A program made the translations under genes and the position numbers. Shown here in pieces: positions 1 through 64,000 of a stretch of 64,000 bases of DNA. The notes beneath the pieces are model-generated. The model ran no database searches. It was not told where the DNA came from and saw only the letters and a list, made by a program, of their open reading frames with translations. How positions within the stretch are numbered: the first letter of the stretch is position 1; the number at the start of each line of letters is the position of its first letter. The DNA is from Thermococcus sp. M39. GTDB taxonomy: Archaea; Methanobacteriota_B; Thermococci; Thermococcales; Thermococcaceae. The DNA lies in assembly GCF_012027325.1 (NCBI RefSeq), contig NZ_SNUG01000001.1, forward strand, positions 124,001-188,000, read 5' to 3'.

Positions 1-1
1 G

Positions 2-175
2 AAAAAACCGGGTGAAAAAGTGGAGAAAGGGGAAGTTATAGCGATTGTAGAATCGGAAAAAATAACGGGAGAAATAGAAGCCCCAGCATCTGGGATATTA
101 GCGGAGATTTTGCACGGAGTAGGCGATGAAGTCCCTGTGGGCGAGAAAATAGCCATAATTGAAACAGAAGAGTGA
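2..175 (+). CDS. Free-standing lipoyl (biotinyl/lipoyl-attachment) domain protein, 3' part
   Basis: The gene enters from the left edge, so its start is not visible. The visible 57 residues are the second half of a lipoyl domain: the lysine in ESEKITGEIEAPASG stands in the usual attachment-site context (E[ST][DE]KA-like), followed by the second symmetrical beta hairpin (GDEVPVGEKIAIIE). The reading frame stops 4 bases before the E2 gene, so here the lipoyl domain is a separate polypeptide rather than the N-terminus of E2. It should carry acyl groups between E1 and the E2 core. Biotin instead of lipoate is possible in principle, but the E2 and lipoate ligase next door favour lipoate. Confidence 0.85.
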   Translation, partial: KKPGEKVEKGEVIAIVESEKITGEIEAPASGILAEILHGVGDEVPVGEKIAIIETEE

Positions 176-179
176 TCAC

Positions 180-998
180 ATGGTAAGTGAAGAAGTTAGA
201 ATGCTGGCCGAGCAATACGATATTGATTTGTCAAAGATAACGGGCTCAGGACCAAATGGGGAAGTTACTCTTCAAGACCTTGAAGCTTACATAAAAGAGC
301 ACTATTTTCCAAAGGTTAGGCAAGAAGTCAAGATTCTTGGAATTAGAAAGGTTATAGGGGATAGGCTTTCCAAAAGCTACAGAGAAGCAGTTCATGTAAC
401 ACTTAACATGGAGGTTGAGATGGACAAGATTATTGAAACAAGAGAAAAATTGGCAAAAAAACTTGAGAAGAAGCCATCATATACTGTTTTAATGCTTAAG
501 TGTGTTGCAAAAGCAATTAGAGACTCCATAGAGATAAATGCAACAATGGAAGGTAATAAGATAATAATCTACGATAGCATAAACATCAACATAGCTGTTG
601 ATAGTCCAATAGGTCTTATCACACCTGTTATTAGGGATGTGGACAAAAAAAGCTTGGAAGAACTTTTAAGTGATTATCAAGATTTGGTTGAGAGGGCCAA
701 AAAAGGCATCCTTAAGGAGAAAGACTTTGTTGGAGGAACTTTTACGGTAACGAACCTTGGCATGTTTGGGATTGACTCTTTCACCCCAATAATTAACCCT
801 CCACAGATAGCAATTTTAGGACTTAATAGGATTGTGAAAAAACCTGTAATAAAAGAGGGGGAGATTAAGATTTGCAACGTCATGAATCTATCTTTAAGTT
901 TTGACCATAGGGCAATAGATGGTGCTCCAGCGGCTAGATTTCTACAAAAGGTTAAGCACTACCTAGAAAACCCAGAGGAAGTGTTTGAAGTTGAATGA
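180..998 (+). CDS. 2-oxoacid/acetoin dehydrogenase E2 acyltransferase lacking its own lipoyl domain
   Basis: The product has 272 residues. Residues 5-40 form a peripheral-subunit (E1/E3-binding) domain (VRMLAEQYDIDLSKI followed by GSGPNGEV). Residues of about 55 to 270 form the catalytic acyltransferase domain with the DHRAIDG active-site motif (His243) and the usual TNLGMFGID and INPPQ signatures. It would move an acyl group from the lipoyl carrier to CoA. An in-frame TTG exists 21 bases upstream, but ATG 180 is preceded by GTGATC, which complements the 16S tail, so I start there. The lipoyl domain is encoded by the preceding gene. The following Lin0512 and AcoX-like genes point to an acetoin-dehydrogenase type complex. 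E1 and E3 genes must lie to the left. Confidence 0.88.
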   Translation: MVSEEVRMLAEQYDIDLSKITGSGPNGEVTLQDLEAYIKEHYFPKVRQEVKILGIRKVIGDRLSKSYREAVHVTLNMEVEMDKIIETREKLAKKLEKKPSYTVLMLKCVAKAIRDSIEINATMEGNKIIIYDSININIAVDSPIGLITPVIRDVDKKSLEELLSDYQDLVERAKKGILKEKDFVGGTFTVTNLGMFGIDSFTPIINPPQIAILGLNRIVKKPVIKEGEIKICNVMNLSLSFDHRAIDGAPAARFLQKVKHYLENPEEVFEVE

Positions 999-1368
999 AT
1001 GGAAAAGATATGTCATAGAAATTGGTATGGGGATTGATCAGCATGGTCAAGACTCAACAAAGGTAGCTATAAAAGCAGTTAAAGACGCTATAAGTAGGGT
1101 TTGCACCGTTGGATTGCTTGAGTTGTTTGAGCTTGATTTTGAAAGAGATGTAAGAGTCGAAGCTGCTATAGGCGTTCCATATCCAGAAAAAGTCGATGTT
1201 GAAAAAGTCCGTAAAGCTATTCCATTAAAGTGTGAGAAAGTCATTAACGTTGTTAATGGCGGATTAAAAGGCCCAGGGATAGCCCTTGAAGAGTTTGGAG
1301 ATAAAACGAACGAGATATTAATAGCAATAGCATTTATTACGATTTATGTGAGGAGAGAATGCAAATGA
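985..1368 (+). CDS. Lin0512 family conserved protein
   Basis: The 127-residue product matches the Lin0512 family pattern, with EIGMGIDQHGQD near the N-terminus and NGGLKGPGIALEE in the middle. The function of the family is unknown, and members often accompany acetoin-dehydrogenase type operons. No ATG fits the frame near the start. TTG 985, with GAGG six bases upstream, is the most likely start and gives a 14-base overlap with E2; TTG 991 is the alternative. The stop codon overlaps the next gene by the ATGA arrangement, so translational coupling is likely. Confidence 0.75.
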   Translation: MKLNEWKRYVIEIGMGIDQHGQDSTKVAIKAVKDAISRVCTVGLLELFELDFERDVRVEAAIGVPYPEKVDVEKVRKAIPLKCEKVINVVNGGLKGPGIALEEFGDKTNEILIAIAFITIYVRRECK

Positions 1369-2345
1369 AAAAAACTACTGTTGGCATCATCGCAAATCCA
1401 GAATCTGGGAGGGATATAAGGCGATTAGTGGCGCATGCAAGTGTTTTTGACAACATGGAAAAAGTCAATATAGTGGAGAGACTTTTACTCATAATGCAAG
1501 AATTAGGAGTTGAAAGAGTTATTGCTATGCCAGAAACTTTTGGAATTGTCCCAGCGGCCCTTTATTCATTAGGAGATCGTCTATCTATGGAAGTTGAGGT
1601 TCTCTCAATGAAAATCTTGGGTGATTGGAGGGACACTTTAGAAGCAACAAAAATAATGAAAGACCAAGTAAGTGCCATAATAGTAATCGGGGGAGATGGA
1701 ACCAATAGAGTAGTTGCAAAAGCTTCTGACAACGTTCCAATAATGCCGATCTCAACCGGAACTAACAACGTTTTCCCATACATGATAGAAGCAACAATAG
1801 CAGCTGAAGCAGTTGCGGCAATAGCTACAGGTATTGTAAAGTCCGAGGAAGGAACTTACAAAGCTAAAAGGGTCGAAATTTTTGAAGATGGTAAACTAAA
1901 AGATATAGCGTTGATAGATGCTGCTGCAACCATGCACTCCTTTGTGGGTTCGAGAGCTGTTTGGAAACCCGAGTACATAAAGGAAATCGTCGTGAGTATA
2001 TGTTTGCCTTCAAATATTGGGCTAAGCTCAATTTCAGGGATAATAAAAGAGATACGTGAAGATGAGGATTTGGGTTTATATGTTGAGCTTGGAGAGGGAA
2101 AGAAGATAAGGGCACCAATAGCTCCTGGAGTTTTAAGAGAAGTTAGTATTAAGAGCTATAGAACCTTAGAGCTCGGAGAAGAAGTTGAAATAAAGACTAC
2201 TCCCTCTCTATTTGCTTTGGATGGTGAGAGAGAAGTTGAAGTGGAGGGAGAAGTTACAGCAAGAATTACAAGAAATGGTCCAAGAGTTATAGATTATCAG
2301 AAGACACTGAAGATTGCAACTGAGAGGGGATTCTTTGACGGCTAA
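1365..2345 (+). CDS. AcoX-like protein of the ATP-NAD kinase family
   Basis: A 326-residue protein with the NAD-kinase/diacylglycerol-kinase fold signature. Residues near the N-terminus read GIIANPESGRD, and the nucleotide-binding loop IVIGGDGTNRVV is followed by PISTGTNNVFP. It resembles AcoX, found in acetoin catabolism operons, whose biochemical role is not settled. An in-frame ATG lies at 1359, but the AGGAG at 1351-1355 is too close to it. ATG 1365 has proper spacing and overlaps the previous stop. The gene ends convergently against lplA, with the two stop codons overlapping. Confidence 0.8.
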   Translation: MKKTTVGIIANPESGRDIRRLVAHASVFDNMEKVNIVERLLLIMQELGVERVIAMPETFGIVPAALYSLGDRLSMEVEVLSMKILGDWRDTLEATKIMKDQVSAIIVIGGDGTNRVVAKASDNVPIMPISTGTNNVFPYMIEATIAAEAVAAIATGIVKSEEGTYKAKRVEIFEDGKLKDIALIDAAATMHSFVGSRAVWKPEYIKEIVVSICLPSNIGLSSISGIIKEIREDEDLGLYVELGEGKKIRAPIAPGVLREVSIKSYRTLELGEEVEIKTTPSLFALDGEREVEVEGEVTARITRNGPRVIDYQKTLKIATERGFFDG

Positions 2346-3139
2346 CTTTCTAGAATCTCATTTATTTTCTTTTCAATTTCTTTTTCATCTATTTTAGGGG
2401 GCACTTTGAAGTTCCATTCGTCTTTCAAGTACTTTTCTTTGAGGAGAATATTGGCAATGTTGAGCTCTTCTTTTCTCGGTTCATCAAAATAGTAGTCACT
2501 CATGAGTATTTTTGAATAGCTGGAGATTAAAGCATTCATTATTTCATCAGCATTAACATTTCCAAGAAATGATGAAAGGTTGGCAACTCGGTACTTTACG
2601 GGATCTATTGATGGTTTAATGTTCTTTGGAATTTTTAAAAGAAGGTAAAGCATTTTTAAGTCTGAATTTACTAAAATTGAACCATGCAAAAACAATACGC
2701 CCCATTTTATGCTTGCTGCAGTGCCAGAAACTTTTCTTTCGTTCACTACGATGTCATTGGTATTTTTCACATATGCATTAACTCCCAGCTTTTTTAAAGC
2801 AAGCAACGTGCCTTTTAGGAGTTCATTGTAAAGATAAGAGATCGGGAACTCAACGTCTCTTTTTATTACTAAAGAATAATTGACACAGCCAATATCATGA
2901 TAGACAGTTCCTCCTCCGCTGAAGCGTCGAACTATCGGGATTTTTCTTTTTTTAGCCACTAAAAGATTGATATCTTCCTCGGGATTTCTAAAGTACCCCA
3001 AAATCAGAGCTTTTTCATTTCTCCATATTCTTAACGTATCCTCAACTAAATCCTTTGACCTAGCTCTCGCTAAAGCTTCTTCAAAAGCTAAGTTTAGGTA
3101 AGGATTATCTGGAGTTTCATGGGTAAGTATTCTTAGCAT
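2342..3139 (-). CDS. lplA: Lipoate-protein ligase A (catalytic domain)
   Basis: The 265-residue protein carries the diagnostic lipoyl/lipoate-binding motif RRFSGGGTVYHD at residues 71-82, GCVNYSL just after it, and the catalytic lysine in ERKVSGTA (Lys136). It should activate lipoate with ATP and attach it to the lipoyl domain encoded at the left edge. Its length matches archaeal LplA proteins that work with a separate small LplB partner. I see no LplB-like gene nearby. A TATA-like box (CTATTTAACC on the minus strand, near 3163-3172) lies 25-33 bases before the ATG, so the mRNA is probably almost leaderless. The gene is convergent with the E2/AcoX operon, which supports a shared function. Confidence 0.88.
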   Translation of the reverse strand: MLRILTHETPDNPYLNLAFEEALARARSKDLVEDTLRIWRNEKALILGYFRNPEEDINLLVAKKRKIPIVRRFSGGGTVYHDIGCVNYSLVIKRDVEFPISYLYNELLKGTLLALKKLGVNAYVKNTNDIVVNERKVSGTAASIKWGVLFLHGSILVNSDLKMLYLLLKIPKNIKPSIDPVKYRVANLSSFLGNVNADEIMNALISSYSKILMSDYYFDEPRKEELNIANILLKEKYLKDEWNFKVPPKIDEKEIEKKINEILES

Positions 3140-3247
3140 GTTTTAGAATTTGGGAGTTGTGGGTTAAATAGTTTGGTGATTTCGGTTATGATGAATCAAA
3201 ACCTTAAAAGTGAAAATTTAGTTCTCGGAAAAATGTAAACCATAAGG

Positions 3248-3256
3248 TTTTTAAAA
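3248..3256 (+). promoter_or_regulatory. TATA box of the tRNA-Leu gene
   Basis: TTTTTAAAA lies 28 bases before the first base of the mature tRNA, the distance expected for an archaeal TATA element serving a start just upstream of position 3284. Confidence 0.55.
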
Positions 3257-3283
3257 CTGCACTATTGTATAGAGAGATGGAGT

Positions 3284-3371
3284 GCGGGGGTTGCCGAGCC
3301 TGGTCAAAGGCGGTGGACTCAAGATCCACTCCCGTAGGGGTTCCGGGGTTCAAATCCCCGCCCCCGCACCA
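3284..3371 (+). tRNA. tRNA-Leu (anticodon CAA)
   Basis: A complete cloverleaf can be folded. The seven-base acceptor stem GCGGGGG pairs with CCCCCGC. The anticodon arm is GTGGA-CTCAAGA-TCCAC with anticodon CAA, reading UUG. A long variable arm (TCCCGTAGGGGTTCC) is typical of leucine tRNA. The T arm is GGGG-TTCAAAT-CCCC. The 3' CCA is encoded. There is no intron. Confidence 0.97.
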
Positions 3372-3374
3372 CAA

Positions 3375-3631
3375 CAAACTCTTCTGAGAAAAGTTTGATC
3401 AAAGTCCGTTTATCCTTCTCCACAATGTCACTCTTTGAGTGGATTCTTAACCAATTAACGATTCTAAGGTTTCACTCAAAAAAATGTCCTACGGGGGCGG
3501 AAAGAAAAGAAACCACTTAAAACCCTACCATTAGTGGAATCCACGCTTATTTAGGTATAATCTAAGGATAAACAAACCTTTTGTGTCCTTTAAATAGTTT
3601 AAACATTTTGATCAAACTTTTCCAAAGTTTG
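3375..3631. repeat. 257-bp element with terminal inverted repeats, next to tRNA-Leu
   Basis: The 16 bases at 3388-3403 (GAAAAGTTTGATCAAA) are the exact reverse complement of 3607-3622. The match extends outward, with small gaps, to CAAACT at both ends, giving termini of about 25-29 bases. Inside it, GTTTATCCTT at 3408-3417 is the exact reverse complement of 3564-3573, and GTGGATTC recurs inverted further in. The layout is that of a small non-autonomous mobile element or a long degenerate hairpin. It contains no open reading frame that I would call. It starts 4 bases after the tRNA and ends 2 bases before the stop codon of the MATE gene. Confidence 0.6.
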
Positions 3632-3633
3632 CT

Positions 3634-5025
3634 TTAATTAGCAGCTTTTCTGATATCTCCTTCGATAATTCTCTTCATCCAAGAACCTTTGAAAAACCAC
3701 AGCAACGCTACTCCAGAAGCTATAAAGTTGCTCAACCCCATGCCCAAGAAAACGCCTTTTGAAGACATGAAAATGTAGTATCCTAAAATGTAGCTTAATG
3801 GAATTCTAAGCCCCCAAAGCCTTAGAATTCCCAATATCATGCTCTTCTTTGTATGTCCTGAACTCCTAAAGACATTATCAACAACCATGAAAATGCCGTT
3901 GAAAAATGGCACTGAAATGAGGAAGTACTTCAGCACTATTGCGCTCTCCGATATTACCGCGGGATCATTTAAGAATACCCTAAAAACTTGAACCCTAAAA
4001 ATCCCAATTAAAAGAATCGCAATGCTTGCAATGGTGAAGTTGACCATCATGGTCCTTTCAGCAATTTTCTTTGCCCTCCCATACTTCTCCGCCCCAATAT
4101 TTTGGGCAATCATCGTTCCCATTGCCATTGAGATTCCTCTTGAAATGCTCGTCAGAAAGTTCACCAAACGGGTTGTTATGGTGTAAGCGGCGTAAGTAAC
4201 GTCTCCAAATCCAAAGATAATCCTAGTTAAAATTACAAATCCAAAGCTGTTGGCTGAAGAGCCTATGCTTGAAGGCAGGCCTACTCTGAATATTTTTGCG
4301 TAGAAGCTCCAGTCGGGTTTTAAATCTTCTTTTGTTAAGTGAATGCCTACTTTCCCAGTTAATAGGAGATATGCCCCAATTATTGAGCCGGTAGTGTTTG
4401 AGATTATTGTAGCTAATGCAGCTCCAGCTACGCCAAGTTCTGGAAAGCCAAATAAACCGAAAATTAGGAGTGGATCAAGAACTATATTCAAACCCACTGT
4501 AAAGAAGCTTATCTTAACAGGAGTTTTTGTGTCTCCAGTTGCTCTCATGAGGAAGCTGAATGCCATGAAGCTGAAAGCAAATGGTATTCCAGCAAAGATT
4601 ATCCTCGTGTAGCTTAATGAATATGGATATACGTTTTCGGTAACCTTCATGAACCTCAAAGCATAGGGAACTATCAAGTAGCCAACAACAGCGACTATGG
4701 AAGCAAAGATAAACATTAACGAATACAGCGCTCCAGCAGCTCTCTCGGCTTTCTTATATTCTTCTGCCCCTATATACTGCCCCACAAATGCAAATCCCGC
4801 TGTTGCAAAACCCATTCCAAGGCTCATGAGTGTTCCAATTAGAGGCCATGCAACACCCGGCGCAGATAGTGCTTCTCTCCCAATTCTGCCTAACCAAAAA
4901 GTGTCTGTTATATTATAGAGTACTTGAATTATGTTGTTCACTATTAAAGGCCAAGCTAGCCTAAAAAGGGTCTTTTCTATATTGCCCTCAACGATTTCTT
5001 GTCTCATCTCTTGTATTTTTGACAT
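3634..5025 (-). CDS. MATE family multidrug/cation exporter
   Basis: A 463-residue polytopic membrane protein (about 12 hydrophobic segments) of the MATE efflux family. Typical features are WPLIVNNIIQVLYNITDTFWLG near the N-terminus (interrupted here only by helix boundaries), the internal two-fold repeat, and GDTKTPVKIS at the middle. It probably exports organic cations in exchange for Na+ or H+. It is about half identical by eye to the protein encoded just upstream (5060-6430), so the pair is a tandem duplication. A TATA-like TTATATATTA at 5050-5059 on the minus strand, 25 bases before the ATG, suggests its own short-leader promoter. It sits over the end of the upstream copy. Confidence 0.9.
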   Translation of the reverse strand: MSKIQEMRQEIVEGNIEKTLFRLAWPLIVNNIIQVLYNITDTFWLGRIGREALSAPGVAWPLIGTLMSLGMGFATAGFAFVGQYIGAEEYKKAERAAGALYSLMFIFASIVAVVGYLIVPYALRFMKVTENVYPYSLSYTRIIFAGIPFAFSFMAFSFLMRATGDTKTPVKISFFTVGLNIVLDPLLIFGLFGFPELGVAGAALATIISNTTGSIIGAYLLLTGKVGIHLTKEDLKPDWSFYAKIFRVGLPSSIGSSANSFGFVILTRIIFGFGDVTYAAYTITTRLVNFLTSISRGISMAMGTMIAQNIGAEKYGRAKKIAERTMMVNFTIASIAILLIGIFRVQVFRVFLNDPAVISESAIVLKYFLISVPFFNGIFMVVDNVFRSSGHTKKSMILGILRLWGLRIPLSYILGYYIFMSSKGVFLGMGLSNFIASGVALLWFFKGSWMKRIIEGDIRKAAN

Positions 5026-5059
5026 AGTAAAATATGAATCGAAGCGTTAATATATAAGA

Positions 5060-6430
5060 TTAATGGTCTATTATCCTTCTCATCCAAGATCCTTTAAGGA
5101 ACCAGGCGAGAGCTACCAAAGCAGATACAACATTGCTTAAACCCATTCCTAACCAAACACCAACTGTACTTGCTGTCAATTTACCCAGCCAATAAGCCAA
5201 AGGTATTCTGAGAACCCAGAGCCTTAACATTCCTAGCACCATACTCTTCTTTGTGTGCCCAGAACTCTGGAAAACATTGCTTACAGCAGCCAATATTCCA
5301 AAGAAGGGAAGTGAGAAGGCAAAGTACTTTACAAACACTGCACTCTCTGCTAAAACAGCAGCATCGTTTATAAATGCTCCAAAGATTTGGGGTCTAAACA
5401 TCACCACAATTAGTGTCCCAATGCTTAAAATGATGAAATTCGTCAGCATAGCCTTCTCTGCAATCTTTTTAGCTCTTTCATACTTTTCAGCTCCAACATT
5501 TTGCCCAACCATAGTTCCCATTGCTTGACTTATTCCATTTGCTATGGCAAACATGAAGTTTGTCAGCCGGTTGGCTATTGTATAAGTCGCAAATGCAACA
5601 GTTCCATAGTAGTAAATAATTCTCGTAAGAACGATAAAGCCAAAGGCATCTGTGGAGAAGCCTATACTTGAGGGTAAACCTACTCTAAATATTCTTGCAT
5701 AAAAGTTCCAATCAGGCTTAAGATTTTCGAGGGTGAGATGTATTCCTACTTTACCAGTGAATAGCAAATACCCTCCAATTATCGAGCCTACGCTATTGGA
5801 GAACATAGTTGCAACAGCAGCGCCAACAACACCCAACTTTGGAAATCCAAACCATCCAAATATCAAGAGCGGGTCTAAAACGATGTTTAGGAAGACTGTG
5901 AGCATGTTTATCTTCACTGGGGTTTTTGTATCTCCTACAGCTCTTAAAAGGAAGTTGAAAGCAAAAAGCGTGAAGGAGAAGGGAATGCCTATGAAAATAA
6001 CTCTGATATAGTTCAGAGCGAATGGATAAACTTCTGGAGTGACTCTCATGAATCTGAGTGCATAAGGGGTTATTATTAATCCAAGCAGTGCAATAAGGAC
6101 TGCAAATATCATCATAAGGGAATACAAAGCACCAGCAGCTTTGTTTGCCTTATCGTATCTTTTGGCACCGATATACTGGCTGACAAAAGCAAATCCAGCA
6201 GTTGCGAAGCCCATTCCTATGCTCATGAAGAACCATACGAGGGGCCAAGCTGTTCCTGGAGCAGAAAGCTCTTCCCTTCCAAGTCTCCCAAGCCAGAAAG
6301 TATCTGTAAGGTTGTACAAGACTTGAACCATATTATTAATGATGAGAGGATAGGCTAGCTTGAGAAGTGTTCTCTCTATGTTCCCTTCAACAATTTCTCT
6401 GCGCATCTCATGTATTCTCTCATCGTTCAT
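5060..6430 (-). CDS. MATE family multidrug/cation exporter, tandem paralogue
   Basis: A 456-residue MATE transporter with the same organisation as its downstream neighbour: IHEMRREIVEGNIERTLLKL at the N-terminus, NLTDTFWLGRLG in the first helices, and GDTKTPVKIN mid-protein. I place the start at the ATG of MNDERIHEM, which aligns with the start of the paralogue. An in-frame TTG three codons earlier is less likely. A TATA-like TTTATAATA lies about 25 bases upstream, again pointing to a leaderless or short-leader message. The substrate is unknown. Confidence 0.9.
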   Translation of the reverse strand: MNDERIHEMRREIVEGNIERTLLKLAYPLIINNMVQVLYNLTDTFWLGRLGREELSAPGTAWPLVWFFMSIGMGFATAGFAFVSQYIGAKRYDKANKAAGALYSLMMIFAVLIALLGLIITPYALRFMRVTPEVYPFALNYIRVIFIGIPFSFTLFAFNFLLRAVGDTKTPVKINMLTVFLNIVLDPLLIFGWFGFPKLGVVGAAVATMFSNSVGSIIGGYLLFTGKVGIHLTLENLKPDWNFYARIFRVGLPSSIGFSTDAFGFIVLTRIIYYYGTVAFATYTIANRLTNFMFAIANGISQAMGTMVGQNVGAEKYERAKKIAEKAMLTNFIILSIGTLIVVMFRPQIFGAFINDAAVLAESAVFVKYFAFSLPFFGILAAVSNVFQSSGHTKKSMVLGMLRLWVLRIPLAYWLGKLTASTVGVWLGMGLSNVVSALVALAWFLKGSWMRRIIDH

Positions 6431-6576
6431 CTCAATCAAATCAAAATCGAAACGTTATTATAAAAACCTTATTGTGGATAAAGCATCCAAGAGAACACAA
6501 AGGAGATTATATGAAAATTGAACACTAAATCCGAAATGAAAAGCAAAATTAACAAAAGGAGAAAAGTTAAGGGGCC

Positions 6577-8943
6577 TCAGAAGAGGTCTTCTTCGTCCTT
6601 GAAGATTTGCCTTCTTGCAGCCTCAAGCATTATCTTGCGCTCTTCTTGTGCAACGACCTTTCTGATTAATTCAACGGCATCTGGGTTGGCTGAGATGCTG
6701 TCAATTCCAAGTCTGACGAGGATTCTTGCCATCTTTGGATCACTTCCAGCCTGTCCACAGATGCTTGTCTCAACGCCGTACTTCTTACAGACCTTAATGA
6801 CGTGCTTGATGAGCTTAAGCACAGCTGGGTGTGTCTCATCGTAGAGCTTTGCAACTCTCTCGTTGTCTCTGTCAAGAGCGAGTGTGTACTGGGTGAGATC
6901 GTTTGTACCGAAGCTGATGAAGTCAATTCCTTCCTTGATGAGGTCCTCGATGATTATTGCAGCTGCTGGAACCTCAATCATGACACCAAAGGCAACATCC
7001 TTGTGTGGCTCAAGGCCGACTTCTCTTGCAATTCTCTTTGCTTCTCTGATCTGGTATGGGTGGCTGACGAGTGGAAGCATTACACCGACGTTGTTGTAGC
7101 CTTCCTCAACGACCTTCTTGATTGCAGTGAACTCTGCCTTAAGGAGCTCTGGCTGGTCGAGGCTTCTTCTAATTCCTCTCCATCCGAGCATTGGGTTTCT
7201 CTCGTCTGGCTCGTCCTCTCCACCTGGCATCTCCTTGAACTCGTTTGTTGGAGCGTCTAATGTTCTGTACCAGACTGGTCTTGGATAGAATGCAGCTGCA
7301 ACTGTTCTGATACCGTCAGCGAGTCTCTCAACAAGCTCGTCGAACTTTCCTTCCTTGATGAACTTGATTGGGTGCTGTCCGATTGTAAGGATCATGTGCT
7401 CGGCTCTAAGCAGTCCAACACCATCTGCACCTGTTGCAGCAGCTCTTTCAGCAACTTCTGGCATTGAAACGTTGACCTTGACCATTGTTCCTGTGACGAG
7501 TGGAGCGCCTGCAACGACAACTTTTCCTTCTGCCTTCTCCTCTTTCTCCTTCTTGACGAGGCTCTTGACGATTCCCTTGTAAACTACACCTCTTGTACCA
7601 TCAACTGTGACGTAGTCGCCGGTCTTGAGCTTCTTGGTTGCCTCTTTTGTACCAACAACACATGGAATTCCGAGCTCTCTTGAGACGATTGCAGCGTGGC
7701 TTGTTCTTCCACCCTCATCTGTTACAATTGCAGCAGCTCTCTTCATTGCTGGAACCATATCTGGGTTTGTCATTGTTGTAACGAGAATGTCTCCTTCCTT
7801 AACCTTGTCGATCTCGCTTGCGTCGAAGATGACAACTACTCTACCAGCACCGATACCTGGTGAAGCACCAAGACCCTTGAGAATAACCTCTGCTTCTTCA
7901 ACTTCCTCAACTTCCTCTCCGCTGACTTCTTCTTTGAGTGTTGTGATTGGTCTTGATTGGACAATGTAGAGCTTTCCATCATCCTTGTCATAAGCCCACT
8001 CGATGTCCTGTGGCCATCCGTAGTGCTCCTCAATCTTTGCACCAATCTTAGCAACTTCAATAATCTGCTCGTCTGTGAGGACTTGCTTCTCAACCCACTC
8101 TGGGCCGAGGTATTCAGCGACCTTAACGTAAACGGTTCCCCTACCGGTTTCTGGGTTTCTGACAACCATAACTTCCTTCTTTGCGATGAACTTCTCCTTA
8201 ATCTTCCATGTTCCCTTCTCGACGATGTACTCGTCTGGTGTAACTGAACCGCTAACGACAGCCTCACCGAGTCCCCAAGAAGCGTTAATCATGATTTCAT
8301 TTCTGTTGTTTGTAACTGGGTTAGCTGTAAACATAACACCGCTCTTCTCGCTGTTGACCATCTTCTGAACAACTGCGCTTAAATAGACCTTCATGTGGTC
8401 AAATCCTTGCTTCTCTCTATAGAAGGTAGCTCTTGCAGTCCAGAGTGAAGCCCAACACTTCTTAACCTTGTCAATAACATCATCAGCACCGAGAACATCT
8501 AAGTATGTCTCCTGCTGACCAGCGAATGAAGCCTCAGGTAAGTCTTCAGCGGTAGCAGATGAACGGACAGCAACATAAACCTCCTCCTTACCAAATCTTT
8601 GGCTGAGCTCTTTGTAAGCTTCTCTAATTTCCTTTTCAATTTCTTCTGGCATTGGGAGTGAAATAATCTTCTCCCTAATTTTGGCAGTGTTTTCTTGCAA
8701 TTGCTTTGAGTCGTCAACGTTGGTCTTGCTGATTATGTCCATAATCCACTCTTGGAGTGTTCTTCCGTCTTCGACCTTAACATTCTCAACAAAGTACTTG
8801 TATGCTTCAGCTGTAACACAGAATCCTGGTGGAACTGGAATTCCAGCTCTTGTCATTTCTCCAAGGTTTGCACCCTTACCACCAACAAGTGGCACATCTT
8901 CCTTGCTCAGTTCTTCAAACCACTTTATGAATTTGTACGCCAT
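6577..8943 (-). CDS. ppsA: Phosphoenolpyruvate synthase (pyruvate, water dikinase)
   Basis: The 788-residue protein has all three domains of PEP synthase. The N-terminal ATP-grasp domain starts with LVGGKGANLGEM. The swivelling phosphohistidine domain has GGRTSHAAIVSRELGIPCVVG (His416). The C-terminal TIM barrel has the catalytic Cys729 in SICGQAGSDPKM. It interconverts pyruvate, ATP and PEP, and in Thermococcales it serves gluconeogenesis and possibly glycolysis in the reverse direction. The start has a strong ribosome binding site (AAGGAGGGAT), and a TATA-like TTTAAATAAT lies at 8991-9000. Codons are richer in G and C at the third position than in the flanking genes, which fits high expression. 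Both neighbours have their own promoters. Confidence 0.97.
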   Translation of the reverse strand: MAYKFIKWFEELSKEDVPLVGGKGANLGEMTRAGIPVPPGFCVTAEAYKYFVENVKVEDGRTLQEWIMDIISKTNVDDSKQLQENTAKIREKIISLPMPEEIEKEIREAYKELSQRFGKEEVYVAVRSSATAEDLPEASFAGQQETYLDVLGADDVIDKVKKCWASLWTARATFYREKQGFDHMKVYLSAVVQKMVNSEKSGVMFTANPVTNNRNEIMINASWGLGEAVVSGSVTPDEYIVEKGTWKIKEKFIAKKEVMVVRNPETGRGTVYVKVAEYLGPEWVEKQVLTDEQIIEVAKIGAKIEEHYGWPQDIEWAYDKDDGKLYIVQSRPITTLKEEVSGEEVEEVEEAEVILKGLGASPGIGAGRVVVIFDASEIDKVKEGDILVTTMTNPDMVPAMKRAAAIVTDEGGRTSHAAIVSRELGIPCVVGTKEATKKLKTGDYVTVDGTRGVVYKGIVKSLVKKEKEEKAEGKVVVAGAPLVTGTMVKVNVSMPEVAERAAATGADGVGLLRAEHMILTIGQHPIKFIKEGKFDELVERLADGIRTVAAAFYPRPVWYRTLDAPTNEFKEMPGGEDEPDERNPMLGWRGIRRSLDQPELLKAEFTAIKKVVEEGYNNVGVMLPLVSHPYQIREAKRIAREVGLEPHKDVAFGVMIEVPAAAIIIEDLIKEGIDFISFGTNDLTQYTLALDRDNERVAKLYDETHPAVLKLIKHVIKVCKKYGVETSICGQAGSDPKMARILVRLGIDSISANPDAVELIRKVVAQEERKIMLEAARRQIFKDEEDLF

Positions 8944-9091
8944 CTCAATCCCTCCTTTTTAGAACAACCGAGAGTGATATACGGAGGAGGATTATTTAAA
9001 ATTAACTGTCCAGATATGGCTTTTAGATTTATAAAACAAGAGAGTGAGTTTCATTTTTTAAAAAGAAATCCAAAAATTTTTGGTTAAAAAG

Positions 9092-11533
9092 CTAAAAAGG
9101 ATGAAGTTCTAAAATGTTCTCTACTATTTCTATTGCACGTTCAAGCCCATAGCTGTACTCTAATGCCCTTAATATGTCAAGGGTAGCTTGTAAGGGTCTC
9201 GGTTCTTTTTGCAAATCATAAGTTTCTTCGATTATTTTGAGCATCTGCTCTTCTTTGTCTTTCATGCCAGCAACATGATATATGAAAAGGACATTTGCAT
9301 AAGTTGCTCTCGAGTATCCATAACCGCTCTCTCCTTTGAATCTTCCGTTTTCTTCTTGCTGTTCTGAAATCCACTCAGCGGCTTTCTTAATTGCTGGTAA
9401 AACCCTTTCGTCTCCACTGAGCTGATAATACCTTGCTAATCCAAAGGCTGTAACAATAGTTCCGCCTAAGCTCTTCTTCCAGCTTCCATCATCCCTCTGC
9501 TCTTCAAGGATCTTTTCAATCAAGTTGTTTGTTGTAGTTTCATTCAGAACCCCAAGCTCGTAAAGTATTGGTAACATCTGTGCCTCAGCAAATAAGTCTC
9601 CTTTCTTGTCTTTTGGTGTTGTCATTATGTAATCTTCCTTTACTCTGCTTTTTAGATAGTTGAGGGTCTTATTTTTTCCTTCGAAAGGCAAATCTTTGAG
9701 AGGCTCCATCGTGAACGCTGTGTATAATGTGAAATCATTTGGCGGAATTCCTTCGGGAAAGCCTCCGTTATCTAATTGTTTATATGTCAGCCACTTAAGT
9801 AGCCATTCATATCTCTCCTTGAACTGCTTGTCACTGGTTTTTTGGTAAAGGTAAGCATATAGCCGGGCAATTCTTGCATTTAGGAAGAAATCGGCTTTGT
9901 ATCCATCGTCAAAATCGGCATAATTAAAGCCAGTCCAGAACTTCTCCAAAAAGCTGACAACTGCTGAGTATTCTCCAGTATAGTTTAGTGGGTTTAGGTC
10001 ATAAAGCTCCAGAGGTGGGTTTGGAATGAACTTGTAGATTTCAGAGTTTCCGTTAACAAAAAGAGTCTTGAAGTGGGTGTCATAGGCTATGTATTCCATA
10101 AGGCCGTATTTGATTAGACCCAAGCTTCTCATTCTCCTATCCGAATAAACATAGGTTACATTGTACTTTTCCATGAGCTTATACACTCTTTCTCTCTGTG
10201 TCGTTCCAAACATCGTTACAACGTCATTATATGCCTGTATGGCTTCTCTTGGATTGGGTGCTTTCTCAAAAAATCCTTGATAAACCTTCTTCCACATAAC
10301 TATATCTTTTCTGTGAGTGTTTCCAATTAAAAGGTAGCCAACATCCCACCACGTTAGAAATACTGCATCTGGAGGTGTGTTCTCTCTAATCCACTCGAAG
10401 GCCTCCCTGTCCTTCACCGTTGGGGGGATTATGTATTTATATGAGGAATATGCTCCCTGAACGATTGGAACCAGTATAAGTGCAGCAATGATTACTGCTC
10501 TCGTTTTCTTGCTCAGAACGATCCTCTTAAACAGCTCAGCACCTTTTCCGCTTGCATCTTTGATTACAGCATTCAGCCAAGTGTTCAAATTAGGGAGGAA
10601 CTCATCATGGAAGAACTCAGCGGCCATAATTGAAAGTGGCAAGGAAGCATATGGATCTCTGAATCTGAAAGCTGTAGCTCCAGCAATCATGAAAGCCCAA
10701 GCCCAGAGTGCAATTCCTTGTCGTATAGGGTCGCTTTTGAGATATTTTTTAGTTGCAAGGACTCCAAAGATTAACTGAACAACACCAATCCATTTAAGAT
10801 ATCCCAGAGCTGTAACTTCCTCTTTTGGCATTCTCAGCAGGAGACCAGCGATAAAGTGGTTTATTGGGGGGATGAAGTATAGTACTACACCTATCAGCAC
10901 AGCTAGGGCAAAGTAGTGAAGGTTTTTCTTTATCCAAGGGATTAGGTGAATAAAGAGCATTATTACAGCAACTGCAACGAAGAAGACCCAACCCCTGTGG
11001 GTGAGCATGTAAATTGGCAATAGAACTAGTAATCCTATTATATATTTATAGTCCCAGCTTTTGAGAAACCTCACAAGAAGTATCATTCCGGTTATGAAAA
11101 TCACAAGTCCAAGGTTTTCTGGGATGTAAAGGCTTGTTCTATATACAAAATTTGGAGCAAAGGCTAGAAAAGTCGTAGCTAAAAGGGCTTTTTTGTTGTC
11201 TCCAAAAATCTCCTTTGAGAGCAGATAGAAGAGACCTACACTTATCGTGCCATAAACTGCTGGGAGAATGAAGAACACATACTCAGTTGGAAAGAGCTTG
11301 TACACAATAGCCCCAACTATGTGGAAGAGAGGAGGATAGCTGTATGCTTTAAGCCCGAGGAGCGAGCCAATGTCCTTTGAAATTACGCCTATCCCTTCGT
11401 TGACAATTCTCAGGGTTATATCCCTATGTAGGTATTCGTCGTATACCGCCAGCAGCAGATTTCTGTGAGGTATGAGCCTTATTATGAATGAGATTAGGAG
11501 CAATAGAATGAGGTATATTTTTTCCTTCTTCAC
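9092..11533 (-). CDS. GT-C fold membrane glycosyltransferase (STT3/PMT-like) fused to a C-terminal alpha-toroid domain
   Basis: A roughly 813-residue protein. The N-terminal half has about 11-12 membrane helices, with an acidic first outer loop (VYDEYLHRD), as in GT-C enzymes that use lipid-linked sugars. About residue 400 is TWWDVGYLL, which resembles the WWDYG motif of oligosaccharyltransferase STT3/AglB. The last third (after about residue 560) is a series of helical repeats with DNGGFPEG, QRDDGSW and ENGRFKGESGYGY, the pattern of terpenoid-cyclase/prenyltransferase alpha/alpha toroids. It probably transfers sugars at the outer membrane face. An ATG at 11560 is possible, but it lies only about 10 bases from the TATA-like TTTAATAAAG. 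The GTG at 11533, preceded by GGGGTG, is the more plausible start. Confidence 0.75.
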   Translation of the reverse strand: MKKEKIYLILLLLISFIIRLIPHRNLLLAVYDEYLHRDITLRIVNEGIGVISKDIGSLLGLKAYSYPPLFHIVGAIVYKLFPTEYVFFILPAVYGTISVGLFYLLSKEIFGDNKKALLATTFLAFAPNFVYRTSLYIPENLGLVIFITGMILLVRFLKSWDYKYIIGLLVLLPIYMLTHRGWVFFVAVAVIMLFIHLIPWIKKNLHYFALAVLIGVVLYFIPPINHFIAGLLLRMPKEEVTALGYLKWIGVVQLIFGVLATKKYLKSDPIRQGIALWAWAFMIAGATAFRFRDPYASLPLSIMAAEFFHDEFLPNLNTWLNAVIKDASGKGAELFKRIVLSKKTRAVIIAALILVPIVQGAYSSYKYIIPPTVKDREAFEWIRENTPPDAVFLTWWDVGYLLIGNTHRKDIVMWKKVYQGFFEKAPNPREAIQAYNDVVTMFGTTQRERVYKLMEKYNVTYVYSDRRMRSLGLIKYGLMEYIAYDTHFKTLFVNGNSEIYKFIPNPPLELYDLNPLNYTGEYSAVVSFLEKFWTGFNYADFDDGYKADFFLNARIARLYAYLYQKTSDKQFKERYEWLLKWLTYKQLDNGGFPEGIPPNDFTLYTAFTMEPLKDLPFEGKNKTLNYLKSRVKEDYIMTTPKDKKGDLFAEAQMLPILYELGVLNETTTNNLIEKILEEQRDDGSWKKSLGGTIVTAFGLARYYQLSGDERVLPAIKKAAEWISEQQEENGRFKGESGYGYSRATYANVLFIYHVAGMKDKEEQMLKIIEETYDLQKEPRPLQATLDILRALEYSYGLERAIEIVENILELHPF

Positions 11534-11589
11534 TTTTAACACCCCTAACTCTTTTAACATAAAGTTCGCTTTATTAAATTGGTGGTGAG

Positions 11590-12645
11590 ATGAAATCCTT
11601 AAAACTCTTTAGCTTGGCGTTCTTTTCTTATCTTCTTCTAATGCTCTGCTCTCATTTAGTCCTTAAAGAGTATTCTGCTTCTCGAGATATGCTTCCGCTT
11701 TCTCTTGCAGTAATACTTATCTTTTACTGCTGTTTTGTGGTTGGATATCTTAGACCTTTATATCTGCCAAGTGAAGCTGTGTGGATTGCGATATTTTTGC
11801 TGGCAGTATATTTTGCACGATATGTTGTGTTAGCCCCAGCTGCTGTAGTGTTTTTGTATATCCTTCTCAAATATGAGCCAGAGTTTTTTAAGAAGTTCTC
11901 TTGGTTTGTCTTTTTGCTAGGTGTCGGCATCGTTGGTTCCACTTATCTCTTTGTTGGGGTTCCTTTCTTTGAGTATCCCATTAGATTTGAACTAACGGAG
12001 GTGCTTACACTATCTGCATATTTGTTCTTAACGGCGATAGCTTTCGAGCAGAGGGGAAGAATTAGAAGCTTGTACTTCTTTGTATCTTTTATTTTGCTGT
12101 TCATGTCAACTTTTCGTTCTCTCTTGATTCTCGTGTTTTTGGCTTATGTAATCCCTTATTATCTCTCTGGAAAAATTAAAATGCAGGAGATACTCCTAGG
12201 GGTTCTTGTTGGAATAGCTGTTTTAATTTTAAGCGGTAATCTTGAGAGACTTTTGATAAGAGTGGGTTTTACTTTTCTTATTTTTGAAAATCTCGTTAAA
12301 ATTTCACTCCCCTTTGGATTTTATCACGGTTCCTTGCTTCTTAGCTACTCTCCTGGTAGGAAAATAGCATTTATGTTCACCCTCGCTAGGAATATATACT
12401 CGTCTTTTATTTTTGGACAAGCTGTTGCTGATTTTGGGATATTTGGAGTAATTGAAGCCTATCTTTTGGGGGCTATACTCAAGTACTCCGAGAAAGATTT
12501 GAGCTCTCTGACAGTTGTTCTGTCTCTTTTAATTTATCTCATCGAGGTTGGTATTGATGCTTTTGTGCTAGCTATTATGCTGTTTTTTGGCATAATCTAT
12601 GTCCAGAAAATCAACAAAACGAGCCTCAATTCTTTTAATATGTGA
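11590..12645 (+). CDS. Polytopic membrane protein, possible surface-polysaccharide polymerase (paralogue 1)
   Basis: A 351-residue protein with about 10 or more hydrophobic helices and no soluble domain. I do not recognise the family with certainty. Overall layout and the conserved C-terminal block (RVGFTFLIF, PFGFYHG, AFMFTLA, VADFGIFGV) recall Wzy-like oligosaccharide repeat-unit polymerases. The gene starts directly after GGTGGTGAG. It diverges from the GT-C glycosyltransferase gene and is followed by a paralogue, so a role in surface glycan assembly is a reasonable inference. Confidence 0.7.
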   Translation: MKSLKLFSLAFFSYLLLMLCSHLVLKEYSASRDMLPLSLAVILIFYCCFVVGYLRPLYLPSEAVWIAIFLLAVYFARYVVLAPAAVVFLYILLKYEPEFFKKFSWFVFLLGVGIVGSTYLFVGVPFFEYPIRFELTEVLTLSAYLFLTAIAFEQRGRIRSLYFFVSFILLFMSTFRSLLILVFLAYVIPYYLSGKIKMQEILLGVLVGIAVLILSGNLERLLIRVGFTFLIFENLVKISLPFGFYHGSLLLSYSPGRKIAFMFTLARNIYSSFIFGQAVADFGIFGVIEAYLLGAILKYSEKDLSSLTVVLSLLIYLIEVGIDAFVLAIMLFFGIIYVQKINKTSLNSFNM

Positions 12646-12671
12646 AGTCGAATTTAGTAACTGGTGGTACT

Positions 12672-13712
12672 GTGAAGTCTCTAAAGCTCTTTAGCTTGGC
12701 CTTTTTCATCTATATCCTGCTTACCCTTTGTGCCAATGTTTTTCTTAAGGATAAGTTATATGCTGCTGAGCTAGACATGTCCAGAATATGGACTGCTTCA
12801 CTGGTTGCAATTTTATTCTTTGTTTTTCTTGTAGCTGGATATCTAAAGCCCGCTGAGCTTCCTGCTTGGGCTTACTGGTTGATGCTTTTTGTGCTGTCTT
12901 TTGCTCTCCCGCTCTATGGTGCCATTGCAGTGGCGTTTATCTTCTTATTTTCAATGAAATACAATCCGTTTGAAAAGCATGCCCACATTTGGTTGGTTTT
13001 TTCAATAATTCTGTTAGTTTCTATTTACCTTTTCAAAGGAGTCCCGCTTTTTAACTGGAATTTAAGGTTTGAATTAAGTAAGATTCTTGTGTTTTTAGCT
13101 TTTCTAAGTGGAGTCTCGCTAGTTTATGTGAATTGGGATATTAGATTTAAAACTCTGGCTTTTTTGATTCTTGAAATGCTGTTTTTCCTTGGAACATTTA
13201 GATCGCTTATGCTCCTTATATTCCTAATGTACATTCTACCTTTTTACTTTGAAGAAAGGCTTACATTGGATAAAATCTGCCTCGCTATTCCAGTGTTTTT
13301 ACTAATTCTTTATCTCAGCGGAGGCTTGGAGGGGTTATTAGTTAGAATTGGCTTTACGTTTTTAATTTTCCATAACTTAGTCCATGTATCCATGCCCTTT
13401 GGATTTTTCCATGGGAGACTTTTGCTTCATAGTGATCCAAGATGGAGAGTTGCTTTTATGTTCACTCTAGAGAACCACTACACTTACTTTCTTTTTGGTC
13501 AGCTGGTAGCGGATTTTGGAATTTTTGGAGTGCTAGAAGCTTATCTCGTTGGAACGTTGCTTAAGTTGTCTGAAAGAAATGTCAAGACAGCAGTAATTGT
13601 TCTTTCAACTCTAATCTATGCTATTGAAAGTGGAATTGATGCATTTCTGTTTTCAGTCTTAATTCTCTTTGGTGCACTTTACTCTAAGACAAATATCGAA
13701 ACACTAAAATAA
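12672..13712 (+). CDS. Polytopic membrane protein, possible surface-polysaccharide polymerase (paralogue 2)
   Basis: A 346-residue paralogue of the preceding protein: both begin KSLKLFSLAFF, and both share RIGFTFLIF, PFGFFHG, AFMFTL and the VADFGIFGVLEAYL block near the C-terminus. GTG 12672 lies behind GGTGGT and aligns exactly with the start of paralogue 1; an earlier GTG at 12642 overlaps the previous stop but has no ribosome binding site. Tandem duplication followed by divergence is clear. The function is inferred only from the family likeness and from the glycosyltransferase next door. Confidence 0.7.
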   Translation: MKSLKLFSLAFFIYILLTLCANVFLKDKLYAAELDMSRIWTASLVAILFFVFLVAGYLKPAELPAWAYWLMLFVLSFALPLYGAIAVAFIFLFSMKYNPFEKHAHIWLVFSIILLVSIYLFKGVPLFNWNLRFELSKILVFLAFLSGVSLVYVNWDIRFKTLAFLILEMLFFLGTFRSLMLLIFLMYILPFYFEERLTLDKICLAIPVFLLILYLSGGLEGLLVRIGFTFLIFHNLVHVSMPFGFFHGRLLLHSDPRWRVAFMFTLENHYTYFLFGQLVADFGIFGVLEAYLVGTLLKLSERNVKTAVIVLSTLIYAIESGIDAFLFSVLILFGALYSKTNIETLK

Positions 13713-13745
13713 TTATCTTTGTTAAATTATTTTCGGTGGTTTAAG

Positions 13746-14894
13746 ATGAATCCCATTGAAGAAGCTTTGAAAATAAAAGACCAGATTATAGCGTGGCGCA
13801 GGGATTTCCACATGTATCCAGAACTCAAATATGAAGAGGAAAGAACCTCCAAGATTGTGGAAGAACACTTGAGAGAGTGGGGCTATAAAATTAAGCGCGT
13901 TGGAACAGGAATAATAGCTGATATCGGAGAGGGTGATAAAAGAATAGCTCTTAGAGCAGATATGGACGCTCTGCCAGTTCAAGAGGAAAATGAAGTCCCT
14001 TACAAGTCTAAAATCCCTGGAAAGATGCATGCTTGTGGACACGACGCTCACACTGCCATGCTCTTAGGAGCAGCAAAAATCATAGCTGAACATGAAGATA
14101 AACTCCAAAATGCAGTTCGTCTAATATTCCAGCCGGCTGAAGAAGGGGGCAATGGAGCGTTAAAGATGATTGAAGCCGGTGCTCTAGAAGGAGTTGATGC
14201 AATCTTTGGAATACATGTATGGATGGACTTGCCAAGCGGAGTTTTTGGAATTAGAGATGGACCAATCTTAGCAGGTGCAGGAACATTCAGCATTAAAATA
14301 AAAGGGAGGGGCGGCCATGGGGCAGCACCCCACGAAACTATTGATCCAATTCCAATTACTGCCCAAGCAATTTTAGCATTCCAAACGATTGTAAGCAGAA
14401 ATCTCAATCCAATTGAGACAGGCGTTGTGAGTGTGTGCGCAGTCCAAGGGGGCACTGCTTTTAACGTTATTCCAGAAGAGGTCGAAATGAAAGGCACTCA
14501 TCGCTTTTTCAGTGAGGAGGTTAGGGAGTTAATAGAGAAAAGGATGGACGAAATTTTGAGAGGTTTAACTTCAGCTCATGGAGCAACATACGAGCTCGAC
14601 ATCAAAGAGCTTGTTCCACCAACGATAAATCATCCAGGGATGACGGAATTTGTGAGAAAAGTAGCTTTAAAATATAGTATGAGGGTTGGAGAGGTTGCCA
14701 AATCTATGGGTGCAGAGGATTTCGCATATTATCTCCAAAAAGTTCCTGGAATGTTCATACCCTTGGGAATTAGAAACGAAAAGAAGGGCATAATCTATCC
14801 GCACCATCATCCAAAATTCGATGTTGATGAGGATGTTCTTCATCTAGGGACTGCTTTGGAAGTTGCTTTAGCATTTAACTTCTCAAATTTATAG
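13746..14894 (+). CDS. M20 family amidohydrolase (aminoacylase/carboxypeptidase type)
   Basis: The 382-residue protein carries the M20D metal-site motifs: ADMDALPVQE, HACGHDAHTAMLLG, FQPAEEGGNG, and near the C-terminus MGAEDFAYYL and the late His in HHPKF. It should hydrolyse N-acyl amino acids or C-terminal residues of peptides with Zn2+ or Co2+. Characterised thermococcal relatives act as L-aminoacylase or carboxypeptidase. The ATG at 13746 follows GGTGG and is preferred over an upstream in-frame TTG (13719) without a binding site. A T-rich tail after the stop probably ends transcription. Confidence 0.93.
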   Translation: MNPIEEALKIKDQIIAWRRDFHMYPELKYEEERTSKIVEEHLREWGYKIKRVGTGIIADIGEGDKRIALRADMDALPVQEENEVPYKSKIPGKMHACGHDAHTAMLLGAAKIIAEHEDKLQNAVRLIFQPAEEGGNGALKMIEAGALEGVDAIFGIHVWMDLPSGVFGIRDGPILAGAGTFSIKIKGRGGHGAAPHETIDPIPITAQAILAFQTIVSRNLNPIETGVVSVCAVQGGTAFNVIPEEVEMKGTHRFFSEEVRELIEKRMDEILRGLTSAHGATYELDIKELVPPTINHPGMTEFVRKVALKYSMRVGEVAKSMGAEDFAYYLQKVPGMFIPLGIRNEKKGIIYPHHHPKFDVDEDVLHLGTALEVALAFNFSNL

Positions 14895-14925
14895 TTCCTT
14901 TTCTTTTTCTTTTGTTTGATTTTGT
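14895..14925 (+). terminator. T-rich transcription terminator after the M20 gene
   Basis: Runs of T broken by single C or G (CCTTTTCTTTTTCTTTTG) follow the stop codon directly. This is the usual form of archaeal intrinsic termination; no stem-loop is needed. Confidence 0.45.
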
Positions 14926-15012
14926 TATCTCTTATTACTAGTGTTGTTACAACTACGCATTGATCACTTTACAGAGTTTGCTAAACGAGCGTGAATGATT
15001 TATATTAACCAT

Positions 15013-15058
15013 CAAAGTTCAAAATATGAACTTTGCTCACAGAAACTTTTATATTTTT
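15013..15058 (+). promoter_or_regulatory. Inverted repeat and TATA box upstream of the giant protease
   Basis: CAAAGTTCA (15013-15021), a 5-base spacer and TGAACTTTG (15027-15035) form a perfect 9-bp inverted repeat. A TATA-like CTTTTATATTTTT follows at 15046-15058, about 50 bases before the ATG. The palindrome sits just upstream of the TATA box, a position used by archaeal activators. Confidence 0.5.
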
Positions 15059-15104
15059 GGCGTGAGTAGTATATGACTGAACAATTATAGACGGAGGTGT
15101 CCAG

Positions 15105-15869
15105 ATGAATAGAAAGACAGTGAGCCTTCTTATTGTTGTATTAATGGTTCTCTCAGTAGTTCCAGCAACCTTTACAGAAGCAACCAATGTTTCTTCTTCA
15201 CCAACTTCAATGCCACAGATAGAGTCAGGAATTCTTAAACTGAACGTTAATACAGAAGAACCAAAACAGTATACGTCACCCATGGAAAAAATTGATCCAA
15301 AACTCCTGGAAATCCTGAAAAACAAGACTAATGGAGATATTGCGAAATTGGACAGTAAAAATCTTATGTTTGTTCAGATTGTAGCTACAGAGGACATCGA
15401 GAGAGTTCTTACCAACGCAAAGATTCAGATTGTTGGGAGGACAGAAGTTGCTGGCATGACAGTGTACTTAGTGCTTATCCCAGTAAAAGAGGAGAGTGAA
15501 AAGACACTCTTAAAGATAGCATCCATTCCCCAAGTAAAGGCTATCACGAGGCCAAATCCATTTGAACCAATCGGCAAAATTAAGGAGCCCGATGCCGAGG
15601 ATATCTCGGAGAATCTTGTAAACATCCCAGTATCAAAATACGCCTACAGAGTAGACTCATGGAAGCCAAAGGTCAGCATGGTAGATGGTATAAAGGTCTC
15701 AACTATGAAGTCCCTGGTTCCAGAAAAGCTTAGAAAGCTTAAGGTAGCGGACGGCTGGAAAGTTGCGGCTAGGGTGTTCCAAAGCAGCAGCCCGCTGACT
15801 ACTTTGCAATCTACCACCATGGCGCTCTTGATGCTTGGTCTGATCTTGGGATTACAGGAAATGGAGTAA
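15105..15869 (+). CDS. Giant pyrolysin-like subtilase, N-terminal fragment (signal peptide and propeptide) before a frameshift
   Basis: It starts at ATG 15105 behind the strong site GGAGGTG. The first 26 residues are a classic signal peptide (basic MNRK, then a hydrophobic core, then ATFTEA). Residues of about 85 to 150 look like a subtilase propeptide of the inhibitor I9 type. The frame stays protease-like as far as the GGG at 15772-15774; the last 32 codons or so, up to the stop at 15869, are out-of-frame nonsense. The true continuation is in the next frame, so this is the first part of one broken gene. Restoring one G would join both parts into a protein of about 2434 residues. Confidence 0.85.
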   Translation: MNRKTVSLLIVVLMVLSVVPATFTEATNVSSSPTSMPQIESGILKLNVNTEEPKQYTSPMEKIDPKLLEILKNKTNGDIAKLDSKNLMFVQIVATEDIERVLTNAKIQIVGRTEVAGMTVYLVLIPVKEESEKTLLKIASIPQVKAITRPNPFEPIGKIKEPDAEDISENLVNIPVSKYAYRVDSWKPKVSMVDGIKVSTMKSLVPEKLRKLKVADGWKVAARVFQSSSPLTTLQSTTMALLMLGLILGLQEME

Positions 15870-18800
15870 ACGTTGCCGTTATAGATAGCGGTGTCGACTT
15901 TGGAAATCCTGACCTGCAGGATGCCTATGCGGTTGATATGAATCCAGACTCACCTTACTATGGATGGCCGATAGCCTTTGATGGAAACTCAATGCTCTGG
16001 TACCTTGTTCTCGGAGAAAAGTTTCCAAGTTACATCTTTTCCTGGTATGCTGACATGCCATTCACGATTACTCCAAAGCTTCTTGAGCGCTACATCGGTA
16101 TTGGCTATCGCGGCGAGAATTTCACAACTGCCTTCACTACAGTGAGCCTTGCCAACATTCCAGATGACTACGAGAGGGCTGTAATTATAAATAACACTCT
16201 TAACTGGTTCGGCAATGTTACTAATGTTCTGCTTGTTGACGACGACGGTGGGGATATCTACGAGTTCTTCTATCTTATCTCACTCAACATGCTTGGTGTT
16301 AACTATACCTACTATGACGTCTGGTTCAATGAGAACTTCCTTAACGAGACTGGCCCAAGCCTAGAACTCATGAGCAACTACAGTCTAGTCATTTGGTTTA
16401 CCGGTGGTGCCTATGACACAATAACCTACGACGACATCGAGCTCTGGAAAGCCTATCTCAACAATGGAGGAAAGCTTTGGCTCATCAGTGAGGACTATCT
16501 TTATACCTATGAAAAGACTTCCTTCACTCTGGATTACCTGCATGTGCTTGCATCCGTTCAGGACGTGCCAGTACCAACCATTATTGAGGACTACACTGGA
16601 GAGAGATACTACGGTGGAGAAGTTTACTGGGGAGCTTACATCAGCCCAACAGACATCTTCGCCGACTATATAGTTCCAGACTCTGAGGCAGAGCCACTAC
16701 TCACGGGATACACGGCCTTTGCATACAGTCCAGACTTCGATGAGATACTCTTTGACGTCAAGCTCCCGCTTGACAAAGACCTGAACGTGCCGAGTGTTAG
16801 CGGTGAAATGAAGCTCGGTTATCATCCAGATCTTGCCTTATGGGCATATTGGGCTGGTGGTTATGTTCTCGTGACTGACAGCGAAGAAGCAGGCAAGTAC
16901 GATACAGTTTACGTTGACTTGCTGCCATCAACAGTCATAGACTTCAACAAGGACGTTGGTCATACCAAGGATAACCCAGTAGTTCAACTGGACTTCCTTG
17001 ACACGCTCGGTGGTCCTCTGGAGGTCGATACAAACCATGATGGGATACCTGACAAGGGGATAAGCATTGACATAAACGGCGATGGTATAAATGACGGCTG
17101 GTTCGGTCAAGATGGTTATGCTGACCTCTCTGGAGGACTAATATATTTCATAGCCGACGGTGAGACTCCAATACCGTACTCAGATGTAGTAGCGGAGAGA
17201 TGGGGAATCCCACTCAAGATCCCAGAGGCTGGTGAACTCGTTGCCTTCATGATAGGCACTGACTTTACTTATGGAGGCGATCACGGAACACTCTGTGCAG
17301 CCGCCGTTGCCGCGAGGGGAAGAACTTACTATGGATACTACTACTCTGCAAACACATATGGAACCGCACCTGGAGCAAAGATAATCGCTGAAGGCTCACT
17401 GTACTCTGGTGGAATCTGGCTGGATTACATATTCTTCGCCGTTGAGGGTTACGATGGCATACCTGGAACCGGAGATGAAGCCCTTGTCGTCAGCAACAGC
17501 TACGGAAACTCTTACGTCATAAACAAGGGCTATGACTGGGAAGACAGGTTCCTCTACTGGATCACCTCAAATTATACACCATGGGTGAGCTTCCTCTTTG
17601 CGGCTGGTAATGGTGGTCCGGGTTATGGAACCGTCACAAGTAATGGCGCTTCGCCTGGAGTGATAACTGTTGGTGCTGCAGTTGAATACGGCTACAGGAA
17701 CCTCTACGGCTATGATGGAGGACCATTAGGTTTTGAGTACGCTAACTACGGAGATGTTGCTGGATTCTCCAACAGAGGCCCAAACGCGCTCGGTCAGGTT
17801 GACCCCGACGTCTTGGCAGTAGGTATGTTTGCCGCAGGTAGCTTACCAGTTAACAGCGTTGGAAACGGTGTATTCGCCTCAGATCTGTGGGCAGGAACAA
17901 GCCTAGCAACCCCCATGGCAGCTGGAATAACTGCACTCGTTTACCAAGCATACTACGAGGCTCATGGCACGTTACCAACCGCACAGGAGGTCAAGGAGAT
18001 ACTCATGAGCACCGCTGACAACGTCAATCATGATGTCTTCAGCCAAGGTGCTGGATTCCTCAATGCATACAGGGCAGTTAAGGCTGCGATGGAGCTCGAT
18101 GGAATAATAGTGTCACCCTCAATGTGGCAGGCTGGAGAGACCGAGTATCCAGCCTTTGCCAACATCATGTATCCAGGAGAGAGCGCCGAAAAGGTGTTTG
18201 AGATTAGGAATGCCAACACTACTGCCAACAAAGAGGTCGAGGTCTCTGCGGAGATATTCAAGAAGGTCGGCGAATACACATTCACAGTCAACTCGAGTCA
18301 GTTCGGAGAGCTAATAAGGATTGACCAGTACCTCCCAGAGGACGTTGACTTACTCAAGGTAACTGTCTACACACCGTACGAGCAGTTCCTCGAAGCTGGT
18401 TATATATATGCAGAGCTCTTTGCATGGACCGACGTCAACGGAAATGGAACCGTTGAATTCTGGTACGAGACCAACAGGATACAGTCAGATGTTAAAGCAG
18501 GTACAACACTCTCGCTAACACTTGGAAACCCACGGAGCAAGTTTGTCGATGGCCTGCTCTTCAGGCTCAGGAACGGTGGTGAGGTTAACTACGTCAAGCT
18601 CGAATTCTACAAGCGCGTCCCATGGAGCTGGGTAGAGATAACACCGGAAACTGTGCTTGTCCCAGCTAACGGCACGGCAGTGTTTTCAGTCAAGCTCACG
18701 GTTCCAGAGGATACTGCTCCAGGAATCTACGAGGGTGCAATCTACCTCAAGTACGACGGAGTCGAGACTACTGTACCTGTCAGCGTCGTTGTCGCAGCTC

Positions 18801-21800
18801 CAGTACCTGAGTTCGAGTTTGGAGGATACACAAACTCAACCGGCCTCTACGACAACAGCAACGTGTACGGCTACATGGACTGGTGGTGGAGGTATGAGAG
18901 CGGCGACTGGAGGCTGTTCTACTTCAACGTGCCTGAAGACATGAATGTAAGCGAGACATACATAATCACCGATGTTGCATGGGATGGAGCCTATCCGACG
19001 GATATCAATCTCCACGTACTTGGACCGCTCGTGGACGACTGGAGCATGATGAACCCGGACGTCTTCGGGCCATACACCCTTTACGAAATAGCTAGAAGTG
19101 ATGACAGCTATATGGGCAGTGGAAGGTTCGCCTACAAGACCACAAGCGGTGGACCGAGGGAGATTATCGCGGCTCCAGCCCAGAATGGCCTGCATGCAGT
19201 ATGGCTCCACAACGTGCTCTTCGATGGTCTCTCAGACCATAGAACGTTCTATGGAAGGATTGGCACCGCAAAGGTAACTCCAAGTGCCATTGAGGCTGTA
19301 GTCGAAGAGCCAGATGGAGAGTTCAACGTCCTCTTCAAGAGAAGCTATGACTTTGGAAACCTCACTACTGACGCCTATGGTCTAATAATCCCTGAGAAAT
19401 ACCTTAACGTGCTCGCACCACCAACTGAGGAGTCACACTTCTACGTAATTCAGGTCAACGAGTCAGGACAGCTCGATGTAGTTCTCACAAGCATATATGA
19501 CGACCTCGCTGGGCTTGACCTCGACTTATATGTCTACTACACCACGGACTTCGAGAATCTTGAAACTGTAGGAAGCTCAACAAGTCCGTATGCAGACGAG
19601 AGGGTAACTATAGACTTCCCAGAGCCAGGCTACTACATTATCGAGGTTTACTCATGGTACAACCCGGCATTTGGGGACACCTACTACGACCTCTACATCT
19701 ACGACTACGAGAAGAAGAACGTTGACACAAGCGTTGCAAAGGTTGATGAGAACGAGTACAGCATTACGGTTGGGTATTCACTTCATGAGCCGAACTTCGT
19801 TCAGCTTGCAGAAAGCGGTGAGCCACTGCTTGGTAAGCTCTTCATAGGTTCAGTCTACGCACCGACCCTTATACAGGTTCCAATGAAGGTCATAATAAGC
19901 AATGCTTCCTTAACGGACATTGAGGTTTCCTCAATGAGCATCGAGCCAGATGTGATAGAGGTCGGAGACACAGCAAATGTCACATTCATCCTGAGGAACA
20001 GGGGTGAGAAGACTGCATATGACGTTGTCGTTGAGCTTCTTGATGAGAACGGAAACGTCCTCGCTAGCGACACTATTAATGAATTCGCACCAAGCGATGT
20101 CTATGAAGCCTACTACATCATACCGCTCAATGACACTGAGATCCACAGCTTCACCATCGTTGTTAAGGCGCTTAACGACAGAGATGAGAGCAACAACAAG
20201 TACTACTTCACTCTCAGCGCAGCAGAGCCAGGCTTCCTCATGAATGAAGGTGATGCCTATGTTCCGTACACCTACAGCAACATCTCAGCATACGGCGAGG
20301 TCGTTAAGGTCGAGCCGCTTGAGATAACTGACAGTGGCGGAAGCTACGGCATATCAGCTAATCTCGCTGGAGAAGGCAAGCTCATCTTAGTGCTTCCGGG
20401 CTCAACAGAAAACGTTACTATAAGCGTAATTAGACCTTGGGCGTACTATAGTCTCCTCCTCAACCCGTTCGACGACGTCAGTCTCGGCCAGGGTGAGGTT
20501 CCGTACGTCATAACCGTCAACGGAACACCCAAGTTCAACCCGTTCGCAGTTCAGAAGGTCAGGGAGGCTCTCAACAAGCTCATCAGCAGGAACTATGTCG
20601 TTGAGTCAATAATAGGCGAGAATACTACACCAATGTACGGACCAGTAAAGTACTGGGATGCCCTCTACGGAGTGCTCTTCAGCATTTACAACATGACTGG
20701 CGTTGTAAGCTACGACGAAGAACAGGCACTGACGGAGATAGATGAAGCCCTCAGTGAGGCCGCAGAGGAGCTTGCCAAGTACAATTACACACTCGAAAAG
20801 GTCAACGGCACCTGGCTGTTCAACGGAGAGCCTGTAACGATAACTGGAATTGGAAGGGTCGAGGACTTCAGGCAGGACATAGCCCACTACATCGCAGACC
20901 TCCTCGAGAAGGCTGGAATACATGTCGAGCTCAACATAATTGACAGAAGTACTGCGGGTCTAATTGTATATGTCAATCCAGACTACACCAAGAACTTTAC
21001 GTGGGCGTTCTACACTGAGGGATGGATTAGTGGCAGAATACTAAACAAGGATGAGATTCCAGAGTATCTATGGTGGTTCTACGCTCCATATGGATTCTAC
21101 CCGAGCTGGGCCGTCAGGTACTATCCAACGCTTACCGTCAGTGATGTAATCGCCGAGTTTGGAGGCTACAACGAGACTATTGAAGGCCTCAGGCTCTACT
21201 ACTATGACACCCCAGAAAAGCTTGCAATGATAGCGAACTTCACTGTAGTGGAGCTCACGGACATGCTGATGAACGCGACTGACGATGACCAGAAGCTCGA
21301 CCTTGAGAAGCTCATCATATATCTTGGCATAAAGGACGGTGTCAGGGACTTCATAGCGGCAACCTATGAAGGAGCCAATGACATAATCAAGGGCTACGAC
21401 CTCGTTGACTACGAGGGTAAGAAGCTCCTCATAATAGCATTTGAGAACAATGACTGGAGAACAGGGTTCTGGTTCACAGTTGACTACAAGCTCCACGTTG
21501 AGCAGTATACCGAGGAAGTCGTCGAGGAAGTTGAGGAAGTTGAGGAGACCATAGAGAACGTTGTAGAAACAGTTCAGGATGTTATCGAAGAGCTCACCAA
21601 CGTTACCGAAACGGGCGAGAGCATAGAGGAGACCCTCCAGGTGCTTGAAGAGGTCACAGAGGAGAACCCAGAGGTCATTGAAGAAGTAGCAGAGCAGCTC
21701 AACATGACTGTTGAGGAGGTTCAGGACATCATCGAGGACACCCACGTCGAGCAAATTGACGAACAGACCACGGCGCTAATGGTCATAGCGAGCGAGCTTA

Positions 21801-22408
21801 ACGGTGATGCAGAGATAGTCAAAGATGAGACAGATGTTACAGTTGAAGAAGTTAAGGAAGGCAGGGAGGAAGTCAAGAAAGCTGAGGCAAAGATAGTTGT
21901 TGATGGTGACCACGGCACAGTTGTCACACTTGCCATCAAGCTACCGCTTGACATTGATGAGTACAATGTTACGGTCAATGATGCAGACCTGCTCGGAACC
22001 CAGCTCATTCCGAAGGATACATATTCACTACTTGTAGTAACAATTAGACTTCACTCACCAGCAGAAGTTGACGTGACAGCTATTGACAAGGAGGAAGAGA
22101 GACGGCAAATTAACTATGTCCAGACTCTCAACTTCATCAATTACATGTACTACAAGAAATATATCAAAGAGTTCGAGAATCTTTACAACAAGAGCGTTGA
22201 GCTCGGGATTGACAATGCAATTATTCAGGAAGCTCTTAACTACAAGCAGATTGCAGAGCAGTACTTCAAGGCTGCAGAGGGGTATGGTCCAATAATCAAC
22301 AACCTTGGTAATCCAAGGATTCTAATGCCACTTAGAAAAGCATACCTCAACATGAAGAAAGCAGTAGAAATTCTAGAGAAGGCTACAGAGGAAGCTGAAA
22401 GCTCTTGA
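15773..22408 (+). CDS. Giant pyrolysin-like subtilase, catalytic domain and long C-terminal region (after the frameshift)
   Basis: The first ATG in this frame is 15938, but the coding sense starts at the frameshift. In the rejoined numbering, the S8 catalytic residues are Asp261 (VAVIDSGVDF), His727 (GGDHGTLCAA), the oxyanion Asn836 (AAGNGGPG) and Ser933 (GTSLATPMAAG). The Asp-His distance of 466 residues is far above the usual subtilase value and holds an inserted Rossmann-like segment (VLLVDDDGGD at about 375). Downstream are beta-rich domains, a CARDB-like domain (about 1600-1700), a stretch resembling family 5 oligopeptide-binding proteins (about 1800-2100), a Glu/Val-rich coiled coil (about 2130-2220), and a helical end. 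It should be secreted and degrade proteins outside the cell. It has G/C-ending codons. Confidence 0.88.
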   Translation, partial: GVPKQQPADYFAIYHHGALDAWSDLGITGNGVNVAVIDSGVDFGNPDLQDAYAVDMNPDSPYYGWPIAFDGNSMLWYLVLGEKFPSYIFSWYADMPFTITPKLLERYIGIGYRGENFTTAFTTVSLANIPDDYERAVIINNTLNWFGNVTNVLLVDDDGGDIYEFFYLISLNMLGVNYTYYDVWFNENFLNETGPSLELMSNYSLVIWFTGGAYDTITYDDIELWKAYLNNGGKLWLISEDYLYTYEKTSFTLDYLHVLASVQDVPVPTIIEDYTGERYYGGEVYWGAYISPTDIFADYIVPDSEAEPLLTGYTAFAYSPDFDEILFDVKLPLDKDLNVPSVSGEMKLGYHPDLALWAYWAGGYVLVTDSEEAGKYDTVYVDLLPSTVIDFNKDVGHTKDNPVVQLDFLDTLGGPLEVDTNHDGIPDKGISIDINGDGINDGWFGQDGYADLSGGLIYFIADGETPIPYSDVVAERWGIPLKIPEAGELVAFMIGTDFTYGGDHGTLCAAAVAARGRTYYGYYYSANTYGTAPGAKIIAEGSLYSGGIWLDYIFFAVEGYDGIPGTGDEALVVSNSYGNSYVINKGYDWEDRFLYWITSNYTPWVSFLFAAGNGGPGYGTVTSNGASPGVITVGAAVEYGYRNLYGYDGGPLGFEYANYGDVAGFSNRGPNALGQVDPDVLAVGMFAAGSLPVNSVGNGVFASDLWAGTSLATPMAAGITALVYQAYYEAHGTLPTAQEVKEILMSTADNVNHDVFSQGAGFLNAYRAVKAAMELDGIIVSPSMWQAGETEYPAFANIMYPGESAEKVFEIRNANTTANKEVEVSAEIFKKVGEYTFTVNSSQFGELIRIDQYLPEDVDLLKVTVYTPYEQFLEAGYIYAELFAWTDVNGNGTVEFWYETNRIQSDVKAGTTLSLTLGNPRSKFVDGLLFRLRNGGEVNYVKLEFYKRVPWSWVEITPETVLVPANGTAVFSVKLTVPEDTAPGIYEGAIYLKYDGVETTVPVSVVVAAPVPEFEFGGYTNSTGLYDNSNVYGYMDWWWRYESGDWRLFYFNVPEDMNVSETYIITDVAWDGAYPTDINLHVLGPLVDDWSMMNPDVFGPYTLYEIARSDDSYMGSGRFAYKTTSGGPREIIAAPAQNGLHAVWLHNVLFDGLSDHRTFYGRIGTAKVTPSAIEAVVEEPDGEFNVLFKRSYDFGNLTTDAYGLIIPEKYLNVLAPPTEESHFYVIQVNESGQLDVVLTSIYDDLAGLDLDLYVYYTTDFENLETVGSSTSPYADERVTIDFPEPGYYIIEVYSWYNPAFGDTYYDLYIYDYEKKNVDTSVAKVDENEYSITVGYSLHEPNFVQLAESGEPLLGKLFIGSVYAPTLIQVPMKVIISNASLTDIEVSSMSIEPDVIEVGDTANVTFILRNRGEKTAYDVVVELLDENGNVLASDTINEFAPSDVYEAYYIIPLNDTEIHSFTIVVKALNDRDESNNKYYFTLSAAEPGFLMNEGDAYVPYTYSNISAYGEVVKVEPLEITDSGGSYGISANLAGEGKLILVLPGSTENVTISVIRPWAYYSLLLNPFDDVSLGQGEVPYVITVNGTPKFNPFAVQKVREALNKLISRNYVVESIIGENTTPMYGPVKYWDALYGVLFSIYNMTGVVSYDEEQALTEIDEALSEAAEELAKYNYTLEKVNGTWLFNGEPVTITGIGRVEDFRQDIAHYIADLLEKAGIHVELNIIDRSTAGLIVYVNPDYTKNFTWAFYTEGWISGRILNKDEIPEYLWWFYAPYGFYPSWAVRYYPTLTVSDVIAEFGGYNETIEGLRLYYYDTPEKLAMIANFTVVELTDMLMNATDDDQKLDLEKLIIYLGIKDGVRDFIAATYEGANDIIKGYDLVDYEGKKLLIIAFENNDWRTGFWFTVDYKLHVEQYTEEVVEEVEEVEETIENVVETVQDVIEELTNVTETGESIEETLQVLEEVTEENPEVIEEVAEQLNMTVEEVQDIIEDTHVEQIDEQTTALMVIASELNGDAEIVKDETDVTVEEVKEGREEVKKAEAKIVVDGDHGTVVTLAIKLPLDIDEYNVTVNDADLLGTQLIPKDTYSLLVVTIRLHSPAEVDVTAIDKEEERRQINYVQTLNFINYMYYKKYIKEFENLYNKSVELGIDNAIIQEALNYKQIAEQYFKAAEGYGPIINNLGNPRILMPLRKAYLNMKKAVEILEKATEEAESS

Positions 22409-22442
22409 AATCTTTCTTTTCTTCCCTTTTGACTTTTCTAGT
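22409..22442 (+). terminator. T-rich terminator after the protease
   Basis: A pyrimidine-rich tract (TCTTTCTTTTCTTCCCTTTT) directly follows the protease stop and precedes a new promoter (TTTATATTGG at 22481-22490). Confidence 0.45.
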
Positions 22443-22532
22443 TCTTTTATCCAGTAACATAGTCCTTAACTGACGAAAACTTTATATTGGATTCTACTGA
22501 CAAAAGTTTGAATACTACATGGGGGTGTAGTA

Positions 22533-23486
22533 ATGCCAGCAACTTTTGCCCTTGTAATATTAGGTGCTTTTCTCTTGTTGATGCTTGTTTTGAGCGTTAA
22601 AGTTATCAGACCGTATCAAAAGGGTCTCGTTGAAAGACTTGGAAAGTTCAACAGAATCTTAGAGCCGGGAATTCACTTCATCATACCCTTTATGGAAAGG
22701 GTTAGGATAATAGACATGAGAGAGCACGTCATTGATGTTCCGCCGCAGGAAGTTATCTGTAAGGATAACGTTGTCGTTACAGTTGATGCCGTCGTTTACT
22801 ATCAAGTTATTGATCCGGTAAAAGCCGCATACAACGTCAGCGACTTCCTCTTGGCTATCATCAAGCTTGCACAGACAAACTTGAGGGCAATAATTGGTGA
22901 AATGGAGCTTGATGAAACATTAAGCGGAAGAGACATAATAAACGCTCGCTTGAGAGAAGAATTAGACAAAATCACAGATCGTTGGGGTGTGAAGATTACA
23001 AGGGTTGAAATCCAAAGAATTGATCCGCCGAGGGATATACAAGAGGCAATGGCCAAGCAAATGACTGCTGAGAGAGAAAAGAGGGCAATGATTTTGATAG
23101 CTGAAGGTAAGAAGGAGAGCGCAATCAAGCAAGCTGAGGGTGAAAAACAGGCGAGAATTTTGAGAGCAGAAGGTATCAAGCAAGAACAAATCCTAATTGC
23201 TGAAGGTCAAGCTGAGGCTATAAAGAAAGTTCTTGAGGCTTTGAGACTGGCTGATGAAAAGTATCTCACGCTTCAATATATTGAGAAGCTTCCAGAGCTG
23301 GCTAAGTACGGCAACCTAATAGTTCCATATGATACGGAGGCATTAATTGGCTTGTTGAGGGTTCTTCAAAAAGTTGGCAAGACAAAGCTGCCAGAGCCGA
23401 GAGAAAACCCGCCTAGAGATTCATCAAAAATGGGGGAAACAGAAAACGATAAAACTGATGAAGAATTAAAGAAAGTCTGGGAGTGA
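22533..23486 (+). CDS. Stomatin-like SPFH/prohibitin-family membrane protein
   Basis: The 317-residue protein has one N-terminal membrane segment (residues 5-23) and then the SPFH domain (VRPYQKG-like start IRPYQKGLVERLGKF, PGIHFIIPF, AVVYYQV, DPVKAAYNV). A charged coiled coil follows, with repeats such as ILIAEGKKESAIKQAEGEKQ split by short breaks. It resembles the Pyrococcus stomatin that forms oligomers and is cut by a partner NfeD protease. GGGGGTG precedes the ATG, and a TATA box (TTTATATTGG) lies about 43 bases upstream. It overlaps the NfeD gene by one base, the standard stomatin operon. Confidence 0.93.
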   Translation: MPATFALVILGAFLLLMLVLSVKVIRPYQKGLVERLGKFNRILEPGIHFIIPFMERVRIIDMREHVIDVPPQEVICKDNVVVTVDAVVYYQVIDPVKAAYNVSDFLLAIIKLAQTNLRAIIGEMELDETLSGRDIINARLREELDKITDRWGVKITRVEIQRIDPPRDIQEAMAKQMTAEREKRAMILIAEGKKESAIKQAEGEKQARILRAEGIKQEQILIAEGQAEAIKKVLEALRLADEKYLTLQYIEKLPELAKYGNLIVPYDTEALIGLLRVLQKVGKTKLPEPRENPPRDSSKMGETENDKTDEELKKVWE

Positions 23487-23905
23487 TGTGTGATGGATTA
23501 TTCCCCCTCTTACTTTTAATTTTAGGTTTGTTAATAATAGTCCTTGACATGATGGTTGCAGCGTTTATAACGCCGATTGGAATAGCCTTTGCCATTCTTG
23601 GCTTGTTGCTTGTGTTTGATGTGAATTTCAACATTGCCTTTGTAGTATCATTAGTTGCTGCGGTTATCAGCTATCAGCTCTTTGCCAGATTTATAAAGAA
23701 AGAAACCATTGATATTGGAAAGCCCAAATACACCTTTGAGCTTAAAGGGAAAAGAGGAAAAGTGAAGAGAATTAAAGGAGACGAAATTTGGGTTGAGCTT
23801 GAGGGAGAGGAATGGCTTGCTAAACCTCTCGATGATGTTAAAGAAGGAGATGAGGTAGTTGTAGTTGATATTGATGGGGTAAAGCTCATTGTTCGCAAAG
23901 CTTGA
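23486..23905 (+). CDS. Short NfeD-like membrane protein
   Basis: A 139-residue protein with three or four membrane segments (residues 5-60) followed by a soluble OB-fold of about 70 residues (GKRGKVKRIKGDEIWVELEG, DEVVVVDIDGVKLIV). This is the short NfeD form without a serine-protease domain. It is translationally coupled to the stomatin gene (TGATG overlap). ATG 23486 is my choice; GTG 23483 just before it is equally possible. NfeD and stomatin are thought to act together in membrane quality control. Confidence 0.88.
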   Translation: MCDGLFPLLLLILGLLIIVLDMMVAAFITPIGIAFAILGLLLVFDVNFNIAFVVSLVAAVISYQLFARFIKKETIDIGKPKYTFELKGKRGKVKRIKGDEIWVELEGEEWLAKPLDDVKEGDEVVVVDIDGVKLIVRKA

Positions 23906-23950
23906 TTAGATTTTTAAATCCCCTGTCCCTTTTTTATTAAGGTGGCTCAA

Positions 23951-24253
23951 ATGAAGATATACGTGAAAGTTTATCGTGTTCAAGGTGAGATTTTGCTGGC
24001 AGCGTGTGATGAGGAGTTGTTGGGGAAGACCTTCAGAGAAGGCGAGCTTAAGTTAGAGGTTAAGGAAAGATTTTACAAAGGCGAGCTCAGAGATATTGAG
24101 GATTTAGAGAGACTTTTAGAGGAGGCGACAATAGCCAATCTTGTGGGAGAGAGATGCGTTAATAAGGCCATTGAGCTTGGTTATGTCAGCGAGGATAGGG
24201 TTTTATACATTCAGGGAGTTCCCCATGCACAAATGGCCAAAATGCTATGGTGA
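23951..24253 (+). CDS. DUF424 family protein
   Basis: The 100-residue protein matches the archaeal DUF424 family: MKIYVKVYRVQGE at the start, LLGKTFREGELKL, and ANLVGERCVNKAIELG with the characteristic Gly/Cys, ending QGVPHAQMAKM. The function is unknown, but it is nearly always next to translation genes in archaea, here NMD3. ATG 23951 has AAGGTGG at the right distance; an upstream GTG does not. Confidence 0.85.
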   Translation: MKIYVKVYRVQGEILLAACDEELLGKTFREGELKLEVKERFYKGELRDIEDLERLLEEATIANLVGERCVNKAIELGYVSEDRVLYIQGVPHAQMAKMLW

Positions 24254-24269
24254 GTTTGGGGTGATAGTT

Positions 24270-25430
24270 ATGAGTGAGAGATTCTGTTATAGATGTGGGA
24301 TAGGTGAGAGTGAGGGAGGGCCTCTAATAGATGGACTGTGTCAAGTTTGCTTCAGAAAAGAGAATCCTGTACTTCTAATGGAGAGTGAACTCAACACCGA
24401 GTTATGCCAGAACTGTGGGAGCTATAAAAAGAAAGGGGTGTGGGTTGATCCGCAAAATTACGAACTTGACCAGCTGATATTTGAAGTTGCTGAAAATGCT
24501 CTGCTTGAAAATTTAGCATTAGATGAGCGCGTCAAAGAAATAAGAATAATCCCAAAGGAGGAGCTTGATGAGATTGAAGAGCTCCCAGTTGGCGTTGCAT
24601 ACGTAAGTTACGAGCCAGTTAACTGGCACATTGACTACTTTCCTGCAATTGTCATTTATGAAGTTGAAGTCAAAGCTCGCATACACGAACTTCAAAAAGA
24701 ACTGCACTATGAAAAGAAGACTGTTACAGTTTATGTAAGGCAGACGGTTTGTCCGAGATGTCAAAAGTTCCTTGGAGGCTACTTCGAGGCTATTCTGCAA
24801 GTTAGGGCTGAGGACAGAGAGCTGACTAAGGAGGAGAGAGACGAAATTGTAAAGCTCGTCCAAGAGAAAGTGGATGAGATAATGAAGAAGGACAGAATGG
24901 GGTTTATTCAAGACACCGTTGAGCTTGATGAGGGTATTGATTTCTACATGGGCTCTACAAGGTCGGCAAGAAAACTTGCTCAAGCAATAAGAGACAAATA
25001 TGGTGGAACTATAAGTGAAGCATATGAGCTTGTAGGTCTTGACAGACAGACGAGCAAAGAAGTTTATAGGACGAGTGTAAGTGTTAGACTGCCCAAGTTC
25101 AGAAAAGGGGACATCGTTAGTGACAAGAATGGAAATGTATATCGTGTCGAAGAAGTTAACGGAAAAGGCATGAACCTCACAAACCTAGCAACTCATGAAA
25201 GCGAGCACAAAGACTGGAAGACTATAAAGAGAGAGGGTGTTGATCTGGTTGAACATGAGAGGAAGGAAGCCATGCTCACAAGCTTAACTCCTAAAGAGGC
25301 TCAATTCATGGATATGGAAAATTATGAAACATTCGAAATTGAGAGGCCGAAGATTGATCTGAAGGAAGGAGAAATCTACAAGCTTGTGAAAATTAAAGGC
25401 AAATACTACATTGAGAGTAAAAAGGAATAA
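24270..25430 (+). CDS. nmd3: NMD3 family protein (large ribosomal subunit maturation)
   Basis: A 386-residue archaeal NMD3. The N-terminal third holds zinc-binding cysteine pairs: CYRCG at residues 5-8 region, LCQVC, CQNCG and CPRCQKF. Then follow the long alpha/beta region with EERDEIVKLVQEKVDE and the C-terminal OB-like part (GDIVSDKNGNVYRVEEV). Eukaryotic NMD3 escorts 60S subunits; the archaeal protein is thought to act in ribosome assembly. An upstream in-frame ATG would add 43 residues overlapping the DUF424 gene, but GGGGTGAT sits just before ATG 24270. Confidence 0.92.
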   Translation: MSERFCYRCGIGESEGGPLIDGLCQVCFRKENPVLLMESELNTELCQNCGSYKKKGVWVDPQNYELDQLIFEVAENALLENLALDERVKEIRIIPKEELDEIEELPVGVAYVSYEPVNWHIDYFPAIVIYEVEVKARIHELQKELHYEKKTVTVYVRQTVCPRCQKFLGGYFEAILQVRAEDRELTKEERDEIVKLVQEKVDEIMKKDRMGFIQDTVELDEGIDFYMGSTRSARKLAQAIRDKYGGTISEAYELVGLDRQTSKEVYRTSVSVRLPKFRKGDIVSDKNGNVYRVEEVNGKGMNLTNLATHESEHKDWKTIKREGVDLVEHERKEAMLTSLTPKEAQFMDMENYETFEIERPKIDLKEGEIYKLVKIKGKYYIESKKE

Positions 25431-25480
25431 TCTCACAACTTTTATAATTCTTGGCGTTTCTCTTTTTCTTGGGTGATAAA

Positions 25481-26548
25481 ATGAGGGTTATAGGTGTTGA
25501 TCCTGGAACAAGGAGCTTTGACGTTATTGGTCTCGAGGATGGAAAGATAAAGCTCGACTTAAGCTTTCCAAGTGAAGTTGTAGCTGAAGAGCCAAGTAAA
25601 ATTGTAAAAGCCATTGAAGAGTTCAACGCTGATATAATAATTGGGCCTTCTGGCTATGGAATTCCGCTGAAGCACATTAGTGAGCTAACTGAGAAAGACA
25701 GATTTGAGATGACCCTTGTTAGGGAAGAGGAGATGATGCAAATCCCCGTTTTAATTGGTCTCCAGAAGATGGTTGATGAGATGAGAGAAAAAGAGATGAA
25801 CGTTTGGTTTATTCCAGGAATAATACACCTCCCAACGGTGCCCGAATTTAGGAAATACAACAAGATTGACATGGGAACTGCAGATAAACTGGCAATAACT
25901 GTTTTAGCAATCTACGATCAAGCTAAGCGCTTAAGCATTCCCTATGAAGAGGTTTCATTCGCTTTGCTTGAGGTCGGCTTTGGCTACAACTTTGCTGGAG
26001 CAGTTGACAAAGGAAAGATAGTCGATGGAATTGGCGGAACTATCTTCCCCGGGCCGGCATTTGTCAACAGCGGCGCTTTGGATGGAGAGGTTGCTTATCT
26101 GATTGGTGAGATAAGGAAGTGGCACCTCTTCTACGGAGGGGCTTCAATAATAGCAACTGGTGAGATTTTATCTCCAGAAGAGTTTGCCAAGCGCTTAGAT
26201 GAGGAAAGCTTTGCAAAAGCTTGGGAAGCAATGAAAGACGGCTTTGTAAAAGCCATAGCAAGTGAACTGGCAGTTATTGAAAAGCCGAGGGAGATAATCC
26301 TCTCTGGAAGGCTTATGCGCATCAAAGAGCTTAGGGAAGATGTTAAAGATCTCCTCGAGGAAAAGTTCGGTTTGCCTGTGGTTAAGCAGAGAGGCTTGGA
26401 AGGAAAAGCCAAAGAGGCTGCTCAGGGAAGTGCAATAATCGGCGATGGTCTCTTGGGGGGTCAGTTTAAGGATTTAGTTGAACATGTTGAGATTAAAAAA
26501 GCTAGAGGAAGTGTTTTAGATTATGTTAAGTTTCCTCTGAATCTTTAG
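25481..26548 (+). CDS. DUF1464 family ASKHA-fold protein
   Basis: A 355-residue archaeal protein starting MRVIGVDPGTRSFDVIGLEDG, the phosphate-loop style of sugar-kinase/Hsp70-like ATPases, with a second phosphate loop in the C-terminal half (IILSGRLMRIKELRED) and GSAIIGDGLLGG near the end. The family is DUF1464 (predicted butyrate-kinase-like ATPase); its substrate is unknown. The start follows GGGTGATAAA; an earlier in-frame ATG lacks a site. The T-rich end of its 3' region merges with the promoter of the next gene. Confidence 0.82.
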   Translation: MRVIGVDPGTRSFDVIGLEDGKIKLDLSFPSEVVAEEPSKIVKAIEEFNADIIIGPSGYGIPLKHISELTEKDRFEMTLVREEEMMQIPVLIGLQKMVDEMREKEMNVWFIPGIIHLPTVPEFRKYNKIDMGTADKLAITVLAIYDQAKRLSIPYEEVSFALLEVGFGYNFAGAVDKGKIVDGIGGTIFPGPAFVNSGALDGEVAYLIGEIRKWHLFYGGASIIATGEILSPEEFAKRLDEESFAKAWEAMKDGFVKAIASELAVIEKPREIILSGRLMRIKELREDVKDLLEEKFGLPVVKQRGLEGKAKEAAQGSAIIGDGLLGGQFKDLVEHVEIKKARGSVLDYVKFPLNL

Positions 26549-26573
26549 CTTTTCCACATTTTTGCCCGTCAAC

Positions 26574-26596
26574 CTTTTTAACCTTTGGTTTTGAAC
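26574..26596 (+). promoter_or_regulatory. SurR-type operator in front of the CoA-disulfide reductase gene
   Basis: The bases read CTTn3AACn5GTTn3AAC, which matches the extended SurR consensus GTTn3AACn5GTTn3AAC at 11 of 12 fixed positions. SurR is the thermococcal sulfur-response regulator, and in Pyrococcus the orthologous sulfur reductase gene is a known target. The site covers the place where the TATA box should be (19-41 bases before the ATG), which suits repression in the absence of sulfur. Confidence 0.65.
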
Positions 26597-26614
26597 CTTT
26601 AGCGGTGAAGAAAA

Positions 26615-27940
26615 ATGAGCAAACGAGTTGTAATTATTGGTGGTGGAGCTGCAGGAATGAGTGCTGCTTCAAGGGTCAAGCGTTTAAAGCCTGACTGGGA
26701 TGTTAAAGTCTTCGAAGCAACGGAATGGGTAAGTCATGCTCCTTGTGGAGTGCCCTACGTTGTTGAAGGAATTTCCCCAAAAGAAAAGCTGATGCATTAT
26801 CCTCCAGAGTTCTTCATAAAGAAGAGGGGCATTGATCTGCACTTAAATGCTAAAGTTGTGGAAGTTGAGCAAGGACAAGTTAGGGTTCAAGAAAAAGATG
26901 GTGAGCATAAATATGAGTGGGACTACTTGGTTTTTGCCAACGGGGCCTCCCCTAAGCTTCCACCAATTGAAGGAATTGACTTAGAGGGAGTTTTTACAGC
27001 TGATTTGCCTCCCGATGCAGTTGCGATAAGGGAGTATATGCAGAAATATGATGTTAAAGATGTAGTGGTTATCGGAACGGGATACATAGCACTAGAAATG
27101 GCTGAAGCCTTTGCTGCTCAAGGAAAGAATGTAACGCTCATTGGGAGGAGCGAAAGAGTTCTAAGGAAAAGCTATGACAAAGAAATCACAGACATCGTCG
27201 AGGCAAAGCTTAGGGAGCACATAAATCTCCGCCTGCAGGAGCTAACAATAAGACTTGAAGGCAAAGAAAGGGTTGAGAAAGTCGTTACTGATGCAAACGA
27301 GTACAAGGCTGATTTAGTTGTGATAGCAACGGGAATAAAGCCGAACATTGAGCTGGCAAAGCAGCTTGGCGTTAGAATTGGAGAAACTGGTGCAATATGG
27401 ACGAATGAAAAGATGCAGACTAGTGTTGAAAATGTTTATGCGGCTGGAGACGTTGCTGAGACAAAGCACATAATTACTGGGAGGAGAGTCTGGGTTCCTC
27501 TAGCTCCACCAGGAAATAAGATGGGCTATGTTGCTGGCAGTAATATAGCTGGAAAGGAAATACACTTCCCTGGAGTTCTTGGCACTTCAATAACAAAGTT
27601 CATGGACTTGGAAATCGGAAAGACAGGTTTAACTGAAAGCGAGGCATTGAAGGAGGGATACGATGTTAAGACAGCTTTCATTGAAGCAAGAACAAAGCCT
27701 CACTACTACCCCGGTGGAAAGAAAATCTGGCTCAAGGCAGTGGCAGATAAGGAAACAAATAAGCTCTTAGGACTTCAAGCTGTTGGTTCAGATATACTTC
27801 CGAGAATTGACGCATTTGCTGTTGCGTTACAAGCTGGTTTTACGACAAAAGACTTATTCTTTGCCGATTTAGCCTACGCTCCACCATTTGCACCGGTGTG
27901 GGATCCACTAATAGTGCTGGCAAGGGTTTTGAAGTTCTGA
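26615..27940 (+). CDS. cdr: CoA-disulfide reductase / NAD(P)H sulfur oxidoreductase
   Basis: The 441-residue flavoprotein has an FAD dinucleotide motif at the start ([17 protein letters not shown]), the single redox Cys in [13 protein letters not shown] that defines the CoADR class, an NAD(P)H motif ([15 protein letters not shown]), and a C-terminal dimerisation domain ending [10 protein letters not shown]. It reduces CoA disulfide and, with CoA, elemental sulfur using NAD(P)H (the NSR activity of Pyrococcus). The length equals that of the known enzymes. The SurR-type site upstream supports sulfur control. A T-rich terminator follows. Confidence 0.93.
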
Positions 27941-27969
27941 CTTCTTATTTTCTTTTTCGCTTTTTCATA
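27941..27969 (+). terminator. T-rich terminator after the CoA-disulfide reductase gene
   Basis: CTTATTTTCTTTTTCGCTTTTTC follows the stop codon in two adjoining T-runs, consistent with archaeal termination. Confidence 0.4.
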
Positions 27970-28056
27970 AGCTTTATCATAATAACTTCATGTGAAAATT
28001 TTCTCAATCGAAAGATTTTTCAGATGGAAGTTATTAACCTCGATGGGGTGAATAAA

Positions 28057-28791
28057 TTGAAATCAAAGGTTGCAGAGAGAGAATTTACGCTTCCTTGGGA
28101 TTTTCTTAAGGAGGTTTTGAAGAATTCGCAGATTGTTGTGAGATATTTCCCGTACTTTGACAACATAGAAGAGCGCAATGGAGAGCTCTATGTGAGGTTT
28201 AAAGTTCCAAAATTCCTCTTTAATTTTGGATTTGAGTTCAAGCTTGAGGCTGGATTTGAAGAGAATAAGTGCATTTACACATTTAAGGGTGATAAGGGAA
28301 TTCTAACGATTACGTTTGAGTGCTTGGACAACAAGCTTAGAGTTGAAGCGAGCTGGTCTGGATTTGGAGAATTCATGATGGGCAAAAATCTTGAGATATT
28401 TGCAAACGGCATAGCTGATTCTATCAAACGCTTTTGCCAAAGCCAGGCCGAAGTTTATGAAAAATGCGAGATATGCAAAGCTGGAGAAAAAATTACCGCT
28501 CACATCAAAGAGCTGACACCTTCAACTCTTCCTTCACTTTTAATGAGGCTTTGCCTTTCTAGTGGCAGTGCAGACATTGAAATCCGAGGAGAATCAGTGG
28601 ATAAAGAAGAGTCATTTAAGGCATATGTGAAAGATGGAAAGTTGACTCGCTTTGTATTTATCTCAAAAAGCAAAGTTATTGACTTTGAGATGAATGTTGA
28701 TTTGAAAGATCTTGAAAAAGAAAGAGATGTCTTCAGGGATGTTCCGATTTCTGGAGCGTTTAAAGTTACGGTCTCTCCTTTTAAATTCTAA
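28057..28791 (+). CDS. Unrecognised soluble protein, possible START/SRPBCC-like fold
   Basis: About 244 residues, with no signal peptide or membrane helix. I do not recognise a family with certainty. The N-terminal 150 residues have the feel of an SRPBCC/START-like domain: EFTLPWDFLKEVL, then alternating strands (LYVRFKVPKF, GFEFKLEAGF), and a long C-terminal helix (FANGIADSIKRFCQSQ). The rest is a second beta-rich segment with CEIC. I choose TTG 28057 because GGGGTGA lies five bases upstream; ATG 28024 would add 11 residues. The end overlaps the convergent MFS gene by 11 bases. Confidence 0.6.
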   Translation: MKSKVAEREFTLPWDFLKEVLKNSQIVVRYFPYFDNIEERNGELYVRFKVPKFLFNFGFEFKLEAGFEENKCIYTFKGDKGILTITFECLDNKLRVEASWSGFGEFMMGKNLEIFANGIADSIKRFCQSQAEVYEKCEICKAGEKITAHIKELTPSTLPSLLMRLCLSSGSADIEIRGESVDKEESFKAYVKDGKLTRFVFISKSKVIDFEMNVDLKDLEKERDVFRDVPISGAFKVTVSPFKF

Positions 28792-30031
28792 TTTTCTTGA
28801 GCGTGATTAGGCTAAGCACTGCAAAAACTCCAGCCGCTGTAAAGTTTATCAAAAATCCGCCGCTATATACTATGAATCCGCTGGCAAAGCTCCCTATTAT
28901 GTAGCCGATTGAGTTAACTAAATTAAAAGTTCCCATTGCGGCGCCTTTTTCCTTCTCACCAGCGAGCTTCCCAACTATGGACGTTGAGGAGATGCTGATA
29001 AAAGACCATGAGTAACCAGCTAGAAAATACGATAGGAAAGCAAACGGCAACAAATATGGGGTAAGTATACCAACAATTAAAGTTATTACTCCAAGAAGCC
29101 TCAGCGTTATTCCTTCTCTTAAGACCTTCGTGTTATCTCTGTTCTTAAGCATTAGTCCAACTCTTAGATACATGAACGCTGAAACCGCTGAATTTAAAAT
29201 TGCTGCTAAGTAGATAACTCTCCTCTCAAATCCGCTCTCCACTAAGAGGACAGGAAACTGTGAGAAGTACATGCCGGCTGAAATCCAGAACAAAAGAAGG
29301 GCTAGATAGAACTTCCCAAATCTTGGCTTTCGTATGTTGGTGTGGAGTATGAAAGTCGGAAGATAGCGGGTTTTTTCGACAACGTAGTTTCCAAAAACTT
29401 TGATGCTCTTCCTGTTAATATATATTGGGATTTCTCTCATGGTTTTGGCTCCCCATATGAGTGAGGGGACATTGAGGATAGCAAATAGAAGCAGGAGCTG
29501 TCTTATTGTGAGATACTGTGATAGAGCAAATCCTAGACCAAGTCCAAAAACCCATGCCCATCCGCTTATCTCGTTGAACTTTCCGATTCCATAGTCCCAG
29601 CTGTGCTTTCTAACGCTCCTAAGAACTAAGACTATTGGAACTGAAAGAGTTGATGCTAAGAAGAAGGAGTAAACGGCATTGAGCAGAATAAACTCCGTTG
29701 GGCTGTCTGTGAAAGAGAGGGCTGTTAGGAATATACTCACGCTGAGAAATCCGAGGAGTATGAAGACTTTTCTCCTTAACGTTTTATCGCTCAGCTTTCC
29801 CCAAAACAAGCTGCCGATCATTGAGGATAAGCTTGCGAGAGAGTTCATTATTCCAACCATCTGGGCATTTCCGCCAAGCTGGAGGAGGTAGAGGGGCATT
29901 AGGATTGAGCTTCCGCCAGTTGAGATTTTGAAGGGCACGAAGGAGTAAAACCACTTAGGAACCTTTGATATTCCATAATACCTATGAGAGACTTTCTTTG
30001 CATGCATTGTGGCGTTTATTCTTTGACTCAT
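28781..30031 (-). CDS. Major facilitator superfamily transporter
   Basis: A 416-residue protein with about 12 membrane helices in two halves. The loop after helix 2 reads GKLSDKTLRRKVFILLG, the MFS motif A. The central linker and second half (GKLAGEKEKGAAMGTFNLVN) are typical of drug or small-solute exporters of this superfamily. The substrate is unknown. The ATG at 30031 is preceded by AAGGTGAT; a longer form is possible but unlikely. A TATA-like CTTTATAAACC on the minus strand near 30066-30076 gives it its own promoter, separate from the small-protein genes upstream. Confidence 0.88.
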   Translation of the reverse strand: MSQRINATMHAKKVSHRYYGISKVPKWFYSFVPFKISTGGSSILMPLYLLQLGGNAQMVGIMNSLASLSSMIGSLFWGKLSDKTLRRKVFILLGFLSVSIFLTALSFTDSPTEFILLNAVYSFFLASTLSVPIVLVLRSVRKHSWDYGIGKFNEISGWAWVFGLGLGFALSQYLTIRQLLLLFAILNVPSLIWGAKTMREIPIYINRKSIKVFGNYVVEKTRYLPTFILHTNIRKPRFGKFYLALLLFWISAGMYFSQFPVLLVESGFERRVIYLAAILNSAVSAFMYLRVGLMLKNRDNTKVLREGITLRLLGVITLIVGILTPYLLPFAFLSYFLAGYSWSFISISSTSIVGKLAGEKEKGAAMGTFNLVNSIGYIIGSFASGFIVYSGGFLINFTAAGVFAVLSLITLKKIRI

Positions 30032-30192
30032 CCAAATCACCTTGAGGCTTGTGAGGAGCAAATTTGGGTTTATAAAGGTTTATGTTTTCATAAGAGATGT
30101 GATGAACAGTTATGTGCAGAAGATTGTTGCTAGAAAGAATTTCTCTGTGTCAATGGGACAAAAATAAAGCAAAAAGAATAGGTAAGCTTGGG

Positions 30193-30354
30193 CTAATACC
30201 ATCGGGTATACCAATATGCCCCTCTACCGTAAATCCATCCGGGCCTTTGCCAGGGTGGAAGATAACTAAAAGGCCCATTTCCTGGCCATGGTCCAGCCCA
30301 TCTACCCCTACCAGACCAACCTCTTCCTCTACCTCTTCCCCATCCTCTTGGCAT
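30193..30354 (-). CDS. 53-residue Gly/Arg/Trp-rich small protein (paralogue of the next gene)
   Basis: This short gene is easily missed. The start ATG has an excellent ribosome binding site (GGAGGTGACGCTC just before it). The product opens MPRGWGRGRGRG and contains the core PWPGNGPFSxLPPWxRPGW followed by GRGA, which is also present in the neighbouring small protein. It ends in aromatic residues. It has no cysteine and no membrane helix. Small Gly/Trp-rich proteins of the DUF5320 kind occur beside NifX/NifB-like genes in archaea; I regard this as a member or relative. Function is unknown. Confidence 0.75.
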   Translation of the reverse strand: MPRGWGRGRGRGWSGRGRWAGPWPGNGPFSYLPPWQRPGWIYGRGAYWYTRWY

Positions 30355-30424
30355 GAGCGTCACCTCCATTTGCTTTTGACCAAACCAAATCTAACGCAAA
30401 AATAAAAATTTCAAAGGAAAAGGT

Positions 30425-30631
30425 TCACCAGTCCCACCAGTATGTCCACCTGGGGTAGTAGTATGGATAGTAATTCCTAAGCCATGCATAATATCCCCAT
30501 GGTCCTCCAAAGAGCCACCAGCACGCTCCCCTTCCAAAGAGCCATCCAGGTCTCAGCCATGGTGGAAGCCAACTGAATGGGCCGTTTCCAGGCCAAGGCT
30601 TCCACCAATACCAACCCCAACCCCACGGCAT
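30425..30631 (-). CDS. 68-residue Trp/Tyr/Pro-rich small protein beside NifX-like gene
   Basis: The start ATG at 30631 follows GGAGGTGGTG and overlaps the stop codon of the NifX-like gene (ATGA), so the two are translationally coupled. The product begins MPWGWGWYWWKPWPGNGP, shares the PGNGPFSxLPPWxRPGW core with the 53-residue neighbour, has one Cys (GRGACWW), and ends in a Tyr/Trp-rich tail. About a quarter of its residues are Trp. A longer in-frame start upstream is unlikely, because it would run into the NifX-like coding region without a ribosome site. Function unknown, probably tied to the NifX-like protein. Confidence 0.78.
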   Translation of the reverse strand: MPWGWGWYWWKPWPGNGPFSWLPPWLRPGWLFGRGACWWLFGGPWGYYAWLRNYYPYYYPRWTYWWDW

Positions 30632-31248
30632 CACCACCACCTCCAAGGAGCGTTCTTTGGGATGAAAAATGGGCAAGCGGGATCATCAGCGTGAACAGTT
30701 AGATTCCAAAATTCACACTTGCCATCCTTATAGTGGATGCAATCCTTGTGCCTTGGTGGCTCTGGTATCGGTGGTCTTGCTGGCATTGGGAATGGAGGAT
30801 AGTAAGCTTGTGGCTGAGGAGCGGGTGGGTAGTATGGTGGGACTTGAGATTGTTGAGTTAGATAGTATGCCTGTGGTGGAGCCTGGAAATGTTGTGGGTA
30901 TTCGGGTGATTGTGGAGCTTCGCCTTTGCTTATCTTTTCAACAGCTTCCTTTATCGGGGTTCCTGGTGGAAATGTGTAAACCTTAATTCCTGCAGCTTGT
31001 AGGGCAGCCATTGCGTTTGGGCCAAGTTGAGGAGCAATCACTGCATCAACGCCTTCATTTACGAGCATTTGCACAACCATTGGATCCGCTCCACTGGAGG
31101 CATTCATGGCTTCGTTTTGGATAGTTCTAACGTTTTTAATCTCTCCATTTTCTATATCGACGATTGTAAACACGGGTGCCCTTGCAAAGACTGTTGAGAT
31201 TGTGTCTTCTAACCCTCCACGGTTTGAACTTGGTATTGCGATTCTCAT
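30631..31248 (-). CDS. NifX/NafY-like metal-cofactor protein with Pro/Tyr-rich linker and Cys-rich tail
   Basis: Residues 1-105 form a dinitrogenase iron-molybdenum cofactor-binding (NifX/NifB C-terminal) domain: MRIAIPSSNRGGLEDTIS, APVFTIVDIENGEI, and GVDAVIAPQLGPNAM. A flexible linker rich in Pro, Tyr and Gln follows (about 110-165). The tail holds CIHYKDGKCEFW and DPACPFF, a likely metal site. The organism shows no nitrogenase here, so a role in Mo/W or Fe-S cofactor handling is an inference. GGGGTGAT precedes the ATG. It heads an operon with the two small Trp-rich proteins. Confidence 0.85.
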   Translation of the reverse strand: MRIAIPSSNRGGLEDTISTVFARAPVFTIVDIENGEIKNVRTIQNEAMNASSGADPMVVQMLVNEGVDAVIAPQLGPNAMAALQAAGIKVYTFPPGTPIKEAVEKISKGEAPQSPEYPQHFQAPPQAYYLTQQSQVPPYYPPAPQPQAYYPPFPMPARPPIPEPPRHKDCIHYKDGKCEFWNLTVHADDPACPFFIPKNAPWRWW

Positions 31249-31581
31249 GAGATCACCCCATTATGTGCATATGCAAAAAAAGCTTAAAAGGTTTATTGGA
31301 CAAATTTGAGTATAACCAAAGGTTAAAATTGAATAATGCAGTTTTAGCTACTGCAAATAGTCTTTAGAACATTTTTCTGGGCTGTTAATAAGGATTATAA
31401 CACCCACGATCACACAAGAGAAGCAGCAGAAGAGCTTGGCTTGAAGCCCGGAGATAAAGTTAAAGCTATAATAAAAGCTACAGAAGTTATAATTGAAAAA
31501 GAGTAGTGTTTCTGTTTTTCCTTTTTGCCTTGTTTTTGCAAATTAGCAGCCTCAAACGAAACCTAAAGCAAAAATAAAAAC
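31249..31581. other. Intergenic region with promoter of the NifX-like gene and a decayed reading frame
   Basis: Between the NifX-like gene and modD there is no intact gene. The left 60 bases hold the leader and promoter of the NifX-like gene, with the palindromic-looking ATGTGCATATGC. The middle holds a remnant of a Mop-type domain on the plus strand (listed separately). The right end (31507-31545) is T-rich and may end transcription. Confidence 0.6.
31357..31506 (+). pseudogene. Remnant of a Mop/TOBE molybdate-binding domain protein
   Basis: The plus strand reads, up to a TAG at 31504, a C-terminal stretch TREAAEELGLKPGDKV, then KAIIKATEVIIEKE. This is the typical second half of a Mop (TOBE) domain, which binds molybdate or tungstate. 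There is no start codon with a ribosome site, and stops interrupt the frame upstream of 31357. Only about 40 of the roughly 65 residues of a Mop unit remain. Its place next to modABCD suggests the remains of a molybdate regulator or storage protein. Confidence 0.6.
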
Positions 31582-32376
31582 TTAAATTTTCTTGATTTTT
31601 GTCGTCAGATCAAGAGGCCGGGCATAGTATGGAGCGCTCGTAACTATTATATCAGCAACTTTGGCATAATCTTCGATATTGCTCTCGTCTATGTTTCCCG
31701 CAACGGCTATTTCAAGCCTTGGATTCAAAGCTTTAAGCTTTGGAACGAGCTCTCCAAGTTCTTCAATCGTAAAGTGGTCTAAGAGCAAGATATCAGCAAT
31801 CTTTGCATATCTGTAAGCTTCTTCCCTGCTCCTTGGCTCAATCTCGATTTTCCTTAAAGATTTGATGTCTTTGAGCTCTCCAACAACGTTTAAGTGGTTT
31901 TGAGTTATCAAGATCGAATCGCTCAGCGAATTTCTGTGATAAAAGCCACCTCCAGCTTTTACAGCCTTCAGCTCGAAATATCTCATTCCTGGGTGAGTCT
32001 TCCTTGTTGTTGCAACTACAACGTTAGGATTGACTTTTCTTGCTATCTCAACCAGCTGCCTTGTTTTAGTTGCAATTGCACAGGTTAAAGAAAGGAATGT
32101 CTGAGAAATCCTCCAGAGCTTGAATAGCTCTTTAATATCGCCCTGAGCCTGGAAGATTACATCACCTGCGTTAAATTCTTCCCCGCTTCTGATATATTTA
32201 ATCACCTTTAATCTTCTCCTTTCATAGAATCCTGCCAAGTCTTCCGTGCAAGCTGCTATCCCTCTTTCTCTCGATATTATCTTTAATTCCCCTTCACCCT
32301 CGATTCTAAGCAGTTCTGTCGTCTCATCGAAATACGGACAGTCCTCAAAGAGATAAAGCTCAAAGAAATCCAGCAT
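31582..32376 (-). CDS. modD: ModD: quinolinate phosphoribosyltransferase-like protein of the molybdate operon
   Basis: A 264-residue protein of the NadC fold. Signature residues are TTRKTHPGMRYFELKAV and GGGFYHRNSLSDSILI (phosphoribosyl-binding), with barrel strands such as DILLLDHFTIEE. Placement as the last gene after modC marks it as ModD rather than biosynthetic NadC. The role of ModD is not established; it is linked to molybdenum use. ATG 32376 follows GGGGTGAG, which includes the modC stop. The two genes are thus coupled. Confidence 0.85.
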   Translation of the reverse strand: MLDFFELYLFEDCPYFDETTELLRIEGEGELKIISRERGIAACTEDLAGFYERRRLKVIKYIRSGEEFNAGDVIFQAQGDIKELFKLWRISQTFLSLTCAIATKTRQLVEIARKVNPNVVVATTRKTHPGMRYFELKAVKAGGGFYHRNSLSDSILITQNHLNVVGELKDIKSLRKIEIEPRSREEAYRYAKIADILLLDHFTIEELGELVPKLKALNPRLEIAVAGNIDESNIEDYAKVADIIVTSAPYYARPLDLTTKIKKI

Positions 32377-32381
32377 TTTTC

Positions 32382-33440
32382 TCACCCCACAATTCTAACG
32401 TTTGAAGCTTTAAAGATAACGTAGAACTCTTTTCCTTCCTCAATGCCGAGCAGATCGCAGGAGTTTGGTGTTATTACAGCTTTAAGCTCCACACCATCGA
32501 GCTTAATCCTCAGCCAGACTAAGTGTCCCTTCCTTGAAACCTCAGACACTTTACCAATGAAAACGTTCCTTGCCGAGCTTTCAATTGGCTCTTTCGCTAT
32601 TATGATGTTCTCCGGTCTGATTGACACCCTAACTTCCTCTCCAATCTCAGCTCTGTCTGTGCTGTAAATTCTCAGCCCATTAACGCTTAACACAGTTAAA
32701 TTACCCTCAGCTCCAACGACTCTGCACTTCAAAATGTTTGTTCCGACAAAATCAGCGACAAAGTCGCTTGAGGGTCTTGAAAATACTTCTTCCGGTTCTC
32801 CAATCTGCAGAACTTTGCCGTCTCTCATCACAACTACTTTCGTCGCTAAGCTGAAAATGTCATCAAAGTCATGAGTAACGTGTAGAACTGTTGTCTGGTA
32901 CTCTTGAATTGCCTTTTTAACAAGCCTTCTCAGCTTTTCCCTAGTCTTTACATCGAGAGCTGAAAAAGGCTCATCCATGAGGAGGAGCTTCGGCTTGACA
33001 ACTAAAGCCCTCGCTATTGCCGCTCTCTGCATCTCACCTCCACTAAGTGTTGTTGGCATCCTGTGGAGTAGATGGTCAATTTTCAAAACCTTCGCTATTC
33101 TTTCAACCTCTTCCTTGATTCTCTCTTCATCATTGATTTTCTTCCTCAAACCGTAAGCTATGTTGTCGTAAACAGTCATGTGTGGAAAGAGAACGTAGTC
33201 CTGATAAACCACGCTGACTCCACGCTTCTCTGGAGGTAGATGAGTTATGTCTCTCCCTTCCAGGATTATCTTTCCCCTTTCTGGCTTGTAGAATCCAGCT
33301 ATTGTTTCCAGCAATATTGATTTTCCACTTCCTGTAGGGCCAATTATCGTTACATATTCTCTCTTTTCGACTCCCAGAGAGACATCCACAAGCTTGAACT
33401 CACCTAAATCAATGCTCAAATCTCTGATTTCAAGAAACAT
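32382..33440 (-). CDS. modC: Molybdate/tungstate ABC transporter ATPase
   Basis: The 352-residue ATPase has Walker A GPTGSGKS, signature LSGGEMQR, Walker B LLLMDEPFSALD, and the switch His (HVTHDFDD). A C-terminal TOBE region (about 240-350) is usual for molybdate and tungstate ATPases and may sense the oxyanion. It powers uptake through the permease encoded upstream, which it overlaps by 11 bases. ATG 33440 follows GGGTGGTACAA. ModC and WtpC are hard to separate by sequence; the ModA-type binding protein favours Mod naming. Confidence 0.9.
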   Translation of the reverse strand: MFLEIRDLSIDLGEFKLVDVSLGVEKREYVTIIGPTGSGKSILLETIAGFYKPERGKIILEGRDITHLPPEKRGVSVVYQDYVLFPHMTVYDNIAYGLRKKINDEERIKEEVERIAKVLKIDHLLHRMPTTLSGGEMQRAAIARALVVKPKLLLMDEPFSALDVKTREKLRRLVKKAIQEYQTTVLHVTHDFDDIFSLATKVVVMRDGKVLQIGEPEEVFSRPSSDFVADFVGTNILKCRVVGAEGNLTVLSVNGLRIYSTDRAEIGEEVRVSIRPENIIIAKEPIESSARNVFIGKVSEVSRKGHLVWLRIKLDGVELKAVITPNSCDLLGIEEGKEFYVIFKASNVRIVG

Positions 33441-34218
33441 TTGTACCACCCTCTAGCTTTTCAAATGCAAGGATGGCCATGAAGGACACAACTATCAGAA
33501 CTATTCCACTCGTTATTGCCATCCCAATGTTGCCGTAGGATATGTTCAGGTAAAGCGTTACCGGCAGAATTTCTGTGTTCATGTAGCTTCCTCCAGCTAG
33601 GATAAGCACTGCCCCGAAGGCACCCATGCATCTTGCGAAGGTTATGATTGTTGAAGCGAACAGACCGTTCTTTGCCAGAGGAAGTGTGACGTTTTTGAAA
33701 GTTTCAAATTCCCCGTAGCCGAGGCTTCTCGAGACGAGCTCATACCTTATACTTATTGATTCAAAGGTTGAGTAGGAAATCCTTGTCGCATAAGGCAGAG
33801 CAGTGAAAATTTGAGCAACAACTATACCAAGTTTTGTGAAGACGATCTTTATTCCAAGGTCTTGGAGGGCTTCTCCAACTGGTGTCCTTCCGAAGAGGAG
33901 AAGCAATGCTAACCCCAAAACAAGCTCTGGAAAAGCCATTGGGAGGTCGAGGATTGATTTGACTATATTCTTCCCTGGGAAGGAAAATCTTGAAAGGGCA
34001 TAGCCGATTGGAATTGCTATCAACATAACAATCAACGTAGAAATTGAAGCTGTTATGAGGGATAGCTTGAGGGAGAAGAGCATTTCCTCTGATTTTAATG
34101 CTTCAGCAATATCTTTGGGGTTTGGAACAACAAAGAGCGACGCTATCGCCAAGAACAGAAAAAATGTGAACAAAAGGGAAACAAAAATGCAGAATCGCTT
34201 AAAGTTCAGCCCTTCCAT
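33430..34218 (-). CDS. modB: Molybdate/tungstate ABC transporter permease
   Basis: A 262-residue permease with about six membrane helices and the BPD-type cytoplasmic loop (YELVSRSLGYGEFETFKNVTLPLAK, split around the EAA Gly). It forms the channel for molybdate or tungstate with ModC. ATG 34218 lies within the 3' end of modA (13-base overlap); an upstream GTG at 34233 is possible. This tight packing shows a single transcription unit. Confidence 0.9.
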   Translation of the reverse strand: MEGLNFKRFCIFVSLLFTFFLFLAIASLFVVPNPKDIAEALKSEEMLFSLKLSLITASISTLIVMLIAIPIGYALSRFSFPGKNIVKSILDLPMAFPELVLGLALLLLFGRTPVGEALQDLGIKIVFTKLGIVVAQIFTALPYATRISYSTFESISIRYELVSRSLGYGEFETFKNVTLPLAKNGLFASTIITFARCMGAFGAVLILAGGSYMNTEILPVTLYLNISYGNIGMAITSGIVLIVVSFMAILAFEKLEGGTNVS

Positions 34219-35021
34219 GGCCTGAACCCCCACTTCTCCCAGATTTCGGTATGGTTAGCTATAAATTCGTTAAAGGCTTTAGCCACTTCTAAATGTCCAT
34301 CTTTCTCTGCACAGACGGTTACAGCCGTTGGAATTGTCTTTATGATATTCTGCTCCGGTGGAATTTGAATAACCTCAATCTTGCCCTTTGCTTGTGCCCA
34401 AGTTGTCATATCCTCCCAGATTATAGCGGCATCAGCCTGTCCAGTCGTGATGTATATCAACAACTGGTTTACAGTTGGCGTGAACGTTACGACATTCTTG
34501 CTCACGTTTTCCCAGAGGCCATTCTTTTCAAGCATTTTCTTTGCAACTTTTCCTATGGCACAGGCCTTTGGATCGCCTAGAACAACTCTAACACCGGGCT
34601 TTGCTAAGTCTTCAAGTGAATGAATGTTCTTTGGATTACCCTTTGGAACGGCTATTACTGGGATGTGCAAGGTGACATTCTTCACCGTGTCATTCAGAAC
34701 GTAGCCTTTATCCATGCCAACTTTGGTATAGTACCAGGCTCCAGGAATGAAGACATCACAGCCGCAGGTTGTCTGCAGAATGCCAAATATTTCGCTGCTT
34801 CCACCGTAGTGAACCTCAACCTTTGCACCTGTTTCATTCTCAAACATTCCTATGAGCTCGTTCATGGGCTTCATCAAGCCAGCTCCTGAACATACAACAA
34901 CTGTTTGCCCTTCGAACTCCTTTGTGCTTTTGTTAACTTGGGCTTTTTCGCCAATGCATCCGCTTGAAATTACACTAAAAATCAAAACACATAGCAAGAG
35001 CAGAGTTGGCGTCTTTTTCAT
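34206..35021 (-). CDS. modA: Molybdate/tungstate-binding lipoprotein (ModA-like)
   Basis: The 271-residue precursor has a lipoprotein signal (MKKTPTLLLLCVLIFSVISSGC, lipid-modified Cys in SSGC). The mature part is a periplasmic-binding protein of the ModA class: VVCSGAGLMKPMNELI, EVHYGGSSEI, and QADAAIIWEDM. It is shorter than typical WtpA proteins. Three unusual cysteines (VCSGAG, TTCGCDV) occur around the binding cleft. It delivers molybdate or tungstate to ModBC; tungstate is the likely physiological cargo because thermococcal oxidoreductases depend on it. Its upstream region is a near copy of that of the broken lipoprotein gene 1.5 kb away. Confidence 0.88.
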   Translation of the reverse strand: MKKTPTLLLLCVLIFSVISSGCIGEKAQVNKSTKEFEGQTVVVCSGAGLMKPMNELIGMFENETGAKVEVHYGGSSEIFGILQTTCGCDVFIPGAWYYTKVGMDKGYVLNDTVKNVTLHIPVIAVPKGNPKNIHSLEDLAKPGVRVVLGDPKACAIGKVAKKMLEKNGLWENVSKNVVTFTPTVNQLLIYITTGQADAAIIWEDMTTWAQAKGKIEVIQIPPEQNIIKTIPTAVTVCAEKDGHLEVAKAFNEFIANHTEIWEKWGFRPWKG

Positions 35022-35026
35022 GTTAT

Positions 35027-35102
35027 CACCGAAAAATGCACATATCTGAAAAATTTAAACATTTTGCGTAAACAAAAAAGTTAAAGTAAATAGAAACGCT
35101 TA
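35027..35102 (-). promoter_or_regulatory. modA upstream region, copy 1 of a duplicated 76-bp promoter
   Basis: About four fifths of these bases are identical to 36576-36651. Shared blocks include CACCGAAAAAT, AATTTAAACATTTTG and TAAATAGAA. On the minus strand the TATA-like TGTTTAAATTTTT lies about 30-40 bases before modA. The copy suggests that both lipoprotein genes answer to the same regulator. Confidence 0.65.
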
Positions 35103-35840
35103 ACTAACTGCTACCGTGTACTTTCTGCTTTCTTTTGAAAATCCTCTAAAGCAGCCTAACTTCAGCTTTTCTATTGCTTTCTCAATATCAACAACCTTCA
35201 TGGATGCAATATGGGTTATTCCCGTTCCTTTAAAGAACTCTGGCAAAGCCTGTCCAGTTGGCCCTGTAAGGAGAATAATTTTTGCATTCTTTGCTCTTTC
35301 AGCTATCATATCAACAGTTCCGTTTACTATACAAGTTGCACTTGCAATAACTGCATCCATCTCTGGCAGAAGCCAGTACTCTAAGGAATCGCTCAGTGTT
35401 TCTCTGTCCCACAGCTTCGGATTTCGCTCAAAGACATAGAGCTCAAAACCTCTCTCCCGCAGAGCCTTAACTATCGGCGGCATATTTCCAATAACTGCCA
35501 CCTTTTCAATATCATCAGGGAGGAGCTCTACTGCGTCGATCCACTCCGCATTACTTAGATCAATGTGATATTGAGAAACTGCATTTATTGCTGCTAAAGC
35601 TAGAGTTCTTTCGACAACGTTCAGACTGTCAGCCTTTTTTATGAACTCCTCAAGGCTAGGTTCTTCGATTGAGTTTTCGTATCTTTGGATTTCCTCAGGT
35701 AAAGTCATAGCAACTCCGAGGGCTTTGCCCTTTTCACCCTCGACGAGAACGTAAGTGTATGGCAGTCCAAATGAAAAATCGATGAGTTCCAAGCCTTTTG
35801 CAAGCTTCAGCGCTTCTTTTTTGAATTTCCTCAACAGCAT
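35100..35840 (-). CDS. DUF364 putative heavy-metal chelation protein
   Basis: A 246-residue protein. The N-terminal part (DUF4213-like) contains GKALGVAMTLPEE and ALAAINAVSQYH. The C-terminal DUF364 Rossmann-like domain has KVAVIGNMPPIVKAL, ELYVFERNP, ASATCIVNGTVD and LTGPTGQALPEFF. The family is proposed to bind heavy metals, and members often sit beside molybdate or metal transporters, as here. GGGTGATAAA precedes ATG 35840. The stop of the broken lipoprotein gene lies 4 bases upstream, so the two once formed an operon. Confidence 0.85.
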   Translation of the reverse strand: MLLRKFKKEALKLAKGLELIDFSFGLPYTYVLVEGEKGKALGVAMTLPEEIQRYENSIEEPSLEEFIKKADSLNVVERTLALAAINAVSQYHIDLSNAEWIDAVELLPDDIEKVAVIGNMPPIVKALRERGFELYVFERNPKLWDRETLSDSLEYWLLPEMDAVIASATCIVNGTVDMIAERAKNAKIILLTGPTGQALPEFFKGTGITHIASMKVVDIEKAIEKLKLGCFRGFSKESRKYTVAVS

Positions 35841-35844
35841 TTTA

Positions 35845-36569
35845 TCACCCTCTATCAACTCTAATTCCTTCCAGACCCTCTATTCCGAGCTCAGGAATTT
35901 TAAACTCTCCATCTTCATAAATAATCGTCGGATTTTTATCAAGCACTTCTTCGAGAGAGTACTCAAACCTCCCATTTTCCGTTACAAAGATAACTTTCTT
36001 TGCAGTTTCTTTTAATATTGCCTTGTCTAGGACGTCCTTGAGCTTCGCTGAATTGCTCTCGTTCTTTACGATGGCATCTATTCCATGAAAGATGTTTAGG
36101 GTTCTCGGTGAGAAGTAGAGTATGTTGAATACCTCCCCATAAACTGAGAAGCACTCCTTTTTTCTTACAAACTCTACGATTCTGATCTTCTTGATCCAGT
36201 TGCATCTGCAGCCGTTATTATAATGTTGTAATCAGGAGAAAGGCCGTTCACGAGCTTGAGAAGATCGCTGAGAAGAACACCCTTATACGTACCAACCTTT
36301 TTTATCGAGCCTCTCTTTGTCTTAAGCCCTCCTTTGCCCTCAAACTGAGGCAGTTTTTTAATGTCTTCGAGCGTTAGGGCTTTTTCCTCACCATTAGGGC
36401 CAATAAGCCTCAAAACTACTTCGTTCTTTTCCTGCGTTGTGGTTGAGCTTGAAAGTGTCGGTGAGCCACTTTTCTCTGGGGTGACTGTTTTTGTTTCACT
36501 TATACATCCACTTGAAATCACACTAAACACTAAAACTCCAATTAAAAGCAGCGCTAAGCATTTTTTCAC
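35845..36569 (-). pseudogene. Lipoprotein gene with oxidoreductase molybdopterin-binding-like domain, interrupted by a frameshift
   Basis: GTG 36569, behind CGGTGG, begins VKKCLALLLIGVLVFSVISSGC, a lipoprotein signal nearly the same as that of ModA. Residues of about 45 to 125 (VVLRLIGPNGEEKALTLEDI, KVGTYKGVLLSDLLKLV, YNIIITAADATG) resemble the short extracellular molybdopterin-oxidoreductase-like domains of archaea. The frame then hits TAG at 36174. A different frame stays open from there to TGA at 35845-35847 and reads well (KKIRIVEFVRKKECFSVYG, KKVIFVTENGRFEYSLEEV). One added base near 36195 would join the parts. Either a frameshift mutation or a deletion junction explains this. Confidence 0.6.
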
Positions 36570-36575
36570 AGCAAC

Positions 36576-36651
36576 CACCGAAAAATACACATCTTTGTGG
36601 AATTTAAACATTTTGTGTAAATAAAAACGTTTAATTAAATAGAAGTGTTTA
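36576..36651 (-). promoter_or_regulatory. Upstream region of the broken lipoprotein gene, copy 2 of the duplicated promoter
   Basis: See the modA copy at 35027-35102 for the alignment. The copy lies in the same place relative to its gene, and the homology continues into the signal peptide, so promoter and 5' end were probably duplicated together. Confidence 0.65.
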
Positions 36652-36729
36652 CAAAAATCCACCCATAACCGAAATATTTAAATACAAAATTTCATATGTA
36701 AGTTTTGCCTGTATAGGGGGCTTGGATGT

Positions 36730-37518
36730 ATGGAAAGGAGAATAGCAATTGCTTTCATACTCTGTGCAATAATTATAATCATGCCATTTGCAGTTAAGAT
36801 TGCTGAAAATAGTATTAAAAGCAGCACAGAAATTCCTTCTTCAAACATAACCACTACATTTGGAGGGATAACCTACATTGGCTCAGCAGTTTCTCATGAA
36901 GGTTCTGACTTGCTCTGTGTTATTCCTGCCAAAGTTTATGTTCCAGAGGCTGGGACTGAAGTTACACTCAACGTTACGGTTAAGTTTAAGCATGCCCAAC
37001 CATGTCCTTACTCTGACTGGGAAATTCTAACTGAAAATCCCGTCAATGTTGAAGTTGTCAGCGAGAGTGAGACTAAGCTGACTGATGCATACACGGCAGT
37101 TAAGCAGTACACAGTAAAAGTTCTTGGGAATGGAGCGCTTGATGTAGTGTTTAAATATGGAAGCAGCTGTCCCTACGGTACGGAGGAAAGAGTCACAGTT
37201 TACTTTTACATTGGAACTCCATCAGAAGAGGAGATGGTAAATGCTTCTGCTCAGATTCCTGAGCTTAACATAACTGAAAAGATTATAACGGGTGTTATTG
37301 AAGATGTAAATCTCGAAGAACGCTATTTCGTTGTTAACTCAACTAAAATTGCAGTTAGAGGAAAGTGGAGAAGTGAAGAGGGCGCAGAGTATAACTGGAG
37401 GGAGATGCTTGCCCTCCTTAAAGTTGGAGAAAAAGTTGAAGTCAAAGCAACTTATGAAGATGGGGAATGGAAGGCTTATGAGATAACGATAAACGGCAAA
37501 ACATTCGTTAAGGGGTGA
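36730..37518 (+). CDS. Exported or membrane-anchored protein of unknown function with C-terminal OB-like domain
   Basis: A 262-residue protein with an N-terminal signal anchor (residues 5-22, then KIAENSIK). The outer part is rich in beta strands, with two similar Cys segments (AQPCPYSDWE and SSCPYGTEERV). Residues of about 185 to 260 form an OB-like unit (ITGVIEDVNLEERYFVVN, VGEKVEVKATYEDGEWKAYE). I do not recognise the family. A TATA-like AATATTTAAATAC at 36671-36683 gives it a promoter divergent from the broken lipoprotein gene. The next gene starts 4 bases later, so they are co-transcribed. Confidence 0.75.
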   Translation: MERRIAIAFILCAIIIIMPFAVKIAENSIKSSTEIPSSNITTTFGGITYIGSAVSHEGSDLLCVIPAKVYVPEAGTEVTLNVTVKFKHAQPCPYSDWEILTENPVNVEVVSESETKLTDAYTAVKQYTVKVLGNGALDVVFKYGSSCPYGTEERVTVYFYIGTPSEEEMVNASAQIPELNITEKIITGVIEDVNLEERYFVVNSTKIAVRGKWRSEEGAEYNWREMLALLKVGEKVEVKATYEDGEWKAYEITINGKTFVKG

Positions 37519-37522
37519 TAAA

Positions 37523-37765
37523 ATGAGCTTCAAGCTTAGAATGTGGGTGTCGCTGATTCTCTTTGTTTTGTGGCTGATAACGGGAATAAGTGGTATTTTC
37601 CTCCTTATAGGCCCTCTTTTTGCGGAGCTAGGGATTTCTCTGCCGATATCCTTGATGGATACAATTCATACATATATTGGCTTTGCCTTCTTTGGACTCT
37701 CGGTTGTGCATGTTGCCCTCAACTGGTCTGCAATGAAAAGCTACTTCCGCAAGCTTATGCAATAA
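37523..37765 (+). CDS. DUF4405-like small membrane protein with two conserved histidines
   Basis: An 80-residue protein with two or three membrane helices. MDTIHTYIGFAFFGLSVVHV contains two histidines 14 residues apart within one helix, as in cytochrome b561 or ferric-reductase-like haem sites. The family resembles DUF4405. Haem binding is inferred only. Start ATG follows GGGGTGATAAA at the end of the previous gene. The pairing with an exported protein suggests a small membrane redox or metal module. Confidence 0.7.
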   Translation: MSFKLRMWVSLILFVLWLITGISGIFLLIGPLFAELGISLPISLMDTIHTYIGFAFFGLSVVHVALNWSAMKSYFRKLMQ

Positions 37766-37766
37766 G

Positions 37767-37791
37767 TTTATATTTTATTAGGCTCACCTAA
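37767..37791 (+). promoter_or_regulatory. TATA box and DtxR/IdeR-like palindrome before NifX-like gene
   Basis: TTTATATTTT at 37767 is followed 11 bases later by TTAGGCTCACCTAA (37778-37791). It differs at one base from the palindrome before the radical-SAM gene. Both match the inner part of the DtxR/IdeR metal-box consensus (TTAGGTTAGGCTAACCTAA). The location between TATA and the expected start of transcription suits repression by metal-bound regulator. Confidence 0.7.
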
Positions 37792-37805
37792 TTTTTGGTG
37801 AGGAA

Positions 37806-38201
37806 ATGAGGAAGCTTAGAGTAGCGTTTGGAATGGAAAATGAGGGAAAGCTGACAGACGCTCACTATGGGGACTCAGAGTTCTTCTTAATCTACGAAAT
37901 CTTAGAAGATGGGACCGCAAAGCTCTTGGAAAAGAGACCAAACAGAGCTAAGGGGATGGAGGAACATGATGAGGGACACGGCGATCCTAGGAAGTTTAGA
38001 GCTATTATTGAGCAGCTGAAGGACGTTGATGTGCTAGCGGCATTCAGAATGGGTCCCAACTTCTTGAGAATCAGAGACCAGAGCAATAAAGTTGCATTCT
38101 TTACGAGTACGAGGGATCTAAATTTAGCACTTCAAAGGGTTATTGAAAGGTTTGAAGAGCTTTGGAAGCAAGTTGAAGAGAAGAAGTCAAAGCATGTTTG
38201 A
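37806..38201 (+). CDS. NifX-like dinitrogenase iron-molybdenum cofactor family protein
   Basis: The 131-residue protein has a single NifX-type domain: RVAFGMENEGKLTDAHYGDS, FFLIYEILEDG, then a His/Glu/Asp-rich loop (MEEHDEGHGDP) that could hold metal, and DVDVLAAFRMGPNFLRI. In non-diazotrophic archaea such proteins probably carry Fe-S or metal clusters. The start has GGTGAGG six bases upstream. The DtxR-like palindrome in the promoter suggests control by iron or another divalent metal, shared with the radical-SAM gene that follows. Confidence 0.85.
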   Translation: MRKLRVAFGMENEGKLTDAHYGDSEFFLIYEILEDGTAKLLEKRPNRAKGMEEHDEGHGDPRKFRAIIEQLKDVDVLAAFRMGPNFLRIRDQSNKVAFFTSTRDLNLALQRVIERFEELWKQVEEKKSKHV

Positions 38202-38247
38202 ATTTTTCAGTTTACTTCTTTGTTTCATCCATCTTAATTTCGAAATC

Positions 38248-38272
38248 TTTATACGCCATTAGGCTAACCTAA
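38248..38272 (+). promoter_or_regulatory. TATA box and DtxR/IdeR-like palindrome before radical-SAM gene
   Basis: TTTATA at 38248 is followed 11 bases later by TTAGGCTAACCTAA (38259-38272), the same spacing as in the NifX-like promoter. The 14 bases equal the right part of the IdeR/DtxR consensus box without mismatch. Confidence 0.72.
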
Positions 38273-38287
38273 TTTCGGTGAAAGTCA

Positions 38288-39238
38288 ATGATAGCATTTG
38301 GTCCCGTTCCATCTCGCAGATTAGGAAAAAGCCTAGGCATAAATAACATTCCAGATAAAGTATGCTCATATGCTTGTGTTTACTGCCAAATTGGGAGAAC
38401 AATTAAGATGGAAGTTGAAAGGAGAGCATTTTATAACCCAGAGTTAATCCTCAAGGAAGCTAAAGAAAAAGTTGAGAAAGCCAGAGCAAAAGGAGAGCAC
38501 GTTGATTACATCACATTCGTCCCAGATGGTGAACCGACTTTGGACATTAACCTTGGAAAGGAAGCTGAGCTGCTGAAAGAACTTGGAATCCCTTTGGCAA
38601 TTCTAACAAACTCTTCCCTAATCTGGAGGGAGGATGCTAGGGAAGATTTGTTGAAGTTTGATTTTGTCTCTCTAAAGCTTGATGCTGTAAGTGAGCAACT
38701 CTGGAGAAAAATTGACAGACCGCACAAAAGCTTAAAGCTCGATGAAATCCTTGATGGAATGCTCGAATTCAGAAAAGAATTCAACGGAAAACTCGTAACA
38801 GAGACTATGCTCATCGATGGAATTAATTATGGAGACGAATTTGAGAAGATTGCTGAGTTTTTGGAGGAGCTTAAACCAGATATAGCTTACATAGCTATTC
38901 CAACGAGGCCCCCAGCGGAGAGGTGGGTTAAGCCAGCTAGTGAGGAGACGATAAACAGAGCGTTTCAGATTTTTGCTAAGGCTTTAGGAAGTGATAGGGT
39001 AGAGTACCTCATTGGATATGAGGGAAATGCATTTGCTTTTACGGGGAATGTTGAAGAGGATTTACTGAGCATAACGGCTGTCCACCCGATGAGAGAAGAT
39101 GCCGTTGAAGACTTTCTCAAAAAGGCCAATGCAGATTGGAGTGTTGTTGAGAAGCTTTTGAGGGAAGAAAAGCTCATTGAGCTTGAATACGATGGAAAGA
39201 GGTTCTACATGAGGAAGCTCAAGAGCAGAAATCTTTAA
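38288..39238 (+). CDS. Radical-SAM protein (COG0731-type Fe-S oxidoreductase)
   Basis: The 316-residue enzyme starts FGPVPSRRLGKSLGINNIP and carries the radical-SAM cluster motif CSYACVYCQIG. GEPTLDINLG is the glycine-rich SAM-binding segment. The C-terminal 70 residues look like a winged-helix (SVVEKLLREEKLIELEYDGK). The reaction is unknown; COG0731 includes enzymes of tRNA and cofactor modification, but the PSRRLGxSLGI subfamily has no firm assignment. The ATG follows GGTGAAA. The DtxR-like operator links its expression to metal status and to the NifX-like protein upstream. Confidence 0.88.
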   Translation: MIAFGPVPSRRLGKSLGINNIPDKVCSYACVYCQIGRTIKMEVERRAFYNPELILKEAKEKVEKARAKGEHVDYITFVPDGEPTLDINLGKEAELLKELGIPLAILTNSSLIWREDAREDLLKFDFVSLKLDAVSEQLWRKIDRPHKSLKLDEILDGMLEFRKEFNGKLVTETMLIDGINYGDEFEKIAEFLEELKPDIAYIAIPTRPPAERWVKPASEETINRAFQIFAKALGSDRVEYLIGYEGNAFAFTGNVEEDLLSITAVHPMREDAVEDFLKKANADWSVVEKLLREEKLIELEYDGKRFYMRKLKSRNL

Positions 39239-39276
39239 TTATCCCCTGAAGATAACTATCTGGAAGGTGATGCCCA

Positions 39277-40053
39277 CTGATAGCCCTCATATCGTTCCTA
39301 TTAGTTATTCTCGTTTCAATTATAATCGTTAGAATCGGAGCTGTTGCATTAGAGATGACTGGACTTTCAAGAGATGTTGCAGCTTTTCAAGCTCAGTCGG
39401 CTTTTTCTGGAACCGGCTTTACGACTTCAGAGTCAGAGTATGTGGTTTCACATCCAGTGAGAAGAAAAATAATCCGGATTTTAATCTTTCTAGGCAGTGC
39501 GGGAATAACTTCGGCCATAGCAACTCTTGTATTAACCTTTATTGGCAAGAGCGGTGAAGAGGCTAAGCAGACTTTCATCTTGCTCTTAGGAGGCCTGATG
39601 GCTTTATATCTTTTTGTGAGGTCTAAATGGATAGACAAAATGATGAGGAAGATAATTAGGAGAGCCCTCAACAAATTCTTTCCCTCACTTAAAATTTATG
39701 ACTACAATCAGCTCTTGGGCATAAGCAGGGGATATTCAATTGCACAGATAAAAGTCAAAAAGAACAGCTGGCTGGCAAATAAAACTTTAAGGGAGTTACA
39801 GCTCGATAAGGAGGGAGTTTTAGTTTTGGGAATTTACAGAAAAGTAGGAGAAAAGGAAGTTTATCTCGGTGCTCCAAGTGGGGATACAAAAATTGTGCCT
39901 GGGGACTTAATAGTTTTATATGGGCCGGAAGATGTTCTCTTGAATCTCTCAAAGAGGGTTAAAGGTATTAAAGGTCGGATTGAGCATGAAGAAGCAGTCG
40001 AAAAAGCAAAGCTCAGAGCAATGCAGGAAGAGATGGAACTTGAAGGTGAGTGA
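39277..40053 (+). CDS. Membrane protein with RCK_C (TrkA C-terminal) domain, non-standard start
   Basis: About 258 residues: membrane helix LIALISFLLVILVSIII, a pore-like loop FSGTGFTTSESEYV, two more helices (LIFLGSAGITSAIATLVL, FILLLGGLMALYLF), and a C-terminal RCK_C domain (KKNSWLANKTLREL, GDTKIVPGDLIVLYG) that usually binds a regulatory ligand. It may be a potassium or other cation transporter. The first ATG in frame is 39355 and would cut off the first helix. GGAAGGTGATG at 39262-39272 points to a start near CTG 39277 or ATA 39280, with no ATG, GTG or TTG in that frame. The ATG at 39270 belongs to another frame. Confidence 0.7.
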   Translation: MIALISFLLVILVSIIIVRIGAVALEMTGLSRDVAAFQAQSAFSGTGFTTSESEYVVSHPVRRKIIRILIFLGSAGITSAIATLVLTFIGKSGEEAKQTFILLLGGLMALYLFVRSKWIDKMMRKIIRRALNKFFPSLKIYDYNQLLGISRGYSIAQIKVKKNSWLANKTLRELQLDKEGVLVLGIYRKVGEKEVYLGAPSGDTKIVPGDLIVLYGPEDVLLNLSKRVKGIKGRIEHEEAVEKAKLRAMQEEMELEGE

Positions 40054-40055
40054 TG

Positions 40056-41504
40056 ATGTGCGAGTATGTATATGAAAACGGGGAAAAATGCAGAATAAAG
40101 CCGCTGCAAGGCTCTAAATACTGCTCGCTCCACATTCCTTACGAAGAGGGAGAGCTCCTCTATGGGGACAAAATTAAAGAAATCAAAGAGAAGGCTTTTC
40201 TTAAGAGACTTAAAAGAGGCATTACATACTTTGAGGGAGTTTACCTCTATGATATTAGAATTTCAAACTTCAAGAGCGATAAAACCTTAGTTTTCAAAAA
40301 TTCAAAGATAAAGACGCTCATAATAGACAGCTCAGAAATCGGTGGGCTGACGATATATGGCTCATCAATCGAGAGGGTGATTATATTTGAAACAAAATTG
40401 AAAACTCTTATGATAGCCAAATCAAGTGTATTTGGCGTTAATATCCTGAGATTAAACTTCTATGGTTCGCTTTACCTAAAAGACAGTGACATTAGATATA
40501 TTATGATGAACTCCTTCCAATACGTTAAAACTGAAGAGAAGCCGAGCGAAGAAGAATACGGTGAGAGGAGCAAAGCTTACGGCAGGATCGAGCTTTTCAA
40601 CCTCAATGGTGTTAGGAGAATTGGAATCAACTCAAGATATCCGCTCTTAAGGCAGATTCTTGAAGAGCATGGAGTTAAAGTTAACGAAGTCTCGAGGAAG
40701 CATGCAAAGGCTGAAATATTTGTAATTAGTGGGGTTCACTTTGATGAGAACCCCCGCTTTAAGCGGCAGGTTAGGGTTTTGATTAGGGGCTTTGATGGGC
40801 AACTTTTGATGGAGAACCTTGAGATTCCTGGGCATGTTCAAATAACTCAAAGCAAGATTAAGCTACCCGAGTTTGTTCACGTTAAAATTCTGAACAACAT
40901 TATTTTTAGGAAAGTTCGCTTTTACAGCGATATTACTTGGAATCTAACGGTTTTGCCAAATCTTGTGGCAGAATTAGATGTTGAGGGCTTTATTCTGCTT
41001 GAAGAATGCCATTTCAACAATCCCTATATAGAAGAAATATTCTATCGATTAGCCCGTACTTCATGGGAAAAAAACGGAGACAAAGATAAGGCTGATGAGT
41101 ATTATTATAAGGAGATGGTTGCAAAAAGGAAACAGCGCATGATGGCGTACAGAAAAGGGCGGAAAAAGATTCTTCTCATCGAGCCCTATGTAGAGTGGCT
41201 TTTAGCTGATCTTACATGCAAATACGGTACCACTTGGAAAAGACCGATTGTAATCTGGATTATTACCGTAAACGTAGTATTTCCAATTATTTTTTATCTT
41301 ACAAAAAGTGTTGAAGGGAGTGGAGTTCCTTTGAAATCTTTTTTGGATTATGTGTACTTCAGCATAGTTACTGCAACAACATTGGGCTATGGCGATCTGC
41401 ATCCAATTGGGATCGGGAGAATTTTGGCTTCAAGTGAAGCAATATTTGGAATGTTCATGTGGGCAGTGTTGTTAACAGTTTTTGCTAGGAAGTACATGAG
41501 GTGA
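40056..41504 (+). CDS. Two-helix potassium channel with N-terminal Cys/His motif and long beta-rich domain
   Basis: A 482-residue protein. Residues 2-27 hold a probable zinc site (CEYVYENGEKC, then GSKYCSLH). The next 300 residues are repeated short strands (IRISNFKSDKTLVFKNSKIK, LIIDSSEIGGLTIYGSSIE) resembling pentapeptide-repeat or beta-helix domains. The last 100 residues have two membrane helices around the potassium filter TATTLGYGDLHP. It should be a K+ channel gated by its cytoplasmic part. The start lies among GTGATGATG; ATG 40056 has the best spacing to GGTGAG. It overlaps or abuts the RCK_C gene, which suggests partnership. Confidence 0.82.
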   Translation: MCEYVYENGEKCRIKPLQGSKYCSLHIPYEEGELLYGDKIKEIKEKAFLKRLKRGITYFEGVYLYDIRISNFKSDKTLVFKNSKIKTLIIDSSEIGGLTIYGSSIERVIIFETKLKTLMIAKSSVFGVNILRLNFYGSLYLKDSDIRYIMMNSFQYVKTEEKPSEEEYGERSKAYGRIELFNLNGVRRIGINSRYPLLRQILEEHGVKVNEVSRKHAKAEIFVISGVHFDENPRFKRQVRVLIRGFDGQLLMENLEIPGHVQITQSKIKLPEFVHVKILNNIIFRKVRFYSDITWNLTVLPNLVAELDVEGFILLEECHFNNPYIEEIFYRLARTSWEKNGDKDKADEYYYKEMVAKRKQRMMAYRKGRKKILLIEPYVEWLLADLTCKYGTTWKRPIVIWIITVNVVFPIIFYLTKSVEGSGVPLKSFLDYVYFSIVTATTLGYGDLHPIGIGRILASSEAIFGMFMWAVLLTVFARKYMR

Positions 41505-41508
41505 TAAA

Positions 41509-42636
41509 ATGAAGGTTGGTCTGATAATTAATCCAATAGCTGGAATGGGAGGAAAAGTCGCCTTAAAAGGTACAGATGGAGTTGTTGAAGAAGCGATAAG
41601 AAGAGGGGCCAAGCCGATAGCATTAGATTTAGCTAAACTCTTTTTAAGTGAGCTTTCCCAGTATGAGAAATCTAAGGGTATAGAATTTTTAACAGGCCCT
41701 AAAGAGCTCGGTGAATATGCCCTCAGAGAATTTGATTTTCCTTATCAGGTTATCAAACACAGGGAAATCGGCTATAGGGATATTTTTGGAGTTAGGATTC
41801 CAGATACCACAAATGAAGATACAAAAACTCTGGCAAAGCTTATGGCGGATAAAGTTGGTATTTTGGTTTTTGCTGGAGGAGATGGAACTGCGAGGGATGT
41901 TTATTCTGCAGTTGATAAAGAAGTCCCAATCCTTGGGATTCCAACGGGAGTAAAAATGTTCTCTGGGGTTTTTGCTTCTTCTCCAGAAGATGCAGCTAAA
42001 CTTTTGATTGAGTTCATTAAGGGAGATGCAGAGATAGTGGAGCGTGAAATTTTAGATTTGGATGAAGATGCATATAGGAGAGACGAGGTAAAAGCTAAGC
42101 TTTATGGAACAGCACTAACTCCCTATGTTGAAACTCTTGTTCAGGGATCCAAAGAGCCGACAAAAGTTGATGAAAGTGAAGAACTTGAAGCGTTGGCTGA
42201 AGCTATTGTTGAAGAGCTGGAAGATGGAATCTACTTTTTAGGGGCAGGCTCGACGGTGAAGAGGATTAAAGACAAACTTGGCATTGATGGAACCCTTTTG
42301 GGAGTTGATATCGTTGAAATCCAAGACGGGAGGGCGAGGCTTTTAGTTAAAGATGCTCAAGAAAAGGATTTGCTGAAATTCATTGACAAAAACCCCAAAA
42401 TAATTGTTACAGTTGTGGGGGGTGTTAATTTCCTCTTCGGAAGAGGCAATCAGCAGTTCTCTGCAGATGTCCTTAGGCATATTCCAAAAGAAAACATCAT
42501 TGTCGTTGCAACTCCATCAAAAGTTGAAAGGCCAATAAGGGTGTATACTGGGGATAAGAAGGTTGATGAGAAACTTAAAGGATACATGAGAGTTCGCATT
42601 GGCGCTTGGAGAGAAAGGATGGTTAAGGTGATTTGA
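41509..42636 (+). CDS. ATP-NAD kinase family protein
   Basis: The 375-residue protein begins KVGLIINPIAGMGGKVALKG and has the GGDGTARDV nucleotide loop with PILGIPTGVKMFSGVFA, features of the NAD-kinase/diacylglycerol-kinase superfamily. The C-terminal half (FLGAGSTVKRIKDKLG, VTVVGGVNFLFGRGNQQFS) matches the archaeal ATP-NAD kinase-like group, related to AcoX. The substrate is uncertain. It starts behind GGTGATAAA four bases after the channel gene. This is the second protein of this superfamily in the window. Confidence 0.85.
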   Translation: MKVGLIINPIAGMGGKVALKGTDGVVEEAIRRGAKPIALDLAKLFLSELSQYEKSKGIEFLTGPKELGEYALREFDFPYQVIKHREIGYRDIFGVRIPDTTNEDTKTLAKLMADKVGILVFAGGDGTARDVYSAVDKEVPILGIPTGVKMFSGVFASSPEDAAKLLIEFIKGDAEIVEREILDLDEDAYRRDEVKAKLYGTALTPYVETLVQGSKEPTKVDESEELEALAEAIVEELEDGIYFLGAGSTVKRIKDKLGIDGTLLGVDIVEIQDGRARLLVKDAQEKDLLKFIDKNPKIIVTVVGGVNFLFGRGNQQFSADVLRHIPKENIIVVATPSKVERPIRVYTGDKKVDEKLKGYMRVRIGAWRERMVKVI

Positions 42637-42669
42637 ACTTTCACCATGCAAAAAATTAAAAAGCAACAG

Positions 42670-43782
42670 CTAGAACAAAGCTCCGTACTTGTAGAAGATG
42701 TGGCACGTTCCTTCATATGAAACCATACACGGCCCAACTGGATTCCTTGGAGTGCATGTCTTTCCAAAGTGGGGACACTGTGGTGGTAACGCTAACCCGC
42801 GAAGTATTGCACCGCAGAGGCAGCCTTTCTCTAAGTCGGGGAGCTTTGGAACTTCTGGATTGTAATAAGTCCTTATCTCCAAATCTTTGTACTCCTCTCT
42901 AAGCTCAAGTCCACTCTTTGGAATTATTCCTAAAGCTCTCCATTTTGCATCTACAACTTCAAAGAACTTGTTTATCAGCTTTTGGGCTTCAACATTTCCC
43001 TCGTATTTCACAGCTCTTGTATATTCATTCTCAATCTTTGCCTCTCCTTTTCTTATCATCCTTAGAAGCATCAAGATTGCCATCAGCACATCAACGGGTT
43101 CAAAGCCAGCAACAACTTGGGGAACCCCGTATTCCCTCGTTATGTACTCCCAGCCTTTAACCCCTACTATTGTGGATACGTGACCAGGATCAATGAGACC
43201 ATCAAAGGCTGTGCCCTGCTTAACCAGTGCCTCAACGGCTGGGGGCGTTAAGCGGTGAACAGAATAAATTTTGAAGTTCTCAAGCTTTTCCTCAACAACT
43301 GCGTTGAGCATTCCCGCAGCTGGAGCTGTTGTGGTCTCGAAGCCAGGAGAGAAGTGAACGACTAATCGCTCAGGATTTTTCTTAGCAATCTTATAGGCAT
43401 CGTAAATTGAGTAAACCACTCTGACGTCATATCCTTCACTTTTCAAGTCGGAAAAGCTCCCTCTTGGCGTGGGAATCTTGTACATATCGCCAAATGTTGT
43501 TAGAATAATTTTTTCTCCCTCTTCATAAGCTTTCCTCATTATCTCTTGCATCTTTACGATGTCCTCAACTGGGGTTATACAGACGGGACAGCCAGGACCG
43601 CTGACGATTTTAACATTTTCCGGTAAGAGTGAGCGGATCCCACTCCTTGTTACTGTATCCTCGTGAGTTCCGCAGACGTGCATGATTTTAACAACTCTTC
43701 CAATTTTTTCAGCTTCTTTGTGGATGACCCTCGTTATTTTCTGAGCAAGTTCTTTGTTTCTAAAAACGCTAAAAGCTTCCAT
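42670..43782 (-). CDS. hypD: Hydrogenase maturation protein HypD
   Basis: The 370-residue protein has the HypD hallmarks: HVCGTHEDTV, SGPGCPVCITPVEDI, FSPGFETTTAPAAG, GTAFDGLIDPGHVSTIVG, and the C-terminal 4Fe-4S ligands CLCGAILRG, CPHFGKTCTP and GPCMVSYEGTC. It inserts the Fe(CN)2CO group of [NiFe] hydrogenases with HypC, whose gene lies directly upstream. ATG 43782 is 8 bases from GGAGG; the earlier ATG 43788 is too close. The gene runs away from the hydrogenase operon, but the function links them. Confidence 0.95.
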   Translation of the reverse strand: MEAFSVFRNKELAQKITRVIHKEAEKIGRVVKIMHVCGTHEDTVTRSGIRSLLPENVKIVSGPGCPVCITPVEDIVKMQEIMRKAYEEGEKIILTTFGDMYKIPTPRGSFSDLKSEGYDVRVVYSIYDAYKIAKKNPERLVVHFSPGFETTTAPAAGMLNAVVEEKLENFKIYSVHRLTPPAVEALVKQGTAFDGLIDPGHVSTIVGVKGWEYITREYGVPQVVAGFEPVDVLMAILMLLRMIRKGEAKIENEYTRAVKYEGNVEAQKLINKFFEVVDAKWRALGIIPKSGLELREEYKDLEIRTYYNPEVPKLPDLEKGCLCGAILRGLALPPQCPHFGKTCTPRNPVGPCMVSYEGTCHIFYKYGALF

Positions 43783-43784
43783 TC

Positions 43785-44009
43785 TCATTCCTCCCACGCT
43801 TTTAGGACATCTTCCCATGCCTTTAGAATTTCCTCGGCAGTTTGCTTATCGAGCTTCTCTATTGCGAAACCCGTGTGAACTATAACATAGTCGCCAACTT
43901 TAACGTCTGAGAGCAAATCTAAGCGAGCCTCTCTCTTTACTCCTCCAAAATCAACAATCGCAACGTTTCCGTTGATTTCAAGAACTTTAGCTGGAACTGC
44001 CAAACACAT
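43785..44009 (-). CDS. hypC: Hydrogenase maturation chaperone HypC
   Basis: The 74-residue protein begins MCLAVPAKV. Cys2 is the residue that carries the Fe ligand complex with HypD. ATG 44009 follows AGGTGAG; an earlier start would bury Cys2 inside the chain and is rejected. DYVIVHTGFAIEKLD is the family motif. The tail contains a small direct duplication (KAWEDVLKAWEE). A TATA-like TTTAAAAA near 44041 on the minus strand drives hypCD. Confidence 0.95.
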   Translation of the reverse strand: MCLAVPAKVLEINGNVAIVDFGGVKREARLDLLSDVKVGDYVIVHTGFAIEKLDKQTAEEILKAWEDVLKAWEE

Positions 44010-44177
44010 ATTTCTCACCTGTTCTTAAGTTTGATTGGGGGTTTTTAAATGTTGCATAAAGGGATATTTTTGTACCCTTTCCTGAGGCTTCTGGTGGAAA
44101 TTACAAGTCTAAAACCCCAAACAAAAACATTTGGGTATAATGACTTTGTTCTTTGGATGCATTTAGACTGCCGTAAC

Positions 44178-44209
44178 TTTTTTATATCACGCTGATGACT
44201 AAGCAGTCA
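44178..44209 (+). promoter_or_regulatory. tetR promoter with operator TGACTAAGCAGTCA
   Basis: The TATA box TTTTTATATC lies at 44178-44187. Inverted repeat TGACT-AAGC-AGTCA spans 44196-44209, over the expected start of transcription. The same motif TGACTnnnnAGTCA recurs in front of the formate dehydrogenase gene, which points to autorepression by the TetR product. Confidence 0.7.
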
Positions 44210-44232
44210 GTATAAATTGGGGAGTGCTGGGC

Positions 44233-44784
44233 ATGGATACCAGAGAGAAGATTTTAAAAGCCGCAAGAGAGCTCTTTGCTGAAAAGGGCTACGACAAAAC
44301 TACTGTCGATGAAATTGTTGAGCGGGCAGGAGTTGCTAAAGGCACTTTTTACAACTACTTCAAGAGCAAAGAGGAGCTTATAAAAATTGTTGCTCTTCAG
44401 TCTTTGCCTTATTCTGCAATAAGAGAAGAGCTTGAGAAGGAACACGAGAGCCTTACGGAATTTCTACACAGTATTGCAAATGCATATATTGTATATTACT
44501 GTGATCCAGTCTTACGCTCCCTGTTCTTCTACACACTAGCCGTGAAGAGCAAGATAAAGGAAGTTGAGGAAATTCACAAGACATTCTGCACGGAGGCTAT
44601 TTCCAAGGGTGCTAAAAAGATATCACAACTTGCAAATGTAGATGAAAAAACCGCTATGGTTGTTTTTAAGGCGTTCTATGGCGCTCTACTTTCAAGATTG
44701 ATCTTTGTTGAGTACTTGTGCACTCCAGATGTCGATTATGTCTCGGAAATTATCAGATTGATAGAGAAAAGTTTGAAAAATTAA
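44233..44784 (+). CDS. TetR family transcriptional regulator
   Basis: A 183-residue regulator with a TetR helix-turn-helix at the N-terminus (ILKAARELFAEKGYDKTT, DEIVERAGVAKGTFYNYFKS) and a helical ligand-binding part, which has three cysteines. TetR proteins usually repress and are released by a small ligand; the ligand here is unknown. ATG 44233 lies 9 bases downstream of GGAG; an in-frame GTG at 44224 would add three residues. It sits between hypCD and the formate dehydrogenase operon, and its probable operators occur at its own promoter and at that operon. Confidence 0.9.
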   Translation: MDTREKILKAARELFAEKGYDKTTVDEIVERAGVAKGTFYNYFKSKEELIKIVALQSLPYSAIREELEKEHESLTEFLHSIANAYIVYYCDPVLRSLFFYTLAVKSKIKEVEEIHKTFCTEAISKGAKKISQLANVDEKTAMVVFKAFYGALLSRLIFVEYLCTPDVDYVSEIIRLIEKSLKN

Positions 44785-45075
44785 CACATTAAAAAGGAAT
44801 ATTTTAAATATTTTTTTGCATAATCTCATTTTTTCTGAGCATATTTGTACATTTGAACATTGTTGCTAAAAGTTAGTAAACAGGATTACTAATGGATTTT
44901 TATAATGTTAATTAGTTTGTTTTAAGTGAACAATGCTCTTTTGTATACATCTTAATGTTGCGCTCCAAAGTGCAACTTCATGTACACGGAATGTTACCCA
45001 TTTTAGCATTTTCATGTTAGTTTGAATAATATAATTTAAATAGAATTGCAAAATTTATAACATATTGTCAGTAAT

Positions 45076-45089
45076 TGACTAAATGGTCA
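45076..45089 (+). promoter_or_regulatory. Distal TetR-type operator TGACTAAATGGTCA
   Basis: The site matches TGACTnnnnAGTCA with one mismatch in the right arm. It lies about 50 bases upstream of the formate dehydrogenase TATA box and 104 bases from the proximal operator. Confidence 0.6.
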
Positions 45090-45140
45090 TAAATTTACAT
45101 CAAAAAATCAACTATGTGTATAACACAACGTAAGGAAAAA

Positions 45141-45193
45141 ATATTTAAATGGTTCATTGCTTACCATATCCGAATAAACTGACTAGTCAGTCA
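45141..45193 (+). promoter_or_regulatory. Formate dehydrogenase operon promoter with proximal operator TGACTAGTCAGTCA
   Basis: TATA box ATATTTAAAT at 45141-45150; perfect TGACT-AGTC-AGTCA at 45180-45193, just downstream of the expected transcription start. A regulator bound here would block RNA polymerase. Confidence 0.7.
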
Positions 45194-45213
45194 CAGCTAA
45201 TTGGGTGGTGGGT

Positions 45214-47277
45214 ATGGCAGAGAAGCTTGTGCCAGTAGTATGTCCATGGTGTTCTGTTGGTTGTAGGTTCTATATAGTAAGCGTCAATGGATATCCTAAG
45301 AAAATTGAGTTCGATTATGAGCATGATACCAGGAACCATGGCAAGCTTTGTCCAAAAGGTGTTTCCTCATTCCAGTACCTCAGACATCCAGACAGGCTTA
45401 AGAAGCCCCTCAAGAGAGTTGGCGAAAGAGGTGAAGGTAAGTTCGTCGAGATAAGCTGGGAAGAGGCAATTAGGGAAATTGCGCAGAAGCTTAAAGAAAT
45501 AAGGGAGAAATACGGTCCTGAGGCTCTTGCTTTTCTCGGAAGTGAGAGGTGTTCCATAGAGGAGAACTATGTCCTCCAGAAGCTGGCTAGAGCTTTGGGA
45601 ACCAACAACCTTGACTACGTTTGTAGAATGTGTCAGTCAACGGCCGTCGCCGGCAAGGGAATGGTTCTTGGGCATCCTGGCCTGACGAATCCATTCGAGG
45701 ACATTCTCAAGGCCAAGGTCATTGTTCTCTGGGGATACAATCCAGCCGCAACTAATCCGGTCTTCTTCGGTCAGTACATTGAGAAGGCAATTCTCGACAA
45801 TAACGCCACTCTCATTGTCGTTGACCCAAGGAAAACGAAGACCGCCAAATACGCGGACATACACCTGCAGCCGTATCCCGGAACCGACCTTGCTGTTGCC
45901 TTGGCTATGCTCAACGTCATAATCACTGAGGAGCTTTACGACAAGGACTTCGTGGCGGAGCGCGCGGAAGGTCTTGAGGAGCTCGCTAAGACCGTTGAGA
46001 AGTACACTCCAGAATGGGCCGAGAAGGTCAGCGGTGTTCCGGCTGAGCTCATAAGGAAGGCCGCAATTACCTTTGCGACTGCTGGAACTGCCGCCTTGCT
46101 GACGAACGAGGGTGTTAACCAGCATGCCAACGGAACGAGGACAGTTATGGCCCTCACCGAGATGATGGTTCTCTGCGGCTACTTCGGAAAGGAGGGCGTT
46201 ATGTCTGGAGCCATACCAGGTGCCCACAACGGTATGGGTGCTGGACTCATGGGTATTGAGCCAGATGCACTGCCAGGAAAGTTCCCACTTCACGCTGAAG
46301 AGCACAAGAAGAGAATTGAGGAAGTATGGGGCTTCGAGATTCCGGAGAAGCCTGGAATAACTTACGTCGAGATGATTGACGCAATCCTTGAGGGTAAGCT
46401 CAAGGCTCTCTACGTTATGGGAACTAACCCAGCAAAGTCCCTCCCGAACCTAAAGAAGGTTGAAGAAGCGTTTAAGAACATCGAGTTCCTCGTTGTCCAA
46501 GACATCTTCCTCACTGAAACCGCGAGATACGCCGACATAGTTCTTCCAGCTGCCGCTTGGTTCGAGAAAGATGGAACTGCTATAAGCTTCGAGAGGAGGG
46601 TTCAGAGGAGCTTTAAGGCTGCTGATGCACCAGGAGAGGCCAAGCCAGACTGGGAGATTATCGTAATGCTCGCGAAGGAGCTCGGCCTTGGGGAGTACTT
46701 CAACTACTCCGACGTAGACGACATCCTGAGGGAGATAAACAGAACGATTCCACCCCTTGCTGGCGCGACACCCGAGAGGCTCAAGAAGAACCTCCAAGGC
46801 TGTATGATACCGTGTCCAGACGAGAGCACCGAAACACCGAGGCTTTTTGTCCAAGGCTTCCTGACGCCAAATGGAAAGGCTCAGCTCATCCCCGTGGAGT
46901 ATAAAGAGCCTGGAGAGGTTCCTGACGAGGAATATCCCTTCTGGCTCACCAACTACAGGCTTGTTGGCCACTTCCACACTGGAACCATGAGCCACAGGAG
47001 CAAGAGCCTGAGCAAGAGGTGGCCGGAGGAGTACATTGAGATCAACGAGAACGACGCGAAGAGGCTCGGCATAAAGGACGGCGACCTCGTAAAGGTCGAG
47101 ACCAGGAGGGCAGCGCTGGTTCTCAAGGCTAGGGTCACGCCGCACATTAGAGAAGGCGTTGTCGCTGTTCCATGGCACTGGAACTTCAACTACCTGACCA
47201 AGGACGTTCTCGATGAGTATGCCAAGATGCCCGAGCTGAAGACAGCCGCTTGTAGAATTTCTAAGGTTGAGGGGTGA
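45214..47277 (+). CDS. fdhA: Formate dehydrogenase catalytic subunit (Mo/W-bis-pyranopterin enzyme)
   Basis: The 687-residue protein belongs to the molybdopterin oxidoreductases. Cys10, Cys13, Cys17 and Cys46 (CPWCSVGC and KLCPKG) bind one 4Fe-4S cluster. Cys140 in CRMCQS is the expected metal ligand, at the place of selenocysteine 140 in E. coli FdhH. The neighbouring residue is Gln, not the usual His. GTNPAKSLPN and the C-terminal pterin-binding part (HFHTGTMSHRS) are standard. It should oxidise formate to CO2 and pass electrons to the ferredoxin-like subunit. ATG 45214 follows GGGTGGTG. It opens a 15-kb operon under TetR-type sites. Confidence 0.9.
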   Translation: MAEKLVPVVCPWCSVGCRFYIVSVNGYPKKIEFDYEHDTRNHGKLCPKGVSSFQYLRHPDRLKKPLKRVGERGEGKFVEISWEEAIREIAQKLKEIREKYGPEALAFLGSERCSIEENYVLQKLARALGTNNLDYVCRMCQSTAVAGKGMVLGHPGLTNPFEDILKAKVIVLWGYNPAATNPVFFGQYIEKAILDNNATLIVVDPRKTKTAKYADIHLQPYPGTDLAVALAMLNVIITEELYDKDFVAERAEGLEELAKTVEKYTPEWAEKVSGVPAELIRKAAITFATAGTAALLTNEGVNQHANGTRTVMALTEMMVLCGYFGKEGVMSGAIPGAHNGMGAGLMGIEPDALPGKFPLHAEEHKKRIEEVWGFEIPEKPGITYVEMIDAILEGKLKALYVMGTNPAKSLPNLKKVEEAFKNIEFLVVQDIFLTETARYADIVLPAAAWFEKDGTAISFERRVQRSFKAADAPGEAKPDWEIIVMLAKELGLGEYFNYSDVDDILREINRTIPPLAGATPERLKKNLQGCMIPCPDESTETPRLFVQGFLTPNGKAQLIPVEYKEPGEVPDEEYPFWLTNYRLVGHFHTGTMSHRSKSLSKRWPEEYIEINENDAKRLGIKDGDLVKVETRRAALVLKARVTPHIREGVVAVPWHWNFNYLTKDVLDEYAKMPELKTAACRISKVEG

Positions 47278-47282
47278 TTTAA

Positions 47283-47780
47283 ATGGGCAAGAAGATATTT
47301 ATCGATTTTAGGCGCTGCATCGCCTGTAAGGCTTGTGAAGTTGCTTGTGAGATGGAGCATGGAGAGGCTAGAATTAGGGTTTTTGAGTTCCCCGACTTGA
47401 CCAGCGTTGCCTTCAACTGCCGCCACTGTGAAAAGGCTCCGTGTATGGAAGTCTGTCCTGTCAACGCGCTCTCCAAGGACGAGGATGGCGCAGTTATTCT
47501 CGATCCCCTCAAGTGTATCGGCTGTCTTATGTGTGGTCTTGCATGTCCATTTGGTGTTCCAAAGGTAGACGAGTACAACAAGATAATGGACAAGTGCGAT
47601 CTCTGTGCTCACCGCAGAGCAGAAGGAAAGCTCCCTGCCTGTGTCTCAGCGTGCCCAACTGAGGCTCTCAAGTACGGTGACATAAACGACGTTCTCTGGG
47701 CTAGAGAAGGAAGGATAATCGCTCAGCTCAAGGACATCGGCGACAGGACTAATGTCCTCGAGGCGTACATCATTAGGTGA
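47283..47780 (+). CDS. Four-cluster ferredoxin-like electron transfer subunit (HycB/FdhB type)
   Basis: The 165-residue protein has sixteen cluster cysteines in four groups: CIACKACEVAC, CRHCEKAPCMEVCP, CIGCLMCGLACP and CDLCAHR followed by CVSACP. This is the polyferredoxin that links formate dehydrogenase with a membrane hydrogenase in formate hydrogenlyases. It starts 6 bases after fdhA and runs into the next gene's leader. No membrane helix is present, so it should sit on the cytoplasmic face. Confidence 0.93.
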   Translation: MGKKIFIDFRRCIACKACEVACEMEHGEARIRVFEFPDLTSVAFNCRHCEKAPCMEVCPVNALSKDEDGAVILDPLKCIGCLMCGLACPFGVPKVDEYNKIMDKCDLCAHRRAEGKLPACVSACPTEALKYGDINDVLWAREGRIIAQLKDIGDRTNVLEAYIIR

Positions 47781-47794
47781 TAGGAGGTGCTGAG

Positions 47795-49246
47795 ATGAAC
47801 GCCTCTCTCTTCATCATCTCTTTTTTGATTCCACTGCTCTTCGGTCCGTTTCTGTTCAAATTAGATGGTAGAAAGGCTGATGTCTTCATGCTTATTGCGG
47901 TTGTGTCTTCTTTCTTGGCTAACCTAGCGGGAGTTATTGAGTATTTAAATGTGGGTGGCTCTTATCACATCGTTTACCTCAAAACTTCTTCCCTCGGTGA
48001 GGTCTACGGCATTATAATTGACCCGATGAGCGTTTTGGTGGGCTTCGTTGTTAGTCTCGCGGGTGTTCTGTTCCTCCTCTACGCGGTTGACTACATGAGC
48101 GAGAAGAACAAACAGCACCCCGTTTACTCCGATAAGGGTAGGTTCTACGCTTGGATGGTCATCTTTGTTGGAGCTACGCTGGCCTTCATATACTCCTCCA
48201 CGACACTCCAGCTGCTCATATTCTTCGAGATAATGGGACTCGCCTGCTGGGGTGTTGTTGGCTATTATAAGAGTTCAAAAGCCGAGAGAGCTGCATACAA
48301 GGCTCTGCTCGTGCCGAACTTCGGTGCGATGGTTGGTCTTTATACTGCTGTTGGTATTGGCATCCTCAAGCTTCATGATCTGAGCCTTTATGCTCTTCAG
48401 AACCTGAGCGACGACCTTAAGCTTCTGGTCTTCTTGGGCATAATGGTTGCTGCTTTCACTAAGAGCGCCCAGTTTCCACTCTACTCATGGCTTCCGGATG
48501 CAATGGCGGCCCCAACACCTGCTTCTGCTTTTCTCCACGGTGCGGCAATGATTGAGATGGGTGTATACCTGCTCGCCAGGGCTGCCCAGTTCATGCAGCC
48601 GATTCCAGAGACAGCTTTCTACGTCATGCTGGCCTTCGTCTCGCTGACTTTACTCATAGCGATTCTTTATTACCCACTTCAGAAGGACGCCAAGAGGCTT
48701 TTAGCTTACTCCACTATAGCAGAGGCTGGAGTGATGTATGTCGGTGTGCTCTATGCTGTGCTCGGCTCCGCCTACGGCCTTCAAGCCGCGATGTTCCAGC
48801 TGGCTAACCATGCGTTTGTTAAGGGTTTAGCTTTCCTCACTGCGGGAACCTTCAGCTACGCCTTTGGAACGCTTGACATGGAGAAGATTAAGGGTCTTGG
48901 AAAACTCGCTCCCGTCGTCGGTGCAAGCTGGTTCCTGGCCCTCCTTGGATTGGCTGGAGTCCCTCCGCTCGGCCTGTTTTTCAGCAAGGCCTACCTCTTC
49001 ATCAACGCCTCAGCGACAACTGACTGGGTCGGGTGGATTCCGCTCCTCCTCGTACTGGCAGATGCGACGGTTTTCCTCATGGTGTCACTCGGATGGATTA
49101 AGAGGATGGTCTTCAGCGAGCCAGCGGTGGAGAGTGCGGAAGTGTCCCCGCTGATGCGCTTTGTCCTTGTGGTTCTAATAGTCCTCGCCATAGTTGCCCC
49201 GTTCCTAAGCATGAAGCTCGTGACCAAGATAAGCTTCGTGGGGTGA
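47795..49246 (+). CDS. Proton/sodium-conducting membrane subunit (NuoL/HyfB/MnhD-like), hydrogenase module
   Basis: A 483-residue protein with about 14 membrane helices of the antiporter-like family of complex I. Key features are the Glu in helix 5 (IFFEIMGLACWG), the Lys in helix 7 (FTKSAQFPLYSWLPDAM), and HGAAMIEMGVYLLAR with its broken helix. It probably moves H+ or Na+ when the hydrogenase works. ATG 47795 follows TAGGAGGTG. It is the first of two such subunits in the operon before the antiporter genes. Confidence 0.9.
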   Translation: MNASLFIISFLIPLLFGPFLFKLDGRKADVFMLIAVVSSFLANLAGVIEYLNVGGSYHIVYLKTSSLGEVYGIIIDPMSVLVGFVVSLAGVLFLLYAVDYMSEKNKQHPVYSDKGRFYAWMVIFVGATLAFIYSSTTLQLLIFFEIMGLACWGVVGYYKSSKAERAAYKALLVPNFGAMVGLYTAVGIGILKLHDLSLYALQNLSDDLKLLVFLGIMVAAFTKSAQFPLYSWLPDAMAAPTPASAFLHGAAMIEMGVYLLARAAQFMQPIPETAFYVMLAFVSLTLLIAILYYPLQKDAKRLLAYSTIAEAGVMYVGVLYAVLGSAYGLQAAMFQLANHAFVKGLAFLTAGTFSYAFGTLDMEKIKGLGKLAPVVGASWFLALLGLAGVPPLGLFFSKAYLFINASATTDWVGWIPLLLVLADATVFLMVSLGWIKRMVFSEPAVESAEVSPLMRFVLVVLIVLAIVAPFLSMKLVTKISFVG

Positions 49247-49252
49247 TGTGAG

Positions 49253-51232
49253 ATGATTGAAATACCCATTGCGCTCTACTCAATCTCAGCGGTTTCTGGT
49301 CTTATTGGGGACTTTAAGAGGAGCATCAAGGTTTCGAGTGTCCTCTCTGCTGTAGCATCCTTGTCGCTCATAGGCATAGTTGCGGATGCATTATCCAAAG
49401 GGCTTCCTGTTCAGGAGAGCTTCTTGGGTGTATCTCTCACGATAGACAGCATCTCCCTTCCATTTCTCTTCATCCTTGCACTCCTCAGCCTCGTGGTTTC
49501 AGTATACTCTTTTTCATATATGGAAGTCCATAGAGACGTGGAAAGACCCTTTGCTTACACGCTCCTCTACGGCACGTTTGTAGTATCGATGGTGTTCGTG
49601 GTATTGGTTTCAAACTTGCTTTGGTTCGTTTTCTTCTGGGAGCTGATGACGCTGACGTCTTTCGTCTTTGTGAGCTGGAAGGAGCAGAACGCTGGGATTA
49701 AGTACCTCCTCACAATGCAGCTCGTCAACACGGTACCCCTATTTATAGCCCTCGGAGTAATCTACTCCGCCACAGGAAGCTTCATCGTTGACTATGCCAC
49801 CCTTAAGGATGTCGTAGTGTCACTCTCCTCGACTCAGCTCAGGCTACTCTACGTGATGTTCCTCGTGACGTTCCTTGCAAAATCCGGAAGCGTGCCCTTC
49901 CAGTTCTGGGTACCTGATGCCTATGAGGCTGCTCCTAGCAACATAGCCTCCCTGATGGCTGGAGCCATGGAGAAGATGGCAGTTTACGGCCTGATAAGGC
50001 TCCTCTGCAACGTCCTTCCGTGCAATGAGACCATCGGCTATGTCCTCGTTATCATCGGAATACTTACCATGACCTTCGGCACCCTCTACGCCCTTAGAGA
50101 GACCCACGCGAAGAGGCTCCTTGCCTATTCAAGCGTTGGTCAGATGGGTTACATCTGGTTCGCGGTGGGCATGGGTATGGTCTTCTTAGCAAAGGGCATG
50201 GAGAGCCTGGCTTACCTGGCCTTCCTCGCCGGAGTCTTCCACTCCTTCAATCACACCCTCTTCAAGGGGCTACTCTTCCTTATCTCTGGCAACTTCGAGT
50301 ACTCTGCAGGTACGGCAGACCTCAATGAGCTGGGCGGTCTGAGGAAGGCAATGCCATACTCATCGCTCTTCACTGTTATAGGCGCGCTTTCCCTCGCTGG
50401 AGTGCCCCTCTTCAGCGGCTTCCTCTCCAAGTGGATGATTTACCAAGTAGGCTACTACTCTGGAATCTCTCTCTTTGTCCTCGGTTCAGTTATGGCAGTG
50501 TTCATGAGTGCTGTAACCCTAGCGTATTCGCTCAAGCTTTACACATCTGCTTTTGGAGGTGAACCAAACAAGAAAATAGAAAACGCCGAGGAAGTTCCCT
50601 TAGGAATGCTCCTCGCCGAGGGGATACTTGCCATAATGTCACTCGCGGTTGGAGTCTTCCCAGCCATCGCTTATCCGATACTGACGGTTTCGCTGGAGGG
50701 GAACAGCGTTACAGTTACCGTTGACTCTATATTCACTGGCTTTGAGTACTTCTCACCAATAGCCCTGCTCCTTGCGGTTTCATTCGTTGCAGTTGCTTTG
50801 TACTTTGTCCTTAGACCAAAGACGACCGATGTCAAACCTTGGAACGTGGGAGCTCTCTTTCTCCCAGAAGAAAGATACGGAGCAAAGGCTAGGGACTATT
50901 ATGAGCAGTACTTTAGTGAAATGGAGGGTGTGTATAAACTTGGAAAAACCGCTGGTATGGTCGGAAAGGTCATTCTTTCAGCTTTACTATCTTTTTATCT
51001 CATCCTTGCCAAGGGACTCGTATATACAGGCAGAGAGAAAAAGCGCTCTTTCACCCTCAGTGAGCTTCGTCATCACAGCGCTAGATACCTAGACGAGGCA
51101 TTCTTTGTTCCGATAATGGACTTGGTCAAGAACATTGTTGTGCTAATTTCTGGCATTTCAGTGTCCATGGATGATCTCTTCTTGGCCTCAATGCTGACTA
51201 CGGCAATAATACTTGCACTCTTGGTGCTGTGA
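49253..51232 (+). CDS. Second antiporter-like membrane subunit (HyfB/NuoL-like) with C-terminal extension
   Basis: A 659-residue membrane protein of the same superfamily as the preceding one. Helix 5 has the acidic residue (FVFFWELMTLTSFVFVSW), and helix 7 the Lys (FLAKSGSVPFQFWVPDAYEA). Residues after about 480 form an extra part with further helices, and a soluble stretch (RYGAKARDYYEQYFSEMEG) recalling the lateral arm of HyfB/NuoL. In formate hydrogenlyase-type complexes this subunit completes the ion pump. Start follows GGGGTGATGTGAG; the gene lies 6 bases after its neighbour. Confidence 0.9.
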   Translation: MIEIPIALYSISAVSGLIGDFKRSIKVSSVLSAVASLSLIGIVADALSKGLPVQESFLGVSLTIDSISLPFLFILALLSLVVSVYSFSYMEVHRDVERPFAYTLLYGTFVVSMVFVVLVSNLLWFVFFWELMTLTSFVFVSWKEQNAGIKYLLTMQLVNTVPLFIALGVIYSATGSFIVDYATLKDVVVSLSSTQLRLLYVMFLVTFLAKSGSVPFQFWVPDAYEAAPSNIASLMAGAMEKMAVYGLIRLLCNVLPCNETIGYVLVIIGILTMTFGTLYALRETHAKRLLAYSSVGQMGYIWFAVGMGMVFLAKGMESLAYLAFLAGVFHSFNHTLFKGLLFLISGNFEYSAGTADLNELGGLRKAMPYSSLFTVIGALSLAGVPLFSGFLSKWMIYQVGYYSGISLFVLGSVMAVFMSAVTLAYSLKLYTSAFGGEPNKKIENAEEVPLGMLLAEGILAIMSLAVGVFPAIAYPILTVSLEGNSVTVTVDSIFTGFEYFSPIALLLAVSFVAVALYFVLRPKTTDVKPWNVGALFLPEERYGAKARDYYEQYFSEMEGVYKLGKTAGMVGKVILSALLSFYLILAKGLVYTGREKKRSFTLSELRHHSARYLDEAFFVPIMDLVKNIVVLISGISVSMDDLFLASMLTTAIILALLVL

Positions 51233-51242
51233 GGTGATGAGG

Positions 51243-52145
51243 ATGGATTATGTAAGTTTAATTGCTGCTCCAATAGTCATTTTCCTCCTTCCTCCACTCC
51301 TTGATGGAATAGGACGAAAAATAAAGGCAAGGATTCAATACAGGAGAGGTCCACCGATAATGCAGACATTCTACGACCTTGAAAAGCTGCTCAAGCTACC
51401 GTCAGTGCTTCCAACCGAGAACCTTATCTTCAGATTAGCACCCTATATCGCACTGGCTTCTGCTGTTGCTGGAGGATTAATGCTTCCCTTTGGTAAAGAA
51501 CCAGTATTAGCCTTTGGAAAAAGCCTCATAGTTTTCTTCTACGTTATGACAATGGTCAGCGTGGCTATGGTGTTAGCAGCTTTCTCCGTCCAGAATGCGT
51601 TCTCGCACATAGGAGGACATAGGGAGGTTATGCTGATACTTTCGATTGAGCCAGTGTTGGCCAGTGTCTTCGGTGTCCTAGCATTCAAACTTGGAACACT
51701 CAACGTTGCCGAGATGCCCTTCAGTGTTGGTCTTTCACTTTCCGTTGCCCTCGCTTACATCCTGCTGGCTTACGCGGTCTATGTTGAGGGTGGTTTCGTA
51801 CCTTTTGATATAGCCGAGGCAGAGACCGAGGTAATTGGAGGGCCTCTCACCGAGTACAGCGGGAGACTCCTTGGGATATTCAAGTACTCCCTTCTAATAA
51901 AGAGGATAGTACTGCTCTGGCTACTGTCTTCATTGGTCATGATTCCCGCTCTGGATTTCCTCGGTATAACTAGCTCTATAGTAGTGTTTATCGCTCAACT
52001 TGTCATGACTTTCTTGTTGTATTCACTTGCTGTGGCATTAGAGGCTGCAAATGCTCGTTTGAGAATTGACCAAGCAGTTTCCCTGAATAAGAAGATATTC
52101 CTCATGTCCCTGGTTGTTTTGTTAATAGCGTTAGCGGGGTGGTGA
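51243..52145 (+). CDS. Membrane anchor subunit of the hydrogenase (NuoH/HyfC-like)
   Basis: A 300-residue protein with about eight helices of the NuoH/HycD family: RRGPPIMQTFYDLEKLLKL is the cytoplasmic loop that touches the peripheral arm, and VPFDIAEAETEVIGGP is the family's acidic loop. It joins the [NiFe] module to the ion-pump subunits. Two ATGs are in frame close together; ATG 51243 has GAGGTGAT at better spacing. The codon use is more AT-rich than the neighbours. Confidence 0.93.
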   Translation: MDYVSLIAAPIVIFLLPPLLDGIGRKIKARIQYRRGPPIMQTFYDLEKLLKLPSVLPTENLIFRLAPYIALASAVAGGLMLPFGKEPVLAFGKSLIVFFYVMTMVSVAMVLAAFSVQNAFSHIGGHREVMLILSIEPVLASVFGVLAFKLGTLNVAEMPFSVGLSLSVALAYILLAYAVYVEGGFVPFDIAEAETEVIGGPLTEYSGRLLGIFKYSLLIKRIVLLWLLSSLVMIPALDFLGITSSIVVFIAQLVMTFLLYSLAVALEAANARLRIDQAVSLNKKIFLMSLVVLLIALAGW

Positions 52146-52148
52146 ATT

Positions 52149-53900
52149 ATGGAGTGTAGCGTGTGTGCTGGTGGATGCAAATCTGCTGAAGTTGATGAGA
52201 CTCTTGAGGATGGTCATCTGAGGAAGTTTGTGGAGAAATTCAAAGAAGTTATTTTTGAATGTAAAAAGCTTACGAGAAACCAGTACTTGTTCGTAGTCGA
52301 TAAGAACGCCCTTCCAGAAATGGTGCTCTACTGGCACAACAACTCTGAGCTAAAAGAGACTCACTTCTCGATGGGAATTGGAACTGACGAAAGGAGCATT
52401 GCTGGAAAGTTTGCATACGCTCCGGTGATAAACGTTACCGTTGAGCCTGGAAATGGAGATAAGAACTACTGGGTTATCTTGAAAGCATATCTTGACGAGG
52501 ACAACCCTGAATTTCCGTCAATAGCTGCAGAGCTTCCAGCTGCACTCTGGGCAGAGAGGGAGGTTTACGATCTTCTTGGCTTTAACCCTAAAGGTCATCC
52601 TGACTTAAGGAGGCTTGTCCTGCCTGAGGACTGGCCTGAGGGTGTTTATCCACTCAGAAAAGATCACGACTACAAAGCATCTCCGATGGATACTCCCAAG
52701 TGCTACTACAAGCCTGGACCACCAGACACCATGACAGTTCCGATAGGTCCTTATCATCTTGCACTAGATGAGCCAGCTCACTTTAGAATATTCGTCAAGG
52801 GAGAAACAGTAGTTGACGTTGATTACCGTGGCTTCTACTCCCATAGAGGAGTTGAGAAGATAGGAGAAGGGAGGCTGACCTACAACCAGGTTCTCTTCAT
52901 AGCTGAGAGAATCTGCGGAATCTGTGGCTTTCAGCATTCAACGAGCTATGCTCAAGCAGTTGAGAACATTGCTGGTGTTGAAATTCCTGAAAGGGCAATG
53001 TACATAAGGACGATAATGCTCGAGATCGAGAGGATCCATTCCCACATGCTTTGGGCTGGCGTTGCTGCACACCTAACAGGATTTGATACTGGATTCATGC
53101 ACGCTTGGCGCGTCAGAGAGCCAGTCATGTGGCTCGCAGAGAGGCTTACAGGGAACAGAAAAACCTACGGAATCAACATCGTTGGTGGCGTCAGGAGGGA
53201 CTTCCTCGACTACCGCAAAGAGATGATAATGGAGAAGATTAAGGAGCTCAGAAGGCAAGTTGAGGAGTTTATCGAGATAGCGACCGGTACGGCAACCTTT
53301 GTCAAGAGGGCTGAGGGAGTTGGAATTCTGCCGTACAAGGTGGCCAAGGCTTACTCAGTCCTCGGTCCGAACGGAAGGGCCAGCGGGAGGAACATTGACG
53401 TTAGGAGAGACCAGCCCTTCGCGGCATACAAGGATCTGGACTTCAAGGTGCCAGTTTACAAAGAGGGTGATGTTTTAGCCAGATTCCTCATCAGAATGGA
53501 CGAGGTTCTTGAGAGTATCTGGATAATTGAGCAGGCCATTGATCAGATGCCAGGAGGAGACGTCTTCGTACCAATAGGCGAGCTCCCGGAGTATGAGGAG
53601 GGTCTCGGCTACAGCGAAGCTCCAAGAGGTGAGGTCATCCACTACGTTATGACTGACAAGAAGAACAAGGTCTATCGCTGGAAGGTTAGGGCTCCAACTT
53701 ACAACAATCTGCCAGCAGTTCCGGAGATGCTCAAAGGCTACAGCGTTGCCGATGCTCCTCTTATCATAGCGAGCATTGATCCGTGCTACTCCTGTACTGA
53801 GAGAGTCCAGATAGTGGACGTTGAGACTGGAAAAGCTAAGGTTCTGAATGAGCAGCAGTTCAACATGCTCTCAATACAGAAGGGCAAGGGGGTGGCATAA
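52149..53900 (+). CDS. Large subunit of membrane [NiFe] hydrogenase, fused NuoC-NuoD type (HycE-like)
   Basis: The 583-residue protein has a NuoC-like part (about 30-165, with WAEREVYDLLGFNPKGHPDL) followed by the large subunit. Both Ni-binding motifs are intact: RICGICGFQHS (Cys256, Cys259) and DPCYSCTER (Cys546, Cys549). This marks it as a true hydrogenase and not a complex I relative. It should reduce protons to H2 with electrons from formate. The N-terminus MECSVCAGGC has three extra cysteines not usual for the family. HypC and HypD encoded upstream fit its maturation. Confidence 0.95.
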   Translation: MECSVCAGGCKSAEVDETLEDGHLRKFVEKFKEVIFECKKLTRNQYLFVVDKNALPEMVLYWHNNSELKETHFSMGIGTDERSIAGKFAYAPVINVTVEPGNGDKNYWVILKAYLDEDNPEFPSIAAELPAALWAEREVYDLLGFNPKGHPDLRRLVLPEDWPEGVYPLRKDHDYKASPMDTPKCYYKPGPPDTMTVPIGPYHLALDEPAHFRIFVKGETVVDVDYRGFYSHRGVEKIGEGRLTYNQVLFIAERICGICGFQHSTSYAQAVENIAGVEIPERAMYIRTIMLEIERIHSHMLWAGVAAHLTGFDTGFMHAWRVREPVMWLAERLTGNRKTYGINIVGGVRRDFLDYRKEMIMEKIKELRRQVEEFIEIATGTATFVKRAEGVGILPYKVAKAYSVLGPNGRASGRNIDVRRDQPFAAYKDLDFKVPVYKEGDVLARFLIRMDEVLESIWIIEQAIDQMPGGDVFVPIGELPEYEEGLGYSEAPRGEVIHYVMTDKKNKVYRWKVRAPTYNNLPAVPEMLKGYSVADAPLIIASIDPCYSCTERVQIVDVETGKAKVLNEQQFNMLSIQKGKGVA

Positions 53901-54517
53901 TGGCCCAGACGATTTCATTCACTGACAGGCTCAAGTTCTGGAAGAGACCAGAGGAGGAAGTTAAGAAAGCTCCCGTTACTACACCATATCCCTTTGTTGA
54001 CATCGAAAAGCCGCCTGAATACAGGGGAATACCCTACATAGATCCCCATCTCTGCATCGGTTGTGGCGCCTGTGTTAGGGCCTGTCCACCAGACGCGCTC
54101 ACGATAGAGTGGGACTTTGAGAATGGGAGGAAGAGAATTGTCTTCAATGCAGCGCGCTGCATAAGGTGCCACCGCTGCGTCGAAGTTTGTCCAACCGGTG
54201 CGATGCAGGGCACAACGAGGTTCGAGATAGCAACACCGAACAAGGAGGACCTCATCGAGGTTGTTGACCACAAGCTCTACAGATGTCCGCGCTGTGGGAA
54301 GTACGAGGAGTTCACGGAGAGGCAGATACAAAAGATGTTCCAGATTCTTCCGAAGGAAGTCATCGACCAGCACGGCATAGCCGAGAGAGCTTTTCTCTGC
54401 AGGGAGTGCAGGATGGAGGAGAGTGCTAAGACCTTGGCGGTTCAAGGTCCCTATGCGGATAGCCTTCTCCTTTCCCTCTATCCGAGAGGTTCAAAGGTGA
54501 TGGGTGAGAGGAGATGA
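53900..54517 (+). CDS. NuoI/HycF-like 2x[4Fe-4S] subunit with extra C-terminal CxxC pairs
   Basis: The 205-residue protein has two ferredoxin motifs: CIGCGACVRACPPDAL and CIRCHRCVEVCPTGAM. Residues of about 130 to 175 add CPRCGKYEEF and FLCRECRM, likely a zinc or rubredoxin-like knuckle. It should wire electrons between the ferredoxin subunit and the small hydrogenase subunit. Overlaps the neighbours on both sides by 1 and 4 bases. Confidence 0.93.
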   Translation: MAQTISFTDRLKFWKRPEEEVKKAPVTTPYPFVDIEKPPEYRGIPYIDPHLCIGCGACVRACPPDALTIEWDFENGRKRIVFNAARCIRCHRCVEVCPTGAMQGTTRFEIATPNKEDLIEVVDHKLYRCPRCGKYEEFTERQIQKMFQILPKEVIDQHGIAERAFLCRECRMEESAKTLAVQGPYADSLLLSLYPRGSKVMGERR

Positions 54518-55314
54518 GCAGGTTGAAGTCTGTTTGGGTCTTCCATGTTGACAGCGGCTCATGTAATGGTTGCGACATCGAGATACTCGACGTGCTCACG
54601 CCATACTACGACGCCGAGAGGCTGGGAATAAAGCTTGTGCCGAGCCCAAGGCATGCAGACGCCCTTCTCGTCTCGGGCCCGCTAACGAGGCAGACTTATT
54701 ACGCTGTCAAAGCAGCCTACGAGGCAATGCCGCCAAAGCCAAGGATAGTTGTGGCTATAGGCACCTGCGCGTCCAGCGGTGGTATATTCTACAATGGATA
54801 TCCAATCTACAATCCGAACCCGGAGAGGGGAAGTGACAGGCTCAGGACTGGTGGAATAGAGGTTCTTTTAGCGGAATACGGGAAAAAGCCCGATATGTAC
54901 ATCCCGGGATGTCCACCAAGTCCAGAGGAAATACTCTACGGGTTGGCTCAGCTCCTCGGCCTGAAGGAGAAAAAGATGAAGGGTGAGTACTACTATGCAG
55001 ATGAGATTGAGTTCATTTTGCCTGACAGACCTATTGAGGAAAGGATTTATCTGACACTCAGAGAATCCCTGAGGCGCGTTGTGGGTTACTTCGATAGAGA
55101 GAAAGTTCTTGAAGATTTTATGCAACTTGTAAAGAAGGCCCAAGAGAGCGAGAACCCGAGAGAGAGGCTCCACGAGCTTGTCATTGGCTACTTCTTGAAG
55201 GAGAAAGATTCCCGCGTGAAGTTCGCGATAAGATTTCTCGAAAACGAATACTGGAGGTTGAAGGATGCCTACGAAAAGAGGCACATGGCACTTGTTAAAG
55301 CTAGTATACGTTAA
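54514..55314 (+). CDS. Small subunit of membrane [NiFe] hydrogenase (NuoB/HycG-like)
   Basis: The 266-residue protein has the four ligands for the proximal 4Fe-4S cluster: SCNGCDIEIL, IGTCASSGG and PGCPPSPEE. It carries electrons to the Ni-Fe site of the large subunit. The C-terminal 110 residues form a helical extension (LREYFDREK-like VGYFDREKVLEDFMQLVKK) not present in simple NuoB. The start overlaps the NuoI-like gene by ATGAGC/TGA. Confidence 0.93.
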   Translation: MSRLKSVWVFHVDSGSCNGCDIEILDVLTPYYDAERLGIKLVPSPRHADALLVSGPLTRQTYYAVKAAYEAMPPKPRIVVAIGTCASSGGIFYNGYPIYNPNPERGSDRLRTGGIEVLLAEYGKKPDMYIPGCPPSPEEILYGLAQLLGLKEKKMKGEYYYADEIEFILPDRPIEERIYLTLRESLRRVVGYFDREKVLEDFMQLVKKAQESENPRERLHELVIGYFLKEKDSRVKFAIRFLENEYWRLKDAYEKRHMALVKASIR

Positions 55315-55570
55315 TCCTCCATATATTTCTAAGGCTATGGCACACTTCGCTGGCGACATGGCTGTGCTAGAGGAGCTGGGGACGCTTAAGGAGAAAACAG
55401 TTGAAGTAATCAAGGAAAGTCTTGGAACAAAAAGAGACGAAATAGACCTGTCCATAAGCGACCTGATACTGATACCAGTGGAAAGGCTGCCCGAAGACGA
55501 TAGGAAGCTCCTCTTAAAGGTTGCCCAGGAGCTTGAGGGAGATGCCAAACTCAAGATAGTGAGGAGGTGA
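55265..55570 (+). CDS. Small conserved-looking protein of the hydrogenase operon, overlapping the NuoB-like gene
   Basis: A 101-residue soluble protein (HFAGDMAVLEELGTLKEKTV, DLILIPVERLPEDDRKLL) without cysteines or membrane helices. I do not recognise a family. Its ATG follows GGAGGTTGAAGG, so the 50-base overlap with the preceding gene seems real; a later start would lack a ribosome site. It sits exactly between the hydrogenase and antiporter blocks, and may be an assembly or interface subunit. Confidence 0.7.
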   Translation: MPTKRGTWHLLKLVYVNPPYISKAMAHFAGDMAVLEELGTLKEKTVEVIKESLGTKRDEIDLSISDLILIPVERLPEDDRKLLLKVAQELEGDAKLKIVRR

Positions 55571-55574
55571 TAGT

Positions 55575-55859
55575 GTGAGCCTTGAGTCCCAGTTCTTTCT
55601 GCTTATGAAGTTCGTGATACCAATTTACCTGTTAGCATTCATCCTCTACGCTGTTAGGGCATTTAAAGGCCCAACGATAGTAGACATAGTCCTTGCCGTT
55701 GACTGTCTGTCCTTTGATGTAGCTGCGTTCATGGCTATCCTTGCAGTTTACTTCAGGAGCGTCTTCCTTGTGAGCGGGGCGATGATTCTAGCGCTCTGGG
55801 GCTATTTGCTGGACATTTACATAGCAAAACACTTGGTGAGCAGGGAGGTGGGAGCATGA
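55575..55859 (+). CDS. mnhF: Mrp Na+/H+ antiporter subunit MnhF
   Basis: A 94-residue protein with three membrane helices and the MrpF motif RAFKGPTIVDIVLAVD. It starts with GTG behind GAGGTGATA. It is the first of the seven Mrp-type genes that extend to 59678. The complex should exchange Na+ for H+ and turn the proton gradient from the hydrogenase into a sodium gradient for ATP synthesis. Confidence 0.9.
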   Translation: MSLESQFFLLMKFVIPIYLLAFILYAVRAFKGPTIVDIVLAVDCLSFDVAAFMAILAVYFRSVFLVSGAMILALWGYLLDIYIAKHLVSREVGA

Positions 55860-56209
55860 GCGTTCTGTTCTACGTTGGGGCAGTCCTCATCGTCATAGGC
55901 GCGCTCTGTGACTTGTTTGGTGCTTTGGGTCTGCTCCGCTTCCCGAACTTCTACGTTAGGATGCACGCTGCTACAGTGGGGATAATTGGCGGCGCTGCGG
56001 TTCCGCTCTTCGGCGTTGCCCTGCTTGCTCTTGGTGCGGACTTCCTTCATCATAGATACGCGATTGCCGGAGCGAGCTTCATCACTGGAGTGATAGTTCT
56101 CTTAGCCTCTCCAGCTGGAAGCCACGCCCTGGCCTACGCCGCTCATAAGGCCAAGCTTGTCCAGAGGCCAGAGATTGACCATTTGGCAGAGGTGAGGGGT
56201 GATGATTGA
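55856..56209 (+). CDS. mnhG: Mrp antiporter subunit MnhG
   Basis: A 117-residue protein with three helices and the MrpG signatures LFGALGLLRFPNFYVRMHAAT and VLLASPAGSHALAYAAH. It overlaps mnhF by ATGA. Confidence 0.92.
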   Translation: MSVLFYVGAVLIVIGALCDLFGALGLLRFPNFYVRMHAATVGIIGGAAVPLFGVALLALGADFLHHRYAIAGASFITGVIVLLASPAGSHALAYAAHKAKLVQRPEIDHLAEVRGDD

Positions 56210-56456
56210 AATTCATCTGTTAATCCTCAGCCTTGCTCTCATGCTCGGCTTCGTTGCCAGCTATCTAGCTGTGACTGAGAAGGATCTGCTCAAAGCGGTC
56301 GGATTTTCGGCAGTGCAGGCCATAGCTTACGCCATAGCCTTCTACATCCTTATGGCTCCCGACATTGTCCTCGCCTACATAGCGATAGCCGTGGGAATTT
56401 ACTCTGCCCTGCTGATATTTGCTATCAGCAAGACCGAGAGATACGAGGTGGTGTGA
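56202..56456 (+). CDS. DUF4040 subunit (MbhD-like; C-terminal piece of MrpA)
   Basis: An 84-residue membrane protein with three helices and LLKAVGFSAVQAIAYAIAFY plus PDIVLAYIAIAVG, equal to the DUF4040 part of MrpA and to MbhD of Thermococcus hydrogenases. ATG 56202 lies within the end of mnhG and behind GGTGAGGGGTG. In archaea MrpA is split into small subunits, of which this is one. Confidence 0.87.
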   Translation: MIEIHLLILSLALMLGFVASYLAVTEKDLLKAVGFSAVQAIAYAIAFYILMAPDIVLAYIAIAVGIYSALLIFAISKTERYEVV

Positions 56457-57230
56457 ATGAGGAGCAAGAGTCTAATTACTGCCATTGCAATCCTCACCTT
56501 CGCTGCACTCATGACTTATGCCGTGGTATCTCTCGGTATCTTTGGTGATGGTACTGGGATTAGGCCCCTTGGTGAGTTCTATCTTGAGAACAGCTACTTT
56601 GGTGATTACTCGGCTAAGAGTCCGGAGGTTGTTACCTCAATTCTCTGGGACTATCGTGGTGTTGATACGCTCTTTGAGACTGCTGTCTTCTTCCTCGCCA
56701 TAATAGGTAGCCTTACCGTCTTTAGGCTCACCAAAGAACAGGAGAAGGAAGTTAAAAAGGCTGAGAAAGCCCCAACTGAGCTGACACCAATAGTGAAGGA
56801 CGTCACGAAAGTAATAGTCGTCATGATTCTTGCTGTTTCAGCTTCGATTGCTTTGCATGGTCATTTGACTCCTGGTGGTGGTTTCCAGGGTGGTTCAGCC
56901 CTAGCAGTAGCGCCTCTCCTCATCATCGCTGCTTATTCAAAGTATACCCTCGAGGAGAATGGCCTCGATAAGACGAGAGCATTAATCCTGCGTTCTATTG
57001 GTCTCTTAGGAATTGCATTGACTGCACTGGTTCCACTATTAACTGGTGGTTTCATCATGCAGAATCAACCAATATTCCCTGCCGAGCTCGATGGACAACT
57101 CATCGGCGGCTCACTGATTTACTACAACTTCTTCGAGTTTCTTGCGGTGGGAGCAGGCTTTACAGCAGTATTCCTGCTCTTAGCAATTCCAGAAGAGAAG
57201 TTCAAGAAAATCCTGGGGGTGAAAAAATGA
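56457..57230 (+). CDS. mnhB: Fused MbhE-MbhF-like / MnhB antiporter subunit
   Basis: The 257-residue protein joins two parts. Residues 1-100 resemble MbhE (the MrpA end piece, with SILWDYRGVDTLFETAVFF). Residues 115-257 are MnhB proper, with HGHLTPGGGFQGGSA and FFEFLAVGAGF. A charged linker (KEQEKEVKKAEKA) lies between. In the Mbh hydrogenases these are two genes. The bases for the HGHLTPGGGFQGG core use AT-ending codons, unlike the flanks. Confidence 0.88.
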   Translation: MRSKSLITAIAILTFAALMTYAVVSLGIFGDGTGIRPLGEFYLENSYFGDYSAKSPEVVTSILWDYRGVDTLFETAVFFLAIIGSLTVFRLTKEQEKEVKKAEKAPTELTPIVKDVTKVIVVMILAVSASIALHGHLTPGGGFQGGSALAVAPLLIIAAYSKYTLEENGLDKTRALILRSIGLLGIALTALVPLLTGGFIMQNQPIFPAELDGQLIGGSLIYYNFFEFLAVGAGFTAVFLLLAIPEEKFKKILGVKK

Positions 57231-57619
57231 GCATCTTGGAGTTCCTGTGGGATTATCTCTGGGTCGTCCTCCTGCTCACCTTGGCTGTCTCGCTGTACGG
57301 TATAATCGCCAGGCCGAACATGCTGAAGAAAATCATATCGCTCACGATACTCGGTGATGTTGTTAACGTCATGGTAGTCTTCATAGGCTACCGCCTCACT
57401 TATCCAGTGGTCCCGCCGATACTGCCGTCCCTTTCAAAGGAATCCCTCAGTCAGTTTGTGAACACTGCCGTTGACCCGCTTCCACAGGCCCTTGTCATAA
57501 CCGCCGTAGTCATAGGAATGGCCGTGAACATGCTCTTGGCTGTGCTGACGATACAGCTCTACCGTCTCTACGGCACGCTCGACGTCAGGGAGATAGCTAA
57601 GAGAGGTGGTGAGGAATGA
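57227..57619 (+). CDS. mnhC: Mrp antiporter subunit MnhC (NuoK-like)
   Basis: A 130-residue protein with three helices in the NuoK/MnhC manner: YGIIARPNMLKKIISLTILG and DPLPQALVITAVVIGMAVN. It overlaps both neighbours by 4 bases (ATGA). Confidence 0.92.
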   Translation: MSILEFLWDYLWVVLLLTLAVSLYGIIARPNMLKKIISLTILGDVVNVMVVFIGYRLTYPVVPPILPSLSKESLSQFVNTAVDPLPQALVITAVVIGMAVNMLLAVLTIQLYRLYGTLDVREIAKRGGEE

Positions 57620-58101
57620 GGGGCGTCCTTCCAACTGCTTTACTTGCCTTTATTACCTACGTGCTCTTCACGGGCTCTGCCACTCCCTACGACCTGTTCA
57701 CGGGTGCAATTGTCGCCGTGGGTGTAGGACTGCTAATGGGTAAATATGTCGTCCAGAGCGACGCTAAGGCATTGAACCCGGTAAGGTGGTTCTGGAGTAT
57801 TGTTTACTTCATCTGGTACATGCTCGTGGCCGAGACCAAGTCTCACATTGACGTAATACGCAGAATAATTACTGGCAACTACAATCCTGGAATAGTTAAG
57901 GTTCCCGTTGATGTCGAGACGAGCTACGCGAAAACGCTCATCGCCAACTCAATAACCAACACCCCGGGAACATATGTGGTCAACATGGATGAGAAGTACC
58001 TCTACGTGCACTGGATTGACGTAGCAACTGAAGATCCTGAAAAGGCAAGGGAAGAAATCTCCGCCGACTTTGAGAGGTTCGCGAAGAGAATACTGGAGTG
58101 A
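57616..58101 (+). CDS. mnhE: Mrp antiporter subunit MnhE
   Basis: The 161-residue protein has two or three N-terminal helices and the MnhE core IVYFIWYMLVAETKSHIDV, then SITNTPGTYVVNMDEKYLYV. Its start codon overlaps the mnhC stop. Confidence 0.92.
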   Translation: MRGVLPTALLAFITYVLFTGSATPYDLFTGAIVAVGVGLLMGKYVVQSDAKALNPVRWFWSIVYFIWYMLVAETKSHIDVIRRIITGNYNPGIVKVPVDVETSYAKTLIANSITNTPGTYVVNMDEKYLYVHWIDVATEDPEKAREEISADFERFAKRILE

Positions 58102-58112
58102 GGTGAGAGGAA

Positions 58113-59678
58113 ATGGACGTTGTAGGATTAACTCCCGTGATCCCGGTCATCTTTGCCTTTGCACTCCCTCTGACTTCGATCATCGTTAAGGGTAACAGGA
58201 AGATAATCCAAGCCTATGCACTACTCGGCACGGGTTTAACCTTAATCAGCGCGCTCAAGCTTTTCGAACTAGTGTACTCCTCTGAAAAGCCGCTGATATA
58301 TACTTTTGGCGGCTGGACTGCTCCAATTGGCATAATCTATGAGGTTGACAGAACTGGGGCACTCATAACTCTCCTCACCGCCGCGCTGATGTTCCTCATT
58401 GCAATTTACAGCTACCGCTATCTTGAGCACGAGGAGGGTTTGGAGTGGTACTATACACTTTATTTAGGCTTGGAAGCTGGACTTTTGGGTGTTTTACTCA
58501 CTGGTGATGCTTTCAACCTCTTCGTCATGATTGAGGTCACCAGCATTGCCGCCTACGCTCTAGTGGCGTTCTACAGGGGAAGGAAGGACGCAGTTCATGC
58601 TGCATTGAAGTATGCCTTCATAGGCGCGATAGGCACGACTATGTACTTCTTAGCGCTTGGAATTCTCTACGGGGCTTTTGGTACGGTTAATCTTGCTGAT
58701 TTATCGGCAAAAGTTCATGGTTTGAGTTTTCCAGTGACTGGCAGTCCAGTTGGGAATATTGTAATTGCCTCTGGTGTTGCTTTAGCCTTAGCCACTTGGG
58801 CGTTTTTAATTAAAGCGGCAATTGTGCCGAATCACTTCTGGCTTCCGGAAGCTCACCCAGCGGCACCAAGCCCAATTTCAGCAGTCCTCTCCGGATTAGT
58901 CGTTAACGTCGGAGTTTATGCCCTGATTAGATTCCTCTACACGGTCTACGGTGGTGAACTCACACCGGGTCTGGCAAAAATCGTTGGAACCCTGGGGACA
59001 GTAGTCATAACCCTCGGTGCGGTTTCGGCACTTTTCGGTGCACTCATGATGAACGCCCAGAGGGACGTTAAGAAGCTCATAGCTTACTCCACGATAATGC
59101 ACATGGGCTACCTCTTCATGGCTGTTGGATTAGGAACACAATTAGGCTTACAAGCAGCATTATTCCACATTGTCAACCATGCCATTGCCAAGGCATTACT
59201 CTTCCTTGCTGCGGGCATGTTCATCCACGCCGTTGGCTCAAGAGACATCAATGATATGGCTGGTTTGGGCAGGCAGATGCCAATGGCAACTCTCGGACTC
59301 GCAATAGCAACCCTCAGCCTCGTAGGAATTCCACCGTTCAACGTGTTCTTCAGCAAGCTGCTCCTCTTTGATGCCCTGATGGAGAGAAGTTTTGCTTTGG
59401 CAATGGTCATTGTGGTCAGCTCTGTGACGGCACTCGTTGCCTACATGCGCGTCTTCTACAAGGTATGGCTTGGCAAACCAACCAAGGACGTCACAGTGAA
59501 GGAACCAGTAAGCATGAGCCTAGTGGTTCTTCTGCTGGCAGCGACGGTTATTGTAATAGGTCTCGTTGCACCGATAGTGCTCCAAAACTACATAGAACCT
59601 GCAGTAGCCCAGACAGTGAATTATAAACTATACATTCAGACTGCACGTGAATATGCGTTAAGGTTAAAACTCCCCTAA
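58113..59678 (+). CDS. mnhD: Mrp antiporter subunit MnhD (NuoN/NuoM-like)
   Basis: A 521-residue protein with about 14 helices. FNLFVMIEVTSIAAYALVAF carries the helix-5 Glu, FLIKAAIVPNHFWLPEAHP the helix-7 Lys, and HIVNHAIAKALLFLAAG the helix-12 region. It is the main ion-translocating subunit. GAGGTGAGAGG precedes the ATG. Codon use changes along the gene: AT-ending blocks (around 58440-58830 and 59125-59215) alternate with GC-ending ones. Confidence 0.92.
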   Translation: MDVVGLTPVIPVIFAFALPLTSIIVKGNRKIIQAYALLGTGLTLISALKLFELVYSSEKPLIYTFGGWTAPIGIIYEVDRTGALITLLTAALMFLIAIYSYRYLEHEEGLEWYYTLYLGLEAGLLGVLLTGDAFNLFVMIEVTSIAAYALVAFYRGRKDAVHAALKYAFIGAIGTTMYFLALGILYGAFGTVNLADLSAKVHGLSFPVTGSPVGNIVIASGVALALATWAFLIKAAIVPNHFWLPEAHPAAPSPISAVLSGLVVNVGVYALIRFLYTVYGGELTPGLAKIVGTLGTVVITLGAVSALFGALMMNAQRDVKKLIAYSTIMHMGYLFMAVGLGTQLGLQAALFHIVNHAIAKALLFLAAGMFIHAVGSRDINDMAGLGRQMPMATLGLAIATLSLVGIPPFNVFFSKLLLFDALMERSFALAMVIVVSSVTALVAYMRVFYKVWLGKPTKDVTVKEPVSMSLVVLLLAATVIVIGLVAPIVLQNYIEPAVAQTVNYKLYIQTAREYALRLKLP

Positions 59679-59704
59679 CCTCTTAAATTTTTGGAGGTGC
59701 TGAA

Positions 59705-60124
59705 ATGAGTATTGAAGAAGCAAAGCAAAAGCTTTTCCAGCGGATAACGGAGTTCTACGGTGATAATTTGCTCTCTGTGGTCTTCTATGGGGCTCACCTG
59801 AAGGGCAAGCTCAATGAGATTGACGTCCTCGTGATCATTGACAAACCCTACGACCCAGTCAAGCTCAACCGCGTGGCGGACTTCATAGAGAATATTAAGG
59901 AGCCTGTTGAGAGGGAGTATGGTTACTTTATAGCTTTTGAACTCTACACAAGAGAGGAGGCGGAAAACTTTCACGCGTCTTATCTTGACATTGCAAAAGC
60001 TTATGAAGTAGCATATGATAAAGGTGATTACTTCAAGAACCTTTTAAGGAGAATGACTCATCCAGACACATCTATGGAGCATATAAAGTACCTCACAACT
60101 ATTGAGATTTTAAAGGACGAATGA
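59705..60124 (+). CDS. Degenerate nucleotidyltransferase-like (MNT) domain protein
   Basis: A 139-residue soluble protein resembling minimal nucleotidyltransferases: LLSVVFYGAHLKGKLNEIDVLVIID. The usual GS motif is GA, and the DxD pair is D-V-L-V, so catalysis is doubtful. It starts 26 bases after mnhD behind GGAGGTGCTG and may be the last gene of the operon. It could instead be the antitoxin-like half of a lost pair; I see no HEPN partner. Confidence 0.65.
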   Translation: MSIEEAKQKLFQRITEFYGDNLLSVVFYGAHLKGKLNEIDVLVIIDKPYDPVKLNRVADFIENIKEPVEREYGYFIAFELYTREEAENFHASYLDIAKAYEVAYDKGDYFKNLLRRMTHPDTSMEHIKYLTTIEILKDE

Positions 60125-60261
60125 TTTTCGAAATTCCTATTTTTCTGTCTTAAACCTTTAGTTGAACACCTACCGTTTTAAAAAGCGTTAAAAATTGCCA
60201 TTTTAATTCTCATTTGATAATACAAAATCTAAAATCAGTAGCACAAATGGTGGTGAAATTT

Positions 60262-62400
60262 ATGAAGAGTAACAAAAAATTTTTGGCTTTGCTTGTGCTG
60301 TCAGTTTTAGTTTTCAGTGTCTTCAGTGCCGGTTGTATAAATCAAAACTACCAGACAGAAACAACAAGCAAGGTTACAGCTAAATCCTCTCCTACCCAAA
60401 GCCTTCAGGAGCAGAAACCTGAAACAACTACGAGCAAAGCTAAATATCCAATAACGCTTACGGACTTTGCTGGAAGAACTGTAACAATAGAAAAGCCACC
60501 GGAGAGAGTTATTGTCCTTACGAGCTATTGGGCAGAGATTTTGTGTATTCTTGGGATTCAAGACAAGATTGTAGGTATTGGAAAGTACATCCCTTACGAT
60601 CCGTATATTCCAGATGATGTTAAAAAGAAGCCCGTAGTGGGGAGCAGCTTCAAAGGCTTGAACTGGGAAACTGTTGCAAGCTTGAATCCAGATTTGATAA
60701 TCGTGGACTGGTATGGAGGAAAGTACAAAGACGCTGAGACGATTAAGAAAGCTGAAGAGCTTGGGATACCTGTTATAGCTCTGAGTGCAAAGAGTGTTGA
60801 GGATAATATCAAGGTCATTGAGCTTCTAGGAAAAGTTTTTGGAAAAGAGGAGAAAGCTGAGGAACTTACAAGCTGGATGAAGGAAAAGCTGGATGAAGTT
60901 AACAAAATAGCAAGTCAGATTCCAGCAGATAAGAAAAAGAACGTTCTTCTCATAAGCGCTCCGAAAGATATAGGTGGTCCAATCACTGTTTATGCAAAAG
61001 GAAGCGCATGGGCAAGTATTGTTGAACTCGTTGGCGCTCACAACTTGGCTTTTGACAAGGAGTTTGACACCCAGTGGCCAAAGCTCGACTTGGAGAAGAT
61101 AATAGCCTACTGGGGAGACAAGGCTGATGTTATAATCGTAACCTCCTTCAGCCAAGACAAGCTTGAGAAAGCAGTTAACGACATCAGAAATGACCCAAGA
61201 TGGAGAGAAATTAAAGCAGTTAAAGAGGCCCATGTTTACGGAATTTTGGCTGGCTCTAAGGGGTTCTTGGACTGGGGGCCGAGAATAATAGTCGGCGTCT
61301 ATCAGATGGGTGGGTTAATTTATCCAGAATATTATCCAGAGTGGAAGCCAATAGCAAAAGAGCTGCTTGAGAACTTCTATGGGGTTAAATACGAAGTTCC
61401 AGTAACTGTCATGGATTCAATGGGGAGAAAAGTAACTTTTGAGAAAGTTCCGGAGAGGGTAATCGTTCTGAGTAGCTACTGGGCTGAAGTTATGTACTGC
61501 TTGGGAGTTGCAGACAAGATAGTGGGAATTGATAAGTACACACCAAAGAATCAGTTCTTGCCTGAAAGCGTTAAAGAAAAGCCTCAAGTCGGAAGTACTT
61601 ACAAGAAGGGCATAAACTGGGAGACCGTTGCAAGCCTAAACCCAGACTTGATAATTATGGGCCGCTGGAAGGGAAGCTTTACTGAAGGCGAGCTTGATGT
61701 TATTGAAAAGTCAAAAGAGTTTGGCTTCAAAGTTTTGGCATTTGGAATTCCCGACTCTAATGTAACTGGAACAGAAATGCCATACGAAAACATCAGGATA
61801 ATCAGAGTTCTTGGAAAAGTTTTTGACAAAGAGAAAAGAGCTGAAGAGCTTGCAAGCTTCTTAGAGAAGTATTACAACGAAGCGCTTGAGATAGCGAGTA
61901 AAATACCAGAAGACAAGAAGAAAAACGTCCTTATAGTTTATGGTTCATCAATCGCAGGAAAATACGCGACTGGAGCTATAAGCATCTCCTACAAGGGATC
62001 AGCTTATGCTGAAACCGCTGAGCTTGTAGGAGCGCACAACGTTGCATTTGACTACAACTTCTCAACACAGTATCCAAAGCTTGACTTAGAGAAGCTCATA
62101 ACTTACTTTGGAGATAAGACAGATGTTCTGATAGTGGTTGACTGGGATGCAGAGAGGCTCAATGAAGCTGTAGAAAAGATAAAGAGCGACCCAGCATGGC
62201 AGGAAATCAAAGCTGTTAAAGAAGGAAATGTCGTTGGAATATTGGTGAGCTCATGGAGAAAAGACGCCACAGCATTATATGGACCAAGATTCATCACCGG
62301 AATCTATGCCTTTGGACATGCGATTTATCCGGAATACTATCCAGACTGGAAGCCAATATATGAAGAGCTTCTCAAGAGGTTCTACAACATGGAGGGCTGA
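60262..62400 (+). CDS. ABC transporter binding lipoprotein with two fused periplasmic-binding domains (iron/cobalamin type)
   Basis: The 712-residue precursor has a lipoprotein signal (LVFSVFSAGC) and a Thr/Ser-rich spacer. It then has two copies of the Fe/B12-type binding domain (Peripla_BP_2). They start YPITLTDFAGRTVTIEKPPERV and PVTVMDSMGRKVTFEKVPERV (each broken here by helix boundaries) and share SYWAE, LGxxDKIVGI, NWETVASLNPDLII and KKKNVL. About half of the residues match. One copy is normal; the duplication may give two capture sites. ATG 60262 follows GGTGGTGA. Permease and ATPase follow directly. Confidence 0.88.
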   Translation: MKSNKKFLALLVLSVLVFSVFSAGCINQNYQTETTSKVTAKSSPTQSLQEQKPETTTSKAKYPITLTDFAGRTVTIEKPPERVIVLTSYWAEILCILGIQDKIVGIGKYIPYDPYIPDDVKKKPVVGSSFKGLNWETVASLNPDLIIVDWYGGKYKDAETIKKAEELGIPVIALSAKSVEDNIKVIELLGKVFGKEEKAEELTSWMKEKLDEVNKIASQIPADKKKNVLLISAPKDIGGPITVYAKGSAWASIVELVGAHNLAFDKEFDTQWPKLDLEKIIAYWGDKADVIIVTSFSQDKLEKAVNDIRNDPRWREIKAVKEAHVYGILAGSKGFLDWGPRIIVGVYQMGGLIYPEYYPEWKPIAKELLENFYGVKYEVPVTVMDSMGRKVTFEKVPERVIVLSSYWAEVMYCLGVADKIVGIDKYTPKNQFLPESVKEKPQVGSTYKKGINWETVASLNPDLIIMGRWKGSFTEGELDVIEKSKEFGFKVLAFGIPDSNVTGTEMPYENIRIIRVLGKVFDKEKRAEELASFLEKYYNEALEIASKIPEDKKKNVLIVYGSSIAGKYATGAISISYKGSAYAETAELVGAHNVAFDYNFSTQYPKLDLEKLITYFGDKTDVLIVVDWDAERLNEAVEKIKSDPAWQEIKAVKEGNVVGILVSSWRKDATALYGPRFITGIYAFGHAIYPEYYPDWKPIYEELLKRFYNMEG

Positions 62401-62402
62401 GT

Positions 62403-63449
62403 ATGAGAAGGCTTCTCTCTCTTTTCCTTTTAGTTTCTCCAATTTTTGCATTCTTCATAAGCTTATGCATTGGAGCTTATCACATCCCTCTCTCTGCTAT
62501 TGTGGATATGGTGACGCTAAAAATCCTCCAGCTCATTTCTGGAATTTTAGCTAAAATAACTTTTGGAAAGGTTAATTTCACTGTTCAAATCCCCTATCCA
62601 AGCGTTTATCAGACTATTCTTTTCAAAATAAGACTTCCAAGGGTTATCTTGGCGATGATTGTCGGTTCTGCATTGGCCCTCTCTGGGGCGGTTCTTCAAG
62701 CTATATTTAGAAATCCCTTAGTTAACAGCTATATTTTAGGAATCTCAGCGGGGGCTGCTTTTGGCGCTGCTTTGGCTATAGGTCTTTCTCTGAGCTTGGG
62801 TGTTACTCCTTTGGCCTTTGCTTTTGCTTTACTCGCTGTGTTCTTGACAACTTCTCTGGCCAAAATCGGTGGAAGAATAACTCCTGTTTCGCTCGTTCTT
62901 GCTGGAGTAATTGTCAATGCATTCTTTTCGGCGTTAACTTCCCTGTTGAAGTTTTTGATGGAGCATGAAAAGCTGGCGAGCGTTGTTTACTGGCTCATGG
63001 GAAGCTTTGCAGACGCTGACTGGCATTCAGTCAAAGTTGCATTTCCTGTGATACTTCTTGGATGTGCATTGATTTATCTAATGCGCTGGCAGCTGAACGT
63101 CTTGTCTTTTGGAGAAGAAGCCAAAATCGTTGGAGTTGAAACTGAAAAGCTGAAGTTTGCTTTTATCATAATAATCTCTCTCATAACCGCTGTTTCAGTT
63201 GCTTTCTGTGGGATAATTGGCTGGGTAGGCTTAATGATTCCGCACATTGTTAGAATGGCATTTGGGCCAGATCACAAAACACTGATACCCCTAACAATAA
63301 CTGTAGGGGCTTCATTCATGGTTTTAGCTGATACATTGGCGAGGTCAATTGCCACTTATGAAATCCCAATTGGTATTTTGACAACAATCCTTGGAATTCC
63401 ATTCTTTGCGTATCTGCTAAGGAAGACGGGCGGTGGTTGGAATGCTTGA
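62403..63449 (+). CDS. FecCD-type ABC transporter permease
   Basis: A 348-residue permease with about 10 helices. RLPRVILAMIVGSALALSGA, FRNPLVNSYILGISAGAAFG and GWVGLMIPHIVRMAFG are the FecCD family marks. It imports Fe(III)-chelates, haem or cobalamin-type ligands delivered by the double binding protein. The 3' end overlaps the ATPase gene by 8 bases. Confidence 0.93.
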   Translation: MRRLLSLFLLVSPIFAFFISLCIGAYHIPLSAIVDMVTLKILQLISGILAKITFGKVNFTVQIPYPSVYQTILFKIRLPRVILAMIVGSALALSGAVLQAIFRNPLVNSYILGISAGAAFGAALAIGLSLSLGVTPLAFAFALLAVFLTTSLAKIGGRITPVSLVLAGVIVNAFFSALTSLLKFLMEHEKLASVVYWLMGSFADADWHSVKVAFPVILLGCALIYLMRWQLNVLSFGEEAKIVGVETEKLKFAFIIIISLITAVSVAFCGIIGWVGLMIPHIVRMAFGPDHKTLIPLTITVGASFMVLADTLARSIATYEIPIGILTTILGIPFFAYLLRKTGGGWNA

Positions 63450-64000
63450 AGTCAAAGGCTTATCATTTAGCTACGGTGATTTCAGCGTTGAGGATGTCTG
63501 CTTTGAGGTGAGAGAGGGTGAGATTTTAACGCTGCTTGGCCCAAATGGTAGCGGGAAAACAACGATTCTGAAAAGCATTTACGGATTGCTGAAACCAGAG
63601 AAAAAATGTGTCTTCATAGATGGCAAAGACTTTCACTCACTTCCCCTAAAGGAGAGGGCTAAGTTAGCCGGCTATGTTCCTCAGTCTCATCATCCTCCTT
63701 TTCCCTATACTGTTTTGGACGTTGTGGTTATGGGTTTAGCTTCTCAGCTAGGTATTTTTGAGAGCCCAAGGGAAGAGCACTATCAAAAGGCTCTGGAGAA
63801 GCTCAAGCTCATAGGAATGGAGCGTTTTAAGGATAAACCCTACACACAGCTGAGCGGAGGTCAATTGCAGCTTGTTCTGATTGCTCGTGCTCTCGTGCAG
63901 GAACCAAAAGTCCTTCTCTTGGATGAACCCACTGCTCACTTGGATTTTAAAAACCAGGTAAAGGTTCTCGGGATTGTGAAGAGATTAGCAAAAGAGGAAA
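63442..64000 (+). CDS. ABC transporter ATPase (FepC/BtuD type), 5' part
   Basis: The gene runs off the right edge; 186 codons are visible. Walker A LLGPNGSGKTT, Q-loop AGYVPQSHHPP, signature LSGGQLQLVLIARAL and Walker B KVLLLDEPTAHLD are all present. GGTGGTTGG precedes the ATG, which lies in the end of the permease gene. It energises the iron/cobalamin-type importer. Confidence 0.95.
   Translation, partial: MLEVKGLSFSYGDFSVEDVCFEVREGEILTLLGPNGSGKTTILKSIYGLLKPEKKCVFIDGKDFHSLPLKERAKLAGYVPQSHHPPFPYTVLDVVVMGLASQLGIFESPREEHYQKALEKLKLIGMERFKDKPYTQLSGGQLQLVLIARALVQEPKVLLLDEPTAHLDFKNQVKVLGIVKRLAKEE

Follow-up and report, generated by a model that had tools for sequence, protein, structure and literature searches.

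Among the described systems closest to the locus analysed here is the 'Group 4' class of fhl operons of Holden & Sistu 2023. In the sections of that report considered here (PMC10025317), every one of these operons but one has a TetR gene ~350 nt upstream and in the same direction, and the class further lacks a SurR site, an adjacent hydrogenase operon and a formate transporter gene. According to the same sections, it is unknown by what mechanism those formate dehydrogenase operons of Thermococcales that are not under SurR are regulated. For archaeal TetR proteins more generally, FadRSa is known to recognize operators of 14-16 bp with dyad symmetry (PMC6449355).

The window, that is, the whole 64-kb stretch of DNA analysed, resembles Group 4 as the consulted sections define it (PMC10025317), in that a TetR/AcrR gene lies a few hundred nucleotides upstream of the operon in the same direction and no SurR motif precedes fdhA. 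The end of tetR and fdhA are separated by 430 nt (the annotation covers some of the window genes). The statement in the sequence-only reading that TetR control had not been described for such clusters was therefore too strong, as the presence of tetR ahead of Group 4 fhl operons was already reported there, without an operator. Since the sections seen give no operator, mechanism or regulon for Group 4, what is new here is an operator candidate together with comparative support for a known tetR-fhl gene association. The features concerned are as follows.

43785-44009: hypC, read from the sequence; hypC and hypD lie divergently upstream of tetR.
44178-44187, forward strand: tetR TATA box TTTTTTATAT, identified by sequence and kept in close relatives.
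44196-44209, no strand assigned: O1, TetR operator candidate TGACTAAGCAGTCA, no mismatch, between the tetR TATA box and the expected start site.
44233-44784, forward strand: tetR, 183-aa TetR/AcrR-family regulator (Pfam TetR_N PF00440, 1.5e-22).
45076-45089, no strand assigned: O2, distal TetR operator candidate TGACTAAATGGTCA, one mismatch, 104 bp before O3.
45140-45149, forward strand: fdhA TATA box AATATTTAAA, identified by sequence.
45180-45193, no strand assigned: O3, main TetR operator candidate TGACTAGTCAGTCA, no mismatch, in the fdhA start region.
45214-47277, forward strand: fdhA, formate dehydrogenase alpha subunit and first operon gene (NCBIfam TIGR01591, above cut-off).
47283-60124, forward strand: remaining predicted operon, with genes for a ferredoxin-like subunit, a membrane hydrogenase and an Mnh-type antiporter, and a last conserved small gene.

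The assignment of 47283-60124 as an operon is based on open reading frames, Pfam/NCBIfam matches for some of them and a gene order conserved in relatives. Its last gene (59705-60124, 139 aa) has no Pfam match and follows the fhl/antiporter genes in relatives also. Downstream, a 728-aa open reading frame (60214-62400) reads as two tandem periplasmic binding (BtuF-like) domains and is followed by a BtuC-like permease frame, both judged from translation only.

The 183-aa protein has both an N-terminal TetR_N helix-turn-helix domain and an all-helical fold, as expected of the TetR/AcrR family; its AlphaFold2 model (pLDDT 93) matches TetR-like structures in the PDB. The effector is not settled by the fold, because the Foldseek matches are generic TetRs with differing ligands. 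Identity as a FadR/acyl-CoA regulator was rejected, the protein scoring 44.8 bits against an NCBIfam equivalog cut-off of 200. A scan of a collection of genome contigs for this TetR gave matches to distant bacterial TetRs only.

The palindrome TGACY-N4-RGTCA, whose inner arm positions were relaxed to Y/R on the suggestion of the sites of relatives, has exactly three matches in the 64 kb, at 44196, 45076 and 45180. These positions, and the single mismatch at 45076, are those given in the sequence-only reading, and two of the sites do lie just downstream of TATA boxes as it had described, O1 after 44178-44187 and O3 after 45140-45149, with O3 34 bp before the fdhA ATG. A further TATA-like element, AATTTATAAC at 45052-45061, is found upstream of O2. 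The genome (2.28 Mb) contains five copies of the exact motif; the three besides O1 and O3 fall within coding frames, so they are not expected to mark additional regulon members. The chance of the motif estimated from shuffles was ~3e-4 per 100-bp promoter. With up to two mismatches, however, the window contained 24 matches against 33 expected from shuffles, which is not significant, and with one mismatch the whole genome contained 58 against 46 for the control; both counts are what would be seen if the sites were chance palindromes in AT-rich intergenic DNA. As the mismatch count within the window was unconvincing, a comparative test was needed, and the significance of the sites has to come from their position and conservation across fdhA promoters. 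Separately from the TetR sites, ATTTTAGCATT is present within a conserved non-coding stretch at 45000-45010, ~210 bp before fdhA; it is invariant across eight close loci (169 bp before fdhA in L002, which has a deletion) and was not found upstream of fdhA in the more divergent loci of the alignment.

Thirty tetR loci were fetched, with fdhA contained in the same stretch in 29 of them. A site was present 30-35 bp before fdhA in all 29 loci beside this TetR. In the thirtieth, G004, a convergent tetR is located ~15 kb away, at the opposite end of the operon, and both fdhA sites are kept at the 104-bp spacing of the window, the proximal one at -36, so that the motif is conserved in 30/30 operons. 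Lack of conservation at the orthologous operons, which the sequence-only reading had named as grounds for giving up its proposal, was thus not what the search showed. The tetR promoter carries the site in 25 of the 30 loci and lacks it in the other five. The TetRs of these relatives show identity to the window protein down to 34%, with the recognition-helix region invariant, and little of the promoter sequence can be aligned from one lineage to another; against this divergence the sites stand out as islands.

The same association was seen genome-wide. Of the 94 family genomes, 39 contain the strict form TGACYRGTCAGTCA, with 62 copies in total; when their coordinates were compared with those of TetR and fdhA, every copy was placed at the fhl locus. 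The reversed control pattern had two matches in all 94 genomes together. A profile search detected the window-type TetR in these 39 genomes and in none of the rest, and the co-occurrence gave a Fisher p = 2.4e-27, a value that is too generous because the 94 genomes share ancestry. FdhA homologues are found in 86 of the 94 genomes, indicating that the site goes with this TetR rather than with fdhA generally. Consistently, no site was found in the promoter of an fdhA paralogue of 74% identity in the window genome itself or in four other fdhA paralogue promoters checked. One locus (L186, genome G039) has a second fhl operon with TGACTAGTTAGTCA at -33 before fdhA and no tetR recognized in the fetched stretch; this paralogue may be a target in trans.

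Since the palindrome is common to both promoters and its strict form is confined to genomes carrying this TetR, the TetR gene very probably controls both the fhl cluster and itself. Matching sites before both tetR and the adjacent operon (O1 and O3 in the window; 25/30 and 29/29 loci) are what a local autoregulated TetR would have. We consider it likely that the protein encoded at 44233-44784 is such a repressor, acting over the tetR and fdhA promoters. The sites, where they lie and how they are conserved along with the TetR gene were observed; from this we infer binding, repression and release as follows. A TetR homodimer would bind the TGACY-N4-RGTCA palindrome over two promoters, that of tetR (O1) and that of fdhA (O3), in the latter case perhaps helped by O2 104 bp upstream. 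In archaea the start site is located roughly 25 bp after the TATA box, and by this geometry O1 and O3 should obstruct the polymerase: bound TetR would cover the DNA just downstream of the TATA box and block RNA polymerase. An effector acting on the C-terminal domain would then release TetR and derepress the formate-hydrogenlyase/antiporter operon. The link between TetR and the formate-hydrogen operon, the autoregulation and the repressor-like position, all proposed in the sequence-only reading, are strongly supported by the comparison of sequences.

Other explanations of the sites were weighed against this model. That they are chance palindromes, as the relaxed counts in the window and the genome would allow, is refuted by their fixed position in 30/30 operons and their perfect co-occurrence with TetR in 94 genomes, leaving this explanation hardly conceivable. 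Co-occurrence alone cannot name the binder, and further TetR-like proteins are present in these genomes, so that the sites might be bound by a different protein co-inherited with the locus by coincidence; yet the strict site is found only in TetR genomes, at tetR itself and also where tetR has moved, which makes a different binder very unlikely. The five tetR promoters without the site and the fact that no more than half of the close relatives have O2 intact count against the repressor model. Finally, TetR proteins can also activate, which counts against it too, and the same TetR might activate the operon, or activate from O2 and repress from O3. The location of O2 upstream of the fdhA TATA box is a possible activator position, and its spacing to O3 is conserved at 103-104 bp. 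However, TATA boxes precede both O1 and O3, and repression is the mode of action of most TetR proteins, so activation seems unlikely to us, and the autoregulated repressor is preferred.

For that repressor, the contribution of the distal site was considered. O2 is intact in four of the eight close loci and is present also in the distant G004 operon. The 103-104 bp between O2 and O3 (window, L004, L008 and G004) corresponds to about ten helical turns and would place both on one face of the DNA; cooperation between O2 and O3, or a second promoter, are both possible. In G088 (L002), which has a deletion there, the spacing is 60 bp. This deletion has removed the proximal window-type fdhA TATA box, and O3 and a form of O2 remain.

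In a second lineage (most loci of L014 to L030), an extra copy of the site is found upstream of tetR, flanked on one side by a hypC-like gene and on the other, in loci that have one, by a DUF302 gene, as in the following example.

L018:971-984: operator-like site between the hypC-like gene and the DUF302 gene.

At L025 no DUF302 gene is recognizable and the site is still present, which suggests that the extra site also serves hypC. No copy corresponding to it was found in the window.

As to the effector, formate had been proposed as inducer, so that TetR would release the operon when formate is present, and the controlled operon does encode a formate dehydrogenase. On the other hand, expression of Group 4 fhl falls on formate compared with maltose or peptides, and in T. 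paralvinellae the Group 4 fhl transcripts go down on formate, according to the consulted sections of that report (PMC10025317), with which the proposal sits badly. In T. onnurineus, the Fdh1 proteins were found in sulfur-grown and not in formate-grown cells (PMC4463584), which would also speak against formate if these proteins are orthologous. Formate is thus a weak candidate, and its role as inducer is improbable. A part in formate-driven growth, also suggested at first, is doubtful, as T. onnurineus needs only the fdh2 cluster for it (PMC5522443). Induction of fhl by cadmium, described for T. gammatolerans, was set aside because it concerns the transporter-linked operon.

Two conserved cysteine residues keep a thiol/redox signal possible as effector: Cys119 is invariant among 30 aligned TetRs, of which 29 also have a cysteine near residue 163 (counted from the alignment). 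The reported rise of the T. onnurineus Fdh1 proteins on sulfur (PMC4463584) would fit such a signal, if they are orthologous. On this basis one may speculate, with rather little confidence, that a second formate-hydrogenlyase is under a thiol-sensing TetR, released by a sulfur/redox signal via the two cysteines and working in the opposite sense to SurR, that some Thermococcales would thus have two fhl operons under opposing sulfur/redox switches, and that hypC and DUF302 are co-regulated in one lineage.

With a defined operator, one candidate regulator and genomes both with and without the two, the regulation of non-SurR fdh operons becomes a directly testable question, and a compact switch is on offer for hydrogen-producing strains. 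Compared with the known systems, SurR (GTTn3AAC) controls hydrogenase operons in Thermococcales, and the consulted sections of the 2023 report predict that the transporter-linked fhl operons of these archaea are under SurR as well (PMC10025317). SurR is of the ArsR type, whereas the window regulator is of the TetR type and no GTTn3AAC is present in the 400 bp before fdhA, for which reason SurR control of the window operon was rejected. FadRSa and FadR control fatty-acid genes and answer to acyl-CoA, whereas the window TetR adjoins fhl. The site of Thermus thermophilus FadR, a bacterial member of the TetR family, is TTRNACYNRGTNYAA, similar in kind to the window operator, and FadRSa of Sulfolobus acidocaldarius, a repressor of the TetR family, has a short operator of dyad symmetry that is found at the promoter of its own gene as well (PMC6449355), as is proposed here for the window TetR.
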